NCBI RefSeq assembly: GCF_014637725.1
Contig: NZ_BMFC01000002.1
Location: 434,907 to 498,906, forward strand
From: Marivita lacus
GTDB taxonomy: Bacteria; Pseudomonadota; Alphaproteobacteria; Rhodobacterales; Rhodobacteraceae
DNA length: 64,000 nt
Direction of reading: 5' to 3'
This document shows positions 1 to 64,000 of this stretch, in pieces. Below the pieces are notes generated by a model. That model worked only from the letters and a program-made list of their open reading frames with translations, did not search any database and was not told the DNA's origin. Positions within the stretch are counted from its first letter, which is position 1, and every line of letters begins with the position of its first letter. The translations under genes and the position numbers were made by a program.

Positions 1-340
1 ACCACGTGTTCCAGAGCATTTCGCCGGTCTGGTCGCCGGGCACCATCATCAGGTTCTCGCGGCAGGTCATGGACGCAAACTCGTGCGCGATCTGGAAGGT
101 ACGCAGCAGCCCCTTGTGAAACAGCTGGTGCGGCGGCAGGCCGGTGATGTCTTCGCCCGCCATGAAGACCTGCCCCGAAGTTGGTGGAAGAACGCCCGCC
201 ACAACGTTGAAAAGAGTTGTCTTTCCTGCGCCGTTAGGGCCAACAAGCCCAGTGATGGAGCCTGTCTCGATCTCGAGAGTGGCGCCATCAACAGCGTGGA
301 AACCGCCGAAATGGCGGTGAAGGTTTTTCACCTCGATCAT
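1..340 (-). CDS. Branched-chain amino-acid ABC transporter ATPase, LivG type (3' end outside window)
   Basis: N-terminal 113 residues of an ABC ATPase; the rest lies beyond the window edge. The reading starts MIEVKNLHRHFGG and has a Walker A motif GPNGAGKT at about residues 34-41, followed by the Q-loop region (RTFQIAHEF). The start is supported by AGGG eight bases upstream. It lies 97 bp downstream of a LivK-type binding protein on the same strand, with a hairpin between them, so it belongs to a LivKHMGF-type importer. The LivG rather than LivF assignment follows from the sequence around FQIAHEF and is moderately sure. Substrate specificity cannot be read from this fragment. Confidence 0.85.
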   Translation of the reverse strand, partial: MIEVKNLHRHFGGFHAVDGATLEIETGSITGLVGPNGAGKTTLFNVVAGVLPPTSGQVFMAGEDITGLPPHQLFHKGLLRTFQIAHEFASMTCRENLMMVPGDQTGEMLWNTW

Positions 341-388
341 CGTTCAATCCCTGTGGCGGTGTTGTCCGGCCCGCCTTGCATAGTGAAA

Positions 389-412
389 CGGCGCGAGAAA
401 ACTCTCGCGCCG
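389..412 (-). terminator. Intercistronic hairpin between binding protein and ATPase genes
   Basis: Perfect 10-bp inverted repeat (CGGCGCGAGA / TCTCGCGCCG) with a 4-nt loop in the 97-bp gap between the LivK-like and LivG-like genes. On the minus strand it is followed by TTTCAC, a weak T-run. Such hairpins usually act as partial terminators or 3' stabilisers that let the binding protein be made in excess over the ATPase. Confidence 0.7.
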
Positions 413-437
413 CTTGGTGTTGCGTGCAGGAACCGGC

Positions 438-1634
438 TTAGCGGTAGCCGACAACCTTGAGAGCGCCGTCCTCGACGGTGAACTCGGCGTAGGAACCCGC
501 AGCTTCGCCCGGCTCGACCAGTTCGACGCCTGTCGCACCCTGGTAGTCCACGTCACCGCCAGCGGCGATGATCTCCAGCGCCTTGTCCAGCTCGCCCGGC
601 AGGATCTGCTCGCCCGGAGCGTTGGCCACGGCAAAGATGTGTGACTGGTAGTCACCCGGCTCTTTCGATCCGGCAACGGCCATCGCCAGCAGCATCAGTG
701 CTGCGGCGTCATAGGATTCACCGGCATAAACCGATGTGCCGTCAATGCCGGCAGCGGTTGCCATTTCGGCGAAAAGGGCGGAGCCTTCGTTGTCCGATCC
801 CGGTGCGGTGCCGATCATGCCGGCGATGTCGTCGCCGAACCGCTCGACCAGCGAGTCGCCGATCATGCCATCACCCATGGCGAACATGTCGAACGCGCCG
901 GTGTCCAGCGCGCCCTGAATGACGCCCGCGCCACCCTGATCGACATAGCCCAGCACGACAAGCGCATCGCCGCCAGCCGAGGCCAGAGCGCCGACTTCAG
1001 CCGAGTAGTCCGCCTTGCCGTCTTCATGCGGTGCCGACAGGGTCACCGATCCGCCAGCTGCCTCGTAGGCCGCTTCGAACGCGTCGGCAAAGCCCTTGCC
1101 GTAATCGTTGTTGGTGTAGGTCACTGCGGCACTGGTGATGCCTTTTTCGACCAAGATGTTCGCCAGCACTTCACCCTGACGCGCATCCGACGGTGCGGTG
1201 CGGAAGAAGAGGCCATTGTCCTCGGCAGCCGACAGTGCAGGCGATGTGGCGGACGGAGAGATCATGACCATGCCGTTCGGCACGGAGACGTTGGCAAGAA
1301 CCGCACCGGTCACGCCGGAACAATCGGGGCCAACCATCGCGCTGATGCCGTCGCTGGTGATCAGGCGCTCGGCTGCGGCGGTCGCTGCGGCGCTGTCCAC
1401 GCAGGTCGAATCCGCGCGAACGGGGGTGATGGTCGCGCCGCCAAGCAGCTTGCCGCTTTCGGTGACTTCCGCCATCGCCATCTCGGCACCCGCCGCCATC
1501 GCAGGCGTCAGGGATTCGATCGGGCCGGTGAAGCCCAGGATGACACCCATCTTGATTTCGTTGGAATGGTTGGCCGCAAAGGCGGAACCCGCCATCAGTG
1601 CGCCAGCTGCCGTGGCCGCCAGAAACTTTTTCAT
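438..1634 (-). CDS. Branched-chain amino-acid type ABC transporter substrate-binding protein
   Basis: 398-residue periplasmic type I binding protein. It begins with a Sec signal peptide (MKKFLAATAAGALMAGSAFA, cleavage after AFA at about residue 20). The mature part has the LivK/Peripla_BP_6 pattern: KMGVILGFTGPIESLTP near the start, then a disulfide-capable pair in STCVDS / GPDCSGV, and GESYDAAALMLLA in the C lobe. The start at 1634 was chosen over an upstream frame extension because GGGAG precedes it and the signal peptide begins there. The ATPase of the same system follows downstream. Ligand is likely an amino acid or amide, not determinable here. Confidence 0.9.
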   Translation of the reverse strand: MKKFLAATAAGALMAGSAFAANHSNEIKMGVILGFTGPIESLTPAMAAGAEMAMAEVTESGKLLGGATITPVRADSTCVDSAAATAAAERLITSDGISAMVGPDCSGVTGAVLANVSVPNGMVMISPSATSPALSAAEDNGLFFRTAPSDARQGEVLANILVEKGITSAAVTYTNNDYGKGFADAFEAAYEAAGGSVTLSAPHEDGKADYSAEVGALASAGGDALVVLGYVDQGGAGVIQGALDTGAFDMFAMGDGMIGDSLVERFGDDIAGMIGTAPGSDNEGSALFAEMATAAGIDGTSVYAGESYDAAALMLLAMAVAGSKEPGDYQSHIFAVANAPGEQILPGELDKALEIIAAGGDVDYQGATGVELVEPGEAAGSYAEFTVEDGALKVVGYR

Positions 1635-1889
1635 ATCTGTACTCCCATGTTGGAACATCGCTGTGTTCTGGCTCAAGACGATATTCAGATGCAGTGGAAA
1701 AGAAAAGACCCCTCGCATCGCGGCTGTTGTGCCGTGGGGTATGGTTTCAAGGACTTAGGGGCAGGGCTTGAGGTGCTTCGAAGCATTTTGCGCCTGGCCT
1801 TGGTGGCTCACGACTTCGTAAGGGCCGTTGCCCCAACGGCAGGCGGGCCCATATTCCTGACAAATCCAGTCAATCCGGAGATGCGCCCC

Positions 1890-3023
1890 ATGTCACACCT
1901 GCGCCGCCTCACCCTGTCGCTGTCGCTCCTGCTGTCCTCTGCTGTACTTGCACCCGTGGCCGCACAGACGATGTCCGAAACGATCCAGACCAGCGCCGGG
2001 GCGATGCAGGTCTCGGCAGTGGTGACGGGGCTGGACGAGCCCTGGGCGTTCGGATTTTTACCGGATGGTAAAATCGTGGTGACAGAGCGGGATGGCCGCG
2101 TGCTGCTGGTCACGCCCGGTGGTGCTGCCGTGGCACTGCGCACCCCGCCCGAGTCCCATTCCGACGGGCAGGGCGGTCTGCTGGACGTTCTGGTGCCGCG
2201 CGACTTTGCGCAAAGCCGGACGCTCTTCTTCACCCATGCCAAGCGTCAGGGGCGTGGCAGCGGAACAGCGGTCACCAAGGCGGTGCTGAACGCGGAGGGC
2301 ACGGCACTGACCAATCACGAGACGATCTTTGAAATCGCGCCCGGATCCAGCGGCGGGCGGCATTTCGGGTCTCGCATTGTCGAGGCCCGCGACGGCACGC
2401 TTTTCGTGACCGTGGGCGACCGGGGCTCGGATGATACCGCGCAGGACCGCAGCCTTCACAACGGCTCGGTGCTGCGCATCACCAAGACCGGCGCTGTGCC
2501 ATCCGACAACCCGTTCTTGAACGTCAGTGGCGTACAGCCCGAGATCTGGTCTTACGGTCACCGCAACCCGCAGGGTGCCGCACTTGATGCCTCCGGCCAG
2601 CTTTGGGTCAACGAACATGGCGCACGAGGCGGCGACGAGGTGAACCGCATCCGGAAAGGTGCCAATTTCGGTTGGCCGGTGATTTCATATGGTCGGCATT
2701 ATTCGGGCCGCAGCATCGGTGAGGGTACGGCCAAGGCCGGGATGGAACAGCCTGAAACCTATTGGGATCCCTCCATCGCGCCTTCAGGGATGAGCTTCTA
2801 CAAAGGCGGCCCGGTGGGCGGCTGGAACGGTGACATGTTCGTCGGCTCGCTCAAGTTCGACTACATCTCGCGTTTGAACGGCGCGCCGCTGCGCGAAGTG
2901 GAACAGATCAAGGGTGACAGCACCCAGCGCGTGCGCGATCTGCGCCAAGGCCCGGATGGCGCGCTGTGGTTCCTGAGTGTCGGCAACGGCGCGCTCTACC
3001 GGATGGCAGGCGTGGGGTCGTAG
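1890..3023 (+). CDS. PQQ-dependent aldose sugar dehydrogenase (YliI/Asd type)
   Basis: 377-residue exported protein of the soluble glucose/aldose dehydrogenase family, a six-bladed beta-propeller that uses PQQ and calcium to oxidise sugars in the periplasm. A signal peptide (MSHLRRLTL.., ending near APVAAQ) precedes blade motifs typical of the family: DEPWAFGFLPDGK, GGRHFGSRI, VTVGDRGSDD, YGHRNPQG, VNEHGARGGDE and FVGSLK near the C-terminus. The methionine at 1890 was preferred to one at 1881 because GGAG at 1877-1880 gives correct spacing only for 1890. It stands alone, divergent from the LivK-like gene and convergent with the CDF gene. Confidence 0.9.
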   Translation: MSHLRRLTLSLSLLLSSAVLAPVAAQTMSETIQTSAGAMQVSAVVTGLDEPWAFGFLPDGKIVVTERDGRVLLVTPGGAAVALRTPPESHSDGQGGLLDVLVPRDFAQSRTLFFTHAKRQGRGSGTAVTKAVLNAEGTALTNHETIFEIAPGSSGGRHFGSRIVEARDGTLFVTVGDRGSDDTAQDRSLHNGSVLRITKTGAVPSDNPFLNVSGVQPEIWSYGHRNPQGAALDASGQLWVNEHGARGGDEVNRIRKGANFGWPVISYGRHYSGRSIGEGTAKAGMEQPETYWDPSIAPSGMSFYKGGPVGGWNGDMFVGSLKFDYISRLNGAPLREVEQIKGDSTQRVRDLRQGPDGALWFLSVGNGALYRMAGVGS

Positions 3024-3037
3024 ACGAAGGCGCGCCG

Positions 3038-3928
3038 TCAGTCGAGCACGACAATCCCGGTGTGTTTCTGCTTGTGTTCCGGCTCCACATGGATCGTCAC
3101 GCGGCTGTCCGGCACGGCCTTTCCGATGGCAGCCTCGATCCGGTCGCAGATCTCGTGGGCATCGAACACCGTCATGTCTCCGGGCACAACGAGGTGAAAC
3201 TCCACAAAGGTCACGGCACCGGCGTGGCGGGTGCGCAGGTCATGCGCCTCGACCGCGCCGTCGGCCTGTTCCGAGATCACGTCGCGGATCCGGGCCAGCG
3301 TGGTTTCGGGCACCGCCTCGTCCATCAAACCGCTGAGCGAGTCCTTGATCACCCGTGACCCCGACCACAGGATATGCACCGCCACCAGCGCCGCCATGAT
3401 CGGATCGAACAGCCACCAGCCGGTGACAAAGGCCAGAAGCACGCCTGCCGCCACGCCAACCGAGGTCAGCACATCGGTCCACAGATGCCTTCCATCGGCT
3501 ACCAGTGCAGGCGATTTCAACCGGCGTCCCTGCCGCAGCAGCACCATCGCCCAGGCCGCGTTGAGCGCCGTGGCTGCGCCGTTGACCAGCAGCCCTTCTA
3601 TGGGCGCATCCAGCGCGCGGGGCGACAGGAATCCCGCATAGGCTTCGCGCAGGATGAAGAGCGCCGCGATGATGATCATCACGCCCTCCAGCACCGCGCT
3701 GAAAAACTCCGCCTTGTGATGGCCGAAAGGGTGGTTCGCATCGGCGGGGCGCTGCGCCACCCGAATGGCGATCAGCGCGGCAAAGGCGGTGGTCAGGTTC
3801 ACCGTGCTTTCCAGCGCATCCGACAAAAGCGCCACCGACCCGGTGATCCACCATGCGAGCGCCTTGAGGCCCAGCACCACGATCCCCACCAGCAGGCTTC
3901 CTAGAGCGAGTTTGAGCGCGGCGGACAT
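3038..3928 (-). CDS. Cation diffusion facilitator (CDF) metal efflux transporter
   Basis: 296-residue inner-membrane proton/divalent-metal antiporter, normal length for the family. Hydrophobic segments for about six transmembrane helices occupy residues 5-200 and a soluble ferredoxin-like C-terminal domain follows. TM2 carries LLSDALEST (Asp37, Glu40) and the TM2-TM3 loop carries HPFGHHKAE (66-74), the CDF hallmark. TM5 has the VIKDSLSGLMDEA segment. The second TM2 aspartate of FieF is not conserved; SDALES variants occur in many CDF proteins, so metal choice (Zn, Fe, Mn or Co) is open. The C-tail has a small His cluster (HVEPEHKQKH). It converges with the sugar dehydrogenase gene, 14 bp apart. 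Confidence 0.92.
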   Translation of the reverse strand: MSAALKLALGSLLVGIVVLGLKALAWWITGSVALLSDALESTVNLTTAFAALIAIRVAQRPADANHPFGHHKAEFFSAVLEGVMIIIAALFILREAYAGFLSPRALDAPIEGLLVNGAATALNAAWAMVLLRQGRRLKSPALVADGRHLWTDVLTSVGVAAGVLLAFVTGWWLFDPIMAALVAVHILWSGSRVIKDSLSGLMDEAVPETTLARIRDVISEQADGAVEAHDLRTRHAGAVTFVEFHLVVPGDMTVFDAHEICDRIEAAIGKAVPDSRVTIHVEPEHKQKHTGIVVLD

Positions 3929-4095
3929 GGCGTTCCCCTTTGGATGGGGGCGCTTTACAGGGCGGGGGCGGAGCGCTCAACCCTCTGAATCTGCGATTGA
4001 TACTGACTTTCAAATGCAGGCCCGGACCATTTGGTTCGCCGTGGCGGTGGAGGTGGCCACCTGTTTGGAGCAGCCACCTCTCTGCCATGGGTCAC

Positions 4096-4866
4096 TCAGG
4101 TCTTGCGGCTTTCCAGCGCCATTCCGATGCCTGCTTCCTTGAGGGCGGCGTTGATGTCCTTGAAATCGACACCGGAGGCGGGCAGCACCGCAAGCATCGT
4201 TGCAATGTCGCGTTCGCTGAGGTCCAGCGAGTCGAGGTTCGGGATCTCTCTGAGGCTCTCTGCGATCAGAGGCGGCCTGAACACAAAGCCGGTTTCAGGC
4301 GTGATCTCGGCCAATGCTCCTCCAGATGCCGTGGGCAGGCTGGATTGGGTCTGGTCGTTTATGACGCCGTTTGCATCCAGATACGTCGCCCGGTTCTGCG
4401 GGGTCAGCAGGACGCGGGCAGGGCGGTCAAGCTGCGGCTCGAAGGTGATCCCACCGGGGAACGAAAACCGGATGTTGGCAGGCAGGCGCAGGCGAACATA
4501 GCCGCGGGCCTCGAAATTGGCGGGCAAGACTGCGACCGGAAACGGATCGCTTGGCAAAAGCGCGACCTTGGCGGTTTCGTTCGGCGCGATGGTGATCGTC
4601 GGGTTCAGAGTGAAAACCGAAGAGGTCAGACCACCCGACAGGCTGGCCGAAGTGTTGTTGGAATTCGCAGTGTCCACGAAGGCCACGGTATTGTTGAACA
4701 GGCTGCGGTCCGGGTCGCTGACCGAGGAGGTTACGAAACTCAGCGAGAACCGCAGTTCCACGTCTTCGAGGTTCGTGATGTTGAGGAAATATCCCTGAAG
4801 CACCCGGTCTGCCGCGCCGACCGGGGATTGGGGTTTGTAAATCAATTCAAAAGAAGAGACTTCCAT
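4096..4866 (-). CDS. Unrecognised beta-rich cytosolic protein
   Basis: 256-residue protein that I do not recognise. Residues 1-150 are rich in alternating hydrophobic/Thr/Ser/Asn stretches (LQGYFLNITNLED, FTLNPTITIAPNETAKVALLP, GYVRLRLPANIRFSFPGG) as in an immunoglobulin-like beta-sandwich. The last 60 residues look helical (LDLSERDIATMLAVLPASGVDFKDINAALKEAGIG). There is no signal peptide or membrane segment, although the N-terminal part resembles exported beta-sandwich domains. The start is well supported by AGGAG eight bases upstream. It is monocistronic, between the CDF gene and a GlxA-like regulator, with a 12-bp tandem repeat in its upstream region. Confidence 0.75.
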   Translation of the reverse strand: MEVSSFELIYKPQSPVGAADRVLQGYFLNITNLEDVELRFSLSFVTSSVSDPDRSLFNNTVAFVDTANSNNTSASLSGGLTSSVFTLNPTITIAPNETAKVALLPSDPFPVAVLPANFEARGYVRLRLPANIRFSFPGGITFEPQLDRPARVLLTPQNRATYLDANGVINDQTQSSLPTASGGALAEITPETGFVFRPPLIAESLREIPNLDSLDLSERDIATMLAVLPASGVDFKDINAALKEAGIGMALESRKT

Positions 4867-4905
4867 ATCGGTAACTCCTGAAATTGTGAGATCAAAATGC
4901 CGTGC

Positions 4906-4929
4906 GCCGTCAAATATGCCGTCAAATAT
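4906..4929. repeat. Perfect tandem duplication of a 12-mer
   Basis: GCCGTCAAATAT occurs twice back to back, 40-63 bp upstream of the start of the unrecognised minus-strand gene (4866). The position suits a promoter or operator element for that gene, but a slippage scar is equally possible. Confidence 0.8.
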
Positions 4930-5078
4930 ACAGGCGCAGGGGGCGGCAGAGCCTTGGGCGAGGTGATTGACCGCTCGACCGCCAAGGACAACGCTACAAG
5001 TTTGAGAAGTGGCGCGAGAGTGAGAAGGGTGTGAGTACGGCGCTCACGCCGCATCGCGCCCGAAGTTCAGAGCAATGT

Positions 5079-5103
5079 GTTCACCAAACGCGCTTGGGTG
5101 AAC
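5079..5103 (-). terminator. Imperfect 25-bp palindrome after the GlxA-like gene
   Basis: GTTCACC at 5079-5085 pairs with GGTGAAC at 5097-5103 and the inner bases (CAAACGCGCTTG) largely continue the symmetry. It starts just past the stop codon of the regulator gene on the minus strand. No T-run follows, so it may be a stability hairpin or a protein site rather than an intrinsic terminator. Confidence 0.45.
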
Positions 5104-5107
5104 TGCG

Positions 5108-6112
5108 TTACACCGACAGCCGCGACGCGTGCGCCCCGCGTTCGCGGTAGGGCGTTGTTTCGTAATGCGCGCGGTAGCATTTCGAGAAATGCGACGGTGA
5201 GGCAAAGCCGCAGGCCAGCGCCACGTTGATCACGCTCATGTCGGTCTGCATCAGCAGGTTGCGCGCCTTTTGCAGGCGCAGTTCCATGTAATACCGCTTT
5301 GGGCTGCGGCTCAGGTAGCGGCGGAACAGCCGTTCGAGCTGGCGCGTGGACATGCCCACCTGATGGGCCAGAACCGAGGGGCTGATCGGCTCTTCGATGT
5401 TCTGCTCCATCATCTGGATGACCTTGGACAGCTTGGGGTGCCGCACGCCGATGCGGGTCGGCACGGACAGGCGCTGCGTGTCCTGATCGGTGCGGATCGA
5501 GTTGTAGATCAACTGGTCGGCCACCGCGCCGGCCAGTTCCTCGCCGTGATCGTCGGCGATGATCTTGAGCATCAGATCGACCGACGCGGTGCCGCCTGCC
5601 GTCGTGATGCGGTTGCCATCGACGACAAAGATCGACTTGGTCAGCGTCACCTCGGGAAATTCCTCGGTAAAGCTGTCCTGGTTTTCCCAATGGATCGTCG
5701 CGCGTTTGCCGTCCAGCAATCCTGCACAGGCCAGCGAATAGGCCGCGGTGCACAGCCCGCCGACCTTCAACCCGCGCCGTGCCTCGCGGCGCAGCCAGTT
5801 GACGACGCGCTTGGTCGTGGCCGATTGCACGTCGATGCCGCCGCAGACAAGCACCACATCGTCGCGGTTCAACTCGATCAGGTCCGAATCCAGCCGAAAG
5901 GACACGCCCGCTGAACAGCTGATCTCGACGCCACCCTCGCCGATGATGGTCCAGTCATAGAGCTTGCGGTTCGCCATGCGGTTCGCGATCCGCAAGGATT
6001 CCACCGCCGCCGAGAAACACAGCATCGTGAATTCGGGCAGCAGGACAAAGGCGAATTTGCGCGGTTTGCTGGGGACGCGGTCAAGTTCTACATTCTGGCG
6101 GGTCGGTAACAT
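5108..6112 (-). CDS. GlxA-family transcriptional regulator (DJ-1/PfpI domain plus AraC HTH)
   Basis: 334-residue regulator with an N-terminal DJ-1/PfpI-like amidotransferase fold (from [20 protein letters not shown], through VCGGIDVQ and [17 protein letters not shown], to about residue 190) and a C-terminal AraC/XylS double helix-turn-helix ([24 protein letters not shown], then [23 protein letters not shown]). This is the GlxA/ArgR-type architecture used for amino-acid and quaternary-amine catabolism genes; the regulon here is unknown. I start at MLPTRQ because AAGGG lies upstream and the extra 16 residues of the longer frame look non-coding. It is divergent from the class II DAHP synthase gene. 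Confidence 0.88.
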
Positions 6113-6281
6113 GGATATCGGGGCCCTTGGCTCTAAGCTGCGGCACGGTGCGCGCCACATGGTCAGAAGAGACGCCCGGGGTCAAGCGTTCGAGGGCGAT
6201 TCCTTGCTGGTCAGACAGGGGCTGTTTCTGTATAGCGGGGCCGCTAACGCTAAATTACGAGCATTGACCGGAGTAGAAACA

Positions 6282-7652
6282 ATGACCGAGTGGAAAAAAT
6301 CAGGCTGGCGCGCAAAACCGCGGATTCAGATGCCTGACTATACGGATGCGGCAAAGCTGGAAGCTGTCGAAGCCCAGCTGTCGAAATATCCGCCGCTGGT
6401 CTTTGCAGGCGAGGCGCGCAAGCTGAAAAAGGCACTGGGGGCGGCATCGCGTGGCGAGGCGTTCCTGCTGCAGGGCGGCGATTGTGCCGAGGCGTTCGAC
6501 CAGTTCAGCGCCAACGGAATTCGCGACACGTTCAAGGTGATGCTGCAGATGGCGATGGTCCTGACCTTCGGGGCAAAGGTGCCCGTGGTCAAGGTGGGCC
6601 GCATGGCAGGCCAGTTTGCCAAGCCGCGCTCGGCCCCGACCGAGACCGTCGATGGTCTGGAGCTGCCAAGCTACCGCGGTGACATCATCAACGAACTGGC
6701 CTTCACGCCCGAGGCGCGCATGCCCGATCCGGCCCGGATGTTGCAGGCCTACACGCAGGCTGCGGCGACGCTGAACCTGCTGCGCGCCTTCTCGACCGGT
6801 GGTTATGCCGATGTGCACCAGGTCCACCAGTGGACGCTCGGATTCACCGAAAGCGAGAAAGCCGCCAAGTACCGCGATCTGGCGAACCGCATCAGTGACA
6901 CGCTTGATTTCATGAAGGCCGCCGGTATCGACAGCGACCGCGCCCATACGCTGCAGACGGTGGATTTCTACACCAGCCATGAATCGCTGCTGCTTGAGTA
7001 CGAAGAGGCGCTGACCCGTCAGGACAGCACCTCCGGCAAGTGGCTTGCAGGCTCAGGCCACATGATCTGGATCGGCGACCGCACCCGTCAGCCCGATGGC
7101 GCGCATGTCGAATTCGCGCGCGGCGTGCTGAACCCGGTTGGTCTCAAATGCGGCCCGACCACGACGGCCGAAGACCTCAAGGTGCTGATGGCCAAGCTGA
7201 ACCCGGAAAACGAGGCGGGCAAGCTGACGCTGATCGCACGGTTCGGGGCTGGCAAGGTGGGCGAACATCTGCCGCGCCTGATCAAGACCGTGGCCGAGGA
7301 GGGCGCCAACGTCACATGGGTCTGCGACCCGATGCACGGCAACACGATCAAGTCGTCCACCGGCTACAAGACCCGTCCGTTTGAACTGGTCCTGCGCGAA
7401 GTGCGCGAGTTCTTCAGCGTCCACAACGCCGAAGGCACCGTTCCCGGCGGTGTGCATTTCGAGATGACCGGTCAGGATGTGACCGAATGCACCGGCGGTG
7501 TCCGGGCGGTGAGCGAGGAAAATCTGAGCGACCGCTACCACACGGCCTGCGACCCGCGCCTCAATGCGTCCCAATCGCTGGAACTGGCCTTCCTCGTGGC
7601 CGAGGAACTGACATCGCGCCGCGAAGCACAGGTCGCCGCCAAGGCAGGCTGA
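6282..7652 (+). CDS. aroG: Class II 3-deoxy-7-phosphoheptulonate (DAHP) synthase
   Basis: 456-residue enzyme for the first step of the shikimate pathway, condensing phosphoenolpyruvate and erythrose 4-phosphate. It is the class II (plant/mycobacterial) type: [12 protein letters not shown] with the metal-binding Cys, [14 protein letters not shown] for substrate binding, [24 protein letters not shown], and [15 protein letters not shown] with further metal ligands. Length and start ([13 protein letters not shown]) match the family, and GGAG precedes the start by eight bases. It is followed by a strong terminator and appears monocistronic. The symbol varies between genomes (aroF, aroG or aroH). 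Confidence 0.96.
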
Positions 7653-7673
7653 TCGCGTTTAATGACTTCGGAA

Positions 7674-7702
7674 AGGGGCGGCTCTGCGGGGCCGCCCTTT
7701 TT
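7674..7702 (+). terminator. Intrinsic terminator of the DAHP synthase gene
   Basis: GC-rich hairpin GGGCGGC (7676-7682) / GCCGCCC (7691-7697) followed by TTTTT. The last T abuts the stop codon of the convergent PAS gene at 7702. Confidence 0.9.
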
Positions 7703-8280
7703 CATGCGTTGTTGACCACGAGGCGCAGATGCGACCTGCGGGCAGGGGCCATGACGGGCGGGGTTGTGGCACGGATTGCGACCAGCCCGAACCGGCAGGG
7801 TGCCGCGACAGTCTCACCGATGGGGGCCAGCCCGCCCAGAAGCTGCGTGATGCGCCCTGACTCGGCGCGCAACGGGTAGAGCACCATGCGGGCCGCCACA
7901 TCCTGCTTCGCCACGGACAGGTCCAACTCGATGGGGCAGCGGCTGTCACAGGCGGTGCGCAGTGCCTCGTTGAAGGCCGGGCGATCCTCTGGCCGGAACA
8001 TCAGGCTCAGCGGCAGACCGGCGCAATCGCCGCCCGTCATTTCAGCCACTGATCCACCTGCAACGCGAATGCGCGCATGGGATTGACCGTACCGTTCGGC
8101 CAGAAACGCATGATCCAGCGCGTCCTGGATGTCCGCAGGATCGACCCGTGACCACAGTGGCACATCGCCCTGCGCGGCAAGCCCCCGCCAACAGGCGTCC
8201 AGTATCCCAAGCGCCCGCGCCGCGTGGCGGTTCAGCACGTGCGGTGTCAATGAGGTGATGATCATCGCCGGTGGTCCCAT
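7702..8280 (-). CDS. PAS-domain protein of the PAS_5 (DUF1457) family
   Basis: 192-residue soluble protein resembling the PAS_5 family common in Rhodobacterales and other alphaproteobacteria. The sequence has the family pattern: an N-terminal helix (RALGILDACWRGLAA), the strand segment DVPLWSRVDPADIQDALDHAF, RYGQSHARIRVAGGSVAEMTGGDCAGLPLSLMF, then LGGLAPIG. The start MGPPAMIITS is preceded by AGGGA; the internal MIITS start is also possible. It has no output domain, so it presumably senses or scaffolds. A perfect CtrA box lies 54-68 bp upstream, suggesting control by the CckA/CtrA phosphorelay. Confidence 0.78.
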   Translation of the reverse strand: MGPPAMIITSLTPHVLNRHAARALGILDACWRGLAAQGDVPLWSRVDPADIQDALDHAFLAERYGQSHARIRVAGGSVAEMTGGDCAGLPLSLMFRPEDRPAFNEALRTACDSRCPIELDLSVAKQDVAARMVLYPLRAESGRITQLLGGLAPIGETVAAPCRFGLVAIRATTPPVMAPARRSHLRLVVNNA

Positions 8281-8333
8281 CCGTTCCCTGAACCCGGCAC
8301 TATCACATTCCTGCCGCAATTTGGTCCGAGATC

Positions 8334-8348
8334 TTAACAAATGGTTAA
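8334..8348. promoter_or_regulatory. CtrA box TTAA-N7-TTAA between the PAS gene and yicC
   Basis: TTAA at 8334-8337 and TTAAC at 8345-8349 are separated by exactly seven bases (CAAATGG), the canonical alphaproteobacterial CtrA recognition sequence. It lies 54 bp upstream of the PAS gene and 84 bp upstream of yicC, so it could serve either promoter. The PAS gene is the more plausible target. Confidence 0.75.
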
Positions 8349-8431
8349 CTTCTGCAACGGGTGCAATCGCTTGCATCAAACCTGCGCACAGCGTAACCCA
8401 AAGCCCTGATGACGGGGAGCGGGGGAACATC

Positions 8432-9322
8432 ATGCGCCAATCCATGACGGGCTTTGCGTCGGGGCAGGGAGAGGCCATGGGCCTGACCTGGTCCTGGGAT
8501 CTGCGCAGCGTCAATGCGCGGGGTCTCGATATCCGCGTGCGGGTGCCCGACTGGATCGACGGGCTGGAACAGGCGTTGCGGGGCCTGATCTCCAAGCGGC
8601 TGGCGCGGGGCAGCGTGACCGTGTCGCTGCGGTTGCATTCCAACGGGGCCGACACCGCTCAGGAACTGAACGAGGCGCAGCTTGACCGTGTGCTGACCGC
8701 GATGCTGCGGATCGAGGCCGAGGCGATGACGCGGGGCCTGTCGCTGACCGCCTCCTCTGCCGCCGATCTCATCACCGTGCGTGGCGTGATGGATGCGCCG
8801 CAACAGCAATCCGACCCCGCCGAGGTGCGCGCCGCACTGGTGACCGATTTCGGTCCGGTGCTCGACAGTTTCACCGCCTCGCGACAGGCCGAAGGGGCAG
8901 CACTGGTGGATGTGCTGGCCGGGCAGGTGGATCATATCGCGGATCTGACCCGTCAGGCCGATGTCGTGGCCGAGGCGCGCAAGGACGAACAGGCCGAAAA
9001 GATGCGCGCCGCGATGGCGCGGGTTGCCGAGGCGACCGACGGCGTCGACGAGCAGCGCGTGGCTCAGGAACTGGCGCTGATCGCGGTCAAGGCCGACGTG
9101 ACCGAGGAACTCGACCGCCTGCGCACTCATGTCGAGGCTGCACGGACCCTGCTCACGACCGATGGTGCGGTGGGGCGCAAGCTGGATTTCCTGATGCAGG
9201 AATTCAACCGCGAGGCCAACACGCTGTGTTCCAAGGCGCAATCCGCCCCGTTGACGGCGCTGGGGCTGGAGTTGAAAACCGTGATCGAACAGATGCGCGA
9301 ACAGGTTCAGAATGTGGAGTGA
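8432..9322 (+). CDS. yicC: YicC-family endoribonuclease
   Basis: 296-residue YicC-like protein. The N-terminal signature MRQSMTGFASGQGE..LTWSWDLRSVNARGLDIRVRVP and the C-terminal DUF1732 signature KLDFLMQEFNREANTLCSKAQ are both present. E. coli YicC has been linked to RNA cleavage and to degradation of the sRNA RyhB. The gene is three bases upstream of gmk, an arrangement conserved in many proteobacteria, and gmk overlaps the next gene, so the three form an operon. The start at 8432 was chosen because homology begins there and GGGGGAA precedes it. Confidence 0.93.
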   Translation: MRQSMTGFASGQGEAMGLTWSWDLRSVNARGLDIRVRVPDWIDGLEQALRGLISKRLARGSVTVSLRLHSNGADTAQELNEAQLDRVLTAMLRIEAEAMTRGLSLTASSAADLITVRGVMDAPQQQSDPAEVRAALVTDFGPVLDSFTASRQAEGAALVDVLAGQVDHIADLTRQADVVAEARKDEQAEKMRAAMARVAEATDGVDEQRVAQELALIAVKADVTEELDRLRTHVEAARTLLTTDGAVGRKLDFLMQEFNREANTLCSKAQSAPLTALGLELKTVIEQMREQVQNVE

Positions 9323-9325
9323 GAC

Positions 9326-9967
9326 ATGATCCAGCGGCGTGGATTGCTGATCATCCTGTCCTCACCCTCGGGTGCGGGCAAAAGCACGCTGTCGCGGCGG
9401 CTGCTGGATTGGGACACCAGCCTCCGCTTTTCGGTCTCGGCCACCACACGCGCGGCGCGTCCCGGTGAAGTGGCGGCCGAACACTACCATTTCCTGAGCG
9501 AAGACGCGTTCAAGCGCGACGTGAACAATGGCGAGATGCTGGAACATGCGCATGTCTTCGGCAATTTCTACGGCAGTCCCCGCGCGCCGGTACAGACCGC
9601 CATCGACGCGGGCAACGATGTGCTCTTCGACATCGACTGGCAGGGCGCTCAACAGATCGTGAACTCGGCTCTCGGGCAGCACACGCTGTCGATCTTCATC
9701 CTCCCGCCCTCGATCGCCGAACTGCGCCGCCGCCTGGAAAGCCGTGGGCAGGACAGCGTCGAAACCATCGGCAAGCGCATGCTCAAAAGCTGGGACGAGA
9801 TCAGCCATTGGGGCAGCTATGATTACGTGCTGGTCAATGACGACCTCGACCAGACCTTCGAGAAACTGAAAACCATCGTCACCGCCACCCGCTTGCGCCG
9901 CTTGCAGCAACCGGGATTGGTGGAGCATGTCCGCAAGCTGCAACAGGAATTCGAGGATTTGACATGA
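9326..9967 (+). CDS. gmk: Guanylate kinase
   Basis: 213-residue enzyme phosphorylating GMP to GDP. It has the P-loop PSGAGKST (14-21), the GMP-binding stretch [13 protein letters not shown] and [10 protein letters not shown], and GNFYGSP. The [10 protein letters not shown] segment and the lid arginines ([13 protein letters not shown]) follow. Length is normal. It lies three bases after yicC and its stop overlaps the ATG of the carbonic anhydrase-like gene by 4 bp, which implies translational coupling. Confidence 0.97.
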
Positions 9968-10485
9968 CGCTCTACGCTCTGGACGGCATCGCGCCGGAAT
10001 TGCATGAGGACACTTGGGTCGCGCCTGACGCCAACCTGATCGGGCGGGTGGTTGTCGAAGCGGCAGCCAGCGTCTGGTTCTGCGCCACCCTGCGCGGCGA
10101 CAACGAGGTCATCACCGTGGGCGCGGGCAGCAACATCCAGGAAAACTGCGTGTTGCACACCGATATGGGTTATCCGCTGACCATCGGGCAGGGTTGCACC
10201 ATCGGCCACAAGGTGATGCTGCACGGCTGCACCATCGGCGAAAACTCCCTGATCGGGATGGGGGCGACTGTGCTCAATGGCGCGAAGATCGGCAACAACT
10301 GCCTGATCGGGGCAGGGGCCTTGATCACCGAAGGCAAGGAAATCCCGGACGGATCACTTGTGATGGGTGTGCCCGGCAAGGTGGTGCGCGCACTGGATGA
10401 GGCGGCCATCGAGGGCCTGCGCAAAAGCGCTCTTGGCTACCAGGCCAACATGCGCCGCTTCCGGGATGGCCTGACCGCACTCTGA
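9964..10485 (+). CDS. Gamma-class carbonic anhydrase-like hexapeptide protein
   Basis: 173-residue left-handed beta-helix protein of the YrdA/PaaY/CaiE group. Hexapeptide repeats run through [66 protein letters not shown] and end in a C-terminal helix. Three histidines in the expected places ([15 protein letters not shown]) could bind the catalytic zinc at the trimer interface. Actual carbonic anhydrase activity varies in this group. The ATG overlaps the gmk stop (ATGA). Confidence 0.88.
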
Positions 10486-10577
10486 CGGATCGCAACCTGC
10501 GGATTTCTTGAAACCTTTACTTGAACTGCCGCGTGTCTGCATCAGTCTTGGTGCAATCGGTCAAAGGAACAATTGTG

Positions 10578-11879
10578 ATGAAAGCGATCTGGTTCAGTCT
10601 CTGCCTGATGTTGTCTGCAACGGTGGCAACGGCCCACGAGGTGCGCCCGGCCATCGGTGATCTCGAGGTGGCCGAAGGACAGGTGGACATATCGATCACC
10701 CTCAATGGAGAAGCGCTGGTCGCGGATGTCAGCCTCGAAGGTGTCGAGAACACGGACGCGCTCGACGCCTCGAACGAGGTGGACCGGCTGCGCTCCCTTG
10801 AGCCGGACGCTCTGCGCGCCGAGCTTGAGCCGCGCATGGCCGAGTTCATCCAGAGCCTGAACGTCACCGCAGGCGGTATGCCCGTTGACCTGACCGTCGC
10901 TCAGATTGACGTGGGTGAGGTGGCCAATCCCGACCTGCCACGCGACACGGTGGTGAGCCTCACTGGTGCCTTGCCGGATGGGGCCGAGACGATCAGCCTG
11001 ACATGGCCCGCCGCCTATGGCGCGCTGGTGCTTCGCCAGCAGGGGGTTGAAGAGCCCTATACCGGCTATCTCGAAGGTGGACAGAGCAGCGGCGACATCC
11101 AGCTTGGTGGCGGCGACGAGGCCAGCGGCTGGGCGACCTTCGGCACCTATATCCCGGTCGGGTTCGACCATATCCTGCCCAAGGGTCTGGATCACATCCT
11201 GTTCGTTCTGGGGCTCTTCTTCCTGTCCACCCGGTTCACCCCGCTGTTGTGGCAGGTGACATCCTTTACGCTGGCGCACACGGTGACGCTGGCCATGGCG
11301 GTGCTGGGCATCGTGTCGGTGCCCGCCAGCATCGTGGAGCCACTGATCGCAGCCTCCATCGTCTATGTCGCGGTGGAAAACGTGATCTCCGGCAAACTGC
11401 ACCGCTGGCGGCCCTTCGTGATCTTCGGGTTTGGCCTCTTGCACGGTCTGGGGTTTGCATCCGTGCTGGGTGACTTCGGATTGCCCGAAGGTCAGGTGAT
11501 CCCGGCGCTGATCGGGTTCAATATCGGCGTGGAACTGGGGCAACTGACGGTGATCGCGATTGCCTTCATTCTTGTCTGGTACGCCATCCGTGTGGACCGG
11601 GGTGAGGCCGATGTGGCCCCGGCGCAAGGCCTCTACGGCGTGCTGGCCGTGATTTTCGCGGGTCTGGGCTTTGCCATGAACACCCCCGGCTTCCAGGAGA
11701 TCATGGGCGCCTCGGCGATGGTGTTCTTCTGGCCGCTGGCTGCGCTGTCTGTGCTTTGCGCGATTTCGGCGACGTTGGTGGACCAGCTCGACGCCTACCG
11801 CCGCTACGTCGCGGTTCCGGCTTCCGCCGTCATTGCCCTGGTCGGTGCCTATTGGTTCGTGGAGCGGGTGTTCCTGTAG
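10578..11879 (+). CDS. HupE/UreJ-family membrane protein with periplasmic N-terminal domain
   Basis: 433-residue protein. A signal peptide (MKAIWFSLCLMLSATVATAHE) is followed by a roughly 190-residue exported beta-rich domain. The C-terminal half is a multi-helix HupE/UreJ_2 domain with the signature FGTYIPVGFDHILPKGLDHILFVLGLFFLS, further helices, and RWRPFVIFGFGLLHGLGFASVL. HupE/UreJ proteins are thought to move nickel or other metals; histidines in these two motifs fit that. No hydrogenase or urease genes are near, so the substrate is open. It is monocistronic with its own terminator. Confidence 0.85.
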   Translation: MKAIWFSLCLMLSATVATAHEVRPAIGDLEVAEGQVDISITLNGEALVADVSLEGVENTDALDASNEVDRLRSLEPDALRAELEPRMAEFIQSLNVTAGGMPVDLTVAQIDVGEVANPDLPRDTVVSLTGALPDGAETISLTWPAAYGALVLRQQGVEEPYTGYLEGGQSSGDIQLGGGDEASGWATFGTYIPVGFDHILPKGLDHILFVLGLFFLSTRFTPLLWQVTSFTLAHTVTLAMAVLGIVSVPASIVEPLIAASIVYVAVENVISGKLHRWRPFVIFGFGLLHGLGFASVLGDFGLPEGQVIPALIGFNIGVELGQLTVIAIAFILVWYAIRVDRGEADVAPAQGLYGVLAVIFAGLGFAMNTPGFQEIMGASAMVFFWPLAALSVLCAISATLVDQLDAYRRYVAVPASAVIALVGAYWFVERVFL

Positions 11880-11899
11880 CACGACGGGATCACTCAAGG

Positions 11900-11927
11900 A
11901 TCGCGCCCTCGCAACCAAGGGCGCGAT
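11900..11927 (+). terminator. Hairpin after the HupE-like gene
   Basis: Perfect 10-bp inverted repeat ATCGCGCCCT (11900-11909) / AGGGCGCGAT (11918-11927) with an 8-nt loop, 21 bp past the stop codon. The downstream bases (TGCATTTG) are only weakly T-rich. Confidence 0.75.
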
Positions 11928-12076
11928 TGCATTTGAAGTGTCGTTTTTGGTTGATCATGTCGCAAACGGGCTATCTGATGAAGAACAACGGAGCGCGATG
12001 ACCGTGCTCGGGGCACGCGGACAGCTTGCCTATGCCGCTGCCTTTCCCTTCATCTCCCAAAATCGACGAGATCAAG

Positions 12077-13717
12077 ATGCCCATATCCAGACACATCCAT
12101 CCCGCCGCCCGCGCCTATGCCGACGAAGTCGCCGCCGGTACGCTGTCCCGGCGTGACTTCATGACCCGCGCCACCACACTTGGCGTGTCAGCCGCCACCG
12201 CTTATGGCCTGCTGGGTCTTTCGCAACCGGCACGCGCCGCGGCCCATGCGCAATCGGGTGGCACGCTCCGGATCGAGTCTACCGTCAAGGCGATGAAGGA
12301 CCCGCGCACCTTCGACTGGCCGCAGCTGTCGAACTACACGCGCGGCTATCTTGAATACCTTGTCGAGTACCAGATCGACGGTTCGATTGCGCCCGCGCTG
12401 CTGGAAAGCTGGTCCGTCAACGAGGATGCCACGGAATACACGCTCAATGTGCGCCCCGGCGTCACCTGGAGCAATGGCGACCCCTTCACCGCCGAAGACG
12501 TGGCCTTCAACATCGCCCGCTGGTGCGAAAGCGAGGTCGAGGGCAATTCCATGGCGTCGCGCATGGAATCGCTGATCGATCCGGACACCAAGATGGCCCG
12601 CGAGGGCGCGATCACTGCGGTCGACGCCACCACCGTGCGCCTGACGCTGGAACAGCCGGACATCACGATCATCGCGGGCTTCTCGGATTACCCGGCGGCC
12701 ATCGTGCATCAAAGCTTCAACGGCGATCCGCTCGACAATCCCATCGGTACCGGTCCTTACATGCCGGGTGAGTACACGGTTGGCGTGAAGGCGGTTCTGC
12801 TCAGGAACCCCGACCATCAATGGTGGGGCGAGGGCGCGTATCTGGACCGGATCGAATATATCGACTTCGGCACCGAACAGGTCGGGATCTTCGCCGCGGT
12901 CGATTCCGGTGAGGTCGACATGGTCTACGAGTCCATCGGTGATTTCATCCTGCTGATGGACAGCGTGGGCTGGACCAAATCCGAGGCGATCACCGCCAAC
13001 ACCGTTGTCATCCGCCCCAACCAGGAGGCCGAGATCGATGGCATGAAGCCCTATGCCGACGTCCGCGTGCGCCGCGCGCTGGCCATGGCCATCGACAACA
13101 ACGTGCTTCTGGAGCTTGGCTTTTCCGGTAACGGGCTGGTGGCCGAGAACCACCATGTCTCGCCGCTTCACCCGGAATACGCAGAGCTGCCACCGCCCGT
13201 TTACGATCCGGCGGGCGCAGCGGCGCTGATGGAAGAGGCTGGCATGGCCGATTTCGAGCATGACCTGATCTCGATCGACGACACCTGGCGCAAGAACACC
13301 TGTGATGCGGCAGCGGCGATGCTGCGCGACGCGGGCATCCCGATCAAACGCACGGTGCTGCCCGGATCGACCTTCTGGAACGACTGGGCGAAGTACCCAT
13401 ACTCGGCCACCGACTGGGCGCAGCGCCCGCTGGGCGTGCAGGTTCTGGCCCTCGCGTACCGGTCCGGCGGGACGTGGAACGAAAGCGCGTTCTCGAATGC
13501 TGAATTCGACGAACTGCTGGCAGAGGCCATGTCGATCGCCGACGCCGACACCCGCCGCGAGGTGATGGTCCGGTTGCAGACGATCATGCAGGAGGAAGGG
13601 GTGGTGGTTCAGCCCTACTGGCGTTCGATCTACCGCCACTACGCCCCCAACGTCGTGGGAGCGGACATGCACCCGACCTTCGAGATCCATGTCGCCAAGC
13701 TGGGTTTTGCTGCATAA
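12077..13717 (+). CDS. Tat-exported family 5 peptide-type ABC substrate-binding protein (orphan)
   Basis: 546-residue extracellular solute-binding protein, family 5 (DppA/OppA fold). The N-terminus carries a twin-arginine signal, SRRDFM at residues 24-29, a hydrophobic stretch and a likely cut after PARA near residue 53. The mature part has [36 protein letters not shown], the family signature. No permease or ATPase gene adjoins it, so it must serve a transporter encoded elsewhere. The in-frame TTG at 12026 was rejected as start because the Tat signal begins well after it; neither start has a strong ribosome site. Confidence 0.88.
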
Positions 13718-13725
13718 ATTTCGAA

Positions 13726-13762
13726 GGGCAAGACCGTACTTCATGTGTCTGCGGTCTTGCCC
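13726..13762 (+). terminator. Terminator hairpin after the Tat-exported binding-protein gene
   Basis: Perfect 11-bp inverted repeat GGGCAAGACCG (13726-13736) / CGGTCTTGCCC (13752-13762), eight bases past the stop codon. It can act for both this gene and the convergent minus-strand gene ending at 13838. Confidence 0.8.
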
Positions 13763-13837
13763 GACCTTCCGATTCCAGAACGTACGCGGCACCCGGTGGC
13801 TCACCGGCCGGGGAAGGTCAGTAATTCTCCGCAAATG

Positions 13838-14434
13838 TCATTTGGACAGCTTTTTCAGCAGAGCGAAATAGGCGAGGATCAAGGTGAATATGTCGATGAC
13901 GGGAAATGCGGGCCCACCGCCCGCAGCAGGCTGGTGTCCGGTATCGGCACGAATTTCGGCAACTGCATTTTGCAACGGCATCGTGGGAATGCTGGTCAGG
14001 CCGTCGGACTCGTGACACGTCTTCATATGGTTCTCGATAACCCCGCCGATCGCATCAAGCGCGGTTTTCGAAGCATTTCCAGACAAGAACGCATGCAGCA
14101 AGTCCCGCAATCTCCGTTCCAGTTCGGCCACGGCTTTCGAGACTTCCGCAACATTGGCTTCACGGCTTTCCAATCTTTGCCGCGCCGCATAGGCATTGGC
14201 GTCAAAGCGTTGGTTTCGGTACATCATGTGATTGAAATGGGATCGTGACTTCAGGGTGCGTTCCCAAATCTGTTTCAGGTCGACAAACCGCCGTTCCCAA
14301 TCCGTGATCTTCTGTTCCAAGGCATCATAGGAGGCCGTATGTTTCGTCGGAGTGTCGCCGATGAGCTTCACGCGCTCGGCTTCGATTTGGTTTGACAGCT
14401 TTCGGATGCCGTACAATTCGGTTTCATGTCCCAT
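13838..14434 (-). CDS. Unrecognised coiled-coil protein with C-terminal membrane anchor
   Basis: 198-residue protein of unknown function. Residues 1-120 are charged and helical with heptad-like spacing (LYGIRKLSNQIEAERVKL, SYDALEQKITDWERRFVDLK, REANVAEVSKAVAELERRLRDLLHAFLS), consistent with a long coiled coil. Residues 177-198 (FPVIDIFTLILAYFALLKKL) form one hydrophobic segment followed by lysines, as in tail-anchored proteins. The start MGHETELYG was chosen because AAAGG precedes it; an upstream in-frame extension looks non-coding. It is a single gene between a binding-protein gene and rpsB, and lower in GC than its neighbours, which may hint at transfer. Confidence 0.7.
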   Translation of the reverse strand: MGHETELYGIRKLSNQIEAERVKLIGDTPTKHTASYDALEQKITDWERRFVDLKQIWERTLKSRSHFNHMMYRNQRFDANAYAARQRLESREANVAEVSKAVAELERRLRDLLHAFLSGNASKTALDAIGGVIENHMKTCHESDGLTSIPTMPLQNAVAEIRADTGHQPAAGGGPAFPVIDIFTLILAYFALLKKLSK

Positions 14435-14574
14435 GAAAAATACCTTTTGATCGAAACGAGGGTTACCAATACCCCAAGGTAACACGGGAAGCGGTGCCGC
14501 AATCAAGACAAAGGGGGCGGTGGCCAAGGCTCCGGGTGGTTGATGTCGCGGGCGGAAAGCTTGTGATGCGGCTC

Positions 14575-14603
14575 TTGCGCGTTGAGTGATCACCCGCTAT
14601 ACG
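14575..14603 (+). promoter_or_regulatory. Sigma70-type promoter for rpsB-tsf
   Basis: TTGCGC at 14575-14580 and TATACG at 14598-14603 are separated by 17 bases. This leaves a 5' leader of about 110 nt before rpsB, in which S2 autoregulation is common in proteobacteria. Confidence 0.6.
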
Positions 14604-14722
14604 CGCGCCACTGACACCACAGGCGGGGTCGGGCCTTTGGGGGAGACATCCCCAAATGTCCACCGGTTGGCCACATGGCTGATACCCCCGCCCAAGGATT
14701 GAAACCGGAAAGGATACCGACA

Positions 14723-15493
14723 ATGGCTCTTCCAGAGTTCACATTGCGCCAACTGCTTGAAGCAGGCGTACACTTCGGCCACCAGACGCAGCGTTGGAAC
14801 CCCCGCATGGGCGAGTTCATCTACGGCGCGCGCAATGGCATCCACATCATGGACCTCACGCAGACCGTTCCGATGCTCGACGCAGCATTGAAAGTGATCC
14901 GCGAAACAGTCGCCAAGAACGGCCGCATCCTGTTCGTCGGCACGAAGCGCCAGGCACAGCAGCCGATCGCCGAAGCCGCTGACAAATGCGCGCAGTATTA
15001 CATGAACCACCGTTGGCTGGGCGGCACGCTCACCAACTGGCAGACCGTGTCAAAGTCGATCCAGCGTCTCAAGCAGATCGACGAACTGATGGCGACCGGT
15101 GCCGAGGGTCTGACCAAGAAAGAGCGTCTGGGCATGGAGCGCGAGCAGGGCAAACTGCAGGCGTCGCTGGGCGGTATCCGTGAGATGGGCGGCGTGCCGG
15201 ACCTTCTGTTCGTCATCGACGTCAAGAAAGAAGCGCTGGCCGTCGCCGAAGCCAACAAGCTGGGTATCCCGGTTGTGGCCATCGTCGATACGAACTGTTC
15301 GCCCTCCGGCGTGGATTACATCATCCCGGGCAACGATGACGCGGCGCGCGCCATCAGCCTGTATTGTGACCTCGTGTCCCGCGCGGCACTCGACGGCATG
15401 ACCGCCCAGATGGGTGCAGCCGGTGTCGATCTCGGCGCGCTCGAAGAAGCGCCGGTCGAAGAGGTTCTCGCCGAAGACGCAACCGCAAGCTAA
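14723..15493 (+). CDS. rpsB: 30S ribosomal protein S2
   Basis: 256-residue small-subunit protein S2. Signatures include [65 protein letters not shown] and [34 protein letters not shown]. The start MALPEF follows AAAGGA at normal spacing; an in-frame upstream start at 14675 would add non-homologous residues. The C-terminal tail is acidic ([16 protein letters not shown]), usual in alphaproteobacteria. It forms the conserved rpsB-tsf unit with the next gene. Confidence 0.98.
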
Positions 15494-15583
15494 ACTTTAC
15501 CGCGTCGTTACATCGATATGACAGGGCAGGGCCGTTGAACACAGCGGCCCAGCACGCCCGAATTTGAAATGAGGAGAGCCAAG

Positions 15584-16459
15584 ATGGCGATCACAGCAGC
15601 ACTCGTGAAAGAACTGCGCGAATTGACCAGCGCAGGTATGATGGACGCCAAGAAGGCGCTTGTCGAAACCGGCGGCGACATGGAAGCCGCAGCAGATTGG
15701 CTGCGCACCAAGGGTCTCGCAAAGGCGGCCAAGAAATCCGACCGCACCGCGGCCGAGGGTCTTGTTGCCGTCAAGGTAGATGGCGGCAAGGGTGTCGCGG
15801 TCGAAGTGAACTCGGAAACCGACTTCGTTGGCAAGAACTCCGAATTCCAGTCGATGGTTGATGTCATCGCATCTGCGGCGCTGACCGCAAGCGATGTCGA
15901 GGGCCTCAAGTCCAAGGACGTCGGCGGCAAGACCGTGCAGGATCTGATCACCGACAAGATCGCCACCATCGGCGAAAACATGTCGCTGCGCCGCATGGCA
16001 AAGATCGAAGGCACGCAGGTCGTGTCCTATGTCCACAATGCCGCGACCGACGGCATGGGCAAGATCGGCGTTCTGGTTGCGCTGTCGGGTGAAAACGAAG
16101 CCTTCGGCAAGCAAGTCGCGATGCACATCGCGGCTGTGAACCCGGCCTCGCTGTCCTCGGCGGACCTCGATCCGGCGGTTATCGAAAAGGAACGCCAGAT
16201 CCAGATCGAGATCGCACGCGAATCCGGCAAGCCCGAGCAGGTCATCGAAAAGATGATCGAAGGCCGCATGAAGAAGTTCCTCAGCGACGTGACGTTGCTG
16301 GGCCAGTCCTTCGTGATCAACCCGGACCTGACCGTCGAAGACGCGGCCAAGGAAGCCGGTGTCGAGATCACGGGCTATGTCCGTCTTGAAGTCGGCGAAG
16401 GCATCGAGAAGAAGGTCGAGGATTTTGCAGCCGAGGTTGCAAAGGCCGCCCAGGGCTAA
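15584..16459 (+). CDS. tsf: Elongation factor Ts
   Basis: 291-residue guanine-nucleotide exchange factor for EF-Tu. The N-terminal UBA-like domain has [30 protein letters not shown], followed by the core [16 protein letters not shown] with the TDFVAR-type motif that contacts EF-Tu, and a C-terminal coiled-coil region. The start at 15584 (MAITAAL) follows GAGGAGAG. It lies 90 bp after rpsB, with no terminator between, and ends in a strong terminator. Confidence 0.98.
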
Positions 16460-16485
16460 GTCCAAGGCCCAGATCTGAGTAAAGG

Positions 16486-16521
16486 AAGCGGCGCTGTTGA
16501 AATGAACAGCGCCGCTTTTTT
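16486..16521 (+). terminator. Intrinsic terminator of rpsB-tsf
   Basis: Perfect 13-bp stem AAGCGGCGCTGTT (16486-16498) / AACAGCGCCGCTT (16505-16517), 6-nt loop, then an uninterrupted T-run to 16521. Confidence 0.95.
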
Positions 16522-16980
16522 GCGGGAGCAATGGACATCGGTCATGTTGGGGACGACCGGTCCCTTGGCCGGGTCGGACACAATGACCGGGACAGGTCCG
16601 TGGCACGACACAGCCAAGCGTCTTTCTGATGAGACCCGCAGAGCCTTGGTAATATCGAGGGTGCGGGCCCCGTGTTCCTTGGCCGAAATTGCCACCACTC
16701 ACGGAACCTCACCACTGTGCCAATTTACGCAGGGTCAAGGAAGTCCAGTTTTCAGTATCTCACAGTTTTTTCACGCACTTACAGGTCTCTGGAAACTGAT
16801 TGGGTATGGAGGCACGGCGTGGTCTTGGTGATCTTCTTAATACATAATACTGATTATGCGACTAATTGGTGGCCCACTTTTTAGCGTTACACAAATCATT
16901 ACAATGTCTTGTGAGGCTATCTTTATCCAGAATCCCAAGCAGAAAGATATGCACGAAAGCAGTCCGCTGTACGGATATGT
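16522..16980. other. 459-bp non-coding stretch of reduced GC
   Basis: I see no convincing gene here. Short open frames on both strands lack ribosome sites and homology. From about 16720 to 16960 the composition drops well below the surroundings (for example around CTTCTTAATACATAATACTG). It lies just downstream of the phoR-like gene, where the pstSCAB-phoU-phoB genes often sit in relatives, so it may mark a rearrangement or deletion junction. No repeat or integrase supports a mobile element. Confidence 0.5.
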
Positions 16981-18026
<1,046 letters not shown>

Positions 18027-18030
<4 letters not shown>

Positions 18031-19211
18031 TTTGCGTTGGCCACCGCGGCAAGCCCCGCGTCAAAGGCCGCGATCAGCGCGTCCGGGTCTTCGAGCCCTA
18101 CAGACACCCGAAAGAACCCTTCGGTCATGCCCAGCTTGGCGCGGCCCTCGGGTGTCAGCCCCCGGTGCGACGAGGATGCGGGATGCGACAGGGTGGTGCC
18201 CACATCGCCCAGCGTTGGCGCAAAGGCGATCTGGTGCGCGCCCTGGGTAAAGGCATTGGCCTCGGCCCTGCCCCCGTTCAGCTCGAAACTCACCATGTTG
18301 CAACCGCGCCCCTGCAGCAGCCCCTGCGCGCGGGCGCGGTCCGGGTGGTCGGGCCGTGTCGGATACAGCACCCGCTTGATCAAAGGTTGCCCGGCCAGAT
18401 GATCGGCCAGCCGCGCGGCGTTGGATTCGGCGCGGTCGAACCGCAGGTCGAAGGACATCAGCCCGCGCTCGGCCAGCCAGCAATCGAACGGGCTGGGCGT
18501 CATGCCGGTGGTGACGGCGAAATCATAGATCGCCTTGGTATCGGCTGCTTCGCGCGCGGCAACCCAGCCCAGTGTCACGTCCGAATGCCCGGCCAGCAGC
18601 TTGGTTACGGAATGCAGCACCACATCCGCGCCCAGCTCGAACGGCTGGACCGCGCGCGGCGTGGTGAAGGTGTTGTCCACCACCAGCAGCACGCCCTTGT
18701 CGCGGCACAGATCCGCGATGCCCTGCACATCCGCGATCCGCAGCGTCGGGTTCGACACCACCTCGATCAGCACCAGCCGGGTGTTGGGACGCAACGCTGC
18801 GGCCATTGCCGCTGCGTCGGTTGGATCGGCGAGCGAGGTCTCGATCCCCAGCCGGGGCAGATCGTCCCGCATCATCCGCAAGCTGCGCCCATACAGCTGG
18901 TCACCGCCCACCACGTGATCCCCGGCCTTGCACAGGCCCAGAAGTACCGCCGTCACTGCCGCCATGCCGGACCCGAGCACCAGCCCCGGTTGCGGAGCAC
19001 CTTCCATCGCGTCGATCCGGCGCGCCAGCACATCCGCGTTGGGATGACCTTCGCGCGCATAGGTGTAGCCTTCGGTGCGACCCTCGTACTGGTCATCGAG
19101 CTGATCCGGAGTGTCGCTGGCATAGACCACCGAGGGCATCAGCGGAGTCACCACGGGGGTGGACGCGGAATACGGCAGACCGCCGGGACGCATCAGGGTG
19201 GGTTTCATCAT
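18027..19211 (-). CDS. Cys/Met-metabolism PLP-dependent enzyme (cystathionine synthase/lyase family)
   Basis: 394-residue fold-type I PLP enzyme. The family pattern is clear: YTYAREGHPNADVLARRIDAMEG, VLGSGMAAVTAVLLGLCKAGDHVV, GDQLYGRS, LVVDNTFTTP, and the Schiff-base lysine in HSVTKLLAGHSD near residue 205, then PFDCWLAERGL and SHPASSSHRGL. Members include cystathionine gamma-synthase, beta- and gamma-lyases and O-acetylhomoserine sulfhydrylase; the reaction cannot be chosen from sequence alone. The start at the MM pair follows GGAG; the longer frame was rejected. The stop overlaps the kinase gene start (ATGA), an unusual pairing. Confidence 0.88.
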
Positions 19212-19332
19212 TGTCGCAAGTCTCCGTTCAGTTCTTGTGCGCAGGCCTGCCACAAAGCGTGGGCGGCAACAATGGGCGGCGCGCGTCATCCGCACCCTTG
19301 TGCTGGCGCTGCACTCGGGCGAAGACAGTCAC

Positions 19333-20220
19333 ATGACACAGCGCCCCGACATCCTCTGCATCGGCTCTGTCCTCTGGGACGTGATCGGCCGATCCGACCG
19401 CCACATGAAGCAGGGTGCCGATGTGCCCGGCCACATCACCCGCCTGCCCGGCGGCGTGGCGCTCAACATCGCGATGACACTGGCGCGGTTCGACCTTCTG
19501 CCCGCGCTGCTGAGCGTTGTCGGGCGCGACCCCGAGGGCGTTGAACTGGTGGCAGCCTGTGACCGGCTGGGCCTGATCACCGATCATCTCTACCGCTCGG
19601 ATGATCTTCCCACGGATCAATACATGGCGGTCGAAGGCAAGAACGGTCTGATCGCCGCCATTGCGGATGCCCATTCGCTGGAACAGGCAGGCGACAAGAT
19701 CCTGCGCCCGCTGATCACCGGCCCCGTCGGCTTTGTCGAAGCCCCCTTCCTCGGTCTCATCGCGCTGGATGGCAACCTGACGGAATCGCTGCTCGACCAG
19801 ATCGTGCACCACCCGGCCTTTGCCGCCGCGGACCTGCGCATCGCGCCTGCCTCGCCGGGCAAGGCAGAACGCCTGCTGCCCTTCATCCGCGCCGGCAAGG
19901 GCGTGCTTTACGTCAATCTCGAAGAGGCCGGGCTGCTCTGCCAGACCGAATTCGCGAGCGCACCTCAGGCCGGGGCTGCTCTGGTCGAACGGGGGGCCGC
20001 CCGCGCATTGGTCACCGATGGCGGCAATGTCACCTGCGACGCCACGCCCGAGGGCATTCTGGCCGAACGCCCGCCCGAGGTGATGGTCACCCGCGTGACA
20101 GGCGCGGGCGATACGTTCATGGCCGCCCATATCGCGTCCGAACTGCGCGGCGCAGACAGGCCCACCGCCCTGCACCGCGCCCTTGCCACAGCTGCCGCCT
20201 ATGTCGCCGGAGGAACCTGA
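19333..20220 (+). CDS. psuK: PfkB-family sugar kinase, probable pseudouridine kinase
   Basis: 295-residue ribokinase-fold enzyme. PfkB signatures are the N-terminal GGVALNIAMTLARFDLLPALLSVVGRDPEG and the C-terminal RVTGAGDTFMAAHIA with the catalytic aspartate. It lies one base upstream of psuG, which makes phosphorylation of pseudouridine to pseudouridine 5'-phosphate the likely reaction. Together the pair salvages the non-canonical nucleoside from RNA turnover to uracil and ribose 5-phosphate. It is divergent from the PLP-enzyme gene. Confidence 0.85.
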   Translation: MTQRPDILCIGSVLWDVIGRSDRHMKQGADVPGHITRLPGGVALNIAMTLARFDLLPALLSVVGRDPEGVELVAACDRLGLITDHLYRSDDLPTDQYMAVEGKNGLIAAIADAHSLEQAGDKILRPLITGPVGFVEAPFLGLIALDGNLTESLLDQIVHHPAFAAADLRIAPASPGKAERLLPFIRAGKGVLYVNLEEAGLLCQTEFASAPQAGAALVERGAARALVTDGGNVTCDATPEGILAERPPEVMVTRVTGAGDTFMAAHIASELRGADRPTALHRALATAAAYVAGGT

Positions 20221-20221
20221 C

Positions 20222-21139
20222 ATGACCACCCTGCCCCTCGATATCTCCCCCGCCGTTCAATCCGCGCTCAAGGCGGGCAGGCCCGTCGTCGCGCTGGAAT
20301 CGACGATCATCACGCACGGCATGCCATGGCCGCAGAACCTCGAAACCGCCCGCGCGATCGAGGCGACGGTGCGCGACGCAGGTGCGGAGCCCGCCACCAT
20401 CGCGGTGATCGACGGGCGCCTCTGCGTCGGCCTGGGCGCGGACCAGTTGGAGGCATTGGCTCAGGCCAAGCATGTCGCCAAGCTCAGCCGCGCCGACATG
20501 GCGGTCTGCATGGCACGAGGCGGCACTGGCGCGACCACCGTGGCGGCGACAATGATCGCCGCGCATCTTGCAGGGATCGAGGTCTTTGCCACCGGCGGCA
20601 TCGGCGGCGTGCATCGTGGCGCGGACCAGAGCTTTGACATCTCCGCCGATCTTCAGGAATTGTCACAGACCCCCGTCACGGTTGTGGCTGCCGGGGCCAA
20701 GGCCATTCTCGATCTGCCCAAGACGCTGGAAGTGCTTGAAACCCTTGGCGTGCCGGTCATCGCCTATGGCCAGGACACCCTGCCCGCCTTCTGGTCGCGC
20801 GGATCGACGCTCAAGGCCCCGCTGCGTGCCGACAGCCCCGCAGAGATCGCCCGCGCCCACCAGATGCGGGCCGCGCTTGGCCTGCCCGGCGGTCAGCTGA
20901 TCGCCAACCCGATTCCCGCCGAGGCCGAGATCCCCCATGCCGAGATTCACCCCATCATCGCCCGCGCCACGCAGGATGCCGAGGCACATGGCATCACCGG
21001 CAAGGCGCTGACGCCCTACCTGCTGCAGCGCATTTTTGAGCTGACCGAGGGCCGGTCACTGGACGCCAATATCGCGCTTGTGCTCAACAATGCCCTGCTG
21101 GGCGCGCAAATCGCACAGGAAATGACGTTGCTGCGTTGA
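20222..21139 (+). CDS. psuG: Pseudouridine-5'-phosphate glycosidase
   Basis: 305-residue enzyme that reversibly cleaves the C-C glycosidic bond of pseudouridine 5'-phosphate to uracil and ribose 5-phosphate. Family motifs are strong: PVVALESTIITHGMPWPQNLETA, ARGGTGATTVAATMIAAHLAGIEVFATGGIGGVHRG, VAAGAKAILDLPKTLEVLETLGVPV, and GKALTPYLLQRI near the end. Length is normal. Its ribosome site GGAGG lies inside the end of the kinase gene, so the two are tightly coupled. Confidence 0.96.
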   Translation: MTTLPLDISPAVQSALKAGRPVVALESTIITHGMPWPQNLETARAIEATVRDAGAEPATIAVIDGRLCVGLGADQLEALAQAKHVAKLSRADMAVCMARGGTGATTVAATMIAAHLAGIEVFATGGIGGVHRGADQSFDISADLQELSQTPVTVVAAGAKAILDLPKTLEVLETLGVPVIAYGQDTLPAFWSRGSTLKAPLRADSPAEIARAHQMRAALGLPGGQLIANPIPAEAEIPHAEIHPIIARATQDAEAHGITGKALTPYLLQRIFELTEGRSLDANIALVLNNALLGAQIAQEMTLLR

Positions 21140-21221
21140 AATTCAGTCTCTTGCGCCGCAGCCCCATTGTAGACCCGCGCCGGACCGCCTAGATTTTCGC
21201 GGAACAAGCGACGGACACAGC

Positions 21222-21902
21222 ATGACCACCCCATTCGAGCCAGAGCGGCGCAAACCCGGTTTCATCACCGGTCTGCGATCAAGCTTCCTGACGGGGATCG
21301 TGGTGATCGCCCCCGTCGCCCTGACGATCTGGCTGATCTGGACGATCATGGGCTGGATCGACGGGTTCGTGCTGCCGCTCGTGCCCACACGCTTCAATCC
21401 CGAGCAATATATCGGCATCAATCTGCGCGGCATCGGGGTCATGATCTTTCTGGTGTTCACGATCTTTGTCGGCTGGGTCGCCAAGGGGCTGATCGGGCGC
21501 TCGCTGATCCGGTTCGCCGAAAGCCTTGTCGAACGCATGCCGGTGGTCCGGTCGATCTACAGCGGCGTGAAACAGATCGCCGAAACGATCTTTGCCCAGT
21601 CCGAACGGAACTTCGAAAAGGCCTGCCTGATCCAGTACCCACGCAAGGGAATCTGGGCCATCGGCTTCATCTCGACCGAGGCGCGGGGCGAGATTGCGGA
21701 TAAGGCGGAAACCATGGGCCGGCTGATGTCGGTCTTCGTGCCGACCACGCCCAACCCGACCTCGGGATTCCTGCTGTATTTCCCCGAGGAAGACGTGATC
21801 GAACTCGACATGAACATCGAGGATGCGGCGAAACTGGTGATCTCGGCGGGGCTTGTCTATCCCAATGCCAAGGACCCGACCCAGCCTGCCAAGGCCGCGT
21901 AA
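21222..21902 (+). CDS. DUF502 membrane protein
   Basis: 226-residue protein of the DUF502 family. Two hydrophobic segments (FLTGIVVIAPVALTIWLIWTI at about 21-42 and IGVMIFLVFTIFVGWVA at about 70-86) are followed by the conserved VERMPVVRSIYSGVKQIAETI and IQYPRKGIWAIGFIS..FVPTTPNPTSGFLLYFPEEDV. Some plant members (COV/LCV) affect vascular patterning; the bacterial role is unknown. It stands alone and ends in a hairpin. Confidence 0.9.
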   Translation: MTTPFEPERRKPGFITGLRSSFLTGIVVIAPVALTIWLIWTIMGWIDGFVLPLVPTRFNPEQYIGINLRGIGVMIFLVFTIFVGWVAKGLIGRSLIRFAESLVERMPVVRSIYSGVKQIAETIFAQSERNFEKACLIQYPRKGIWAIGFISTEARGEIADKAETMGRLMSVFVPTTPNPTSGFLLYFPEEDVIELDMNIEDAAKLVISAGLVYPNAKDPTQPAKAA

Positions 21903-21906
21903 ATTA

Positions 21907-21944
21907 TCCGGCGGGCCGCTCTTGAAGCGGCTCTTTCCGCCGGA
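21907..21944 (+). terminator. Nested hairpin after the DUF502 gene
   Basis: Inner stem GCCGCT (21915-21920) / AGCGGC (21926-21931) followed by TCTTT, enclosed by an outer inverted repeat TCCGGCGG / CCGCCGGA (21907-21914 and 21937-21944). It starts four bases past the stop codon. Confidence 0.7.
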
Positions 21945-22044
21945 CAACTCAACCCAACGGCGCGCGCAGATCAGCCGCGCCACCGGGGCCGCGTTCCTGC
22001 TGGTCTATGCCGGGTACATGGTCTGGCTCAGCCAAACATTCTGA
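21922..22044 (+). CDS. Possible 40-residue single-pass membrane peptide
   Basis: Short frame with TTG start reading MKRLFPPDNSTQRRAQIS followed by a hydrophobic helix RATGAAFLLVYAGYMVWLSQ. The design (basic N-terminus, one helix) is plausible for a small membrane protein, but there is no ribosome site, the start lies inside the DUF502 terminator and the end overlaps the convergent patatin gene by 17 bp. Treat as a weak candidate. Confidence 0.25.
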   Translation: MKRLFPPDNSTQRRAQISRATGAAFLLVYAGYMVWLSQTF

Positions 22045-23059
22045 CAAGATCGGCCGTCTGCCGTTTCCCCAGGTCTGCCTTGTGATGGGCAAGGAACTCC
22101 CCTGTGGCGCGGCGGCCAGCCTCTTTCAGCGTGGCGATTACCGAGGGCACCGGCACCAGCTTCGTCGCCACAGACAGATCGTTCATCAGCGCATCATCGG
22201 CGATCATGTGCACGAGGACGTTTTTCATCACGCCCTCCTGCATCTTGCCTGCCGAAATGAGACGCTGCACGAATTCGATGGCCCGCAATTCCCGCAGCAA
22301 GGACGAGTTGAAGCTGATCTCGTTGATCCGGTTCTGGATCTCGTTCGGCATCACGGGGATCGTGTCGCGCACGAGCGGGTTGATGTTCACGATCACCACG
22401 TCATCCGGCAGCTCCGCATGGAACAGAGGAAACAGCGCCGGGTTGCCGGTATAGCCGCCATCCCAGAACGCCTCTACGATGCCAGTCTCCGGATCCGTGA
22501 CCTTGACCGCCTGAAACAGCGTGGGCAGGCAGGCCGAGGCGAGGATGCTTTGCGTGGTGATCGCGTCGCCTTCGAAGATCCGCACCTTGCCGTCGCGCAC
22601 CTGCGTGGCGCAGACAAAAAGCTGCGGCCCTTCATTGGCGCAGACCCGGCCGAAATCGAACTGGTCGACGATCTTTTCCAGCGGGTTCTCGTAAAGCGGC
22701 CCCCAGGCATAGGGCGACATCATCCGGCTGACCGTATCGCTGAGTTGGAACAGCGGCGAATACTCGATGCTTTTGCTGATGGCAGCGGGCGTCGGCAACC
22801 AGGCCTGCATCCAGAGCGGCACCGCCATGTCATCGAGCCGCGCCACCTGTGTCCAGAGCCAGTCGAGGTTTTCCCGCGCCCCGTCGCGCCCGCCCAAGAG
22901 CCAACCCGCCTTGAGCGCCGCCCCGTTCAGCGCCCCGGCCGAGGTGCCGGAAATCGCCGCGATCTCGATGTCGTCTTCCTGAAGCAGCCGGTCCAGCACA
23001 CCCCAGGTGAACGCGCCATGCGCCCCGCCGCCCTGTAGCGCAAGATTAATCCTGATCAT
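22028..23059 (-). CDS. Patatin-like phospholipase / serine hydrolase
   Basis: 343-residue patatin-family hydrolase with the Ser-Asp dyad. Visible are the oxyanion-hole motif GGGAHGAF (10-17), the nucleophile elbow GTSAG with Ser40, and the catalytic aspartate in FWDGGYTGN. The start MIRINLALQ, with AGGA upstream, puts the glycine-rich motif at the normal place. It lies downstream of bdhA on the same strand (88-bp gap with a palindromic repeat). This bdhA-patatin pairing recurs in Rhodobacteraceae, so a role in polyhydroxybutyrate or lipid turnover is plausible, though not shown. Confidence 0.9.
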   Translation of the reverse strand: MIRINLALQGGGAHGAFTWGVLDRLLQEDDIEIAAISGTSAGALNGAALKAGWLLGGRDGARENLDWLWTQVARLDDMAVPLWMQAWLPTPAAISKSIEYSPLFQLSDTVSRMMSPYAWGPLYENPLEKIVDQFDFGRVCANEGPQLFVCATQVRDGKVRIFEGDAITTQSILASACLPTLFQAVKVTDPETGIVEAFWDGGYTGNPALFPLFHAELPDDVVIVNINPLVRDTIPVMPNEIQNRINEISFNSSLLRELRAIEFVQRLISAGKMQEGVMKNVLVHMIADDALMNDLSVATKLVPVPSVIATLKEAGRRATGEFLAHHKADLGKRQTADLVRMFG

Positions 23060-23102
23060 GCCGGTTTCCTGCTTCTCTGGTTCAACAATATCTCGGGGAG
23101 CG

Positions 23103-23120
23103 CGAGGGGCTGGCCCCTCG
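23103..23120. repeat. Palindromic intergenic repeat (CGAGGGGC-TG-GCCCCTCG)
   Basis: Perfect 8-bp inverted repeat with a 2-nt centre between bdhA and the patatin gene. It resembles the palindrome at 34963-34984 (core GGGGC-TG-GCCCC), suggesting a REP-like family. Confidence 0.6.
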
Positions 23121-23147
23121 TTCCCGAATTCAGCCAAGAGTCAGCGC

Positions 23148-23921
23148 TCAGGCAGCCGTCCAGCCGCCATCCACGGCCAGGGATGTCCCGGTGATCTGAT
23201 CCGCCGCGTCGCTGCACAGGAACAACACCGTTCCGGCAAGCTGTTTCACCGTCACGAATTCCTTGGACGGTTGCTTGGCCAGGATGACCTTTTCGACAGC
23301 TTCGTCTTCGGAAATCCCGTATTGCTTGGCCGTATCGGGAATCTGCGCCTCCACCAGCGGGGTCAGCACATATCCCGGACAGACGGCGTTACAGGTGATC
23401 GGTTCCTTGGCGGTTTCAAGACCCACGGTCTTGGTCAGCCCCAGAACGCCGTGCTTGGCCGTGACATAGGCCGCCTTGAATGGGGATGCGCGCAGCCCGT
23501 GCCCGGAGGCGATATTCACGATCCGGCCCCACCCGGCCTTGCGCATCATCGGCAATGCAGCGGCGATGGTGTGAAACGAAGACGACATGTTGATCGCGAT
23601 GATCGCGTCCCATTTTTCGATCGGGAATTCATCCACTGGCGCAACATGCTGGATGCCCGCGTTGTTCACGAGGATGTCGCAGGCGCCCGCCTGTTCGATC
23701 AGCGCACGGCACTGGTCGGGCTTGGACATGTCCGCCTGGATGTAGCGCACCGTGACTCCATGTTCCTTGGCGATCTCTCTGGCCAGCGCGTGATCCTCGT
23801 CCCGGTCGGTGAACGAGTTGATCACCACATCCGCACCGGCGCGCGCCAATTCGTGCGCCACGCCTAGGCCGATGCCCGAGTTCGATCCGGTGATGACGGC
23901 GGTTTTTCCCTTCAGCGACAT
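23148..23921 (-). CDS. bdhA: 3-hydroxybutyrate dehydrogenase
   Basis: 257-residue short-chain dehydrogenase interconverting 3-hydroxybutyrate and acetoacetate with NAD, a step of polyhydroxybutyrate use. Motifs are TGSNSGIG (11-18) for the cofactor, VNNAGIQHVAPV, the catalytic Ser in NIASGHGLRASPFKAAY and Tyr-Lys in YVTAKHG. The TCNAVCPGYVLTPLVEAQIPD segment and the C-terminal LFLCSDAADQITGTSLAVDGGWTA are characteristic of this enzyme rather than of generic SDRs. The patatin gene follows in the same direction. Confidence 0.94.
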   Translation of the reverse strand: MSLKGKTAVITGSNSGIGLGVAHELARAGADVVINSFTDRDEDHALAREIAKEHGVTVRYIQADMSKPDQCRALIEQAGACDILVNNAGIQHVAPVDEFPIEKWDAIIAINMSSSFHTIAAALPMMRKAGWGRIVNIASGHGLRASPFKAAYVTAKHGVLGLTKTVGLETAKEPITCNAVCPGYVLTPLVEAQIPDTAKQYGISEDEAVEKVILAKQPSKEFVTVKQLAGTVLFLCSDAADQITGTSLAVDGGWTAA

Positions 23922-24146
23922 GATCGCTCCTCTTTATGGTCTTTTCGCTTGCGCAGAATGCTACATGCTGCGCGTGCATAATACAAAGAAGAAGAGGGAG
24001 CAGGTTCGCAAGAATCGGTCGCCGGACGAATCGAGTCGCCTGACCCACAATTCCGATGCGACAGGCCCCGCGCCACCCCGACAGGAACCCGCGTCATGGC
24101 CTTGATTCACACGGGTATGGGCCAGTCTTGCCGAGTTTCTGCGCAC

Positions 24147-24174
24147 AAAAAAACCCCGGCACGAAGCCGGGGTT
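24147..24174 (-). terminator. Strong intrinsic terminator on the minus strand
   Basis: Perfect 9-bp stem AACCCCGGC (24152-24160) / GCCGGGGTT (24166-24174), 5-nt loop, followed on the minus strand by seven T. On the plus strand there is no T-run, so it serves minus-strand transcription, which contains no annotated gene upstream. Confidence 0.9.
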
Positions 24175-24288
24175 AAGTTATTGAGGCAGGTTTCATACAG
24201 GCAAGAAACCTATCGAGCAGTGATCCCTTTATAGGCATTCTTTCACCGTGATCCAAGCTAAAAGTTTGAAAAGCCACGAAAGCCCCAT
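24147..24288 (-). ncRNA. Candidate small RNA or micropeptide transcript
   Basis: A terminator with no annotated gene in front of it implies a short minus-strand transcript. Immediately before the hairpin is a 21-codon frame MPIKGSLLDRFLACMKPASI (24173-24238) whose TAA touches the stem, preceded by GGTGAAAG. Overlapping it upstream is a 19-codon hydrophobic frame MGLSWLFKLLAWITVKECL (24229-24288) without a ribosome site. Either a regulatory RNA or a small peptide gene is possible; the 5' end is not defined, and no clean promoter is seen. The transcript would begin near the YejA-like gene start on the other strand. Confidence 0.4.
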
Positions 24289-24335
24289 TAGGTTTGTGGT
24301 CAACAAAACAAGAGCAGACAGGGTATGTTGCTAAA

Positions 24336-26153
24336 ATGAGAACGGTTTTATTCCTGAAACGCGGGATCGGCATTGCTGCACTGGCGCTCGCGCTTGGCGC
24401 GCATCCGGGCGCTGCGGACCCGCAACACGGCATAGCTATGTATGGTGACCCCGCACTTCCACCTGATTTTGTGTCCCTGCCCTATGCCAATCCCGACGCC
24501 CCCAAGGGCGGGCGCATCGTCACCGGCGAGGTTGGTGGCTTCGACAGCCTCAACCCGCATATCGCCAAAGGCTCCACGCCCTGGCAACTTCGGTTCCTCG
24601 CCTATGAAAGCCTGATGGGCCGGAATTGGGACGAGCCGTTCTCGCTTTACGGGCTTCTGGCCGAATCAATCGAGGTTGGAGAGAATCGCGACTGGGTCGA
24701 ATTCGTCCTGCGCGAAGAGGCCGCGTTCTCGGATGGCACGCCGCTCACCGTCGAGGACGTGATGTGGTCCTACGAAACCCTCGGCACCATCGGGCACCCG
24801 CGCTACCACGGCGCTTGGAACAAGATCGCGTCGATGGAACAGACCGGCCCGCGTTCCATCCGCTTCACCTTCAACGAGGTGGACCCGGAAATGGCGCTGC
24901 TGATCGGCATGCGCCCGATCCTGAAAAAGGCCCAGTGGGAGGGCAAGGATTTCGCCGCCTCCGGCATCGACGAGGTGCCGATCACCACGGCTCCGTACAT
25001 GATCGACGATTACGAGGCGGGCCGTTTTGTCAGCCTCAAGCGCAACCCCGATTACTGGGGCCAGAACGTCAACTTCATGCGCGGTCAGGCCAACCTGGAT
25101 GAAATCCGCATGGAATTCTACGGCGACGGCACCGCCATGTTCGAGGCGTTCAAGGCCGGCGCGCTGAATTCCAGCCGTGAATTCAACGTCGAGAAATGGG
25201 ACACGCAGTATGATTTCCCGGCCATCGACAGCGGCGATGTCGTCAAATCGGTGATCCCGCATGAACGCCCGTCGGGCATGACCGGCTTCGTGATGAACAC
25301 CCGCCGCGACGTGTTCAAGGACTGGCGCGTGCGTGATGCCATGATGCATGCGTTCAATTTTGAATTCATCAACGAAACCATGACCGGCTCGAAGCAGCCG
25401 CGCATCAGCTCGTACTTCTCGAACTCGGTTCTGGGCATGGCGGACGGCCCGGCAGAGGGCCGCGTGCGTGATCTGCTGGAACCCTTCGCGTCAGAGCTGC
25501 TGCCCGGCGCGCTGGACGGCTATGCCCTGCCCGTGTCGGACGGGACCGAACGCAACCGCGGCAACATCCGCGCCGCCATCGACCTGATGGAGGAGGCGGG
25601 CTACACCATCGCCGACGGCAAGATGGTTGGCCCAGATGGCGCACCCTTCACCTTCGAGATCCTGCTGCAACAGGGCAGCAGCGAAGAGCAGTCCATCATC
25701 GACCTCTACACCCAGTCGCTGGAACGGGTCGGCATCACGCCGACGATCACGACGACCGACAGCGCGCAGTTCAAGGAACGCACCACCAATTACGATTTCG
25801 ACATGAGCTTCAACCGCTGGGGCATGTCGCTGAGCCCCGGCAACGAACAAAAGCTCTATTGGGGGTGTGAGGGCGTCGAGGCGCCCGGCACGCGCAACTG
25901 GATGGGCATGTGTTCGCCTGCCGCCGAGGCGATGATCGACGAGATCCTGAATTCGCAATCCCGCGATGACTTCATCGCCGCCACCCGCGCGCTGGACCGG
26001 GTGCTGACCACCGGACGCTACGTGATCCCGATCTACCAGTGGAACATCAGCCGGATCGCCCACGCGAAACAGCTGAAATATCCCGAAGCAATCCCGATCT
26101 ATGGGGACTGGATCGGCTGGCAGCCTGATGTCTGGTGGTGGGACGAGGAGTGA
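24336..26153 (+). CDS. YejA-like extracellular solute-binding protein, family 5 (orphan)
   Basis: 605-residue periplasmic binding protein of the oligopeptide/microcin C type (YejA group). A signal peptide (MRTVLFLKRGIGIAALALALGAHPGAA) precedes HGIAMYGDPALPPDFVSLPYANPDAPKGGRI, a YejA-group signature, then GTPLTVEDVMWSYETL and TRRDVFKDWRVRDAMMHAFNFEFIN. YejA binds peptides or peptide-nucleotide antibiotics for the YejBEF permease, but no permease follows. The next gene is a tiny lipoprotein, three bases downstream. MRTVLF is preferred as start over an upstream in-frame codon at 24294 because the signal peptide begins there. Confidence 0.9.
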   Translation: MRTVLFLKRGIGIAALALALGAHPGAADPQHGIAMYGDPALPPDFVSLPYANPDAPKGGRIVTGEVGGFDSLNPHIAKGSTPWQLRFLAYESLMGRNWDEPFSLYGLLAESIEVGENRDWVEFVLREEAAFSDGTPLTVEDVMWSYETLGTIGHPRYHGAWNKIASMEQTGPRSIRFTFNEVDPEMALLIGMRPILKKAQWEGKDFAASGIDEVPITTAPYMIDDYEAGRFVSLKRNPDYWGQNVNFMRGQANLDEIRMEFYGDGTAMFEAFKAGALNSSREFNVEKWDTQYDFPAIDSGDVVKSVIPHERPSGMTGFVMNTRRDVFKDWRVRDAMMHAFNFEFINETMTGSKQPRISSYFSNSVLGMADGPAEGRVRDLLEPFASELLPGALDGYALPVSDGTERNRGNIRAAIDLMEEAGYTIADGKMVGPDGAPFTFEILLQQGSSEEQSIIDLYTQSLERVGITPTITTTDSAQFKERTTNYDFDMSFNRWGMSLSPGNEQKLYWGCEGVEAPGTRNWMGMCSPAAEAMIDEILNSQSRDDFIAATRALDRVLTTGRYVIPIYQWNISRIAHAKQLKYPEAIPIYGDWIGWQPDVWWWDEE

Positions 26154-26156
26154 TCC

Positions 26157-26273
26157 ATGCGCACATGGGCTCTGATGATCATGGTTGCAGGCGCGCTCAG
26201 CGCCTGCGCCACCGTTGACGGGATCGGTCAGGACATCTCGACCACGTCGCGCACCGTGCAAGGCTGGTTCTGA
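26157..26273 (+). CDS. Entericidin A/B-family small lipoprotein
   Basis: 38-residue lipoprotein encoded by a short frame starting three bases after the YejA-like gene. It has a short hydrophobic signal, a lipobox LSAC with the lipidated Cys near residue 17, and the entericidin-like mature part ATVDGIGQDISTTSRTVQGWF. Entericidins are outer-membrane-associated peptides; in E. coli they form an antidote/toxin-like pair linked to stationary-phase lysis, but single copies in alphaproteobacteria have no settled role. It may be cotranscribed with the binding protein. Confidence 0.85.
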   Translation: MRTWALMIMVAGALSACATVDGIGQDISTTSRTVQGWF

Positions 26274-26383
26274 CACGGCACAGGTGCATTGCGGCGGGCA
26301 GACCGGGCCGAACGTCTTCGCTTGGCGATTCCGAGATCCTGTGTCATCCTCCGGTCCGCGAGGGACGTTTGGAGGAGCGTCGG

Positions 26384-26617
26384 ATGACATGGATCGACAT
26401 TGCCCAGAACTGGCCCGTGGCGCAGGCGCGTCTGGAAACCCGCTTTCCACTGCTGGATTGTGATGCCCTGCCGTTTCCGCCCGACAGCATCACGAGCCTT
26501 GCACGCCGCCTGGCCGCCAAACACGACCTGACGCCGCTCGAAGCCCGCGAAGAACTGGCGGATTGGCTGTTCATCGCAACGCTGGCCCGTCAGACCGAAC
26601 CGATCCGCCTGCATTGA
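26384..26617 (+). CDS. Small conserved-looking protein of unknown function
   Basis: 77-residue soluble protein reading MTWIDIAQNWPVAQARLE..LARRLAAKHDLTPLEAREEL..LFIATLARQ. The start is well supported by GGAGGAG. Composition is acidic and helical with no membrane segment or known motif that I recognise. It is followed, convergently, by the XRE-cupin regulator gene ten bases away. Confidence 0.7.
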   Translation: MTWIDIAQNWPVAQARLETRFPLLDCDALPFPPDSITSLARRLAAKHDLTPLEAREELADWLFIATLARQTEPIRLH

Positions 26618-26627
26618 CCCGCGTTGC

Positions 26628-27248
26628 TCAGTTCAGCGACGTGACCCACAGGATGCTTGCATCGTCATCCGAGATTGAAATCACGTTATGCCCCATCGTG
26701 GCATCGTAATAGGCGCTGTCGCCGCGCCGCATCTCGACCGGTTCATAGAACTCGGTATAGAGCCGGATCACCCCGGTCAGCACATACAGGAATTCCTCGC
26801 CGTCATGGCGCACCCAGCCGTCGAACTCCTCGGCAGAGCGCGCCCGCACCCGTGCGCGGTACGGCAACATCTGCTTCTTGGTCAGGGTTTCGGCCAAAAG
26901 CTCGTGTTCATAGGTGGTTGTGGCATGATGCTGACCCTGCCCGTTGACGGTCACCACCATCCGCCCGTTCACCTTTTCGCGCTGCGGCGGAGTGAACAAT
27001 TGCGGCACGCTGATCTGCAACCCGGTCGCCAGCTTTTTCAGCGCATCATATGTGGGCGACATCTGCCCGTTCTCGATTTTCGACAGGGTGGACCGCGCCA
27101 GACCCGCCTGCTGGGCCGCCTGTTCCAGCGTCCAGTTGCGCGCCTTGCGCAGGTCGCGCACGCGCTCGCCAAGGTTCAGCGGCTCGGGCTGGTCATGGGT
27201 GCCGCCGTCGCGCGCGATGCGGATCAGGTTCTTTGGATCATCGGTCAT
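26628..27248 (-). CDS. XRE-family transcriptional regulator with C-terminal cupin
   Basis: 206-residue regulator. Residues about 26-80 form a Cro/C1-type helix-turn-helix (LGERVRDLRKARNWTLEQAAQQAGLARSTLSKIENG), followed by a linker and a cupin_2 sensor domain (RVRARSAEEFDGWVRHDGEEFLYVLTGVIRLYTE..MRRGDSAYYDATMGHNVIS). This architecture is used by regulators of small-molecule catabolism such as PuuR. The start at 27248 follows GAGG. It is divergent from the acyl-CoA synthetase gene 78 bp away, a likely target. Confidence 0.9.
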   Translation of the reverse strand: MTDDPKNLIRIARDGGTHDQPEPLNLGERVRDLRKARNWTLEQAAQQAGLARSTLSKIENGQMSPTYDALKKLATGLQISVPQLFTPPQREKVNGRMVVTVNGQGQHHATTTYEHELLAETLTKKQMLPYRARVRARSAEEFDGWVRHDGEEFLYVLTGVIRLYTEFYEPVEMRRGDSAYYDATMGHNVISISDDDASILWVTSLN

Positions 27249-27326
27249 GAACGCCTCTATAGTCGCAGCCCGATCCACCGGCAACCTGCGCTTGCGGTGC
27301 TGCCGATTGCGCCCTAGGGCTGTGCC

Positions 27327-28835
27327 ATGAGCTCTGTCTTCGATGCTGGCCCGTGGCCGCCCTGCCCGCAGGATTTCAACCTTGCCGCCCATGTTCTGGC
27401 CGCCGCCGACCGCGTGCCGGACAAGATCGCGCTGGCCGTGGTCAAACCCACAGGCGCCCAACGCTGGAGCTATGACCGCCTGCGCAGCGCCATCCTTGGC
27501 TGTGCCACCGGGCTGCTGGACAGCGGGCTGAAACCGGGTGACCGACTGCTGATGCGTGTTGGCAATTCGGTCGAATTTCCCGTGGCCTATCTGGCCGCCA
27601 TCGCCGTCGGCATCGTGCCCATTCCCACATCCTCGCAACTGACCCTGCCCGAGGTTCAGGTGTTGATCGACATGACCGACCCGGCGGCGATGCTGCATGA
27701 CGGCATCACCGCCTGCCCCGACACGCGGCGTGTGATCCGTACGAACCGGATGTCCGATTGGTACGCTCTGCCCGCCGCAGCCTATGATCTGGGTGACCCC
27801 GACCGGCTGGCCTATATCATCTTCACCTCCGGCACATCCGGCACGCCGCGCGCCGTCTGCCATGCCCACCGCGCCATCTGGGCGCGGGGCATGATGATGG
27901 AGGGCTGGTACGGGCTGACCGAACAGGACCGCCTGATGCATGCGGGCGCGTTCAACTGGACCTATACGCTGGGCACCGGGCTGCTTGATCCGTGGACGCG
28001 GGGTGCCACCGCGTTGATCCCTGCACAAGGCGTCGAACACGCGCAGATTCCGCTTCTGCTCAAACGGCATGAGGCGACGATTTTTGCCGCAGCACCCGGG
28101 GTTTACCGAAACATCCTCAAGTCAGCTGGGCTGAACCTGCCCAAGCTGCGTCACGGCCTGTCTGCGGGCGAGAAACTGCCCGCATCGGTCCGCGACGCAT
28201 GGCAAACGGCCACCGGCACCCGCGTTTACGAAGCCTTCGGCATGTCCGAATGCTCCACCTTCATCTCAAGCGCTCCCGGCGCGCCAGACCTGCCGCCGGA
28301 AAGCCTCGGCTGGCCGCAACCCGGTCGGCACATCGCCATCGTCGGCGACACCACCCCCGTTCCAATCGGCACTCCCGGCATCATCGCCGTGCACCGCAGC
28401 GACCCCGGCCTGATGCTCGGCTACCTGAACCAACCCGAAGCGACCGAAGCGCGCTATCAAGGCGACTGGTTCCTGACCGGCGACATGGGAGAAATGACGG
28501 AAAGCAAAGGCATTCTCTACCACGGCCGCGCGGATGACATGATGAATGCAGGCGGGTTCCGCGTCAGCCCTCTCGAAGTCGAAGCCGCGCTGATGCAGTA
28601 TCCCGACATTCACGAGGTCGGTGTCACGGATATCGAGATCAAACCCGACACACGCATCATCGCCGCCTATTACGTCGCGGATCACCCGCTCGACGAGGAC
28701 TTGCTGAACGCCTTTGCCGCCACCCGCCTTGCCCGCTACAAGCAACCGCGCCTGTACCGACGCATCGCGTCGCTGCCGCGCAACGCCAACAACAAGCTGT
28801 TGCGACGCGCCCTGCCAGACCAAACCCCGGTCTAG
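27327..28835 (+). CDS. AMP-forming acyl/aryl-CoA synthetase
   Basis: 502-residue member of the ANL adenylating superfamily, close to benzoate/acyl-CoA ligases. Visible are the phosphate-binding A3 motif IIFTSGTSGTPRAVCHAHRA (with Arg where Lys is usual), A5 YEAFGMSE, A7/A8 GDWFLTGDMGEM and GRADDMMNAGGFRVSPLEVE, and the A10 lysine in PRNANNKLLRR. The substrate, some carboxylic acid to be activated as a CoA thioester, cannot be named. It is divergent from the XRE-cupin regulator. Confidence 0.88.
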   Translation: MSSVFDAGPWPPCPQDFNLAAHVLAAADRVPDKIALAVVKPTGAQRWSYDRLRSAILGCATGLLDSGLKPGDRLLMRVGNSVEFPVAYLAAIAVGIVPIPTSSQLTLPEVQVLIDMTDPAAMLHDGITACPDTRRVIRTNRMSDWYALPAAAYDLGDPDRLAYIIFTSGTSGTPRAVCHAHRAIWARGMMMEGWYGLTEQDRLMHAGAFNWTYTLGTGLLDPWTRGATALIPAQGVEHAQIPLLLKRHEATIFAAAPGVYRNILKSAGLNLPKLRHGLSAGEKLPASVRDAWQTATGTRVYEAFGMSECSTFISSAPGAPDLPPESLGWPQPGRHIAIVGDTTPVPIGTPGIIAVHRSDPGLMLGYLNQPEATEARYQGDWFLTGDMGEMTESKGILYHGRADDMMNAGGFRVSPLEVEAALMQYPDIHEVGVTDIEIKPDTRIIAAYYVADHPLDEDLLNAFAATRLARYKQPRLYRRIASLPRNANNKLLRRALPDQTPV

Positions 28836-28898
28836 CTGCCTTATCATTGTGCGCCGGATCTGGTAAACGGCAAGGAAATGACTTGAAAGGAGTGACAC

Positions 28899-29546
28899 AT
28901 GGTCAAGCTCGACATCATGTCCGACCCGATCTGCCCCTGGTGCTATATCGGCAAGACGCATCTGGATCGCGCGCTTGAACAGCGCCCCGATCATCCGTTC
29001 CTGATCACCTGGCATCCGTTCCAGCTCAATCCCGACATGCCCAAAGGCGGCATGGACCGGCGCGGCTATCTTGAAACCAAGTTCGGTGGCAAGGATGCAG
29101 CGGTCAAGGCCTATGCGCCCGTGGTCGAGAATGCGGAAAAGGCCGGGTTGAAGATCAACTTTGAAGGCATTGAAAAGACACCGAATACGCTGGACGCACA
29201 CCGGCTGATCCACTGGGCCGGGATCGAAGGTCACCAGAACGCGGTCGTGGACGCGATGTTCACCGCCTATTTCGTCGAAGGGCGCGATATCGGGGATGCC
29301 GATGTTCTGGCCGATATCGCCGACAGCTGTGGCATGGATGCCAGCGTCGTGCTGCGCTTGCTGGCCACCGACGAAGACCGGCGCGACATCGTCGACCGTG
29401 ATGCGGCGGCGCGCGGCATGGGGGTGAGCTCCGTGCCCACCTTCATCGTCGCCAGTCAGCATGCCGTGCCCGGCGCGCAACCGACCGAGCTTTGGCTGCA
29501 GGTGATGGACGACCTTGCCCGGCAAGGTGCCGCGCAAGACGCATGA
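28899..29546 (+). CDS. FrnE-like DsbA-family oxidoreductase
   Basis: 215-residue cytosolic thioredoxin-fold protein of the DsbA/FrnE/HCCA-isomerase group. The N-terminus has the CPWC active site (Cys12-Cys15, in MSDPICPWCYIGKTHLD), an inserted helical domain (about 40-165), and the cis-proline motif GVSSVPTF near the end. No signal peptide. FrnE-type proteins act in cytosolic thiol-disulfide exchange and oxidative stress. The stop overlaps the start of the K+ channel gene by 4 bp. AAAGGAG precedes the start. Confidence 0.88.
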   Translation: MVKLDIMSDPICPWCYIGKTHLDRALEQRPDHPFLITWHPFQLNPDMPKGGMDRRGYLETKFGGKDAAVKAYAPVVENAEKAGLKINFEGIEKTPNTLDAHRLIHWAGIEGHQNAVVDAMFTAYFVEGRDIGDADVLADIADSCGMDASVVLRLLATDEDRRDIVDRDAAARGMGVSSVPTFIVASQHAVPGAQPTELWLQVMDDLARQGAAQDA

Positions 29547-29917
29547 GCACGGCGCTCCGACTCGCGACGCTGGTCCTCACTCTGGTCCTGATCATCGCAT
29601 CGGGCACGGTGTTCTTTCGCTGGGCCGAGGGCTGGAGCTGGCTGGATGCCTATTTCTTCACCGTCGTGACCCTGTCCACCGTGGGATATGGCAACCTCGT
29701 GCCCGCAACCGCGATGGGCAAGATCGGCACCACGATCTTCATCTTCGTGGGGCTGGGGGTCTTCGTCGTGGCGATCCAGCAATTCGGCCTGTTCGCGATG
29801 GGCAAACGCGCCGAGCACACCGAATGGCTCATCGGTCGATTGGGCTCACACGGCAAAAGCGCCAATGCGGACGAGGATCCGGCGGACTCCTCTCACCCCG
29901 GGTCCGGCACCCCCTGA
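29543..29917 (+). CDS. Two-helix potassium channel protein
   Basis: 124-residue ion channel subunit of the Ion_trans_2 type. It has TM1 (LATLVLTLVLIIASGTVFF), a pore loop with the selectivity filter in TVVTLSTVGYGNL, and TM2 (TTIFIFVGLGVFVVAIQQFGLFAM), then a short acidic tail with no RCK domain. A tetramer would form a K+ pore in the inner membrane. Overlap with the FrnE-like gene (ATGA) indicates cotranslation. Confidence 0.9.
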   Translation: MSTALRLATLVLTLVLIIASGTVFFRWAEGWSWLDAYFFTVVTLSTVGYGNLVPATAMGKIGTTIFIFVGLGVFVVAIQQFGLFAMGKRAEHTEWLIGRLGSHGKSANADEDPADSSHPGSGTP

Positions 29918-29986
29918 GGGAGACGAGGTCTGTTCTCTGCATGTCGTTGCTGCTAAGGGCTAGGCGTATAAATCCGGGACATCTTC

Positions 29987-31213
29987 ATGCCGAACGCGAT
30001 GCCGCGCACCGAATTCATTGCTTTGATGGCCATGCTGGCTGCAACCGTTGCACTGTCGATCGATGCGATGCTGCCTGCCCTGCCGCAAATCGCGCAGGAA
30101 CTGACCCCCGATGACATCAACAAGGCACAGCTGATCCTGACAAGTTTCGTGCTGGGGATGGGGCTCGGCACGTTCCTGACCGGGCCGCTGTCGGACACGT
30201 TCGGGCGCAAGCCGGTCATGCTCTGGGGTGCCGTGCTCTATACCATCTGCGCCTTCATCGCGTCCAAGGCGCAATCGCTCGAAGTGCTGCTGATCGCGCG
30301 GGTGTTCCAGGGGGTCGGTGCAGCCGGGCCGCGCGTGGTGGCGATGGCGGTGGTGCGCGACCTTTACATGGGGCGTGGCATGGCGCAGATCGTGTCCTTC
30401 ATCATGATCATCTTCACGCTGGTGCCCGCCATCGCACCGCTTCTGGGGTCCTTCGTGATCGACGCCTACAGCTGGCGCGCGGTGTTCTACGGCTTCATGG
30501 GGTTCTCGGTGATCTCCGCGCTCTGGCTGGGTCTGCGCCTGCCCGAAACCCTTCCCCCCGAACGCCGCCGCCCGTTCCGCCTGCACGCACTGCGCGCGGC
30601 GGTGGCCGAGATGTTCGTACATCCGGTGGTGCGCCTGTCCATTGCCGTGCAGGGGCTGTGTTTCGCCATGCTCTTTTCCATGCTGTCGAGCGTGCAGCAG
30701 ATCTACGACATCACCTTCGGTCGCGCCGACACCTTCGCGATCTGGTTCGGCGTCGTGGCTGTGGTTGCGGGCAGTTCCGGCTTTCTGAACGCCAACCTCG
30801 TGATGCGGCTGGGCATGATGTTCCTCGTGCGCGCCATGCTGATCGCGCAGGTCGGCTTTTCCGCGCTGATGATCCTGGCCGGCTATGCCGCGATGGCCGG
30901 TCATCTCTCGGACACGGTCTTTTTTGGCTGTTTCGTGGTCTGGCAGATCACGGTGTTTTTCCAGGCCGGCATGACGCTGGGCAATCTGGCGGCCATTGCG
31001 CAGGAACCGATGGGCCATATCGCGGGCATGGCGGCGAGCGTGATCGGGTCGGTGGCCACGGTTGTCGGTGTCACCCTTGCGATCCCGGTCGGGCTGATGT
31101 TCGATGGCACGCCGATCCCGCTGGCTGCCGCGATTTTCCTCGAAGCCACGCTTGCGCTCTGGCTGATGCGGCTGATGATGCAGGCAGATGCGCAACTTTC
31201 GCCCGCCCAATGA
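29987..31213 (+). CDS. MFS transporter, Bcr/CflA drug-efflux family
   Basis: 408-residue inner-membrane transporter with about twelve hydrophobic helices. Family marks are the N-terminal ALSIDAMLPALPQIAQEL, the MFS loop GPLSDTFGRKPVMLWG, and ARVFQGVGAAGPRVVAMAVVRDLY. Such proteins export drugs, sugars or amino acids by proton antiport; the substrate here is unknown. It is 31 bp upstream of icd in the same direction. Confidence 0.92.
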   Translation: MPNAMPRTEFIALMAMLAATVALSIDAMLPALPQIAQELTPDDINKAQLILTSFVLGMGLGTFLTGPLSDTFGRKPVMLWGAVLYTICAFIASKAQSLEVLLIARVFQGVGAAGPRVVAMAVVRDLYMGRGMAQIVSFIMIIFTLVPAIAPLLGSFVIDAYSWRAVFYGFMGFSVISALWLGLRLPETLPPERRRPFRLHALRAAVAEMFVHPVVRLSIAVQGLCFAMLFSMLSSVQQIYDITFGRADTFAIWFGVVAVVAGSSGFLNANLVMRLGMMFLVRAMLIAQVGFSALMILAGYAAMAGHLSDTVFFGCFVVWQITVFFQAGMTLGNLAAIAQEPMGHIAGMAASVIGSVATVVGVTLAIPVGLMFDGTPIPLAAAIFLEATLALWLMRLMMQADAQLSPAQ

Positions 31214-31244
31214 ATTGACCCGACAAAGGTAAAGGACCCCTCCA

Positions 31245-32459
31245 ATGTCGAAGATCAAAGTCGATAACCCCATTGTCGAAATGGACGGTGATGAAATGAC
31301 CCGGATCATCTGGGATTTCATCAAGAAAAAGCTGATCTTGCCCTATCTCGACATAGACCTGCTCTACTACGATCTGGGGATCGAGGAGCGGGACCGCACC
31401 GACGACCAGATCACCATCGACGCTGCCGAAAAGACCAAGGAAGTCGGCGTCGCCGTCAAATGCGCGACCATCACTCCCGACGAAGGCCGGGTAAAGGAAT
31501 TCGGCCTGAAGCAGATGTGGCGCAGCCCGAACGGCACGATCCGCAACATCCTGGGCGGCGTGATCTTCCGCCAGCCGATCCTGTGTCGCAACGTGCCGCG
31601 CCTCGTGCCCGGCTGGACCAAACCCATCGTGGTGGGCCGACATGCATTCGGGGACCAGTACAAGGCCACCGATTTCAAATTCCCCGGCGCGGGCAAGCTG
31701 ACGATGAAATTCGTGGGCCAAGACGGCACGGTGATCGCACGCGATGTCTACGACGCGCCGTCTTCCGGCGTGTTCATGGGGATGTACAACCTCGACGATT
31801 CGATCACCGATTTCGCGCGGGCCTCGTTCAACTACGGGCTCAACATCGGCTGGCCGGTCTACCTGTCCACCAAGAACACGATCCTCAAGCAATATGACGG
31901 CCGGTTCATGGAGATCTTCCAACACATCTACGACACCGAATTCCGCGAGGCCTTCGAGGCCAAGGGCATCGAATACCAGCACCGCCTGATCGACGACATG
32001 GTCGCCTCCGCGCTCAAATGGTCGGGCGGGTTTGTCTGGGCCTGCAAGAACTACGATGGCGACGTCCAGTCCGACACCGTGGCGCAGGGGTTCGGGTCGC
32101 TGGGCATGATGTCGTCGATCCTGATGACGCCGGATGGCAAGATCGTCGAGGCCGAGGCCGCCCACGGCACCGTCACGCGGCATTACCGCCAGCATCAGGC
32201 GGGTGAGGAAACCTCCACAAACTCCATCGCGTCGATCTACGCCTGGACCGGCGCGCTCAAGCACCGGGCCAAGCTGGACCAGAACATCAGCCTGCGCGCC
32301 TTTGCCGAAACCTTGGAACGGGTCGTGGTGGAAACGGTTGAGGCCGGTTTCATGACCAAGGATCTCGCGCTCTTGGTCGGGCCGCAGCAAAGCTGGCTCA
32401 CCACCATGGGCTTTCTCGAAAAGCTGGATGAGCGGTTGAATGCGGCCTTGACGGGGTAA
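31245..32459 (+). CDS. icd: Isocitrate dehydrogenase (NADP)
   Basis: 404-residue eukaryotic-type NADP isocitrate dehydrogenase of the TCA cycle. Signatures are [16 protein letters not shown], the substrate-binding [52 protein letters not shown], and the cofactor-binding [15 protein letters not shown]. Length is normal. An AAAGGA ribosome site precedes the start. The promoter probably lies in or after the MFS gene. Confidence 0.98.
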
Positions 32460-32522
32460 AGCCGGATCGCTCGTCGCGGGTGACGACTTGACATGGTCGC
32501 TATATGTCATAGTTGCTGACCT

Positions 32523-33143
32523 ATGTTTCTGCTCAGCACACCCCAATCCGACCGCCACACTCCGTTCGAGGACGCCCAGGGCATCTTGGTCGGCGCAACT
32601 CTGGTCGCGTTGGCGGTGCATGTCCTGTCCTCGGCAAACCTGATGACGGGGCAGATCGCCGGTCTGGCGTTGCTCGGCAGTTACATGTCCGACTGGTCGT
32701 TCGGCGCGATCTTCTTCGTGCTCAACCTGCCCTTCTACATTGTGGCGGTTCGGCAACTCGGCTGGGTGTTCACCCTCAAGACCTTTGCCGCCGTGGCGCT
32801 TATGTCACTGATTTCGGACACACTCCCCCTGATCCTGAATGTCGAGATGGTGCATCCGGCGCTTGGCGCAGTGCTGGGTGGCATCCTTGCCGGGGTCGGG
32901 TTGATCTCGCTCTTCCGGCACGGGGCGACGCTGGGCGGCGTGGGTGTCGTGGCGCTCTGGCTGCAGGACGCGCGCGGCATCAAGGCGGGCAACACGCAGC
33001 TTGCCTTCGACCTTGTGGTCTTTGCTCTGGCCTTCTGGGTCTTGCCGATCGACGTCGTGATCTGGTCGCTATTGGGCGCGGTGATCCTGAACATGATCAT
33101 AACGATCAATCACCGCCGCGACCGCTACGTCGCGCGCTCCTGA
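32523..33143 (+). CDS. YitT-family membrane protein
   Basis: 206-residue integral membrane protein with five or six hydrophobic segments. The start region ILVGATLVALAVHVLSSANLMTGQIAGLALLGSYMS and the later RHGATLGGVGVVALWLQD match the YitT/DUF161 repeat; the usual C-terminal soluble domain of Bacillus YitT is missing. Function is unknown. It stands 63 bp after icd and may be read from it. Confidence 0.78.
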   Translation: MFLLSTPQSDRHTPFEDAQGILVGATLVALAVHVLSSANLMTGQIAGLALLGSYMSDWSFGAIFFVLNLPFYIVAVRQLGWVFTLKTFAAVALMSLISDTLPLILNVEMVHPALGAVLGGILAGVGLISLFRHGATLGGVGVVALWLQDARGIKAGNTQLAFDLVVFALAFWVLPIDVVIWSLLGAVILNMIITINHRRDRYVARS

Positions 33144-33383
33144 CCCCGCTTTTCCGAACAAATTGCCAAAAACGACACATTGTCGCAATTGGCGCAGATT
33201 GCCCGCATCGTTGAAGGCAGCGTCATCGTAGCAATACGGAGATGTAGATGCGCGGTGACAGATCCGCCTTGGCACTGGTGCTGCGCACCATAGGCGCGCG
33301 GCGGGGACGCGCGGCGCGCGGGCGGCCCTGATCGGGCCTGACCCAAGCCTTCACATCCCCCCTTTTTGTCAAAGAGTATCCCG
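33144..33383. other. 240-bp leader of the MttB-family gene
   Basis: No gene is supported. The last 120 bases are very GC-rich, with hairpin potential (GGCCC/GGGCC around a TGATC loop at about 33326-33340), followed by CCCCCCTTTTT about 15 bp before the ATG region. This could fold as a leader RNA, but I cannot assign a riboswitch class. Confidence 0.4.
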
Positions 33384-34919
33384 ATGACCGATCTCTCCCC
33401 CCGTCGTGCCGGTGGCCGTGCCGCCCGCCGTGAAGCGCGTGCCAATCCTCTGGCCGACAACCTCCGCCCGATCCGCCCCGGCATGTCCGGTGGGCGCTAT
33501 CAACCTCTGGACGTGGCGGATCTCGACCGCATCCACAACGCGGCACTCACCGCGCTCGAAGAGATCGGCCTCTCCGAAGCCCCTGCCTCGGGCATCAGGA
33601 TCATGACCGACGCGGGCGCCATTCTTGGCGACGACGGCCGCATCCGCTTTCCCCGCGCGCTGGTCGAGGACATGCTGGTCCTCGCCAATAGGTCCGTCAC
33701 GCTTTGTGGCCGCGATCCGCTCTATGACCTCGACCTGTCGGGCACCCGTGTGCATTACGGCACGGCAGGTGCGGCGGTGCACATGGTCGATGTGGATACC
33801 GGCCATTACCGCGAAAGCACGGTGCAGGATCTGCACGATGCCGCGCGCATCGCGGACCAGCTCGAGAACATCCATTTCCTGCAGCGCCCGATGGTGGCGC
33901 GCGACATTCTCGACAACCGCGAGATGGACCTGAACACGATCTACGCCTGCTGCGCCGGCACCTTCAAACATGTGGGCGTGTCCTTCACGGAACCCTCGTT
34001 CGTGCCTGACGCGTTCGAGCTGTTGCACCTGATCGCGGGCGGAGAGGACGCATGGCGCGCGCGCCCCTTCGTGTCGAACTCGAACTGCTTTGTCGTCCCG
34101 CCGATGAAATTCGCCACCGAATCCTGCGAGGTCATGGAAGCCTGCGTGCGTGGCGGCATGCCCGTGCTGCTGCTCAGCGCGGGTCAGGCCGGGGCAACCG
34201 CGCCTGCGTCGATCGCAGGCGCCATCGTTCAGGCCGTGGCGGAATGTCTGGCGGGTGTGGTTTATGTCAACGCGATGGCGCCGGGCCACCCCTGCATCTT
34301 CGGCACATGGCCCTTCGTGTCTGACCTGCGCACCGGTGCCATGTCCGGCGGTTCGGGCGAACAGGCGCTGCTTACGGCAGGCTGCGCGCAGATGCACCGG
34401 TACTATGGCCTCTGCGGCGGTGCTGCGGCAGGCATTGCCGACGCCAAACTGCCGGACATGCAGGCGGGCTGGGAACAGATGTGCTCCAACGTCATGGCGG
34501 GGCTGTCCGGTCTGAACATGGTCTATGAGGCGGCGGGCATGCATGCCTCGCTTCTGGGGTTCTGCCACGAGAGCCTGATCCTTGGCGACGACCTGATCGG
34601 TCAGGCGCTGCGCTGCGTGCGCGGCATCGAGGTCACCGACGACGATCTGAGCCTCGAGGTCATGCGCGCCACCTGTATCGGCGGGCCGGGGCATTATCTG
34701 GGCAGCGACGACACGCTGAACCGGATGCAGCGGGATTACGTCTACCCGGTGGTGGGCAACCGCGCCTCGCCCAAGGAATGGGTCGAACAGGGCAAGCCGA
34801 TCCTTGTCGACACAGCGACGCAGCGCAAGGAGATGATCCTGTCGAAACCCGCACGCGCCCGCTTTGCGCCGGATGTCGACGCGGCGATCCGAAGCCGGTT
34901 CAACATTCACCTGCACTGA
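33384..34919 (+). CDS. Trimethylamine methyltransferase (MttB) family protein, non-pyrrolysine type
   Basis: 511-residue protein of the MttB superfamily. The pattern includes an N-terminal basic leader (RRAGGRAARREARANP), DLDRIHNAALTALEEIGL, DLSGTRVHYGTAGAAVHMVD, the segment MSGGSGEQALLTAGCAQMHRYYGL, and MHASLLGFCHESLILGDDL. The frame runs without an in-frame amber codon, so it lacks the pyrrolysine of true MttB; such homologues demethylate glycine betaine, proline betaine or similar quaternary amines onto a corrinoid protein. No corrinoid protein (MtbC-like) or partner methyltransferase is next to it. Confidence 0.9.
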   Translation: MTDLSPRRAGGRAARREARANPLADNLRPIRPGMSGGRYQPLDVADLDRIHNAALTALEEIGLSEAPASGIRIMTDAGAILGDDGRIRFPRALVEDMLVLANRSVTLCGRDPLYDLDLSGTRVHYGTAGAAVHMVDVDTGHYRESTVQDLHDAARIADQLENIHFLQRPMVARDILDNREMDLNTIYACCAGTFKHVGVSFTEPSFVPDAFELLHLIAGGEDAWRARPFVSNSNCFVVPPMKFATESCEVMEACVRGGMPVLLLSAGQAGATAPASIAGAIVQAVAECLAGVVYVNAMAPGHPCIFGTWPFVSDLRTGAMSGGSGEQALLTAGCAQMHRYYGLCGGAAAGIADAKLPDMQAGWEQMCSNVMAGLSGLNMVYEAAGMHASLLGFCHESLILGDDLIGQALRCVRGIEVTDDDLSLEVMRATCIGGPGHYLGSDDTLNRMQRDYVYPVVGNRASPKEWVEQGKPILVDTATQRKEMILSKPARARFAPDVDAAIRSRFNIHLH

Positions 34920-34962
34920 CGCCACACCTGATCTTCTTCTTGTTCCAAATACCTCCGGGGGG

Positions 34963-34984
34963 TTTGGGGGGCTGGCCCCCCAAA
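34963..34984. repeat. Palindromic intergenic repeat (TTTGGGGGGC-TG-GCCCCCCAAA)
   Basis: Perfect 10-bp inverted repeat with a 2-nt centre, inside the 151-bp gap between the MttB-family and SMR genes, preceded by a CCAAATACCTCCGGGG run of a type frequent in Roseobacter intergenic DNA. It shares its core with 23103-23120 and may also terminate the MttB-family transcript. Confidence 0.65.
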
Positions 34985-35070
34985 ACGTCGCAGACACGCT
35001 CAAAAGGACGACGGGTCTGGTCCCGCGCGCCGGGATGCGCCATCAAGCCCGCATTCTCAAGGAGATCGCC

Positions 35071-35400
35071 ATGCCCTATCTTGTCCTCATGTTCGCCGTT
35101 CTGGCGGAAACCATCGGCACGACCGCGCTTCAGGCCAGCCAGCAATTCAGCCGCCCCCTGCCCTCGATCATCGTGGTGGTGGCCTATGGTGCGGCGTTCT
35201 ACCTGCTCGCGATCGCGCTCAAGACGTTCCCGGTGGGCATCGCCTATGCGATGTGGTCGGGCATGGGGATCGTCTTCATCGCCATCATCGGCTTTGCGGT
35301 CTTCGGTCAGCGGCTCGACTGGCCGGCAATCCTCGGCATCGGCATGATCATGGCGGGCATCTTGGTGATCAACCTCTTCTCGAACACCGCAACACACTGA
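35071..35400 (+). CDS. Small multidrug resistance (SMR) family transporter
   Basis: 109-residue four-helix membrane protein. The invariant membrane-embedded glutamate is Glu13 in the TM1 sequence LMFAVLAETIGTTAL, equivalent to Glu14 of EmrE. TM3 has GIAYAMWSGMGIVFIAIIGFAVFGQ and TM4 AILGIGMIMAGILVINLF. It works as a dual-topology dimer exporting cationic compounds by proton exchange; guanidinium export is also possible. AAGGAG precedes the start. Confidence 0.94.
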   Translation: MPYLVLMFAVLAETIGTTALQASQQFSRPLPSIIVVVAYGAAFYLLAIALKTFPVGIAYAMWSGMGIVFIAIIGFAVFGQRLDWPAILGIGMIMAGILVINLFSNTATH

Positions 35401-35410
35401 ACGCCGCGCA

Positions 35411-35445
35411 CAAAAAAACGCGCACCAGAGGGACCGATGCGCGTT
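35411..35445 (-). terminator. Terminator for the outer-membrane barrel gene
   Basis: Stem AACGCGCA (35417-35424) / TGCGCGTT (35438-35445), with seven T on the minus strand. It lies between the convergent SMR and barrel genes and may serve both. Confidence 0.85.
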
Positions 35446-35471
35446 TCGTGCCTTACGAAAGGTTCAGGAGG

Positions 35472-36053
35472 TCAGAACCGGAAGCTGCCGCGCAGCGACA
35501 CTGTGTCGGCATAGACGTCCACGCCCGTGTCGTCGAAGTCATTGAACTGGTGCGCGAGGTATTCGCCACCCACGGTGAACTGTTCGGTCACCTTGTATTC
35601 GATGCCCACACCACCGACGATGCCGGTGTCGTCTCCGATATTGGTGCCCAACTGTGCCGCACCGACGGTGCCGTAGACCAGGGTCCGACCGAGGTCGTAG
35701 CCACCGCGCAGCTTGGCGCGGAAGATGTCATCGACTTCGATCCCGCCCAGGTTGATGTCTTCACCCGTCTGGTAGTCAAGCTCGCCACCCAGGACGAACG
35801 AACCGAAGTCATAGTCGTAGCCGCCATAGACGCCGTAGATGCCTTCGCTGTCGTCGAAATTGCCTGCGTCTGCCGACAGGTTGCCAAAGCTCAGGCCGCC
35901 ATAGGCACCGGTCCAGTCGCCATCCATTCCGGTCGGAGCGACGCTGACCGGTTGCATGATCACCGGTTCCGATGGGGCCGGATCTGCGCTGCCCGCAAAT
36001 GTTGCGGTGGCACCGACACCAAGAAGTGCTGCTCCAAGAAGTACGTTTTTCAT
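35472..36053 (-). CDS. Small outer-membrane beta-barrel protein
   Basis: 193-residue OmpA/OmpX-like barrel. It has a signal peptide (MKNVLLGAALLGVGATATFA), a Pro-rich linker, and then about eight alternating strands (WTGAYGGLSFGNL, GIYGVYGGYDYDFGSFVLGGELDYQTG, AKLRGGYDLGRTLVYGTVGAA, QFTVGGEYLAHQF) ending in the terminal Phe (SLRGSFRF) recognised by the BAM complex. An AAAGGAAA ribosome site precedes it, fitting strong expression. Function is probably structural or adhesive. Confidence 0.88.
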   Translation of the reverse strand: MKNVLLGAALLGVGATATFAGSADPAPSEPVIMQPVSVAPTGMDGDWTGAYGGLSFGNLSADAGNFDDSEGIYGVYGGYDYDFGSFVLGGELDYQTGEDINLGGIEVDDIFRAKLRGGYDLGRTLVYGTVGAAQLGTNIGDDTGIVGGVGIEYKVTEQFTVGGEYLAHQFNDFDDTGVDVYADTVSLRGSFRF

Positions 36054-36379
36054 GAGAAGATTTCCTTTCTCTCAAGTTGTTCTTGCCTCGGGACATCAGG
36101 GCACACCTGCACCCTGCATCCTGTATGAGGAACGTCGGAACCCATGCACCGGTTTCAATGCAAATGTCCTAACACTGATCAGTCCGACCGATTTCAGGCC
36201 GAAGCCCGCCCAAAAGGCCACGTGGCATCAGTGCTTTATCGCCGGTTCCCTGTCACGCGCGCGTGAGGTGGATGTGGTGTCCTATCCGCCACACCCTAGT
36301 ACCCGGGCTTTTTTGCTGGCGTTCCGGGACCGGGCCTAGTAACCCCCGGCCAACTCTTCCCTGTACGAGACAAAGATTC
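36054..36379. other. 326-bp divergent region between the barrel gene and typA
   Basis: It contains the upstream regions of the two divergent genes and no gene that I can support. Near typA, CCTAGT occurs twice, at 36295 and 36335, each followed by a C-rich stretch (ACCCGGGC and AACCCCCGGC), and the two can also pair partially through CCCGG/CCGGG. The meaning is unknown. Confidence 0.5.
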
Positions 36380-38200
36380 ATGGACCTTCGCAACATTGCG
36401 ATCATCGCCCACGTCGACCACGGCAAGACGACGCTCGTGGACGAACTTCTGAAACAATCCGGCGCGTTCCGTGCCAACCAGGCCGTCGCGGAACGCGCGA
36501 TGGACAGCAACGACCTTGAACGCGAACGCGGCATCACCATCCTGGCCAAGGCCACGTCGGTGGAATGGAAAGGCACGCGCATCAACATCGTCGACACGCC
36601 CGGCCACGCCGATTTCGGCGGCGAGGTGGAGCGCATCCTGTCGATGGTGGACGGTGTTGTCCTGCTGGTGGACGCCGCCGAAGGCCCGATGCCGCAGACC
36701 AAGTTCGTGACCTCCAAGGCGCTGGCCCTCGGTCTGCGCCCCATCGTCGTGCTCAACAAGGTCGACAAGTCCGACGCGGAACCGGACCGCGCGCTGGACG
36801 AATGTTTTGACCTCTTCGCCAATCTCGGTGCCAACGAGGACCAGCTCGATTTCCCGCACATGTACGCCTCGGGCCGGTCTGGCTGGGCGGACACCACGCT
36901 GGAAGGGCCGCGCAAGAACCTTGACGCGCTGTTCAAGCTGATTGTCGACCACGTCCCTGCCCCCAGGCAGATCAAGCACCAGGACGAAGATTTCAGCATG
37001 CTGGCCACCACGCTGGGCGCGGATCCCTTTGTGGGCCGCATCCTGACGGGCCGCGTCGAGACCGGTCGTCTCAAGGTCGGCGCCACCGTGCAGGCTCTGA
37101 GCCGCGTCGGTCAGAAGATCGAACAGTTCCGCGTCTCCAAGATCCAGGCCTTCCGCGGCCTTGGTCCGCAGGACATCGACGAAGCGTTGGCCGGCGACAT
37201 CGTCAGCATCGCGGGCATGTCCAAGGCCACGGTGGCCGACACGATCTGCGCGCTGGCGGTTGACGTGCCGCTCAAGGCGCAACCCATCGACCCGCCCACC
37301 ATCACCGTGACCTTCGGCATCAACGACAGCCCGCTGGCAGGTCGTGACGGCAAGAAGGTGCAATCCCGCGTGATCCGTGACCGCTTGATGAAAGAGGCGG
37401 AATCCAACGTCGCCATCAAGATCAAGGACACCCCCGGCGGCGAGGCTTTCGAGGTGTCGGGTCGCGGCGAACTCCAGATGGGCGTCCTGATCGAGAACAT
37501 GCGCCGCGAAGGTTTCGAGCTGTCGATCTCGCGCCCCCGTGTCATCCTGAAGGAAGACGAGAACGGCAAGATGCTGGAGCCCGTCGAGGAAGCCACGATC
37601 GACGTGGATGACGAATATTCCGGCGCCGTGATCGAAAAGCTGACTGGCGCGCGCAAGGGTGAACTGGTCGAAATGCGTCCCGCCGGTGTCGGCAAGACCC
37701 GCATCATCGCCCATGTCCCGTCGCGCGGCCTGATCGGCTACCATGGTGAATTCCTGACCGACACGCGCGGAACGGGCGTTCTGAACCGCGTGTTCCACGG
37801 CTGGACACCCCACAAGGGGCCGATTCCTGGTCGCCGCGCCGGTGTGCTGATCTCGATGGAAAACGGTGTGTCCGTGGCCTACGCGCTCTGGAACCTCGAA
37901 GAGCGGGGCCGCATGTTCATCGGTGCCCAGGAGGCGATCTATACCGGCATGATCATCGGCGAACACAGCCGCGAAAACGATCTCGAGGTGAATCCGCTCA
38001 AGGGCAAGAAACTGACAAACGTGCGCGCCTCGGGCACCGATGACGCGGTGCGCCTGACCACCCCGATCACGCTCTCGCTGGAAGAGGCGATTGCCTATAT
38101 CAACGATGACGAACTGGTCGAGGTGACGCCGAACTCGATCCGTCTGCGCAAGCGTTACCTCGATCCGCATGAACGCAAGCGGATGTCAAAGACGCTCTGA
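36380..38200 (+). CDS. typA: Translational GTPase TypA/BipA
   Basis: 606-residue ribosome-associated GTPase used in ribosome assembly and stress adaptation. The G1 motif AHVDHGKT (10-17), switch I DLERERGITI, G3 DTPGHADFGGEV and G4 NKVDKSDAEP are intact. EF-G-like domains II, III and V and the TypA-specific C-terminal domain (VKSRVI-type region, SRGLIGYHGEFLTDTRGTGV, NVRASGTDDAVRLTTP) follow. The start at 36380 (MDLRNIAIIAHVDHG) is at the family position; the upstream extension is not homologous. Confidence 0.97.
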   Translation: MDLRNIAIIAHVDHGKTTLVDELLKQSGAFRANQAVAERAMDSNDLERERGITILAKATSVEWKGTRINIVDTPGHADFGGEVERILSMVDGVVLLVDAAEGPMPQTKFVTSKALALGLRPIVVLNKVDKSDAEPDRALDECFDLFANLGANEDQLDFPHMYASGRSGWADTTLEGPRKNLDALFKLIVDHVPAPRQIKHQDEDFSMLATTLGADPFVGRILTGRVETGRLKVGATVQALSRVGQKIEQFRVSKIQAFRGLGPQDIDEALAGDIVSIAGMSKATVADTICALAVDVPLKAQPIDPPTITVTFGINDSPLAGRDGKKVQSRVIRDRLMKEAESNVAIKIKDTPGGEAFEVSGRGELQMGVLIENMRREGFELSISRPRVILKEDENGKMLEPVEEATIDVDDEYSGAVIEKLTGARKGELVEMRPAGVGKTRIIAHVPSRGLIGYHGEFLTDTRGTGVLNRVFHGWTPHKGPIPGRRAGVLISMENGVSVAYALWNLEERGRMFIGAQEAIYTGMIIGEHSRENDLEVNPLKGKKLTNVRASGTDDAVRLTTPITLSLEEAIAYINDDELVEVTPNSIRLRKRYLDPHERKRMSKTL

Positions 38201-38254
38201 CGCTTTTCAGCCCTCACGGGCTTCATCGCGAAGAAAGCCTGCACGGACTTGATG

Positions 38255-38287
38255 AGCGGCGCATACCGAAAGGTCTGCGCCGCTTTT
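38255..38287 (+). terminator. Terminator of typA
   Basis: Stem AGCGGCGCA (38255-38263) / TGCGCCGCT (38276-38284) followed by TTT, next to the convergent DUF1330 gene. Confidence 0.85.
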
Positions 38288-38289
38288 CG

Positions 38290-38577
38290 TTATTCGGTCG
38301 TTTCGACGATCAGCAATTCGCGCTCGGACGCGCCGCGCGCATGGTCCAGCGCGCGCTGGTATTCGGGGCTGTTGTAGCAGGCCTCGGCGTCCTCGATCGA
38401 CGGGAACCTCGCCACCACATTGCGCGGCCGTTCCTGCCCCTCAAGCTGCACGTAACGGCCGCCACGGGCAATGAACTGCCCGCCATGTTTGGAAATCGCC
38501 GGTCCCGCAAGTTCGGCATATTTGGCATAGGCGTCGGGGTCGGTCACCGTGACATGGGCGATCCAGAGTGCAGGCAT
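38290..38577 (-). CDS. DUF1330 domain protein
   Basis: 95-residue ferredoxin-like (dimeric alpha/beta barrel) protein. The pattern PALWIAHVTVTDPDAYAKYAELAGPAISKHGGQFIARGG, followed by VARFPSIEDAEACYNSPEYQ, is characteristic of DUF1330. The function is unknown; related folds are small monooxygenases or chlorite-dismutase-like. Only three bases separate it from the alaS stop on the same strand, so it is probably read with alaS. Confidence 0.92.
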   Translation of the reverse strand: MPALWIAHVTVTDPDAYAKYAELAGPAISKHGGQFIARGGRYVQLEGQERPRNVVARFPSIEDAEACYNSPEYQRALDHARGASERELLIVETTE

Positions 38578-38580
38578 GGT

Positions 38581-41256
<2,676 letters not shown>

Positions 41257-41362
41257 GTGTGACCTGACCTGCAAGGTATTCGGGGTCCGGGCATTTCCGG
41301 TTCGGCCTGAAATAGCCCTTGCCAGAGGGGCTGTCCACAGCAGAGGTCACCCGGAAACGGAA

Positions 41363-41388
41363 ACAGGGTGGCGCATTCGCCACCCTGT
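41363..41388 (-). terminator. Terminator of recA
   Basis: Perfect 11-bp stem ACAGGGTGGCG (41363-41373) / CGCCACCCTGT (41378-41388) with a 4-nt loop, followed on the minus strand by TTTCCGTTTCC. Confidence 0.8.
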
Positions 41389-41450
41389 CCGAGGTATTTT
41401 GGGCGTCATGTCTGAACCCGGGCCGTTTCGTCAGTCGCCGTCGGCGTGCC

Positions 41451-42530
<1,080 letters not shown>

Positions 42531-42581
42531 TGCTTTCGATCCTTATTCCACACCCCGTCCGGGGCGGCAATTACTGCTTTT

Positions 42582-42596
42582 GTTCGCCTCTTGTTC
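42582..42596. promoter_or_regulatory. LexA (SOS) box of recA
   Basis: GTTC at 42582-42585 and GTTC at 42593-42596, separated by exactly seven bases, the direct-repeat LexA site of Rhodobacter-type alphaproteobacteria (GTTC-N7-GTTC). It lies 52 bp upstream of the recA start codon. Confidence 0.9.
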
Positions 42597-42679
42597 TCAT
42601 GTCTTATGAGACCAAAACGCGAACATTTCAACGTTTATTTTCACAAGCACTGTTGCGCGCTTTGGTTAAGGAGTGGTTT

Positions 42680-42715
42680 ATGAAACCGAAAATGGGATCG
42701 GAGCGGCGCGCATGA
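42680..42715 (+). CDS. Eleven-codon leader ORF overlapping the sulfotransferase-like gene
   Basis: ATG at 42680 has the best ribosome site of the locus, AAGGAG ending seven bases before it, and encodes MKPKMGSERRA. Its TGA (42713-42715) overlaps the ATG of the next gene (42712) as ATGA. This is the geometry of a translationally coupled leader peptide. No regulatory codon run (such as repeated rare codons) is obvious. Confidence 0.5.
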   Translation: MKPKMGSERRA

Positions 42716-43317
42716 TGGTGTTTTGGAACGCACGGCTGGTGCTCTTGTCGGTGCCCAAAACCGGAACGCATGCCTATACGCAGGCGCTGGGTCCACTTGC
42801 GTCGATGGTGGTAACCGATCCCCCCGAACTTAAACACGCGCCGGTCTATCGCTACAACCGCTTCTTCCGCCCGATGTTCGAGAAAATGGGCGCACCCGAC
42901 ATGGAATTGGTCGCGGTGATCCGCGAACCGCTGGACTGGCTGGGAAGCTGGTATCGCTACCGCCAGCGCCCGGCGCTGCAGGGCCGTGCGACTTCGACAC
43001 GGGGACTCAGTTTTGATGCGTTTCTTACAGCTGCCTGCGAAGACACCCCTTCTGCCTTTGCCAATGTCGGCAACCAGGCAAAATTCGTGGAGGCGCGGCC
43101 GAATGGCACCGTCGTCACGCATTTCTTTCGCTACGAGGATCAGGCCGGGTTGCGTGCTTTTCTGACTGACCGGCTGGGCGATCTGCCCGAAATCCCCAAC
43201 GCGAATGTTTCGCCTCGGCTGTCGCTTGAGGCCTCTCCCGAAGTCAAGGTACGGGTGCGCAAGGCGCGGGCAGCCGAGTTTGCGTTGTGGGAATCGATCC
43301 CGGTGCGGGGCGGTTGA
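42712..43317 (+). CDS. Sulfotransferase-like protein
   Basis: 201-residue protein with the start of the PAPS-sulfotransferase fold: LVLLSVPKTGTHAYTQAL gives the 5'-phosphosulfate loop (PKTGT), and AVIREPLDWLGSWYRYRQR matches the 3'-phosphate-binding REP..S stretch. It is short compared with the usual 250-300 residues, so activity is uncertain. Typical roles are sulfation of lipids or polysaccharides. It is divergent from recA and convergent with cckA. The start is ambiguous between two adjacent ATG codons. Confidence 0.75.
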   Translation: MMVFWNARLVLLSVPKTGTHAYTQALGPLASMVVTDPPELKHAPVYRYNRFFRPMFEKMGAPDMELVAVIREPLDWLGSWYRYRQRPALQGRATSTRGLSFDAFLTAACEDTPSAFANVGNQAKFVEARPNGTVVTHFFRYEDQAGLRAFLTDRLGDLPEIPNANVSPRLSLEASPEVKVRVRKARAAEFALWESIPVRGG

Positions 43318-43328
43318 TCTGCGCGGCC

Positions 43329-45644
43329 CTATTGCAAATTTGTCGGTGTGGCCGTCGCCAATTGCTGATTGACGATCGACGTCAGTTCTGTCAGCGAGAA
43401 TGGCTTGGCCAGAAAGGCCGACGCCTCGATCCGCGTGCCTTCGGATTTGAACACGTCCTCGGCATAGCCCGACATGAACACCACCGGCACGTCGGGCCGC
43501 ATCTGACGTGCTTGGCGCACCCAGCTTGGCCCATCCAGACCGGGCATCACCACATCCGTGACGAACACGTCCACCTTGAGATCCGCGTCCTTCAAGAGCT
43601 CCAGCGCGTCCTCGGCTGTGCTGGCCTCGATCACCCGGAAGCCGCGATGCGCCAGTGCGCGGGACGCAAAGGCGCGCACCGGTGCCTCGTCCTCGACCAG
43701 AAGCACAACGCCATCGCCGAATCGCACAGGCGACATCCGTGGCGGGTCGGGAATGACCGGGCGTTCGATCACCGGATCGTCGCAGACCGGAAACATCAGG
43801 GTAAAGACGCTGCCCTTGCCCGGCGTGCTGTCCACGAAGATGAACCCGCCGGTCTGCTTGACGATTCCATAGACCGTCGACAGACCCAGACCGGTGCCTT
43901 CGCCGGTGCGCTTGGTGGTGTAGAACGGCTCGAATATCTTTTCGAGCTTGTCCGCCGCGATCCCGATCCCGGAATCCTGCACCCGCACCACAACATAGGC
44001 GCCCGCCGGAACGCGGGCGCGCCCGTGTACCAAAGGCTTGTGCAGCACGCGTTCATCGGTTTCGATCAGGATCGTGCCCCCCTTGGTCATCGCGTCACGC
44101 GCATTGACGACGAGGTTCATCATCACCTGTTCCAGCTGCCGCTTGTCGGCGCGAATGGGTGGCAATCCGGGGTTCTGGCGTAGGTCGAGCGCGACTTTCT
44201 CGCCCACCAGCCGGTTGAGCAGATGTGTCAGGTCCGACAGGATGTCGCGAAGGTCCAGACGTTCTGGGCGCAGGGTCTGCTTGCGCGAGAAGGCCAGCAA
44301 CTGGCCGACAAGCGCCGCCGCGCGATTGGCGTTCTGATGGATCTGCACAAGGTCGCCGTATTCGGGATCACCCTTGTCATGGCGCAAGAGCAACAGGTCG
44401 CAATGCCCTGAAATCGCCGTCAAAAGATTGTTGAAATCATGCGCGACACCGCCTGCAAGCTGGCCGATCGCCTGCATCTTCTGGCTTTGCACGAATTGCG
44501 CCTCGAGGCTCTTGAGTTCGGTGGCATCGTTCAGCACCGCCACCAGAAGCACCTTGCCTTCTTCGACCACGCGGGTGAGCGTGACCTGTACGAAGGTCTC
44601 CTGTTCGGGGCGGATCAGGCGCAGGAATTCCGACCGTCCCAGCCCCTTTCCCGCCGCCGCATCGGTCAGCCAGTCCGGGATCGACCGGCCCAACCCCTCC
44701 ATCAGGTCGCCAAGGCTGCGGTCGGTTTCGATATCGGCAATCAGCAGGACACGGGCGCAGCGATTGGCCTGTGCGATTTCGCCGCGCGGCGTGACCTTGA
44801 GCAAGGGCACAGGCAAGGCCTCGAACCCCATGTCATCGGTCGGCAACGCGCCGGGATCGGGCCTTGGCACAAACACCACCTCTTCGCGGCCCATCCCGGC
44901 GGGATGCACGTTGATGGTGAAATCCATCACCTCGCCCTCGGACCGGACGCGGTGGGTTTGCCCGGATCGCAGCGGCGGGTCGGTGATCAGGTCTTCGACA
45001 ACGCGCACGCGACCCCCGGCCAGTTCCCGCGCGGCGGCATTCATCCAGAGCACGGTGCCCCCGCGCCCGACCGTCAGCGTGGGGTAAGCCACCTTGGCCT
45101 GCGATGCGGGATCATCCCGCGCGAGGAACAGATCAAGCCGCCAGAGCAACGCAGAGCGCCCCACCTGGTGGGCGACGACCCGCAGGTGCCGGTCCGGCAG
45201 CACGATCCTTTCGCTCGCGATTCCCTCGGCCAGTGCTGCGGATTGCACCCGGTGGATCAGCCCGGCAGCATCAGCCACCTGTCCGCCCATGATATCGCGC
45301 AGCATCCTGCCATTGCCTGCACCAAACGCCTTTGCCGCCGCGCGATTGGCGCTGACCACCTGCCCTTGCAGGTCAGACAAGAGACAGGGCGCCACATCAT
45401 GTTCGACCAGCAGCGCCATGTTTTTAAATGCCTTTCGTTGGAGATGACCACGCAGACCAACGAGGATGATCCGACCGACACAGGCCAGTGTCAGGGCAGT
45501 CGCAACCGCTGCAAGGCCCTTGCGCATCCTGTCATCCGGAGCCGCCAAAGCCAGCCCCGCGGCCACCAGCGCGCAGACCACCAGCAGTGTGGTCGCGGAC
45601 AGGATGGGTCGGGAGTGCAGCGCGGCGCGGTCGGGAAAGGTCAT
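43329..45644 (-). CDS. cckA: Hybrid histidine kinase CckA
   Basis: 771-residue hybrid kinase at the head of the CckA-ChpT-CtrA phosphorelay. Two transmembrane helices (about 12-34 and 46-64) are followed by PAS-like domains (about 75-370), the HisKA domain with GQLAGGVAHDFNNLLTAISG (His402), HATPase_c (DSGIGIAADKLEKIFEPFYTTK, GEGTGLGLSTVYGI) and a C-terminal receiver with phospho-acceptor Asp697 in VFVTDVVMPGLDG. The VAHDFNNLL H-box is typical of CckA. In Rhodobacter-type bacteria the relay controls motility, gene transfer agent production and c-di-GMP genes. A CtrA box lies 50-64 bp upstream. Confidence 0.95.
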   Translation of the reverse strand: MTFPDRAALHSRPILSATTLLVVCALVAAGLALAAPDDRMRKGLAAVATALTLACVGRIILVGLRGHLQRKAFKNMALLVEHDVAPCLLSDLQGQVVSANRAAAKAFGAGNGRMLRDIMGGQVADAAGLIHRVQSAALAEGIASERIVLPDRHLRVVAHQVGRSALLWRLDLFLARDDPASQAKVAYPTLTVGRGGTVLWMNAAARELAGGRVRVVEDLITDPPLRSGQTHRVRSEGEVMDFTINVHPAGMGREEVVFVPRPDPGALPTDDMGFEALPVPLLKVTPRGEIAQANRCARVLLIADIETDRSLGDLMEGLGRSIPDWLTDAAAGKGLGRSEFLRLIRPEQETFVQVTLTRVVEEGKVLLVAVLNDATELKSLEAQFVQSQKMQAIGQLAGGVAHDFNNLLTAISGHCDLLLLRHDKGDPEYGDLVQIHQNANRAAALVGQLLAFSRKQTLRPERLDLRDILSDLTHLLNRLVGEKVALDLRQNPGLPPIRADKRQLEQVMMNLVVNARDAMTKGGTILIETDERVLHKPLVHGRARVPAGAYVVVRVQDSGIGIAADKLEKIFEPFYTTKRTGEGTGLGLSTVYGIVKQTGGFIFVDSTPGKGSVFTLMFPVCDDPVIERPVIPDPPRMSPVRFGDGVVLLVEDEAPVRAFASRALAHRGFRVIEASTAEDALELLKDADLKVDVFVTDVVMPGLDGPSWVRQARQMRPDVPVVFMSGYAEDVFKSEGTRIEASAFLAKPFSLTELTSIVNQQLATATPTNLQ

Positions 45645-45693
45645 AAAGGCGGCCCCTGGAACGAAACAGTCCCGGCATAAGACCGCATGACAC

Positions 45694-45708
45694 TTAAGCG
45701 AGGCTTAA
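45694..45708. promoter_or_regulatory. CtrA box upstream of cckA
   Basis: TTAA at 45694-45697 and TTAA at 45705-45708 (then C) with exactly seven bases between (GCGAGGC). It is the canonical CtrA site, in the 95-bp gap between cckA and the RNA methyltransferase gene and upstream of the cckA start only. It implies feedback of CtrA on its own kinase. Confidence 0.8.
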
Positions 45709-45739
45709 CAAGGACACATCCTGAAGTTGTATTTTGCAT

Positions 45740-46891
45740 TCATGTTCGTGTCAAGACCGCCACGAAGAAGCCATCCCCGCCCTGATCCAGACCGAACCGC
45801 GTTTGCTTCGTGCAGACCCAACCGGGGTGGCGCGACAGGAACCCGTCGATCTGGGCCTCGTTCTCGCAATTCAGCACCGAACAGGTCGCATAGGCCAGCG
45901 CACCGCCCAGCCCGACGAGACCAGCCACGCGATCGAGGATACCCGCTTGCGTCTGGGTCAGCGCCGCAAGCCGATCCGGGGTCAGCCGCCATTTGCCCTC
46001 GGGCGCGCGACGCCACGACCCGCTGCCGGAACAGGGTACGTCGCAAAGCACCAGATCATACGGGCCTTTCGGGCGATCCACGAGCCTCACCGACGCCCCG
46101 GCGCGCAGGGCGCGGTCGGGCAGATCGGACATGCGGCGCGGATCGGCATCATGCGCCTCGACCGGGCCACGCAATCTGGCGGCCAGCGCGAGGGTCTTGC
46201 CGCCACCGCCCGCGCAATAGTCAAGGCAGCGCATCCCGTCTTTCAGGGGAAGCGCATCGACCACGGCCTGGCTTGCCACGTCCTGCAACTCGACCAGACC
46301 GGTGCGGAACGCCTCGGTCTGGGACACGCGCCGCGCGCCTTCCGTGACTTCCAGCGCGGTGTCCGACAGAGGATGCGGCGCGGTCTCCACGCCTTCGGCC
46401 TGCAACGCGGTCTGCGCGCTGTTGCGGTCTGTGGTCAGCAGATTGACCCGCAGGAACACCTGCGCACGGTGGCGCAAGGCCTCGGCGGTTGCCTCAGCTT
46501 TGTCCGCCAAGTCATTGACAAATATGCCCTGTATCCAATCTGGAAGGTCCAGCGCCTCGGCCCCGTCTGGCGCATGGCCTGCTGCAAGTTCCTCGTCCGA
46601 CAAGGGGTCCAGCGCGTAGCCTTCACCGATGAACACGGTCGCAGGGTCCTGCCCGGTTTGACGCAACCGGCCCAGCACACGCGCGCGCCCCGAGGTTCCG
46701 CCACCAAGCGCGGCCGTGCTGCGCCAGCAGCGCAGGATGTCATAGACATGGTCGCGGATCGCCGCTCGGTCCTTGGATCCGGCAAAGCGCGATTTGCGCG
46801 CCCAGGTGGTCAGCGCCTTTTCCGCCGGTTCCCCGGCCTCGATCTGGTCCAGTACGGCGGCGGCGGCGGCCCATCTTGCGGCGGGTGTCAT
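45740..46891 (-). CDS. RsmB/NOP-family RNA (cytosine-C5) methyltransferase
   Basis: 383-residue SAM-dependent methyltransferase for rRNA (or tRNA). The N-terminal helical part is NusB-like (ARWAAAAAVLDQIEAGEPAEKAL). The Rossmann domain has LDYCAGGGGKTLALA for SAM, DVPCSGSG with the first catalytic-site Cys, and YATCSVLNCENEAQI with the nucleophilic TCS Cys. In this window its upstream neighbour is a decayed guaB tail (stop 18 bases before this ATG), suggesting an ancestral guaB-methyltransferase operon. Confidence 0.92.
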   Translation of the reverse strand: MTPAARWAAAAAVLDQIEAGEPAEKALTTWARKSRFAGSKDRAAIRDHVYDILRCWRSTAALGGGTSGRARVLGRLRQTGQDPATVFIGEGYALDPLSDEELAAGHAPDGAEALDLPDWIQGIFVNDLADKAEATAEALRHRAQVFLRVNLLTTDRNSAQTALQAEGVETAPHPLSDTALEVTEGARRVSQTEAFRTGLVELQDVASQAVVDALPLKDGMRCLDYCAGGGGKTLALAARLRGPVEAHDADPRRMSDLPDRALRAGASVRLVDRPKGPYDLVLCDVPCSGSGSWRRAPEGKWRLTPDRLAALTQTQAGILDRVAGLVGLGGALAYATCSVLNCENEAQIDGFLSRHPGWVCTKQTRFGLDQGGDGFFVAVLTRT

Positions 46892-46909
46892 GCGGGCAGG
46901 CTCAAGCGA

Positions 46910-46969
46910 TCAGCCAAGGCAGTGGTTCGGAGCTTCGCAGGTGATCTGCACGTCATGCATCTGATATTC
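46910..46969 (-). pseudogene. Remnant of the guaB 3' end
   Basis: Read on the minus strand, these 60 bases give EYQMHDVQITCEAPNHCLG and a stop. The intact GuaB of this window ends [19 protein letters not shown] and a stop: 11 of 19 residues and 39 of 60 bases agree when the stops are aligned. Both Arg codons of the intact copy appear as Cys (TGC). Upstream of the remnant the sequence turns AT-rich and unrelated. Its stop is 18 bases before the methyltransferase start, as in a tightly packed operon. The similarity was found by eye, without a search. Confidence 0.75.
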
Positions 46970-47172
46970 ATTTATCCATTATCTCTTGTTTTCATTCGAT
47001 ATTCCACTTTCCCTGGATCAATCTGATTCAGTCACGGACCATCAGATCGTGCATCTACGCGCGAAAAAGGCTGGATGGAAGGCTGCCTTCCTGTTCAGGA
47101 AGCGACGCGACCTCAGGCACCGGTGCCAATTTTCAGCGCTTGCGGTGAAACATCTCGAATGCCTCTGCGTCC

Positions 47173-47691
47173 TCAGCCGATACCGCGCAAGCGAAGGTCG
47201 TATGTCACCATGTCAGGTGCCCAGCTTGGCGCAGGTGCAAAGAGATCCCGCCGGGCCCCCAGCCTTTTCGCCAACCTTTGTGACCGATGATTGTTTTCAG
47301 CGATCCGGATCAACATACGGTCGAAACCCGGGTCCCGGAGGATATGGTGCAAATAGGCTGTTGCTGCTTCATATGCATATCCTCGCGCTTCGTAGGTTCC
47401 GTTCCATATCGCCCATGTCAGGTCAGGGGGTTCTTCCAAGGTCAGCCTGAGCGCCCCCACATGCCCGATCGGTGCGTCGGACGCCTTGTCGATCATGACA
47501 AAGCGGCCACTGTCGCGCAGCGTCCAATGGCCAACCATGATCGCGAACTTTTCGAATGCGCCCACAGCATCATATGGGCCACCCACGAACGCGCTCCGGT
47601 CACTGGCGCAATAGGCGGTGTAGGCTGCAAGATGGTGTAGCTGGGGGCGCAGCAACACAAGACGCTCGGTTTCGATCATGGTGTTTTCCAT
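47173..47691 (-). CDS. GNAT-family N-acetyltransferase (RimJ/RimL type)
   Basis: 172-residue acetyltransferase. ETERLVLLRPQLHHLAAYTAY at the start, then TWAIWNGTYEARGYAYEAATAYLHHILRDPGFDRMLIRIAENNHRSQRLAKRLGAR, follow the RimJ/RimL pattern; the acetyl-CoA loop is the YEARGYAYEA region. The start may be 47691 or the ATG 12 bases inside (MIETERL), which has GGAAAA upstream. It is the last gene of the creatininase operon, 28 bp after the isoaspartyl peptidase. Its substrate may be an amine product of the pathway, but that is a guess. Confidence 0.85.
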   Translation of the reverse strand: MENTMIETERLVLLRPQLHHLAAYTAYCASDRSAFVGGPYDAVGAFEKFAIMVGHWTLRDSGRFVMIDKASDAPIGHVGALRLTLEEPPDLTWAIWNGTYEARGYAYEAATAYLHHILRDPGFDRMLIRIAENNHRSQRLAKRLGARRDLFAPAPSWAPDMVTYDLRLRGIG

Positions 47692-47719
47692 GCTCAGGTT
47701 CGGCGGGCCCAAAGCCAAG

Positions 47720-48643
47720 TCAGCGGTAGATCAACGTGCTCAGGGGCAGGTCACTTCCAACCGACCCACGGTACATGCCTTCACAGTTGAACGGCATCGC
47801 GATCCGGCCTGCCGCGTCGACCGCGATCACCCCGCCCGATCCGTCATTCGGAGCAAGATCGTTCATGACGACAAAGTCCGCCGCCTGCTCCACGGTTTCC
47901 CCGAGATGGCGCATCCGGGCGCTGATTTCGGCGGCTGCGGTCCAGCGGGTGAAGATCTCGCCATGCCCCGTCCCGGATACGGCACAGCTTGCGTCATCAG
48001 CGAATGACCCCGCGCCGATGCAGGGCGTATCCCCGACGCGGCCCGGTGCCTTGGCGGTCATCCCTCCGGTCGAGGTCGCTGCCGCCACATGGCCGTGACT
48101 GTCGCAGGCAACCGCACCAACCGTGCCATGACGGCGGGCGGGGTCGTCGTTTTCCGCGCCTTTTGCGCGCATCTCCAGTGTCTCTTGCAACGCATCCCAG
48201 CGGGCTTGCGTGAAGAAATAGGGTGCCTCTTCAAAGGGCAGCCCCGCATCGCGCGCGATCCTTAGGGCGTTGTCGCCGATGAGCATGACATGCTCGGTCC
48301 GCTCCATTATGGCGCGGGCGGCGCGGATGGGGTTGCGCGGCCCGAACAGACCGGCAACAGCCCCGGCCCGCCGGTTCGCCCCGTCCATGATGGCGGCATC
48401 CATTTCCTGCTTGCCTTCGGCGGTGAACACCGCGCCGCGCGCTGCGTTGAACAAAGGCTCATCCTCCAGCGCGCACACCGCCTCGGTGACGGCGTCCAGT
48501 GCGGCTCCGCCCTGCTTCAGCACGGCCTCACCAGCTTCGAGCGCACGGGCAAGCCCGGCATGGTAGGCGGTTTCCAGTTCGGGGGTCATCCTGGATTTCA
48601 GGATGGTTCCGGCACCGCCATGAACGGCAAGAGCATAGGTCAT
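47720..48643 (-). CDS. Isoaspartyl peptidase / plant-type L-asparaginase
   Basis: 307-residue N-terminal-nucleophile hydrolase precursor. MTYALAVHGGAGTI opens the protein as in the family, and autocleavage should occur before Thr174 in RRHGTVGAVACDSHGHVAAATSTGGM. The small subunit then has IGAGSFADDASCAVSGTGHGE. The enzyme removes beta-linked aspartate from isoaspartyl dipeptides and can deamidate asparagine. The start overlaps the stop of the deacetylase-like gene (ATGA). Confidence 0.93.
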   Translation of the reverse strand: MTYALAVHGGAGTILKSRMTPELETAYHAGLARALEAGEAVLKQGGAALDAVTEAVCALEDEPLFNAARGAVFTAEGKQEMDAAIMDGANRRAGAVAGLFGPRNPIRAARAIMERTEHVMLIGDNALRIARDAGLPFEEAPYFFTQARWDALQETLEMRAKGAENDDPARRHGTVGAVACDSHGHVAAATSTGGMTAKAPGRVGDTPCIGAGSFADDASCAVSGTGHGEIFTRWTAAAEISARMRHLGETVEQAADFVVMNDLAPNDGSGGVIAVDAAGRIAMPFNCEGMYRGSVGSDLPLSTLIYR

Positions 48644-49539
48644 GAGTGTCCTTTCAGTCCTGCCGTGCGGGCACAGTGGCGCGCGATGTCGGCATGAGTT
48701 GCGACCCAGCAATCGCCCTTGGCGGCGATACGGTCGAGTAGGGTTTCGAGGATGAACATCCGGCTGCGGTAGCCGATGACATGCGGATGCATGGTCAACA
48801 GGAACAACCCGCCCTCGGCATAGGCGCCTTCGAATTCGCGGGTGAAGATGTCGAGAACGGCCTCGGGTGGCGTGTAGGGTCGCTGCGCCCCGAAGCGGTT
48901 CATCATGAAATAGACCGCGTCGTCGCGAATCCATTCCACCGGCAATTCGACGATGCCGGTAGGGTCGCCATCCGCCACGATTTCGTAGGGGTCGTCATCG
49001 GCGAAAAGCGAACTGTCATAGAGCAACCCCATCTCGCGGGCGATGGCCAATGTGTTGGGGCTGTAATCCCAGGAGGGCGTGCGCATGCCCACCGGACGGG
49101 TGCCGGTGATGGCTTCCAGCGTGTCGGCGGCGCGCAGCATCAGGTCGCGCTCTGTGGTGGCGTCGAGACGCGAATTGACCTCGTGAATCCAGCCATGCAA
49201 CCCGATCTCGTGTCCGTCCTGCACCAGCTCCTGCTGCTCTTCGGGGTGCAGCAGCGCCGACACGGCCGGGACGAAAAAGCTGGCCTTGACGCCATGCCGA
49301 TCAAGGGCTGCGCGGATGCGCGGGATGCCGCGGCGCGTACCATACTCGCCCCAGGACAGGCGCGCCGGAGACAGGCCACCATCGCGCAATTCGTTGGTTT
49401 CGTGATCGCTGTCAAAGGACAGCGCGACGGCGCAGCGCGCGCCGCCGGGCCATGTCGCGGGTTTCAGGTTGCGTCCGGCACGAACCTGTCCGACCGTCGC
49501 GCGCCAGGTGGCTTCGTCCCATTCATGCGGCTCGGTCAT
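48640..49539 (-). CDS. Polysaccharide-deacetylase-fold hydrolase, cyclic-imidase/PuuE-like
   Basis: 299-residue NodB-fold metal hydrolase. The first motif is SFDSDHE (41-47) instead of the TFDDG of chitin deacetylases, and the second is HGWIHE (115-120), with MRTPSWDYSPNTLAIA and MHPHVIGYRSRM later. This variant, also seen in cytosolic peptidoglycan deacetylase-like, PuuE allantoinase and cyclic-imide hydrolases, acts on amide rings rather than sugars in some members. No signal peptide, so the substrate is cytosolic. It overlaps both operon neighbours by 4 bp. Confidence 0.85.
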   Translation of the reverse strand: MTEPHEWDEATWRATVGQVRAGRNLKPATWPGGARCAVALSFDSDHETNELRDGGLSPARLSWGEYGTRRGIPRIRAALDRHGVKASFFVPAVSALLHPEEQQELVQDGHEIGLHGWIHEVNSRLDATTERDLMLRAADTLEAITGTRPVGMRTPSWDYSPNTLAIAREMGLLYDSSLFADDDPYEIVADGDPTGIVELPVEWIRDDAVYFMMNRFGAQRPYTPPEAVLDIFTREFEGAYAEGGLFLLTMHPHVIGYRSRMFILETLLDRIAAKGDCWVATHADIARHCARTAGLKGHS

Positions 49540-50285
49540 GCGTGGCCCCCGTCGACCGACAGGATCTGCCCGGTGATCCACCCGGCCCGGTCCGATGCCA
49601 GAAAGGCAACGGCATCGGCGATATCCTCGGCGCGGCCAAGACGGCGCATGTGGATGCCCTCGACGATCTGTTTCTGCCGGTCCCGACCGAACGCATCCCA
49701 TTGACGCTCGGTTGAGGGATTGGACAGGACAAAGCCCGGCGCCACGGAATTCACCGTCACCCCGTGCGGGCCAAGCTCCAGCGCAAGCTGGCGTGTCAAC
49801 CCGACCAGCGCGTGCTTTGCCGAGGCATAGGCCTGAATCCCGGTCAGGCTTGACCGCAGACCTGCCCCCGACGAGATCGTCAGGATACGCCCCCAGCCGC
49901 GCGCCTTCATGCCCGGTGCCGCGGCTTGCGCGCACCACATCGCGGCATCGACATTGGCGGCGAAGATCGCACGCCAGTCGTCTTCCGAGATTTCCTCGAT
50001 CGGGCGACCAGCCTGGCCCCGCACACCGCCTGCCGCGGTTACAAGCCCGTCGATGCGCCCATGGCGCGCTTCGATATCCGCAATGACGGCATGCGCGCCC
50101 TCGCGGCTGCCCAGATCGGCGGCATGAGTGGAGGCATGATCGGCAACGCGGGACAGTCCGTCTGCGTCGATGTCGATGGCGGCAACGGTCGCTCCGGCCT
50201 CGGCCAGCGTGGCGACGATGGCGCGCCCGATCCCCTGGGATGCCCCGGTGACCGCAAAGACGCGGTTTTTGAAGCTCAGTTGCAT
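49536..50285 (-). CDS. Short-chain dehydrogenase/reductase
   Basis: 249-residue SDR. TGASQGIG (13-20) binds the dinucleotide, with AAGG in the NNAG position, catalytic Ser in LTISSGAGLRSSL, Tyr-Lys in YASAKHALVG and the C-terminal SDRAGWITGQILSVDGGHA. The DID after the second strand favours NAD(H). Substrate unknown; from its place it may oxidise or reduce a hydroxy/oxo acid made from the imported compound. It overlaps the genes on both sides (10 bp and 4 bp). Confidence 0.9.
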   Translation of the reverse strand: MQLSFKNRVFAVTGASQGIGRAIVATLAEAGATVAAIDIDADGLSRVADHASTHAADLGSREGAHAVIADIEARHGRIDGLVTAAGGVRGQAGRPIEEISEDDWRAIFAANVDAAMWCAQAAAPGMKARGWGRILTISSGAGLRSSLTGIQAYASAKHALVGLTRQLALELGPHGVTVNSVAPGFVLSNPSTERQWDAFGRDRQKQIVEGIHMRRLGRAEDIADAVAFLASDRAGWITGQILSVDGGHA

Positions 50286-51292
50286 AGCGGCACCATCAGA
50301 TCGACAAGGTCGGCGGATTGCGCGCGGCGGCCATCCTCGATGTCATGGATCAATTCGACAAGCCGGGACAGCGTCGGTGTCTTCACACCGTGCTTTTCAC
50401 CAAGCGCGACCAGAAGACCCACCTGCGCATCGACCTCGGTGCGCCGCTTGCGGACAGCGAGATCGCGCCAGATCCCGGAATGCGTCTTGGCGGTGTGTCG
50501 GTTGTGCTCGACCATCGCGGCCAGCGAGGCATTCATCCCGGCCTTGTCCGCTTTCAGAAACGCATGAGGATCAAACCCGTTGAATCCAAGCGGGCGGATG
50601 TTCTGGGCGTTCGCGAGGCGCATGACCTCATGTCCAAGCGCCTGATAAACGGCCCGATGATCCGGTTCAGCCATCGCGTCAGACATCGACAGCGGCGTGA
50701 GGGCTGTTGCAAAAAGCAACGCACCATAGCCCAGCTTGCCCCACAGATAGCCCCAGATGTTGTCGGTCAGAACCGCCTCAGGTTCGATAATGCACAAAAG
50801 CGCGTGGATCTCGCGAACCCGGTCGGTCATACGCCCATCGAGTTCGCCCACGGCCACGGCAGCCCGATTGCCATAGAGGATGCGCCCCGGCTCCAGCCAA
50901 TCGGCCCCGTAATTGACAAAACAGCCCACCGTGTTTTCCGCGCCGATCCGGTCGGCGATGATGATCTCGTTCAGACCATTCTGGGCCGAAACAATGTATC
51001 CGCCCGGTGCCAGATGCGGGATCAGCATGTCCAGAGCGGCTTCGGTGTGATGCGCTTTCACCGCAAGGAAGATGCGCGAAAACTGACCTTGCAATTCAGT
51101 CGGAGTGCTGGCCGGCAATACCTGCGTGAAGGTTTCGACAGGGCCTTCGACATGCAAGCCGTCGCTGCGCATGGCATCGACATGGGCTTCGACGATATCG
51201 ACCATGTGCACCGCATGTCCGGCACGGGCGAGATAGGCGCCGAGGATGCCCCCTATGGCTCCGGCGCCCCAGATCAGGATCGGCTCGCTCAT
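50276..51292 (-). CDS. Ketopantoate reductase (ApbA/PanE) family dehydrogenase
   Basis: 338-residue two-domain dehydrogenase. The N-terminal Rossmann domain has WGAGAIGGILGAYLARAGH (9-27), FLAVKAHHT and SAQNGLNE, and the C-terminal helical domain has NIWGYLWGKLGYGALLFATALT with the expected Lys/Asn. It is longer than typical PanE (about 300) and sits in a catabolic operon, so ketopantoate itself is unlikely; this family reduces assorted 2-oxo acids. The start was placed at MSEPILIWG, overlapping the creatininase gene stop by 4 bp. Confidence 0.87.
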   Translation of the reverse strand: MSEPILIWGAGAIGGILGAYLARAGHAVHMVDIVEAHVDAMRSDGLHVEGPVETFTQVLPASTPTELQGQFSRIFLAVKAHHTEAALDMLIPHLAPGGYIVSAQNGLNEIIIADRIGAENTVGCFVNYGADWLEPGRILYGNRAAVAVGELDGRMTDRVREIHALLCIIEPEAVLTDNIWGYLWGKLGYGALLFATALTPLSMSDAMAEPDHRAVYQALGHEVMRLANAQNIRPLGFNGFDPHAFLKADKAGMNASLAAMVEHNRHTAKTHSGIWRDLAVRKRRTEVDAQVGLLVALGEKHGVKTPTLSRLVELIHDIEDGRRAQSADLVDLMVPLCN

Positions 51293-51990
51293 GCCCAGTC
51301 GCCTTCGAGCAGGCTGCGTGTCTCTTCCACGGCAACCGACCAGAGTTTGTCGGTGTCGGCCTCGGGTTTCTGGTATACCCCGCCGTAATTGCCGTCTCCG
51401 ATCAGCGCGCGCACTCCGGCTGCGTTGCGATCCCGCAGGCGGTCGAAGGGTACGAAGGGTTTTTGCGCATCGGGCAGTTCGCGGCCCGGAAGCCGGGTCC
51501 AGGGAAAGTTTTCCATCCAGGATGCATGCGAGGCGACGGGGTCGATTTCCTGCACGCAGGCCCATGTCTGCGGCGCGCGCCACCAGTCGTGGAACCGGCA
51601 GCGGGCGCCCTCGTTGGCTTCCATCCATTCCATGGTGACGGGTTGCACCGGGCTGTTGCCGCCATGGCCGTTGACGATGAGAATGCGGCGAAACCCGGTG
51701 GCATACAGACTGTCGAGGATGTCGCGCAGCAGCGCAGCATATGTCGCAAGCTTGAGCGACACACTTCCTGGGAAGGCCATGAAATAGGGCGTCAGGCCGT
51801 AGGCGACCGCAGGAAAGACCGGCACGCCAAGTGGCTCTGCGGCATCAGCGGCGACTTTCTCGGAGAGGATGGAATCCACCGACAGGGACAGGTAGGCATG
51901 CTGCTCTGTCGATCCCAAGGGCAGGACGCAGCGGTCGTCCGTTTCGAGATAGCGTTCAACCTCGAACCAGTTGCTTTCGGAAATTTTCAA
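51289..51990 (-). CDS. Creatininase-family amidohydrolase
   Basis: 233-residue metal-dependent amidohydrolase. LPLGSTEQHAYLSLSVDS holds Glu29, His31 and Asp39, matching the metal ligands of creatininase with one residue less between the last two. GLTPYFMAFPGSVSL and VNGHGGNSPV follow the family. Members hydrolyse creatinine, formamides or small amide bonds; the target here is unknown. It overlaps the gntR stop and the next gene start by 4 bp each. Confidence 0.9.
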   Translation of the reverse strand: MKISESNWFEVERYLETDDRCVLPLGSTEQHAYLSLSVDSILSEKVAADAAEPLGVPVFPAVAYGLTPYFMAFPGSVSLKLATYAALLRDILDSLYATGFRRILIVNGHGGNSPVQPVTMEWMEANEGARCRFHDWWRAPQTWACVQEIDPVASHASWMENFPWTRLPGRELPDAQKPFVPFDRLRDRNAAGVRALIGDGNYGGVYQKPEADTDKLWSVAVEETRSLLEGDWA

Positions 51991-52988
51991 GAATTCTGCC
52001 CCTTATGGTCTGGAGACCGGCTGCGGCAGGCATCGATTGCCGGCAGAAGGTCTGTTTCTATGGCATGGCTGTCGGGTGTGTGCCGGTATTCGATGGCGGT
52101 CTGATCGGGACGCATGTCGCGACGCAGATCCTCGGCCCCGGTCGAGTGGATGACCACGTCCGCGCGAGACGTGACCTCGGACAGGGTGTCGTCTTCCCAG
52201 ACCGCCGCGGTGACGCGGGTGACATGGGGCGCAAAGCGCAGGATGCCGGCCCGCATGACCGGCAGGAATTCCGGGAAATACGAGACGATCGCGACCTGCG
52301 CCTGTGGCGATATCGCCGCAAGCGCGATCCGCGTTGCCTCTTTGGGAATGAGGGTGATTCCCACAACCGGCAGGCCCGGAAAATAGGACTGCGCCTCGAC
52401 GCGCAGCGTCTTCGGCGCGACGACAAGCCCGATCCCTTCGGGGCGGTTCCGGGCCAGTTGCTCGGTCGTGCGCGCGATGATTTCGTCGCCGGCGCGCAGG
52501 TAGGGTCGAATGACCTCTGCATAGGCTTCGGTTGCGTCCTGAAACGTCCCCAACATCAGAAGCCGGACATGGCCCGGACGCTCCGGTGCGGTGGAAACAC
52601 GGTAGGCAAGCTCTGCCCGCGACAGGCCCACCTCCGCGCCGAGCCGGACCAGCTCGCCGATCCGGCGCTCGATGTCACGAAGGGATTTCGCATGGTGGTG
52701 CGATACACCCCCATCGGCGACGAAGGTGCCAGTTCCGACGCGTCCATGCAGGTGACCTGCCTCTTGCAAGGCGGCGTAGACGTTGCTTACCGTGACGGGT
52801 GACAGTCCAAGGTGACTCGCCAAACGCCGCACGGACGGCAGGCGCGTGCCGGGCGGGATATCTCCTGACGCGATCCCGTATTCCAAAGCGCCACGCAGCT
52901 GAACCGAGACCGAGACCGAAGACGTCCTGTCGAGCGCGAGCGCCAGCCGTTCGAAAGTGTTTCCGATATGTGTCTGGTCTTGATCCAT
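51987..52988 (-). CDS. GntR-family transcriptional regulator with an unusual effector domain
   Basis: 333-residue regulator. Residues about 22-90 are a GntR winged helix (SVSVQLRGALEYGIASGDIPPGTRLPSVRRLASHLGLSPVTVSNVYAALQEAGHLHGRVGTGTFV). The remaining 240 residues are not the FadR, HutC or MocR type that I know; strands such as HVRLLMLGTFQD, GIGLVVAPKTLRV, PVVGITLIP and ADVVIHSTG suggest a periplasmic-binding-like fold. It opens the amidohydrolase operon, is divergent from the ABC importer operon, and its start codon lies within one of two matching operator-like sites. Confidence 0.9.
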   Translation of the reverse strand: MDQDQTHIGNTFERLALALDRTSSVSVSVQLRGALEYGIASGDIPPGTRLPSVRRLASHLGLSPVTVSNVYAALQEAGHLHGRVGTGTFVADGGVSHHHAKSLRDIERRIGELVRLGAEVGLSRAELAYRVSTAPERPGHVRLLMLGTFQDATEAYAEVIRPYLRAGDEIIARTTEQLARNRPEGIGLVVAPKTLRVEAQSYFPGLPVVGITLIPKEATRIALAAISPQAQVAIVSYFPEFLPVMRAGILRFAPHVTRVTAAVWEDDTLSEVTSRADVVIHSTGAEDLRRDMRPDQTAIEYRHTPDSHAIETDLLPAIDACRSRSPDHKGQNS

Positions 52989-52997
52989 ACTGTATCA
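52981..52997. promoter_or_regulatory. Operator-like site 1 (overlaps gntR start)
   Basis: TGATCCATACTGTATCA, a TGAT...ATCA dyad that includes the gntR start codon on the minus strand. It matches site 2 in the same intergenic region except for one inserted base and two substitutions, which suggests the binding site of the GntR regulator. Confidence 0.65.
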
Positions 52998-53103
52998 ATG
53001 ACGGATAACAGTTGGCCGCTCAAGCAAAATTATGAGCATTTAGCTTTTAAATTACGCGTTTTACGTCGAAAGAAAAATAAATTGGTTGACGGAGCGCGCC
53101 ATA

Positions 53104-53121
53104 TGATCCCGTAGTGTATCA
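53104..53121. promoter_or_regulatory. Operator-like site 2 (upstream of the importer operon)
   Basis: TGATCCCGTAGTGTATCA, 32 bp upstream of the binding-protein start codon and the same orientation as site 1. The arms TGATCC and TGTATCA are identical in both. It probably lets one regulator control both divergent operons. Confidence 0.65.
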
Positions 53122-53152
53122 CGCCACTATAACAATCCAACGGAGAGGAAAC

Positions 53153-54727
53153 ATGGTCAGACATACACTCAAGATGGGGGCTGCCACGGCGCTCTTGCTG
53201 TCTTTGACACCTGCCGCGTTCGCGCAGGAGTTGGTCATCGGATTGCGCGCAGGTCCTGATTCGATCGATCCGCACTGGTCGACGCTTGGCAGCCAGGCCG
53301 AAGCCCTGCGCCACATCTATGATACGCTTGTCGATGTCGATGACACGCTCCAGCTCCAGCCCGGTCTTGCCGAAAGCTGGGAAGCCGTCGACGACACCAC
53401 CTGGGATTTCAAACTGCGCGAAGGCGTCACGTTCCATGACGGCACGCCCTTTACCGCTGAGGACGCAAAGTTCTCGATCGACCGGATTCCGGAAGTGACC
53501 GGCCCGATGTCGATGACGCTTTACACGAAATACGTGGAATCTGTCGAAGTGATCGACGACTACACGCTGCGCGTGAACACCAAAGGCATTGCTCCGGCGC
53601 TGCCGAACGATTTCACCCGCCTGTTTGTCGTGCCGTCGGAAACCGGTGCAGGCGTGGGCAACGAGGAGTTCAACTCGGGCGATGCCGCAATCGGCACCGG
53701 CCCCTACCGTTTCGTGTCCTGGGAACCCAAGGGCGACCTTGTGCTGGATCGCTACGAGGATCACTGGCGCGGTGAAACGCCGTGGGAACGTGTCGTGCGC
53801 AAGGAAATCCCGGATGACGCCGCACGCGTCGCAGCCCTGCGTTCGGGCCAGGTGGACCTGATCAACTACGTGCCTGCGACCGACTACCTGTCGATGCAGA
53901 ACAATTCCGAACTCGAGACCTTCATTTCGGATTCGGTCTACATCCTGAACGTCCAGCCCTCGGTCAAGGACGAAGAGCCGCAGCCGATCCGCGTGAACGG
54001 CGAAGAGGTCGAAGGCAACCCGCTTCAGGATCTGCGTGTACGCAAAGCCCTTGATCTGGCCATCAATCGCGACGTGCTTGTTAATGTCGTGCTCGAAGGG
54101 CTGGGCACTCCGGCGAACCAGCTGATGCCCGAAGGCTTTTTCGGCTATACCGACGCGCTGGGAGCGAAAGAGTACGACATCGAGCAGGCCAAGGCGCTGC
54201 TGGCCGAGGCCGGGTATCCGGACGGGTTCGAGGTCGATTTCACCTGCACCAACAACCGCGTGCCCGGCGATGCCGTCGTCTGCGAGGCTTTGGCACAGAT
54301 GTGGTCGCGTCTGGGTCTGACGGTGAACGCGCAGGCACTGAACGGCACCGTGTTCTTCCCGGCTGCGGCCAACGAGGAATACACGATGGCGATGTCCGCC
54401 TGGGGCACGCTGACCGGTGAAGCCGCCTATACCTATGGCGCGATGATCCACAGCAAGGACCCGGAAAAGGGCTTCGGCAACTTCAACCGCACCGGCTATT
54501 CGAACCCCGAGTTCGACGAGGTTTTCGTCCGCGGAACCCAGACGCTGGATGCCGAAGAGCGACGGAAGCTTTATGAAGAAGCGTCCTTGATCGCGATGGA
54601 AGACCGGGCGCTGATCCCGACGGTCATCCTGCAATCCGTCTGGGCGGCTGATGCGGGTACGCTGACCTTCACCCCGCGTGTCGATCAGGAAACCCGCGCC
54701 TACGAGATCCGGCCCGTCAATCAGTAA
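53153..54727 (+). CDS. Dipeptide/peptide-type ABC substrate-binding protein
   Basis: 524-residue family 5 periplasmic binding protein. It has a signal peptide (MVRHTLKMGAATALLLSLTPAAFAQ), then ELVIGLRAGPDSIDPHWSTLG, LAESWEAVDDTTWDFKLREGVTFHDGTPFTAEDAKFSIDRI (family signature), and DLRVRKALDLAINRDVLV. It heads a complete DppABCDF-type operon, so peptides or peptide-like compounds are the likely ligands. GGAGAGGA precedes the start. A hairpin after the gene should limit expression of the downstream genes relative to this one. Confidence 0.93.
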   Translation: MVRHTLKMGAATALLLSLTPAAFAQELVIGLRAGPDSIDPHWSTLGSQAEALRHIYDTLVDVDDTLQLQPGLAESWEAVDDTTWDFKLREGVTFHDGTPFTAEDAKFSIDRIPEVTGPMSMTLYTKYVESVEVIDDYTLRVNTKGIAPALPNDFTRLFVVPSETGAGVGNEEFNSGDAAIGTGPYRFVSWEPKGDLVLDRYEDHWRGETPWERVVRKEIPDDAARVAALRSGQVDLINYVPATDYLSMQNNSELETFISDSVYILNVQPSVKDEEPQPIRVNGEEVEGNPLQDLRVRKALDLAINRDVLVNVVLEGLGTPANQLMPEGFFGYTDALGAKEYDIEQAKALLAEAGYPDGFEVDFTCTNNRVPGDAVVCEALAQMWSRLGLTVNAQALNGTVFFPAAANEEYTMAMSAWGTLTGEAAYTYGAMIHSKDPEKGFGNFNRTGYSNPEFDEVFVRGTQTLDAEERRKLYEEASLIAMEDRALIPTVILQSVWAADAGTLTFTPRVDQETRAYEIRPVNQ

Positions 54728-54735
54728 ATCAAACC

Positions 54736-54762
54736 GGGCGTCCCTGACCGGGGCGCCCTTTT
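54736..54762 (+). terminator. Attenuating hairpin after the binding-protein gene
   Basis: Interrupted stem GGGCG-t-CCC / GGG-g-CGCCC (54736-54740 with 54754-54758 as outer arms) followed by TTTT, in the 54-bp gap before the permease gene. Confidence 0.7.
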
Positions 54763-54781
54763 CCACACACAGCGAGGCCTC

Positions 54782-55756
54782 ATGCTCGGATTTGTCATCA
54801 GTCGGCTCTTGCAGGCGATTGTCGTTGTCTTTGCGATGTCGATCATCGTCTTCGTGGGCGTCTATGCGATCGGCAACCCGATCGACGTGATGATCGACCC
54901 GGGCGCCACGGCAGAGATCCGTGAAAACCTGATCCGGCAATACGGTCTCGACCAGCCGCTTTGGCGGCAATACATCACGTTCCTTGCCAATGTCGCGCAG
55001 GGCGATCTGGGCCGCTCCATGGTCTACAACACGTCCGTTACCGGGCTGGTGTTCTCGAGGCTTCCCGCGACGCTTGAACTGGTGCTGGTCGCGATCACGA
55101 TCGCGACCGTGATCGGCATCCCCGCCGGTATCTATGCCGGCTACCGTCCGAACAGCGTCGCGTCGAAGGCGATCATGGCCCTGTCGATCCTCGGTTTCTC
55201 GGTGCCGACCTTCTGGATCGGCATGTTGCTCATCATGGCCTTCGCGGTCGAACTTGGCTGGCTGCCCTCGGGCGGTCGCGGCGACGAGGGGACGATCTTC
55301 GGGATTTCGACCTCGCTTGCCACCGCGAATGGCTGGAGCCACGTCATCCTGCCCGCGATCAACCTGTCACTGTTCAAGATGGGTCTGATGATCCGACTTG
55401 CGCGCGCCGGAATGGTCGAGGCGATGCAGACCGATTACGTCAAGTTCGCCCGCGCGCAGGGTCTGCCCGACCGGCAGATCGTCTTCAGCCATGTCTTGCG
55501 CAACATCTCGATCCCGATTGTTACGGTGTTCGGGCTCGAGCTTGGCTCGACGCTGGCCTTTGCCGTCGTCACCGAAAGCGTCTTCAACTGGCCGGGGGTC
55601 GGCAAGCTGATCATCGACTCGATCCTGCAACTCGACCGTCCGGTGATGGTCACCTACCTGATCCTTGTCGTGATCCTGTTCGTCATCATCAATTTCACCG
55701 TCGATATCGTCTACGCCCGGCTTGACCCGCGCGTGCGGCTGGGAGGATCGAAATGA
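54782..55756 (+). CDS. Peptide ABC transporter permease (DppB type)
   Basis: 324-residue inner-membrane permease with about six hydrophobic helices. It starts MLGFVISRLLQAIVVVFAMS, has the DppB-type region DPGATAEIRENLIRQYGLDQPLWRQYITFLANVAQGDLG, and the EAA-like loop MVEAMQTDYVKFARAQGLPDRQIVFSHVLRN that contacts the ATPases. Its stop overlaps the next permease start by 4 bp. Confidence 0.94.
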   Translation: MLGFVISRLLQAIVVVFAMSIIVFVGVYAIGNPIDVMIDPGATAEIRENLIRQYGLDQPLWRQYITFLANVAQGDLGRSMVYNTSVTGLVFSRLPATLELVLVAITIATVIGIPAGIYAGYRPNSVASKAIMALSILGFSVPTFWIGMLLIMAFAVELGWLPSGGRGDEGTIFGISTSLATANGWSHVILPAINLSLFKMGLMIRLARAGMVEAMQTDYVKFARAQGLPDRQIVFSHVLRNISIPIVTVFGLELGSTLAFAVVTESVFNWPGVGKLIIDSILQLDRPVMVTYLILVVILFVIINFTVDIVYARLDPRVRLGGSK

Positions 55757-56691
55757 GCGACGTTGCCACGACCACGGGCGAAACACTCGCCGAACCCGCT
55801 GCCGCGCCGATCGAAACCCGCGCGATGCGGCTGAAGAACTTCTGGTCCGATTTCCGGGCTTCAAAAGTGGCCGTGGCCGCGCTGGTCGTGATCGTCACGC
55901 TGCTTCTGCTGGCGTTCGGTGCGCCGCTCGTCGCGCCGCAAGACCCTTATGACATGGCGATGCTGGACTGGCTTGATGCGTTCCTGCGTCCCGGAGAGGT
56001 GGGAACCGGCGGTTATGTGCATGTTCTGGGCACCGACAATGCGGGTCGCGACATGTTGTCGGCGATCTTCTACGGGCTGCGCACCAGCTTCACCATTGGC
56101 CTGTCCGCTGGCGCGCTGGCGCTGGTCATCGGGATTTCGGTTGGCCTGACGGCGGCCTATTTCGGCGGGCGTGTGGAATCCCTGCTGATGCGGATCATTG
56201 ACCTTCAGTTGTCCATGCCCGCGATCCTGCTGGCATTGGTTCTGGTCGCGGTCCTGGGGCAAGGCGTCATCCAGATCATCCTAGCCCTTGTTGTTGCGCA
56301 ATATGCCTATTTCGCACGTACCACCCATGGTGCGGCCACGGTCGAACGCGGCAAGGACTATATCGAAGCCGCGCGCGCGACACCCCTGCCGACCTGGCGT
56401 GTGCTGTTCAAGCATCTTCTGCCCAACGTGCTGCCGCCGCTGATCGTCGTGGCGACGGTGCAGGTGGCGGCGGCGATCGCGCTCGAGGCGACACTGTCCT
56501 TTCTCGGTGTCGGCCTTCCCCTGACCGAACCTTCGCTCGGATCGCTCATCTCGAACGGGTTCAAATACATCCATTCCGACCGCTACTGGCTGTCCATCTA
56601 TCCGGGGATCTTCCTGATGATCACTGTCGTCGCCATCAATCTTGTCGGAGACCAGGTCCGCACCGTGCTTGATCCGAGGCATGCGCGATGA
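55753..56691 (+). CDS. Peptide ABC transporter permease (DppC type)
   Basis: 312-residue permease. After a cytosolic N-terminus come an initial helix (VAVAALVVIVTLLLLAFGAPLVAPQDPYDM), HVLGTDNAGRDMLSAIFYGLRTSFTIGL (a DppC/OppC signature), and the EAA loop VERGKDYIEAARATPLPTWRVLFKHLLPNVLPPLIV. It overlaps the neighbouring genes by 4 bp on each side. Confidence 0.95.
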   Translation: MSDVATTTGETLAEPAAAPIETRAMRLKNFWSDFRASKVAVAALVVIVTLLLLAFGAPLVAPQDPYDMAMLDWLDAFLRPGEVGTGGYVHVLGTDNAGRDMLSAIFYGLRTSFTIGLSAGALALVIGISVGLTAAYFGGRVESLLMRIIDLQLSMPAILLALVLVAVLGQGVIQIILALVVAQYAYFARTTHGAATVERGKDYIEAARATPLPTWRVLFKHLLPNVLPPLIVVATVQVAAAIALEATLSFLGVGLPLTEPSLGSLISNGFKYIHSDRYWLSIYPGIFLMITVVAINLVGDQVRTVLDPRHAR

Positions 56692-57653
56692 GTGCGGCGC
56701 TTGACATACAAGGACTGACGACGCGCTTTGACACGCGCGGCGGCTCAGTCACGGCTGTCGACAATGTGAGCTTTTCCGTCGACCGGGGCCGCATCATGGG
56801 CCTTGTCGGGGAAAGCGGGTCCGGCAAATCCGTCACCGGCTTTTCCATTCTGGGCCTGATCGACGAACCGGGCCGCGTGACGGATGGCCGGGTGATGGTC
56901 GAGGATACGGATCTGCGCAGCCTGTCACCGGATCATCTGCGTTCCATGCGGGGACGCAAGGTGTCGATGGTGTTCCAGGACCCGATGATGACCCTCAACC
57001 CGGTGTTGCGGATCGGCGACCAGATGGCGATGGCCGTGCGTGTGCATGAGCCGATGTCCAAGACCAGGGCGCTCGAGCGGGCACGCGATGCGCTTGGTAC
57101 GGTGGGTATCCCGTCGCCCGAGGAACGGCTCGCCGCCTATCCGCACCAATTGTCCGGCGGGATGCGTCAACGCGTGGCCATCGCAACGGCCTTGCTGCAC
57201 CGGCCTGCCGTCATCATCGCGGACGAGCCGACAACCGCGCTCGACGTGTCGATCCAGGGCCAGATCCTCGCAGAGGTGCGCCGTCTGGCGGACGAGACGC
57301 ATACCGCGATTGTCTGGATCACGCATGATCTTGCGGTGGTCTCTTCGCTCGCTGACGACATCTGCGTGATGTATGCGGGCAAGATCGTCGAACGCGGCAC
57401 CGCCGAGGAGGTGATCGGCCGGCCGCGTCATCCCTATACGCGCGGCCTTCTTGACTCCGTGCCGGGTCAACACGCGCCCGGCTCGCATCTGCCGCAAATT
57501 CCCGGCTCCACACCGCAATTGTCGCACCTGCCGTCGGGCTGCCCGTTCCGCAACCGCTGTCCCCGCGCGACCGACGTTTGCGCCACGACCCCACCGCTCG
57601 CCCGGTTCGGCGACCACACCGCACTTTGCCACCATCCGATGGAGACCACATGA
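56688..57653 (+). CDS. Peptide ABC transporter ATPase (DppD type)
   Basis: 321-residue ABC ATPase. Walker A GESGSGKS, Q-loop VFQDPMMTLNP, signature LSGGMRQRVAIA, Walker B VIIADEPTTALD and the H-loop WITHDLAV are all intact. The C-terminal oligopeptide-transporter extension carries the Cys cluster CPFRNRCPRATDVCA typical of DppD/OppD iron-sulfur-binding ends. It overlaps both neighbours by 4 bp. Confidence 0.95.
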   Translation: MSAALDIQGLTTRFDTRGGSVTAVDNVSFSVDRGRIMGLVGESGSGKSVTGFSILGLIDEPGRVTDGRVMVEDTDLRSLSPDHLRSMRGRKVSMVFQDPMMTLNPVLRIGDQMAMAVRVHEPMSKTRALERARDALGTVGIPSPEERLAAYPHQLSGGMRQRVAIATALLHRPAVIIADEPTTALDVSIQGQILAEVRRLADETHTAIVWITHDLAVVSSLADDICVMYAGKIVERGTAEEVIGRPRHPYTRGLLDSVPGQHAPGSHLPQIPGSTPQLSHLPSGCPFRNRCPRATDVCATTPPLARFGDHTALCHHPMETT

Positions 57654-58669
57654 CCGCGCCGCTTCTTGAAATCGATACCGTCTCCAAGCGGTTCCCGCTG
57701 AAGGCCACGCTGGCCGACAAGGTCGCCGCGCGTCTGGCCGGGCGTCGCGCTGGCGGGGCGGTCCATGCCGTGACGGACGTGTCTCTGACCGTGGATCGCG
57801 GTGAAGTGGTTGGCATTGTGGGCGAATCGGGATGTGGAAAGTCGACCTTGGGCCGTATCGTATCGGGCATCTACGCGCCCACCGAGGGCACGGTGCTGCT
57901 TGATGGCAAGCCGATTGCCACGGGACGGGAAGACCACGTCAACAAGCTGACAACACGGGTGCAGATGATCCACCAGGATCCCTTCGCAAGCCTCAATCCC
58001 CGGATGAAAGTGGGCGAAACCATCTCGGAAGGTCCGCGCACCCACGGCATCGTGTCCGCCTCTGAAGTCACCGACCGGACACGCGCGCTGCTTGAACAGG
58101 TGGGACTCAGGGGCGACTATGCCGACCGCCTGCCGCACCAGTTTTCCGGTGGCCAGAGGCAGCGGATCGCCATCGCGCGCGCGCTCGCCATGCAGCCCGA
58201 TCTGCTGGTTCTCGACGAGGCGGTGGCCTCGCTGGACGTGTCGATCCAGGCGCAGGTCCTGAACCTGTTCCTCGATCTGCGCCGCGATCTTGGCCTGACG
58301 GCGCTTTTCATCAGCCACGACCTGTCCGTGGTGCGTCATGTCTGCGACCGGGTCGCGATCATGTATCTTGGCCGCGTGGTCGAGCTGGCCAGCGCGGAGC
58401 GGCTCTATGCCGACCCCAAACACCCCTATACTCAGGCGCTCTTTGCCTCGGTGCCGACGCTGGGCACGGGGCGGCAGGATTTTCGCCCGATCAAGGGCGA
58501 GATCCCGTCGCCCATCGACCCGCCGCCGGGCTGTGCGTTCCACCCGCGCTGTCCATTCGCCGGTCCGCGATGCCGCGCAGAAATTCCGCGCCTGACCGAA
58601 GCAGGATCAGGGCGCACCGTGGCGTGTCACCTGAACGATGGTGGCGTGGGTCAGGAAGCGGCAGCATGA
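57650..58669 (+). CDS. Peptide ABC transporter ATPase (DppF type)
   Basis: 339-residue partner ATPase. Walker A GESGCGKS, Q-loop IHQDPFASLNPRM, signature FSGGQRQRIAIA, Walker B LLVLDEAVASLD (Ala where Pro-Thr/Ser is usual, EAV in place of EPV) and H-loop FISHDLSVV are present, with a C-terminal CAFHPRCPFAGPRC cluster. The start at 57650 was chosen for the 4-bp overlap with the preceding gene. The stop overlaps the carboxypeptidase start. Confidence 0.94.
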   Translation: MTAPLLEIDTVSKRFPLKATLADKVAARLAGRRAGGAVHAVTDVSLTVDRGEVVGIVGESGCGKSTLGRIVSGIYAPTEGTVLLDGKPIATGREDHVNKLTTRVQMIHQDPFASLNPRMKVGETISEGPRTHGIVSASEVTDRTRALLEQVGLRGDYADRLPHQFSGGQRQRIAIARALAMQPDLLVLDEAVASLDVSIQAQVLNLFLDLRRDLGLTALFISHDLSVVRHVCDRVAIMYLGRVVELASAERLYADPKHPYTQALFASVPTLGTGRQDFRPIKGEIPSPIDPPPGCAFHPRCPFAGPRCRAEIPRLTEAGSGRTVACHLNDGGVGQEAAA

Positions 58670-60192
58670 ACGATCTGAACAATCTTGTGGCCCGTCTGAA
58701 CGACGTGCTCTGTGCCGTGAATACACTGGTGTGGGATTCGCGCACCATGATGCCGAAAGGCGGCGCCGAAACGCGGGGTCACCAGATCGCAACGCTCAAG
58801 GGCATCGCGCGGACCATGATCCTTTCCGCCGAGATGCGCGACGCGGGTGCCGCCGCGCTGGAGCAGACATCCGGGCGCGATGCGTTCGATCCCGAGCGTC
58901 GCGCCGCCGAGGCGGTGCAGGCAGCGATCCTGCACCATGAACGTATTCCAGCCGACCTGTTGCGCGCTCAGGCAGAACAGAGCACGCTGGCCGGCGCGGC
59001 CTGGGCCGAAGCCCGCGCGGCTGCCGATTTCGCGATTTTCCGACCTTATCTGGAACGGACGGTTGCGCTGGCGCGCGAACAGGCCGAGGCGCTTGGGTAC
59101 AAGGATCATCCCTACGACCCGATGGTCGCAATCTTCGAACCGCGCGAGACCGCCGCATCGCTCGACGCCTTCTTCAAGACCCTTCGCGCAGGGATCCTGC
59201 CCATCCTCGATGCCGCAAGGGGCCGGCCCAAGCTGCGCACCGACTTCCTGTATCGCGACTATCCCGAGGCGGGTCAGAAGGCGTTTGCTCAGGAAACGGC
59301 GCGCCTGCTGGGGCTGGATGACAGCCGCAGCCGGCTTGACACCACGGTGCACCCGTTCGAGATCAGTTTTACCCGAAATGACGTCAGGATCACCTCGCGC
59401 TGGGTCCGCAACTACCTGCCGATGTCGATCTTCGGCTCGATCCACGAAACCGGTCACGCGCTTTATGAACTGGGGGCTGACCCGTCGATCACCAGAACCG
59501 CGCATGCCACCGACATGATCGGGCTTTATGCCGTGGCCGGAACGAGTTTCGGCATGCATGAAAGCCAGTCGCGCCTGCTGGAAAACCACGTCGGCCGAAG
59601 CCCGGCCTTCTGGGCGCAGAACTTTGCGCGGCTGCGCGATACCTTTCCCGACCAGCTTTCCGATGTGACCGAGGGTGACTTCATCGCCGCGGTGAACCGG
59701 GTCGAACCCGGTCTCATCCGGGTCGAGGCAGACGAGCTGAGCTATGACATCCACATCATGCTGCGTGTCGAGATCGAAATGGCGCTGATGGACGGATCGC
59801 TGAAGGTGGCTGACATCCCTGAGGTCTGGAATGCCGCGATCCAGCGCGATCTTGGCCTGACAGTGCCCGGCGACGATCTGGGTTGTCTTCAGGATGTGCA
59901 TTGGTCGTCCGGATATATCGGGTCGTTCCCAACCTACACGATCGGCAATGTCACGGCGGCCCAGATCATGGCGCATCTCGACACCACGCGGCCGGATATC
60001 CGGGCCGATCTGGAAATGGCCGAAACGGCCTCCATCCGCGCGGCACTCGGGGATCTTGTCTGGCGACACGGCAGATCACGCAGCAGGGGTGAAATCCTGA
60101 CGTCGATCGGTGCAACCCCGAACGATCCGACAGCCTATCTCGACTACCTCTCGGGGAAATTCGCTCCGGCGCTGGCATCGTCCAGCGCCTGA
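58666..60192 (+). CDS. M32-family metallocarboxypeptidase
   Basis: 508-residue thermostable carboxypeptidase 1-type enzyme. The HEXXH zinc motif is HETGH at 260-264 (FGSIHETGHALYELG), preceded by the family HPF motif in TTVHPFEISF and RITSRW and followed by GMHESQSRLLEN and the GLIRVEADELSYDIHIMLR region. It removes C-terminal residues from peptides in the cytosol, presumably those brought in by the importer to which it is coupled (4-bp overlap). No signal peptide. Confidence 0.95.
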   Translation: MNDLNNLVARLNDVLCAVNTLVWDSRTMMPKGGAETRGHQIATLKGIARTMILSAEMRDAGAAALEQTSGRDAFDPERRAAEAVQAAILHHERIPADLLRAQAEQSTLAGAAWAEARAAADFAIFRPYLERTVALAREQAEALGYKDHPYDPMVAIFEPRETAASLDAFFKTLRAGILPILDAARGRPKLRTDFLYRDYPEAGQKAFAQETARLLGLDDSRSRLDTTVHPFEISFTRNDVRITSRWVRNYLPMSIFGSIHETGHALYELGADPSITRTAHATDMIGLYAVAGTSFGMHESQSRLLENHVGRSPAFWAQNFARLRDTFPDQLSDVTEGDFIAAVNRVEPGLIRVEADELSYDIHIMLRVEIEMALMDGSLKVADIPEVWNAAIQRDLGLTVPGDDLGCLQDVHWSSGYIGSFPTYTIGNVTAAQIMAHLDTTRPDIRADLEMAETASIRAALGDLVWRHGRSRSRGEILTSIGATPNDPTAYLDYLSGKFAPALASSSA

Positions 60193-60193
60193 C

Positions 60194-61105
60194 ATGTCAA
60201 TGGACTTACTGAAACCCCACGCGGGTGTCACGGGCGCGGACAATCTGCGCGGCGCAATCCTGTTGGCGATTGCCGCTGTCCTGTTCACGCTCGAGGCGAC
60301 ACTGGTGCGGGCCACGGCGCCTTTGGCCAACGAGGCGCAGATCGTGTTCTTCCGCTCCGCCGCGCAGCTTGCGCTGTCGCTCGTGATCCTCTGGCGGATC
60401 GGGGACTGGGGCCGCCTTGCGACATCGCGGCCGGGACTTCACATCATCCGAGGGCTGACCAGCCTGTCGATGTGGTGGCTGTATTATGCCAGTTTTCGTC
60501 TTCTGGACTTGGCGCTTGCGACGACCTTGACCTTCACGACCTCGCTTTTCGTCGTGGCCCTCGCGGCCCCGCTGCTGGGCGAACACGTGGGTCGGGTCCG
60601 CTGGGCCGCGACGATCATCGGATTTGTCGGCATTGCCGTAGCGGTCGGGCCCGCAGCGGATGTCTCGATCCACGGGGTGGGCATCGGTCTGCTGGCCGCC
60701 GCGGGCGGTGCGGCCATCGTCATCCTGAACCGCCTGCTGGGCCGGACCGAGAACACCATGACGATCATGACCTGGATCGGCGTGGTCACGACCATCGGCT
60801 CGACCCCGGTTGCATGGCTTCTGTGGGAGCCGCTTGCCCTGCGGGATGCGGCGCTGGTCTGTCTCACGGGTTTGCTGGGCGCCTTCGGGATGCTGCTGAC
60901 AATCGAGGCCTACCGGGTTGGAGAGGCCAGCGCGCTGGCCCCGGTGCCCTATATCCGCTTCGTCGTTGCCGCGGTGGTGGGCATGGTCTTTTTCGGCGAA
61001 ACTCCGGGGGCCGCACTTCTGATCGGCGCCTCCCTCGTGGTGGGGGCGTCAATCCTCGCGGTGCGTCACGAGATGCGGCAGGGGCTGACCGCGCCGCATC
61101 GCTGA
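60194..61105 (+). CDS. EamA/DMT-family transporter
   Basis: 303-residue membrane protein with ten hydrophobic segments in two EamA repeats (AILLAIAAVLFTLEATLVRATAPLANEAQIVFFRSAAQL and GIGLLAAAGGAAIVILNRLLGRTENTMTIMTWIG), each ending with the usual GE(H/T) helix (LLGEHVGRVRWAATIIGFVGI; FFGETPGAALLIGASLVV). Such carriers often export amino acids or metabolites. It follows the carboxypeptidase gene by one base and closes the importer operon, so it may export an end product. Confidence 0.88.
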   Translation: MSMDLLKPHAGVTGADNLRGAILLAIAAVLFTLEATLVRATAPLANEAQIVFFRSAAQLALSLVILWRIGDWGRLATSRPGLHIIRGLTSLSMWWLYYASFRLLDLALATTLTFTTSLFVVALAAPLLGEHVGRVRWAATIIGFVGIAVAVGPAADVSIHGVGIGLLAAAGGAAIVILNRLLGRTENTMTIMTWIGVVTTIGSTPVAWLLWEPLALRDAALVCLTGLLGAFGMLLTIEAYRVGEASALAPVPYIRFVVAAVVGMVFFGETPGAALLIGASLVVGASILAVRHEMRQGLTAPHR

Positions 61106-61216
61106 CGGTTCTGCTTCTCGCGTGGTGCATGCGCGAGATTGCCCCTTTACCAATGCGATGCCCAGTTCTGGGTATGTCTATCAAGCCCGCCCATGTTCTC
61201 ATGCACATCGGGGACC

Positions 61217-61242
61217 AAAAACTCGCCAATTCGGTGATTTTT
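61217..61242. terminator. AT-rich hairpin between the EamA and guaB genes
   Basis: AAAAA-c-TCgCC (from 61217) pairs with GGtGATTTTT (61233-61242), giving A- and T-rich arms on both sides, as in bidirectional terminators between convergent genes. The stem has one bulge and one G-T pair. Confidence 0.35.
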
Positions 61243-61260
61243 CGGCATGTTATGAGACAC

Positions 61261-62736
<1,476 letters not shown>

Positions 62737-62846
62737 TTAGGCACGTCCCTATTGCATGGGTTGCCCTTGGGGGAAAGCCCCAATCCGCCCTTTACCCCTG
62801 CGCGGCGCTGCCGCAGTCTGGCCGCGACCAAACAGGAGCGACTCCC

Positions 62847-63806
62847 ATGTCCCACGGATACGATGCAGGCCGCCTGAACCTGCCCTTCACCGGCATCTGC
62901 ACCTTTGCCCGCAGCCCCTATCAACCGGACTGGAGCACCATCGACGCCGATGTGGCCATTCTCGGCGCACCGTTCGATGCGGGCACGCAATGGCGCGCGG
63001 GTGCACGGTTCGGCCCGCGCGGCGTGCGCGAGGCCTCGACGCTGTTCAGCTTCGGCCATGCAGGCGCCTATGACCACGAAGACGACGTGACATACCTGTT
63101 CAACACGCGCATCGTCGATCTGGGAGATGCCGACATCATCCACACAGACACCGCGCAAAGTCACGCCAATATCGCATCCGGCGTGCGCGCGATCCGCGAG
63201 GCCGGGGCGCTGCCGGTGGTGATCGGCGGGGATCATTCGATCAACATTCCCTGCATCGACGCGTTCGAGGGCGCGGATCCGTTTCACATCCTGCAGATCG
63301 ACGCGCATCTCGATTTTGTCGATGAACGCCACGGCGTGCGCAACGGTCACGGCAACCCGATGCGCCGCGCCTCCGAGAAACCCTGGGTCAGCGGGATGAC
63401 ACAGGTCGGCATCCGGAATGTCAGCTCCACCGCCCGCGAAGGCTATGAGGATGCACGGGCGCGCGGCTCCGACATCCTGTCGGTGCGGCAGGCCCGCGCG
63501 CTGGGCCCCGAAGCTGTGGCGCACCGCCTTCCACTGGGCGCGCCCGTCTACATCACCATCGACATCGACGCCTTCTGCCCCTCCATCGCGCCGGGCACCG
63601 GCACGCCGAGCCATGGCGGGTTTCTTTATTACGATGTGCTCGAACTGCTGCAGCACGTGGCGCGGCGCCACAAGATCGTGGGCATCGACCTTGTCGAGGT
63701 GGCACCGGATTACGACCCGACCGGATCGACCTCGATCCTCGCGGCGCAGGTTCTGATGAACCTTCTGGGCTTCATCTTTCACGCCAAGGACCAGCAGGGC
63801 AGATAG
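62847..63806 (+). CDS. speB: Agmatinase / ureohydrolase
   Basis: 319-residue binuclear-manganese ureohydrolase. The metal motifs are GGDHS (127-131), DAHLD (152-156) and TIDIDAFCPSIAPGTGTP, with GAPFDAGTQWRAGARFGPRGVREAS early in the protein. The residues fit agmatinase (agmatine to putrescine and urea), but guanidinobutyrase or related guanidine hydrolases share these motifs. GGAGCGA precedes the start. It is divergent from guaB. Confidence 0.88.
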   Translation: MSHGYDAGRLNLPFTGICTFARSPYQPDWSTIDADVAILGAPFDAGTQWRAGARFGPRGVREASTLFSFGHAGAYDHEDDVTYLFNTRIVDLGDADIIHTDTAQSHANIASGVRAIREAGALPVVIGGDHSINIPCIDAFEGADPFHILQIDAHLDFVDERHGVRNGHGNPMRRASEKPWVSGMTQVGIRNVSSTAREGYEDARARGSDILSVRQARALGPEAVAHRLPLGAPVYITIDIDAFCPSIAPGTGTPSHGGFLYYDVLELLQHVARRHKIVGIDLVEVAPDYDPTGSTSILAAQVLMNLLGFIFHAKDQQGR

Positions 63807-63912
63807 CGGCGCACCCCGCGCCCTGCCGATTTCCGCCGGCCTGTCACGCGCGTGTTGCACTCGGGCGGTGGGCTGCGTTCACTGAACAGAAAATCCGACT
63901 CGGCAGGGCTAC

Positions 63913-64000
63913 ATGACAAAACCTCTTGCAGGCATCACGATCCTCGATCTCACCCATGTGCTGGCCGGGCCGTTCTGCTCCATGACGCTGGCCGATCTGG
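63913..64000 (+). CDS. CaiB/BaiF CoA-transferase family protein (5' end only)
   Basis: The first 29 codons read MTKPLAGITILDLTHVLAGP then FCSMTLADL, the standard N-terminus of class III CoA-transferases (DLTxVLAGPxxxxxLADLG). The rest is outside the window, so substrate and integrity cannot be judged. Confidence 0.85.
   Translation, partial: MTKPLAGITILDLTHVLAGPFCSMTLADL

Follow-up and report, generated by a model that had tools for sequence, protein, structure and literature searches.

It is clear that a gene set comprising a creatininase-family amidohydrolase, a peptide-type ABC importer, two dehydrogenases and one of two mutually exclusive peptidases forms a module that is real and widespread among bacteria. 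The module is apparently undescribed so far, and no description of the gene set was found in the literature searched. It is presented here from the window, a 64,000-nt stretch of contig NZ_BMFC01000002.1 of Marivita lacus, and all positions are window coordinates.

Organization of the gene cluster

The genes named in the first-pass annotation are all present as intact open reading frames that score above the curated Pfam cut-offs. The minus strand carries genes for a GntR-type regulator (51987–52988; PF00392), a creatininase-family amidohydrolase of the NGHGGN type with a TTG start (51289–51990; PF02633, 135 bits), an ApbA/PanE-like dehydrogenase whose substrate motif is altered (50276–51292; PF02558 and PF08546, scored on a longer same-frame ORF), a short-chain dehydrogenase, SDR (49536–50285; PF13561/PF00106), a NodB-fold metal hydrolase (48640–49539; PF01522) and an IaaA-like isoaspartyl peptidase of the Asparaginase_2 family (47720–48643; PF01112, 337 bits). 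The plus strand carries a family-5 solute-binding protein, SBP (53153–54727; PF00496, scored on a longer ORF), DppB-like (54782–55756) and DppC-like (55753–56691) permeases, both PF00528 and further assigned to PF19300 and PF12911, respectively, DppD-like (56688–57653) and DppF-like (57650–58669, scored on a longer same-frame ORF) ATPases, both PF00005 and further assigned to PF08352, and an M32 carboxypeptidase (58666–60192; PF02074, 533 bits), followed by an EamA transporter (60194–61105; PF00892). A GNAT acetyltransferase (47173–47691, minus strand; PF13302) lies at the other end.

It had been claimed that almost all genes overlap by 4 bp, which holds for the core and not for the whole span, given that the overlap is exactly 4 bp at eight of the 12 same-strand junctions and the others differ: SDR and ApbA overlap by 10 bp, and gaps separate SBP from DppB (54 bp), M32 from EamA (1 bp) and IaaA from GNAT (28 or 40 bp, according to which start codon is used).

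Control by one regulator is borne out by the 164-bp region between GntR and SBP, where the alignment of 50 intergenic regions revealed two operator-like sites flanking divergent promoters. The first (TGTATCA-N7-ATAACA, 52991–53010) adjoins the GntR start, and the second (53115–53134) overlaps the conserved promoter-like elements of the importer operon (TTGAC ... TAGTGT, 53086–53117, plus strand). A genome-wide scan found no strict copies of the site elsewhere in the window genome, and no aminotransferase domain was matched in the regulator.

Recurrence in other genomes

The set recurs as a conserved unit in other genomes, whereas a failure to recur would have refuted the first-pass proposal. 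Among 91 deduplicated creatininase loci with at least 5.5 kb on both sides, counting neighbors within 7.5 kb, at least three importer parts were found in 89, SDR in 82 (74 of them with at least 45% identity) and ApbA in 76. IaaA was present in 62 of these loci and an M20 dipeptidase in 23, with both in none and neither in six; across the 160 loci searched, no creatininase-bearing locus has IaaA and M20 together anywhere in its stretch. A second count, restricted to 31 creatininase-seeded loci complete on both sides and leaving out the window, gave the importer in 30, ApbA in 30, SDR in 28, IaaA in 12, M20 in 15, both peptidases in none and neither in four. Among the six that lack both peptidases within 7.5 kb, an M20 gene lies at a greater distance in L202, and L201 carries a gene of the AstE/M14 type; L118, L189, L206 and L208 have no IaaA or M20 in their stretch, and a scan of the ORFs of L118, L189 and L206 found no peptidase. 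NodB and IaaA are not indispensable members: M20 replaces IaaA in 23 of the 91 loci and NodB is absent from six of the 62 loci with IaaA.

Among 292 genomes of the order, the creatininase homologue occurs in 17 (E ≤ 1e-30), IaaA in 20 (E ≤ 1e-40) and NodB in 19 (E ≤ 1e-60). Each pair of the three shares nine genomes versus 1.1–1.3 expected (p 5e-8 to 3e-7, uncorrected for kinship), and in eight of the nine the paired genes lie in one cluster.

The carriers are Alphaproteobacteria, some metagenome-assembled genomes of Beta- and Gammaproteobacteria, and plasmids of Deinococcus and Klebsiella. The two Klebsiella plasmids inspected hold only IaaA, importer, GntR and creatininase genes of the set, which suggests that the creatininase-family enzyme and IaaA may be a sufficient pair. 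RraA-like aldolase genes in four of the five Deinococcus loci inspected hint at a more specialized carbon skeleton, a point against the reading preferred below. M32 is found in 47 of the 91 complete loci, in the window layout, in a second layout (B) and in Deinococcus. EamA is recurrent but optional: it lies within 7.5 kb in 11 of the 91 loci (ten at 43–52% identity, one at 31%), nearly all of the M20 layout, and only L022 of the window-layout loci has a close copy (82%). The GNAT enzyme, matched in one of 160 loci, the close relative L040, is judged not to belong to the system.

The importer

The presence of SBP and DppBCDF, with the recurrence of importer parts, upholds the placing of a peptide-type importer at the center of the set. 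Judged by sequence, the importers around the creatininase gene come in two kinds. The motif W-[GA]-TLTGE is present in all 111 aligned binding proteins at least 40% identical to the window SBP, a count that did not extend to layout B, Deinococcus or Klebsiella; the layout B proteins have 27–29% identity to the window SBP.

The TGE motif is common to the window SBP and GsiB, and in E. coli iaaA lies in one unit with gsiABCD, according to PMC10355420. The window likewise has an IaaA gene beside an Opp/Dpp-family importer, and a Ggt gene is nearby in two loci, so that a glutathione or gamma-glutamyl peptide system has to be weighed. Nonetheless, the window SBP reaches only 165.3 bits against the GsiB equivalog cut-off of 594, and in the annotated regions Ggt is not a regular member. 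We know of no creatininase, NodB, ApbA, SDR or dedicated GntR regulator in the E. coli unit, and of no role for the creatininase/ApbA/SDR core in glutathione use, which makes such a system improbable.

Among solved relatives of the SBP, AgaA, an agropinic acid binding protein, ranks fourth; 5u4o, GsiB and a heme-binding protein precede it. An importer of the AgaA type might take up an opine-like or lactam natural product, its ring being opened by the creatininase and NodB enzymes and the product oxidized by ApbA and SDR. The many rhizobia and agrobacteria among the carriers and the suitability of two dehydrogenases for hydroxy-acid chemistry speak for this, but AgaA is outranked, the M32, M20 and IaaA peptidases indicate amino-acid amide bonds, and the marine and Deinococcus carriers make a plant-tumor compound unlikely; we regard this substrate as rather improbable.

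Creatininase-family and NodB-fold hydrolases

The AF2 model of the creatininase homologue (pLDDT 90.1) matches creatininase-family entries in Foldseek with query TM of 0.74–0.80 and E of 1e-15 to 1e-10. It shares with creatininase (EC 3.5.2.10), MftE and IolN the fold and the conserved E/H/D/H motif residues, presumably the metal ligands. Unlike them, it falls below the equivalog cut-offs TIGR04448 (73.5 versus 235 bits), TIGR03964 and NF041098, and the Glu of the creatininase motif NGHYEN, which we take to be the active-site residue E122 (numbering from PDB titles), is Gly in the window NGHGGN.

For the NodB protein, the AF2 model (pLDDT 82.4, with low-confidence loops) places 3rxz, PuuE (3cl6), 3s6o, 1z7a and HP0310 (3qbu) in structural ranks 1–10 with query TM of 0.73–0.76, and the polysaccharide deacetylases listed below them at 0.38–0.57. 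The conserved D/H motif residues are kept. The enzyme belongs to the PuuE/cyclic imide hydrolase branch, in line with its annotation as cyclic-imidase-like, yet it is far below the PuuE allantoinase equivalog-domain cut-off (TIGR03212, 93.3 versus 424.6 bits). In other genomes, hydantoinase genes adjoin NodB-SDR pairs. The family names of the two hydrolases, together with these hydantoinase neighbors, would fit creatinine, allantoin, hydantoin or pyrimidine-type rings as their targets, with the importer incidental. This is very hard to credit when both enzymes score so far under the creatininase and PuuE cut-offs and 89 of the 91 loci have the importer beside the creatininase gene and 85 have IaaA or M20.

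The dehydrogenases

The ApbA-like protein matches both domains of ketopantoate reductase (PanE/ApbA), scores above the subfamily cut-off (TIGR00745, 148 versus 141.35 bits) and keeps the Lys and Glu. The KxxxN motif of ketopantoate reductases, however, reads K-L-G-Y-G in the window, with G190 conserved at 97% or more of 88 sequences. The Asn four residues past the catalytic Lys, presumably substrate-binding, is found near this site in two aligned solved sequences and is absent from the window subfamily.

The ring of imidazolone-modified arginine resembles creatinine, and peptides carrying this advanced glycation (Maillard) product could be the substrate: ring opening would fall to the creatininase-family enzyme, oxidation of the carboxyalkyl part to the ApbA-like enzyme or SDR, and release of the rest to the peptidases. 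The creatininase fold, the ApbA-like enzyme without the ketopantoate Asn, and the peptide importer and peptidases are all compatible with it, as is a PfkB/SIS/LacI cluster, resembling an Amadori pathway, that adjoins the set on one Klebsiella plasmid but is missing on the second one inspected. IaaA and NodB would have no clear role, and Gly replaces the Glu of NGHYEN, and for this reason glycated peptides seem a fairly improbable substrate.

The peptidases

Among solved relatives, the window IaaA aligns with 2zak of E. coli as one chain (252.6 bits) and with RhIaaA (8dqm) as two chains (243.9 and 145.5 bits). Residues T171, T189, R199, D202, T222 and G223 (numbering omits the first three residues) are each conserved at 97% or more of 81 sequences, duplicates included; they match the positions that PMC10206079 gives as Asp-binding in RhIaaA. 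A Ser named there is Thr in the window IaaA; of 92 sequences, 91 have Thr or Ser at this position and one has Cys, and the HGTVGAV motif is present in all 92. The Asparaginase_2 domain, the catalytic Thr and the retained beta-aspartyl-binding residues support the predicted isoaspartyl peptidase identity, although the equivalog NF007589 is not reached (282.4 versus 567 bits). Given that IaaA is a promiscuous enzyme, as described in the same source, its presence does not fix a substrate.

The resemblance to RhIaaA, which comes from a cyanophycin gene cluster, raises the question of whether beta-Asp-Arg dipeptides derived from cyanophycin are what the module recycles or scavenges. Cyanophycin utilization loci, with cyanophycinase, IadA/IaaA and a transporter, similarly combine isoaspartyl dipeptidase with transport (PMC10206079). 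The window genome also encodes cyanophycinase and cyanophycin synthetase, and the cluster IaaA is its sole IaaA homologue. Yet those genes lie on a different contig and no S51 peptidase was found among the cluster proteins. ApbA, SDR and NodB would be superfluous, and the M20-type loci have no IaaA. Cyanophycinase was found in only one of 32 other cluster-bearing genomes tested (of 44 other creatininase genomes), so that cyanophycin is unlikely as a general substrate and this origin is very improbable.

For one M20 partner, that of L161, beta-Ala-His dipeptidase and cytosolic non-specific dipeptidase are the nearest solved relatives, which means that enzymes acting on beta-type peptide bonds occur in both alternatives, IaaA and M20. 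Such M20 dipeptidases cleave ordinary dipeptides too.

Proposed function

The gene content and its conservation, the exclusivity of IaaA and M20, the local operator pair and the conservation of folds and active sites are what the analysis shows; the reactions, their order and the substrate are our inference. Our tentative reading, which may well prove wrong, is a self-regulated catabolic module that imports a small peptide-like compound and dismantles it in the cell. A GsiB-like importer of the Opp/Dpp family would bring the compound in, and the creatininase-family metal enzyme would hydrolyze an amide that is cyclic or unusual. Amino acids would then be freed by a peptidase, which is IaaA, usually with the NodB-fold cyclic-amide hydrolase, in the window variant and an M20 dipeptidase of the carnosinase type in other variants. 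M32 would trim C-termini, and the ApbA-like and SDR dehydrogenases would process whatever part of the compound is an oxo- or hydroxy-acid. Peptides with a beta-linked (isoaspartyl or beta-amino-acyl) or cyclized residue are the most likely class of substrate, a reading that gains support from the conserved IaaA residues, the PuuE/imidase-like NodB fold and the TGE motif common to GsiB.

The first-pass annotation had proposed aged peptides, degraded linearly by succinimide opening, amide hydrolysis and beta-aspartyl cleavage. The conserved unit, the peptide-type importer, the IaaA residues and the NodB branch agree with the proposal, but the GNAT enzyme is not part of the set, and the linear scheme leaves unexplained ApbA and SDR (76 and 82 of 91 loci), which are more constant than IaaA or NodB. 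An aged succinimide/isoaspartyl substrate is unproven and ApbA and SDR fit it poorly; being needless for simple isoaspartyl cleavage, they also count against our preferred explanation.

A broader version, rather unlikely in our view, is a modular cross-phylum pathway for cyclized or beta-linked (isopeptide) peptides, which would serve specifically to process damaged or unusual peptides taken in from the surroundings. Here the creatininase-family enzyme would open an aminosuccinyl or comparable ring, interchangeable IaaA or carnosinase-like M20 enzymes, sometimes with an AstE/M14-type partner, would cut the beta-type bond, and the ApbA/SDR pair would finish the modified residue.

Because IaaA and M20 replace each other exclusively while the core stays constant, a small number of purified enzymes would allow a direct test of the substrate class. 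If the proposed reading is true, bacteria of different phyla would have a portable, self-regulated feeding route for isoaspartyl, cyclized or otherwise modified peptides, which ordinary peptidases may not finish. It would also give first functions to one creatininase, one ApbA and one NodB-fold subfamily, which databases name after enzymes that they probably are not.

Organization and regulation of the cluster

In the window (G000:C2:434907-498906, in a genome of 4.77 Mb), the genes of the cluster occupy both strands. The minus strand carries, in order of transcription, genes for a GntR regulator, a creatininase-family protein, an ApbA-like protein, an SDR, a NodB-fold protein and an isoaspartyl peptidase of the Asparaginase_2 family (IaaA), while the plus strand carries those for a binding protein, DppB, DppC, DppD, DppF, an M32 peptidase and EamA. 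All the open reading frames of the cluster are intact. The first-pass annotation stated that almost all genes overlap by 4 bp, which holds for 8 of the 12 same-strand junctions and not for the other four. It also counted a GNAT enzyme in the set, and this gene was removed given that it was matched in only 1 of the 160 loci searched. The best named match of the NodB gene is in a Marivita MAG (97%). Upstream of the cluster region, on the minus strand, lies a gene for a hybrid sensor kinase with PAS, HisKA, HATPase and receiver domains (window 43329-45644).

The alignment of 50 intergenic regions between GntR and the binding protein revealed a TTGAC / TA.TGT promoter, followed in most of them by a TGT..CA-N7-.TAACA site, with a second such site located at the start of GntR. 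Of the 46 regions left after deduplication, 42 contain a loose form of the site (shuffled sequences: mean of 0.13 and maximum of 1 in 46), 22 of them at least twice, and 28 contain a strict form. Within the window genome, TGTATCA-N7-ATAACA matches only the two sites of the cluster, a looser pattern has five matches and a backward control has one. A wide regulon was considered and set aside, since the strict site occurs in this genome only at the two places in the cluster, although weaker sites may exist. The paired sites and the absence of the strict form elsewhere in the genome indicate that a single GntR protein most likely governs the two operons and hardly anything beyond them.

Occurrence and mobility

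When scored at the E-value limits of each search, NodB was found in 19, the creatininase-family gene in 17 and IaaA in 20 of the 292 genomes of the order sample. Each pair of these genes is common to nine genomes, where 1.1-1.3 would be expected (the p-values ignore relatedness), and in eight of the nine all three are in one cluster. The set is therefore found together elsewhere, which bears out the recurrence on which the first-pass annotation made its proposal depend, and the cluster is a real unit. The sample contains four further genomes of this genus, and none of the three genes was seen in them. Among 72,556 plasmid records, 33 carry the creatininase-family gene and 30 the NodB gene. This occurrence on plasmids, together with the patchy presence in the order and in the genus, shows that the cluster is an accessory, moving set. 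The 12-gene order of the window, with IaaA at one end and M32 at the other, is annotated on plasmids of Sulfitobacter, Alloyangia and Sagittula. Sulfitobacter maritimus has the cluster on two contigs (loci L059 and L060) with equal identity values, perhaps a duplication.

Gene content and layouts across carriers

The loci compared comprise 127 deduplicated creatininase loci, of which 91 are complete, extending 5.5 kb or more to either side of the gene. Gene families in the loci were identified by tblastn comparison with window and sample proteins, and their members were counted within 7.5 kb; seven same-contig duplicates were taken out before these counts and retained in the residue and motif counts. 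An early clustering of open reading frames of the first 98 loci was polluted by shadow frames in GC-rich DNA and served only as a pointer. In the complete loci, a table biased to the NodB and IaaA types because L040-L119 were found via NodB, at least three importer parts are present in 89, ApbA in 76, SDR in 82 (8 of these assignments are below 45% identity), NodB in 58 (56 of them also with IaaA) and EamA in 11 of the 91, and M32 occurs in 47 when the whole stretch is considered. A less biased view is given by the 43 creatininase-seeded loci, which leave out four weak or cut matches (G773, G744, G861 and G990) and a third match in G910; among the 31 that are complete, the importer is present in 30, ApbA in 30, SDR in 28 and NodB in 10.

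Four layouts were recognized. Layout A, that of the window, Rhodobacterales, Martelella and Granulosicoccus MAGs, is M32-DppFDCB-SBP / GntR-Crea-ApbA-SDR-NodB-IaaA; Sulfitobacter delicatus DSM 16477 (L051) is one marine carrier of it. Layout B combines M32 and a more distant importer with GntR-Crea-ApbA-SDR and an M20 dipeptidase, and layout C is importer / MarR-Crea-ApbA-SDR-M20, with EamA mostly present. Layout D, found in Bosea, Rhizobium and some Burkholderiaceae MAGs, is (SDR-ApbA)-IaaA-SBP-MarR / Crea-DppBCDF-NodB, and several Rhizobium loci are without ApbA. On Deinococcus plasmids, four of the five loci inspected carry the importer, GntR, Crea, ApbA, SDR, M20, RraA and M32 in variable order, while the fifth, surrounded by transposases, has of the set only the creatininase-family gene, two binding proteins and an SDR-type gene. 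The creatininase-family gene is also found in five Klebsiella plasmid records, and the two of these plasmids that were inspected (L180 and L186) carry of the set only IaaA-importer / GntR-Crea. One of the two has insertion sequences on either flank of these genes and the other on a single flank. An Amadori-like neighbor cluster on one of them was rejected as part of the system because the second plasmid lacks it. Absences on plasmids rest on tblastn, given that the PLSDB gene table is incomplete. The E. coli genomes searched gave no near match.

Some loci have distinctive features or neighbors. In Microvirga ossetica (L182, 10693-11214), ApbA is annotated as an N-terminal fragment that overlaps the SDR gene, and in Alloyangia pacifica (L173, 23262-26888), bhcABCD of the beta-hydroxyaspartate cycle lies about 8 kb from the cluster. 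Adjoining the cluster of Rhizobium sp. CC-CFT758 (L121, 1-4146) are another polysaccharide-deacetylase gene, a gamma-glutamyltransferase, importer ATPases and RidA, possibly a sister system that uses Ggt instead of IaaA. Pairs of NodB and SDR without the creatininase-family gene lie beside MFS transporters or hydantoinase/oxoprolinase genes in L123, L124 and L174, and may be a separate ring-opening unit.

Alternation of IaaA and M20

The complete loci contain IaaA in 62 cases, M20 in 23, both in none and neither in 6 of the 91, and the creatininase-seeded subset behaves similarly (12, 15, 0 and 4 of 31). Indeed, IaaA and M20 were not found together anywhere in the stretch of any creatininase-bearing locus among the 160. 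This exclusivity is the strongest functional hint, as two unrelated peptidases alternate in the same pathway. The public annotation of the M20 gene is "dipeptidase", and for the M20 partner of L161 the nearest among solved structures is beta-Ala-His dipeptidase. On the creatininase tree, obtained by a quick method, four changes between IaaA and M20 are needed and only one is forced by starred branches, so that repeated swapping is likely rather than proven.

Among the six complete loci with neither peptidase within 7.5 kb, L202 has an M20 gene about 9 kb away, L201 contains an M14-type gene and L208 has no peptidase annotated, and the slot is unaccounted for in four of the six. No peptidase was detected in the chosen open reading frames of L118, L189, L202 and L206, nor in those of L187 and L200, which are outside these six. 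The M14/AstE-type gene was rejected as a third alternative because four of the five loci with it (L178, L179, L182 and L209) also have M20, and it stands alone only in L201.

Properties of the proteins

The model of the creatininase homologue (pLDDT of 90.1) is nearest to creatininase-family entries, with query TM values of 0.74-0.80. The motif residues are retained and the glutamate of NGHYEN is replaced by glycine; for this reason, the protein probably acts like a creatininase-family amidohydrolase and is not filed as a creatininase. The NodB model (pLDDT of 82.4, with weak loops) is nearest to 3rxz, PuuE, 3s6o, 1z7a and HP0310. According to PMC9304392, HP0310 is related to cyclic imidases and is resembled by HxnM, a cyclic imidase. 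IaaA, the sole homologue found in the window genome, has the residues of RhIaaA, which is described in PMC10206079 as a promiscuous beta-aspartyl dipeptidase. The ApbA-like protein retains the lysine and glutamate and has lost the ketopantoate asparagine. The motif W[GA]TLTGE is present in all 111 binding-protein relatives of at least 40% identity, a set that leaves out the more distant ones found in layout B and in Deinococcus and Klebsiella, and its TGE is common to GsiB and absent from the other four solved proteins aligned.

Substrate and relation to known systems

The peptide-type importer, the two alternative dipeptidases including beta-bond enzymes, the cyclic-amide branch of NodB and the GsiB-like motif lead us to favor, tentatively, a small peptide of an unusual kind, carrying a beta-linked or cyclised residue, as the substrate class. 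The bolder form, in which the substrate is a cyclised or isoaspartyl peptide, is rather unlikely. The first-pass annotation proposed successive ring opening of a succinimide, amide hydrolysis and beta-aspartyl cleavage of aged peptides, a scheme that leaves ApbA and SDR uncovered. The minimal Klebsiella set suggests that the creatininase-family protein and IaaA can suffice, while the presence of ApbA and SDR, with RraA in Deinococcus, would point to a further oxo- or hydroxy-acid part being processed in most carriers. Cyanophycin was rejected as a general substrate because only 1 of the 32 other carriers tested, out of 44 other genomes with the creatininase-family gene, has a cyanophycinase. 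The window genome carries, on a contig other than that of the cluster, genes for cyanophycinase, cyanophycin synthetase and a second Mur-ligase-like (CphA2-like) protein in a row (L215, G000:C7:8000-27000, at 8425-13947).

No description of the gene combination was found in the open-licence PMC literature, to which the search was limited, and in the passages of PMC4837290 that contain its terms these refer to unrelated genes. The two closest known arrangements are iaaA-gsiABCD of E. coli and the cyanophycin scavenging loci. For this reason, the cluster, an apparently undescribed combination, is classed here with the peptide and isopeptide scavenging systems, to which it adds an unexplained core.
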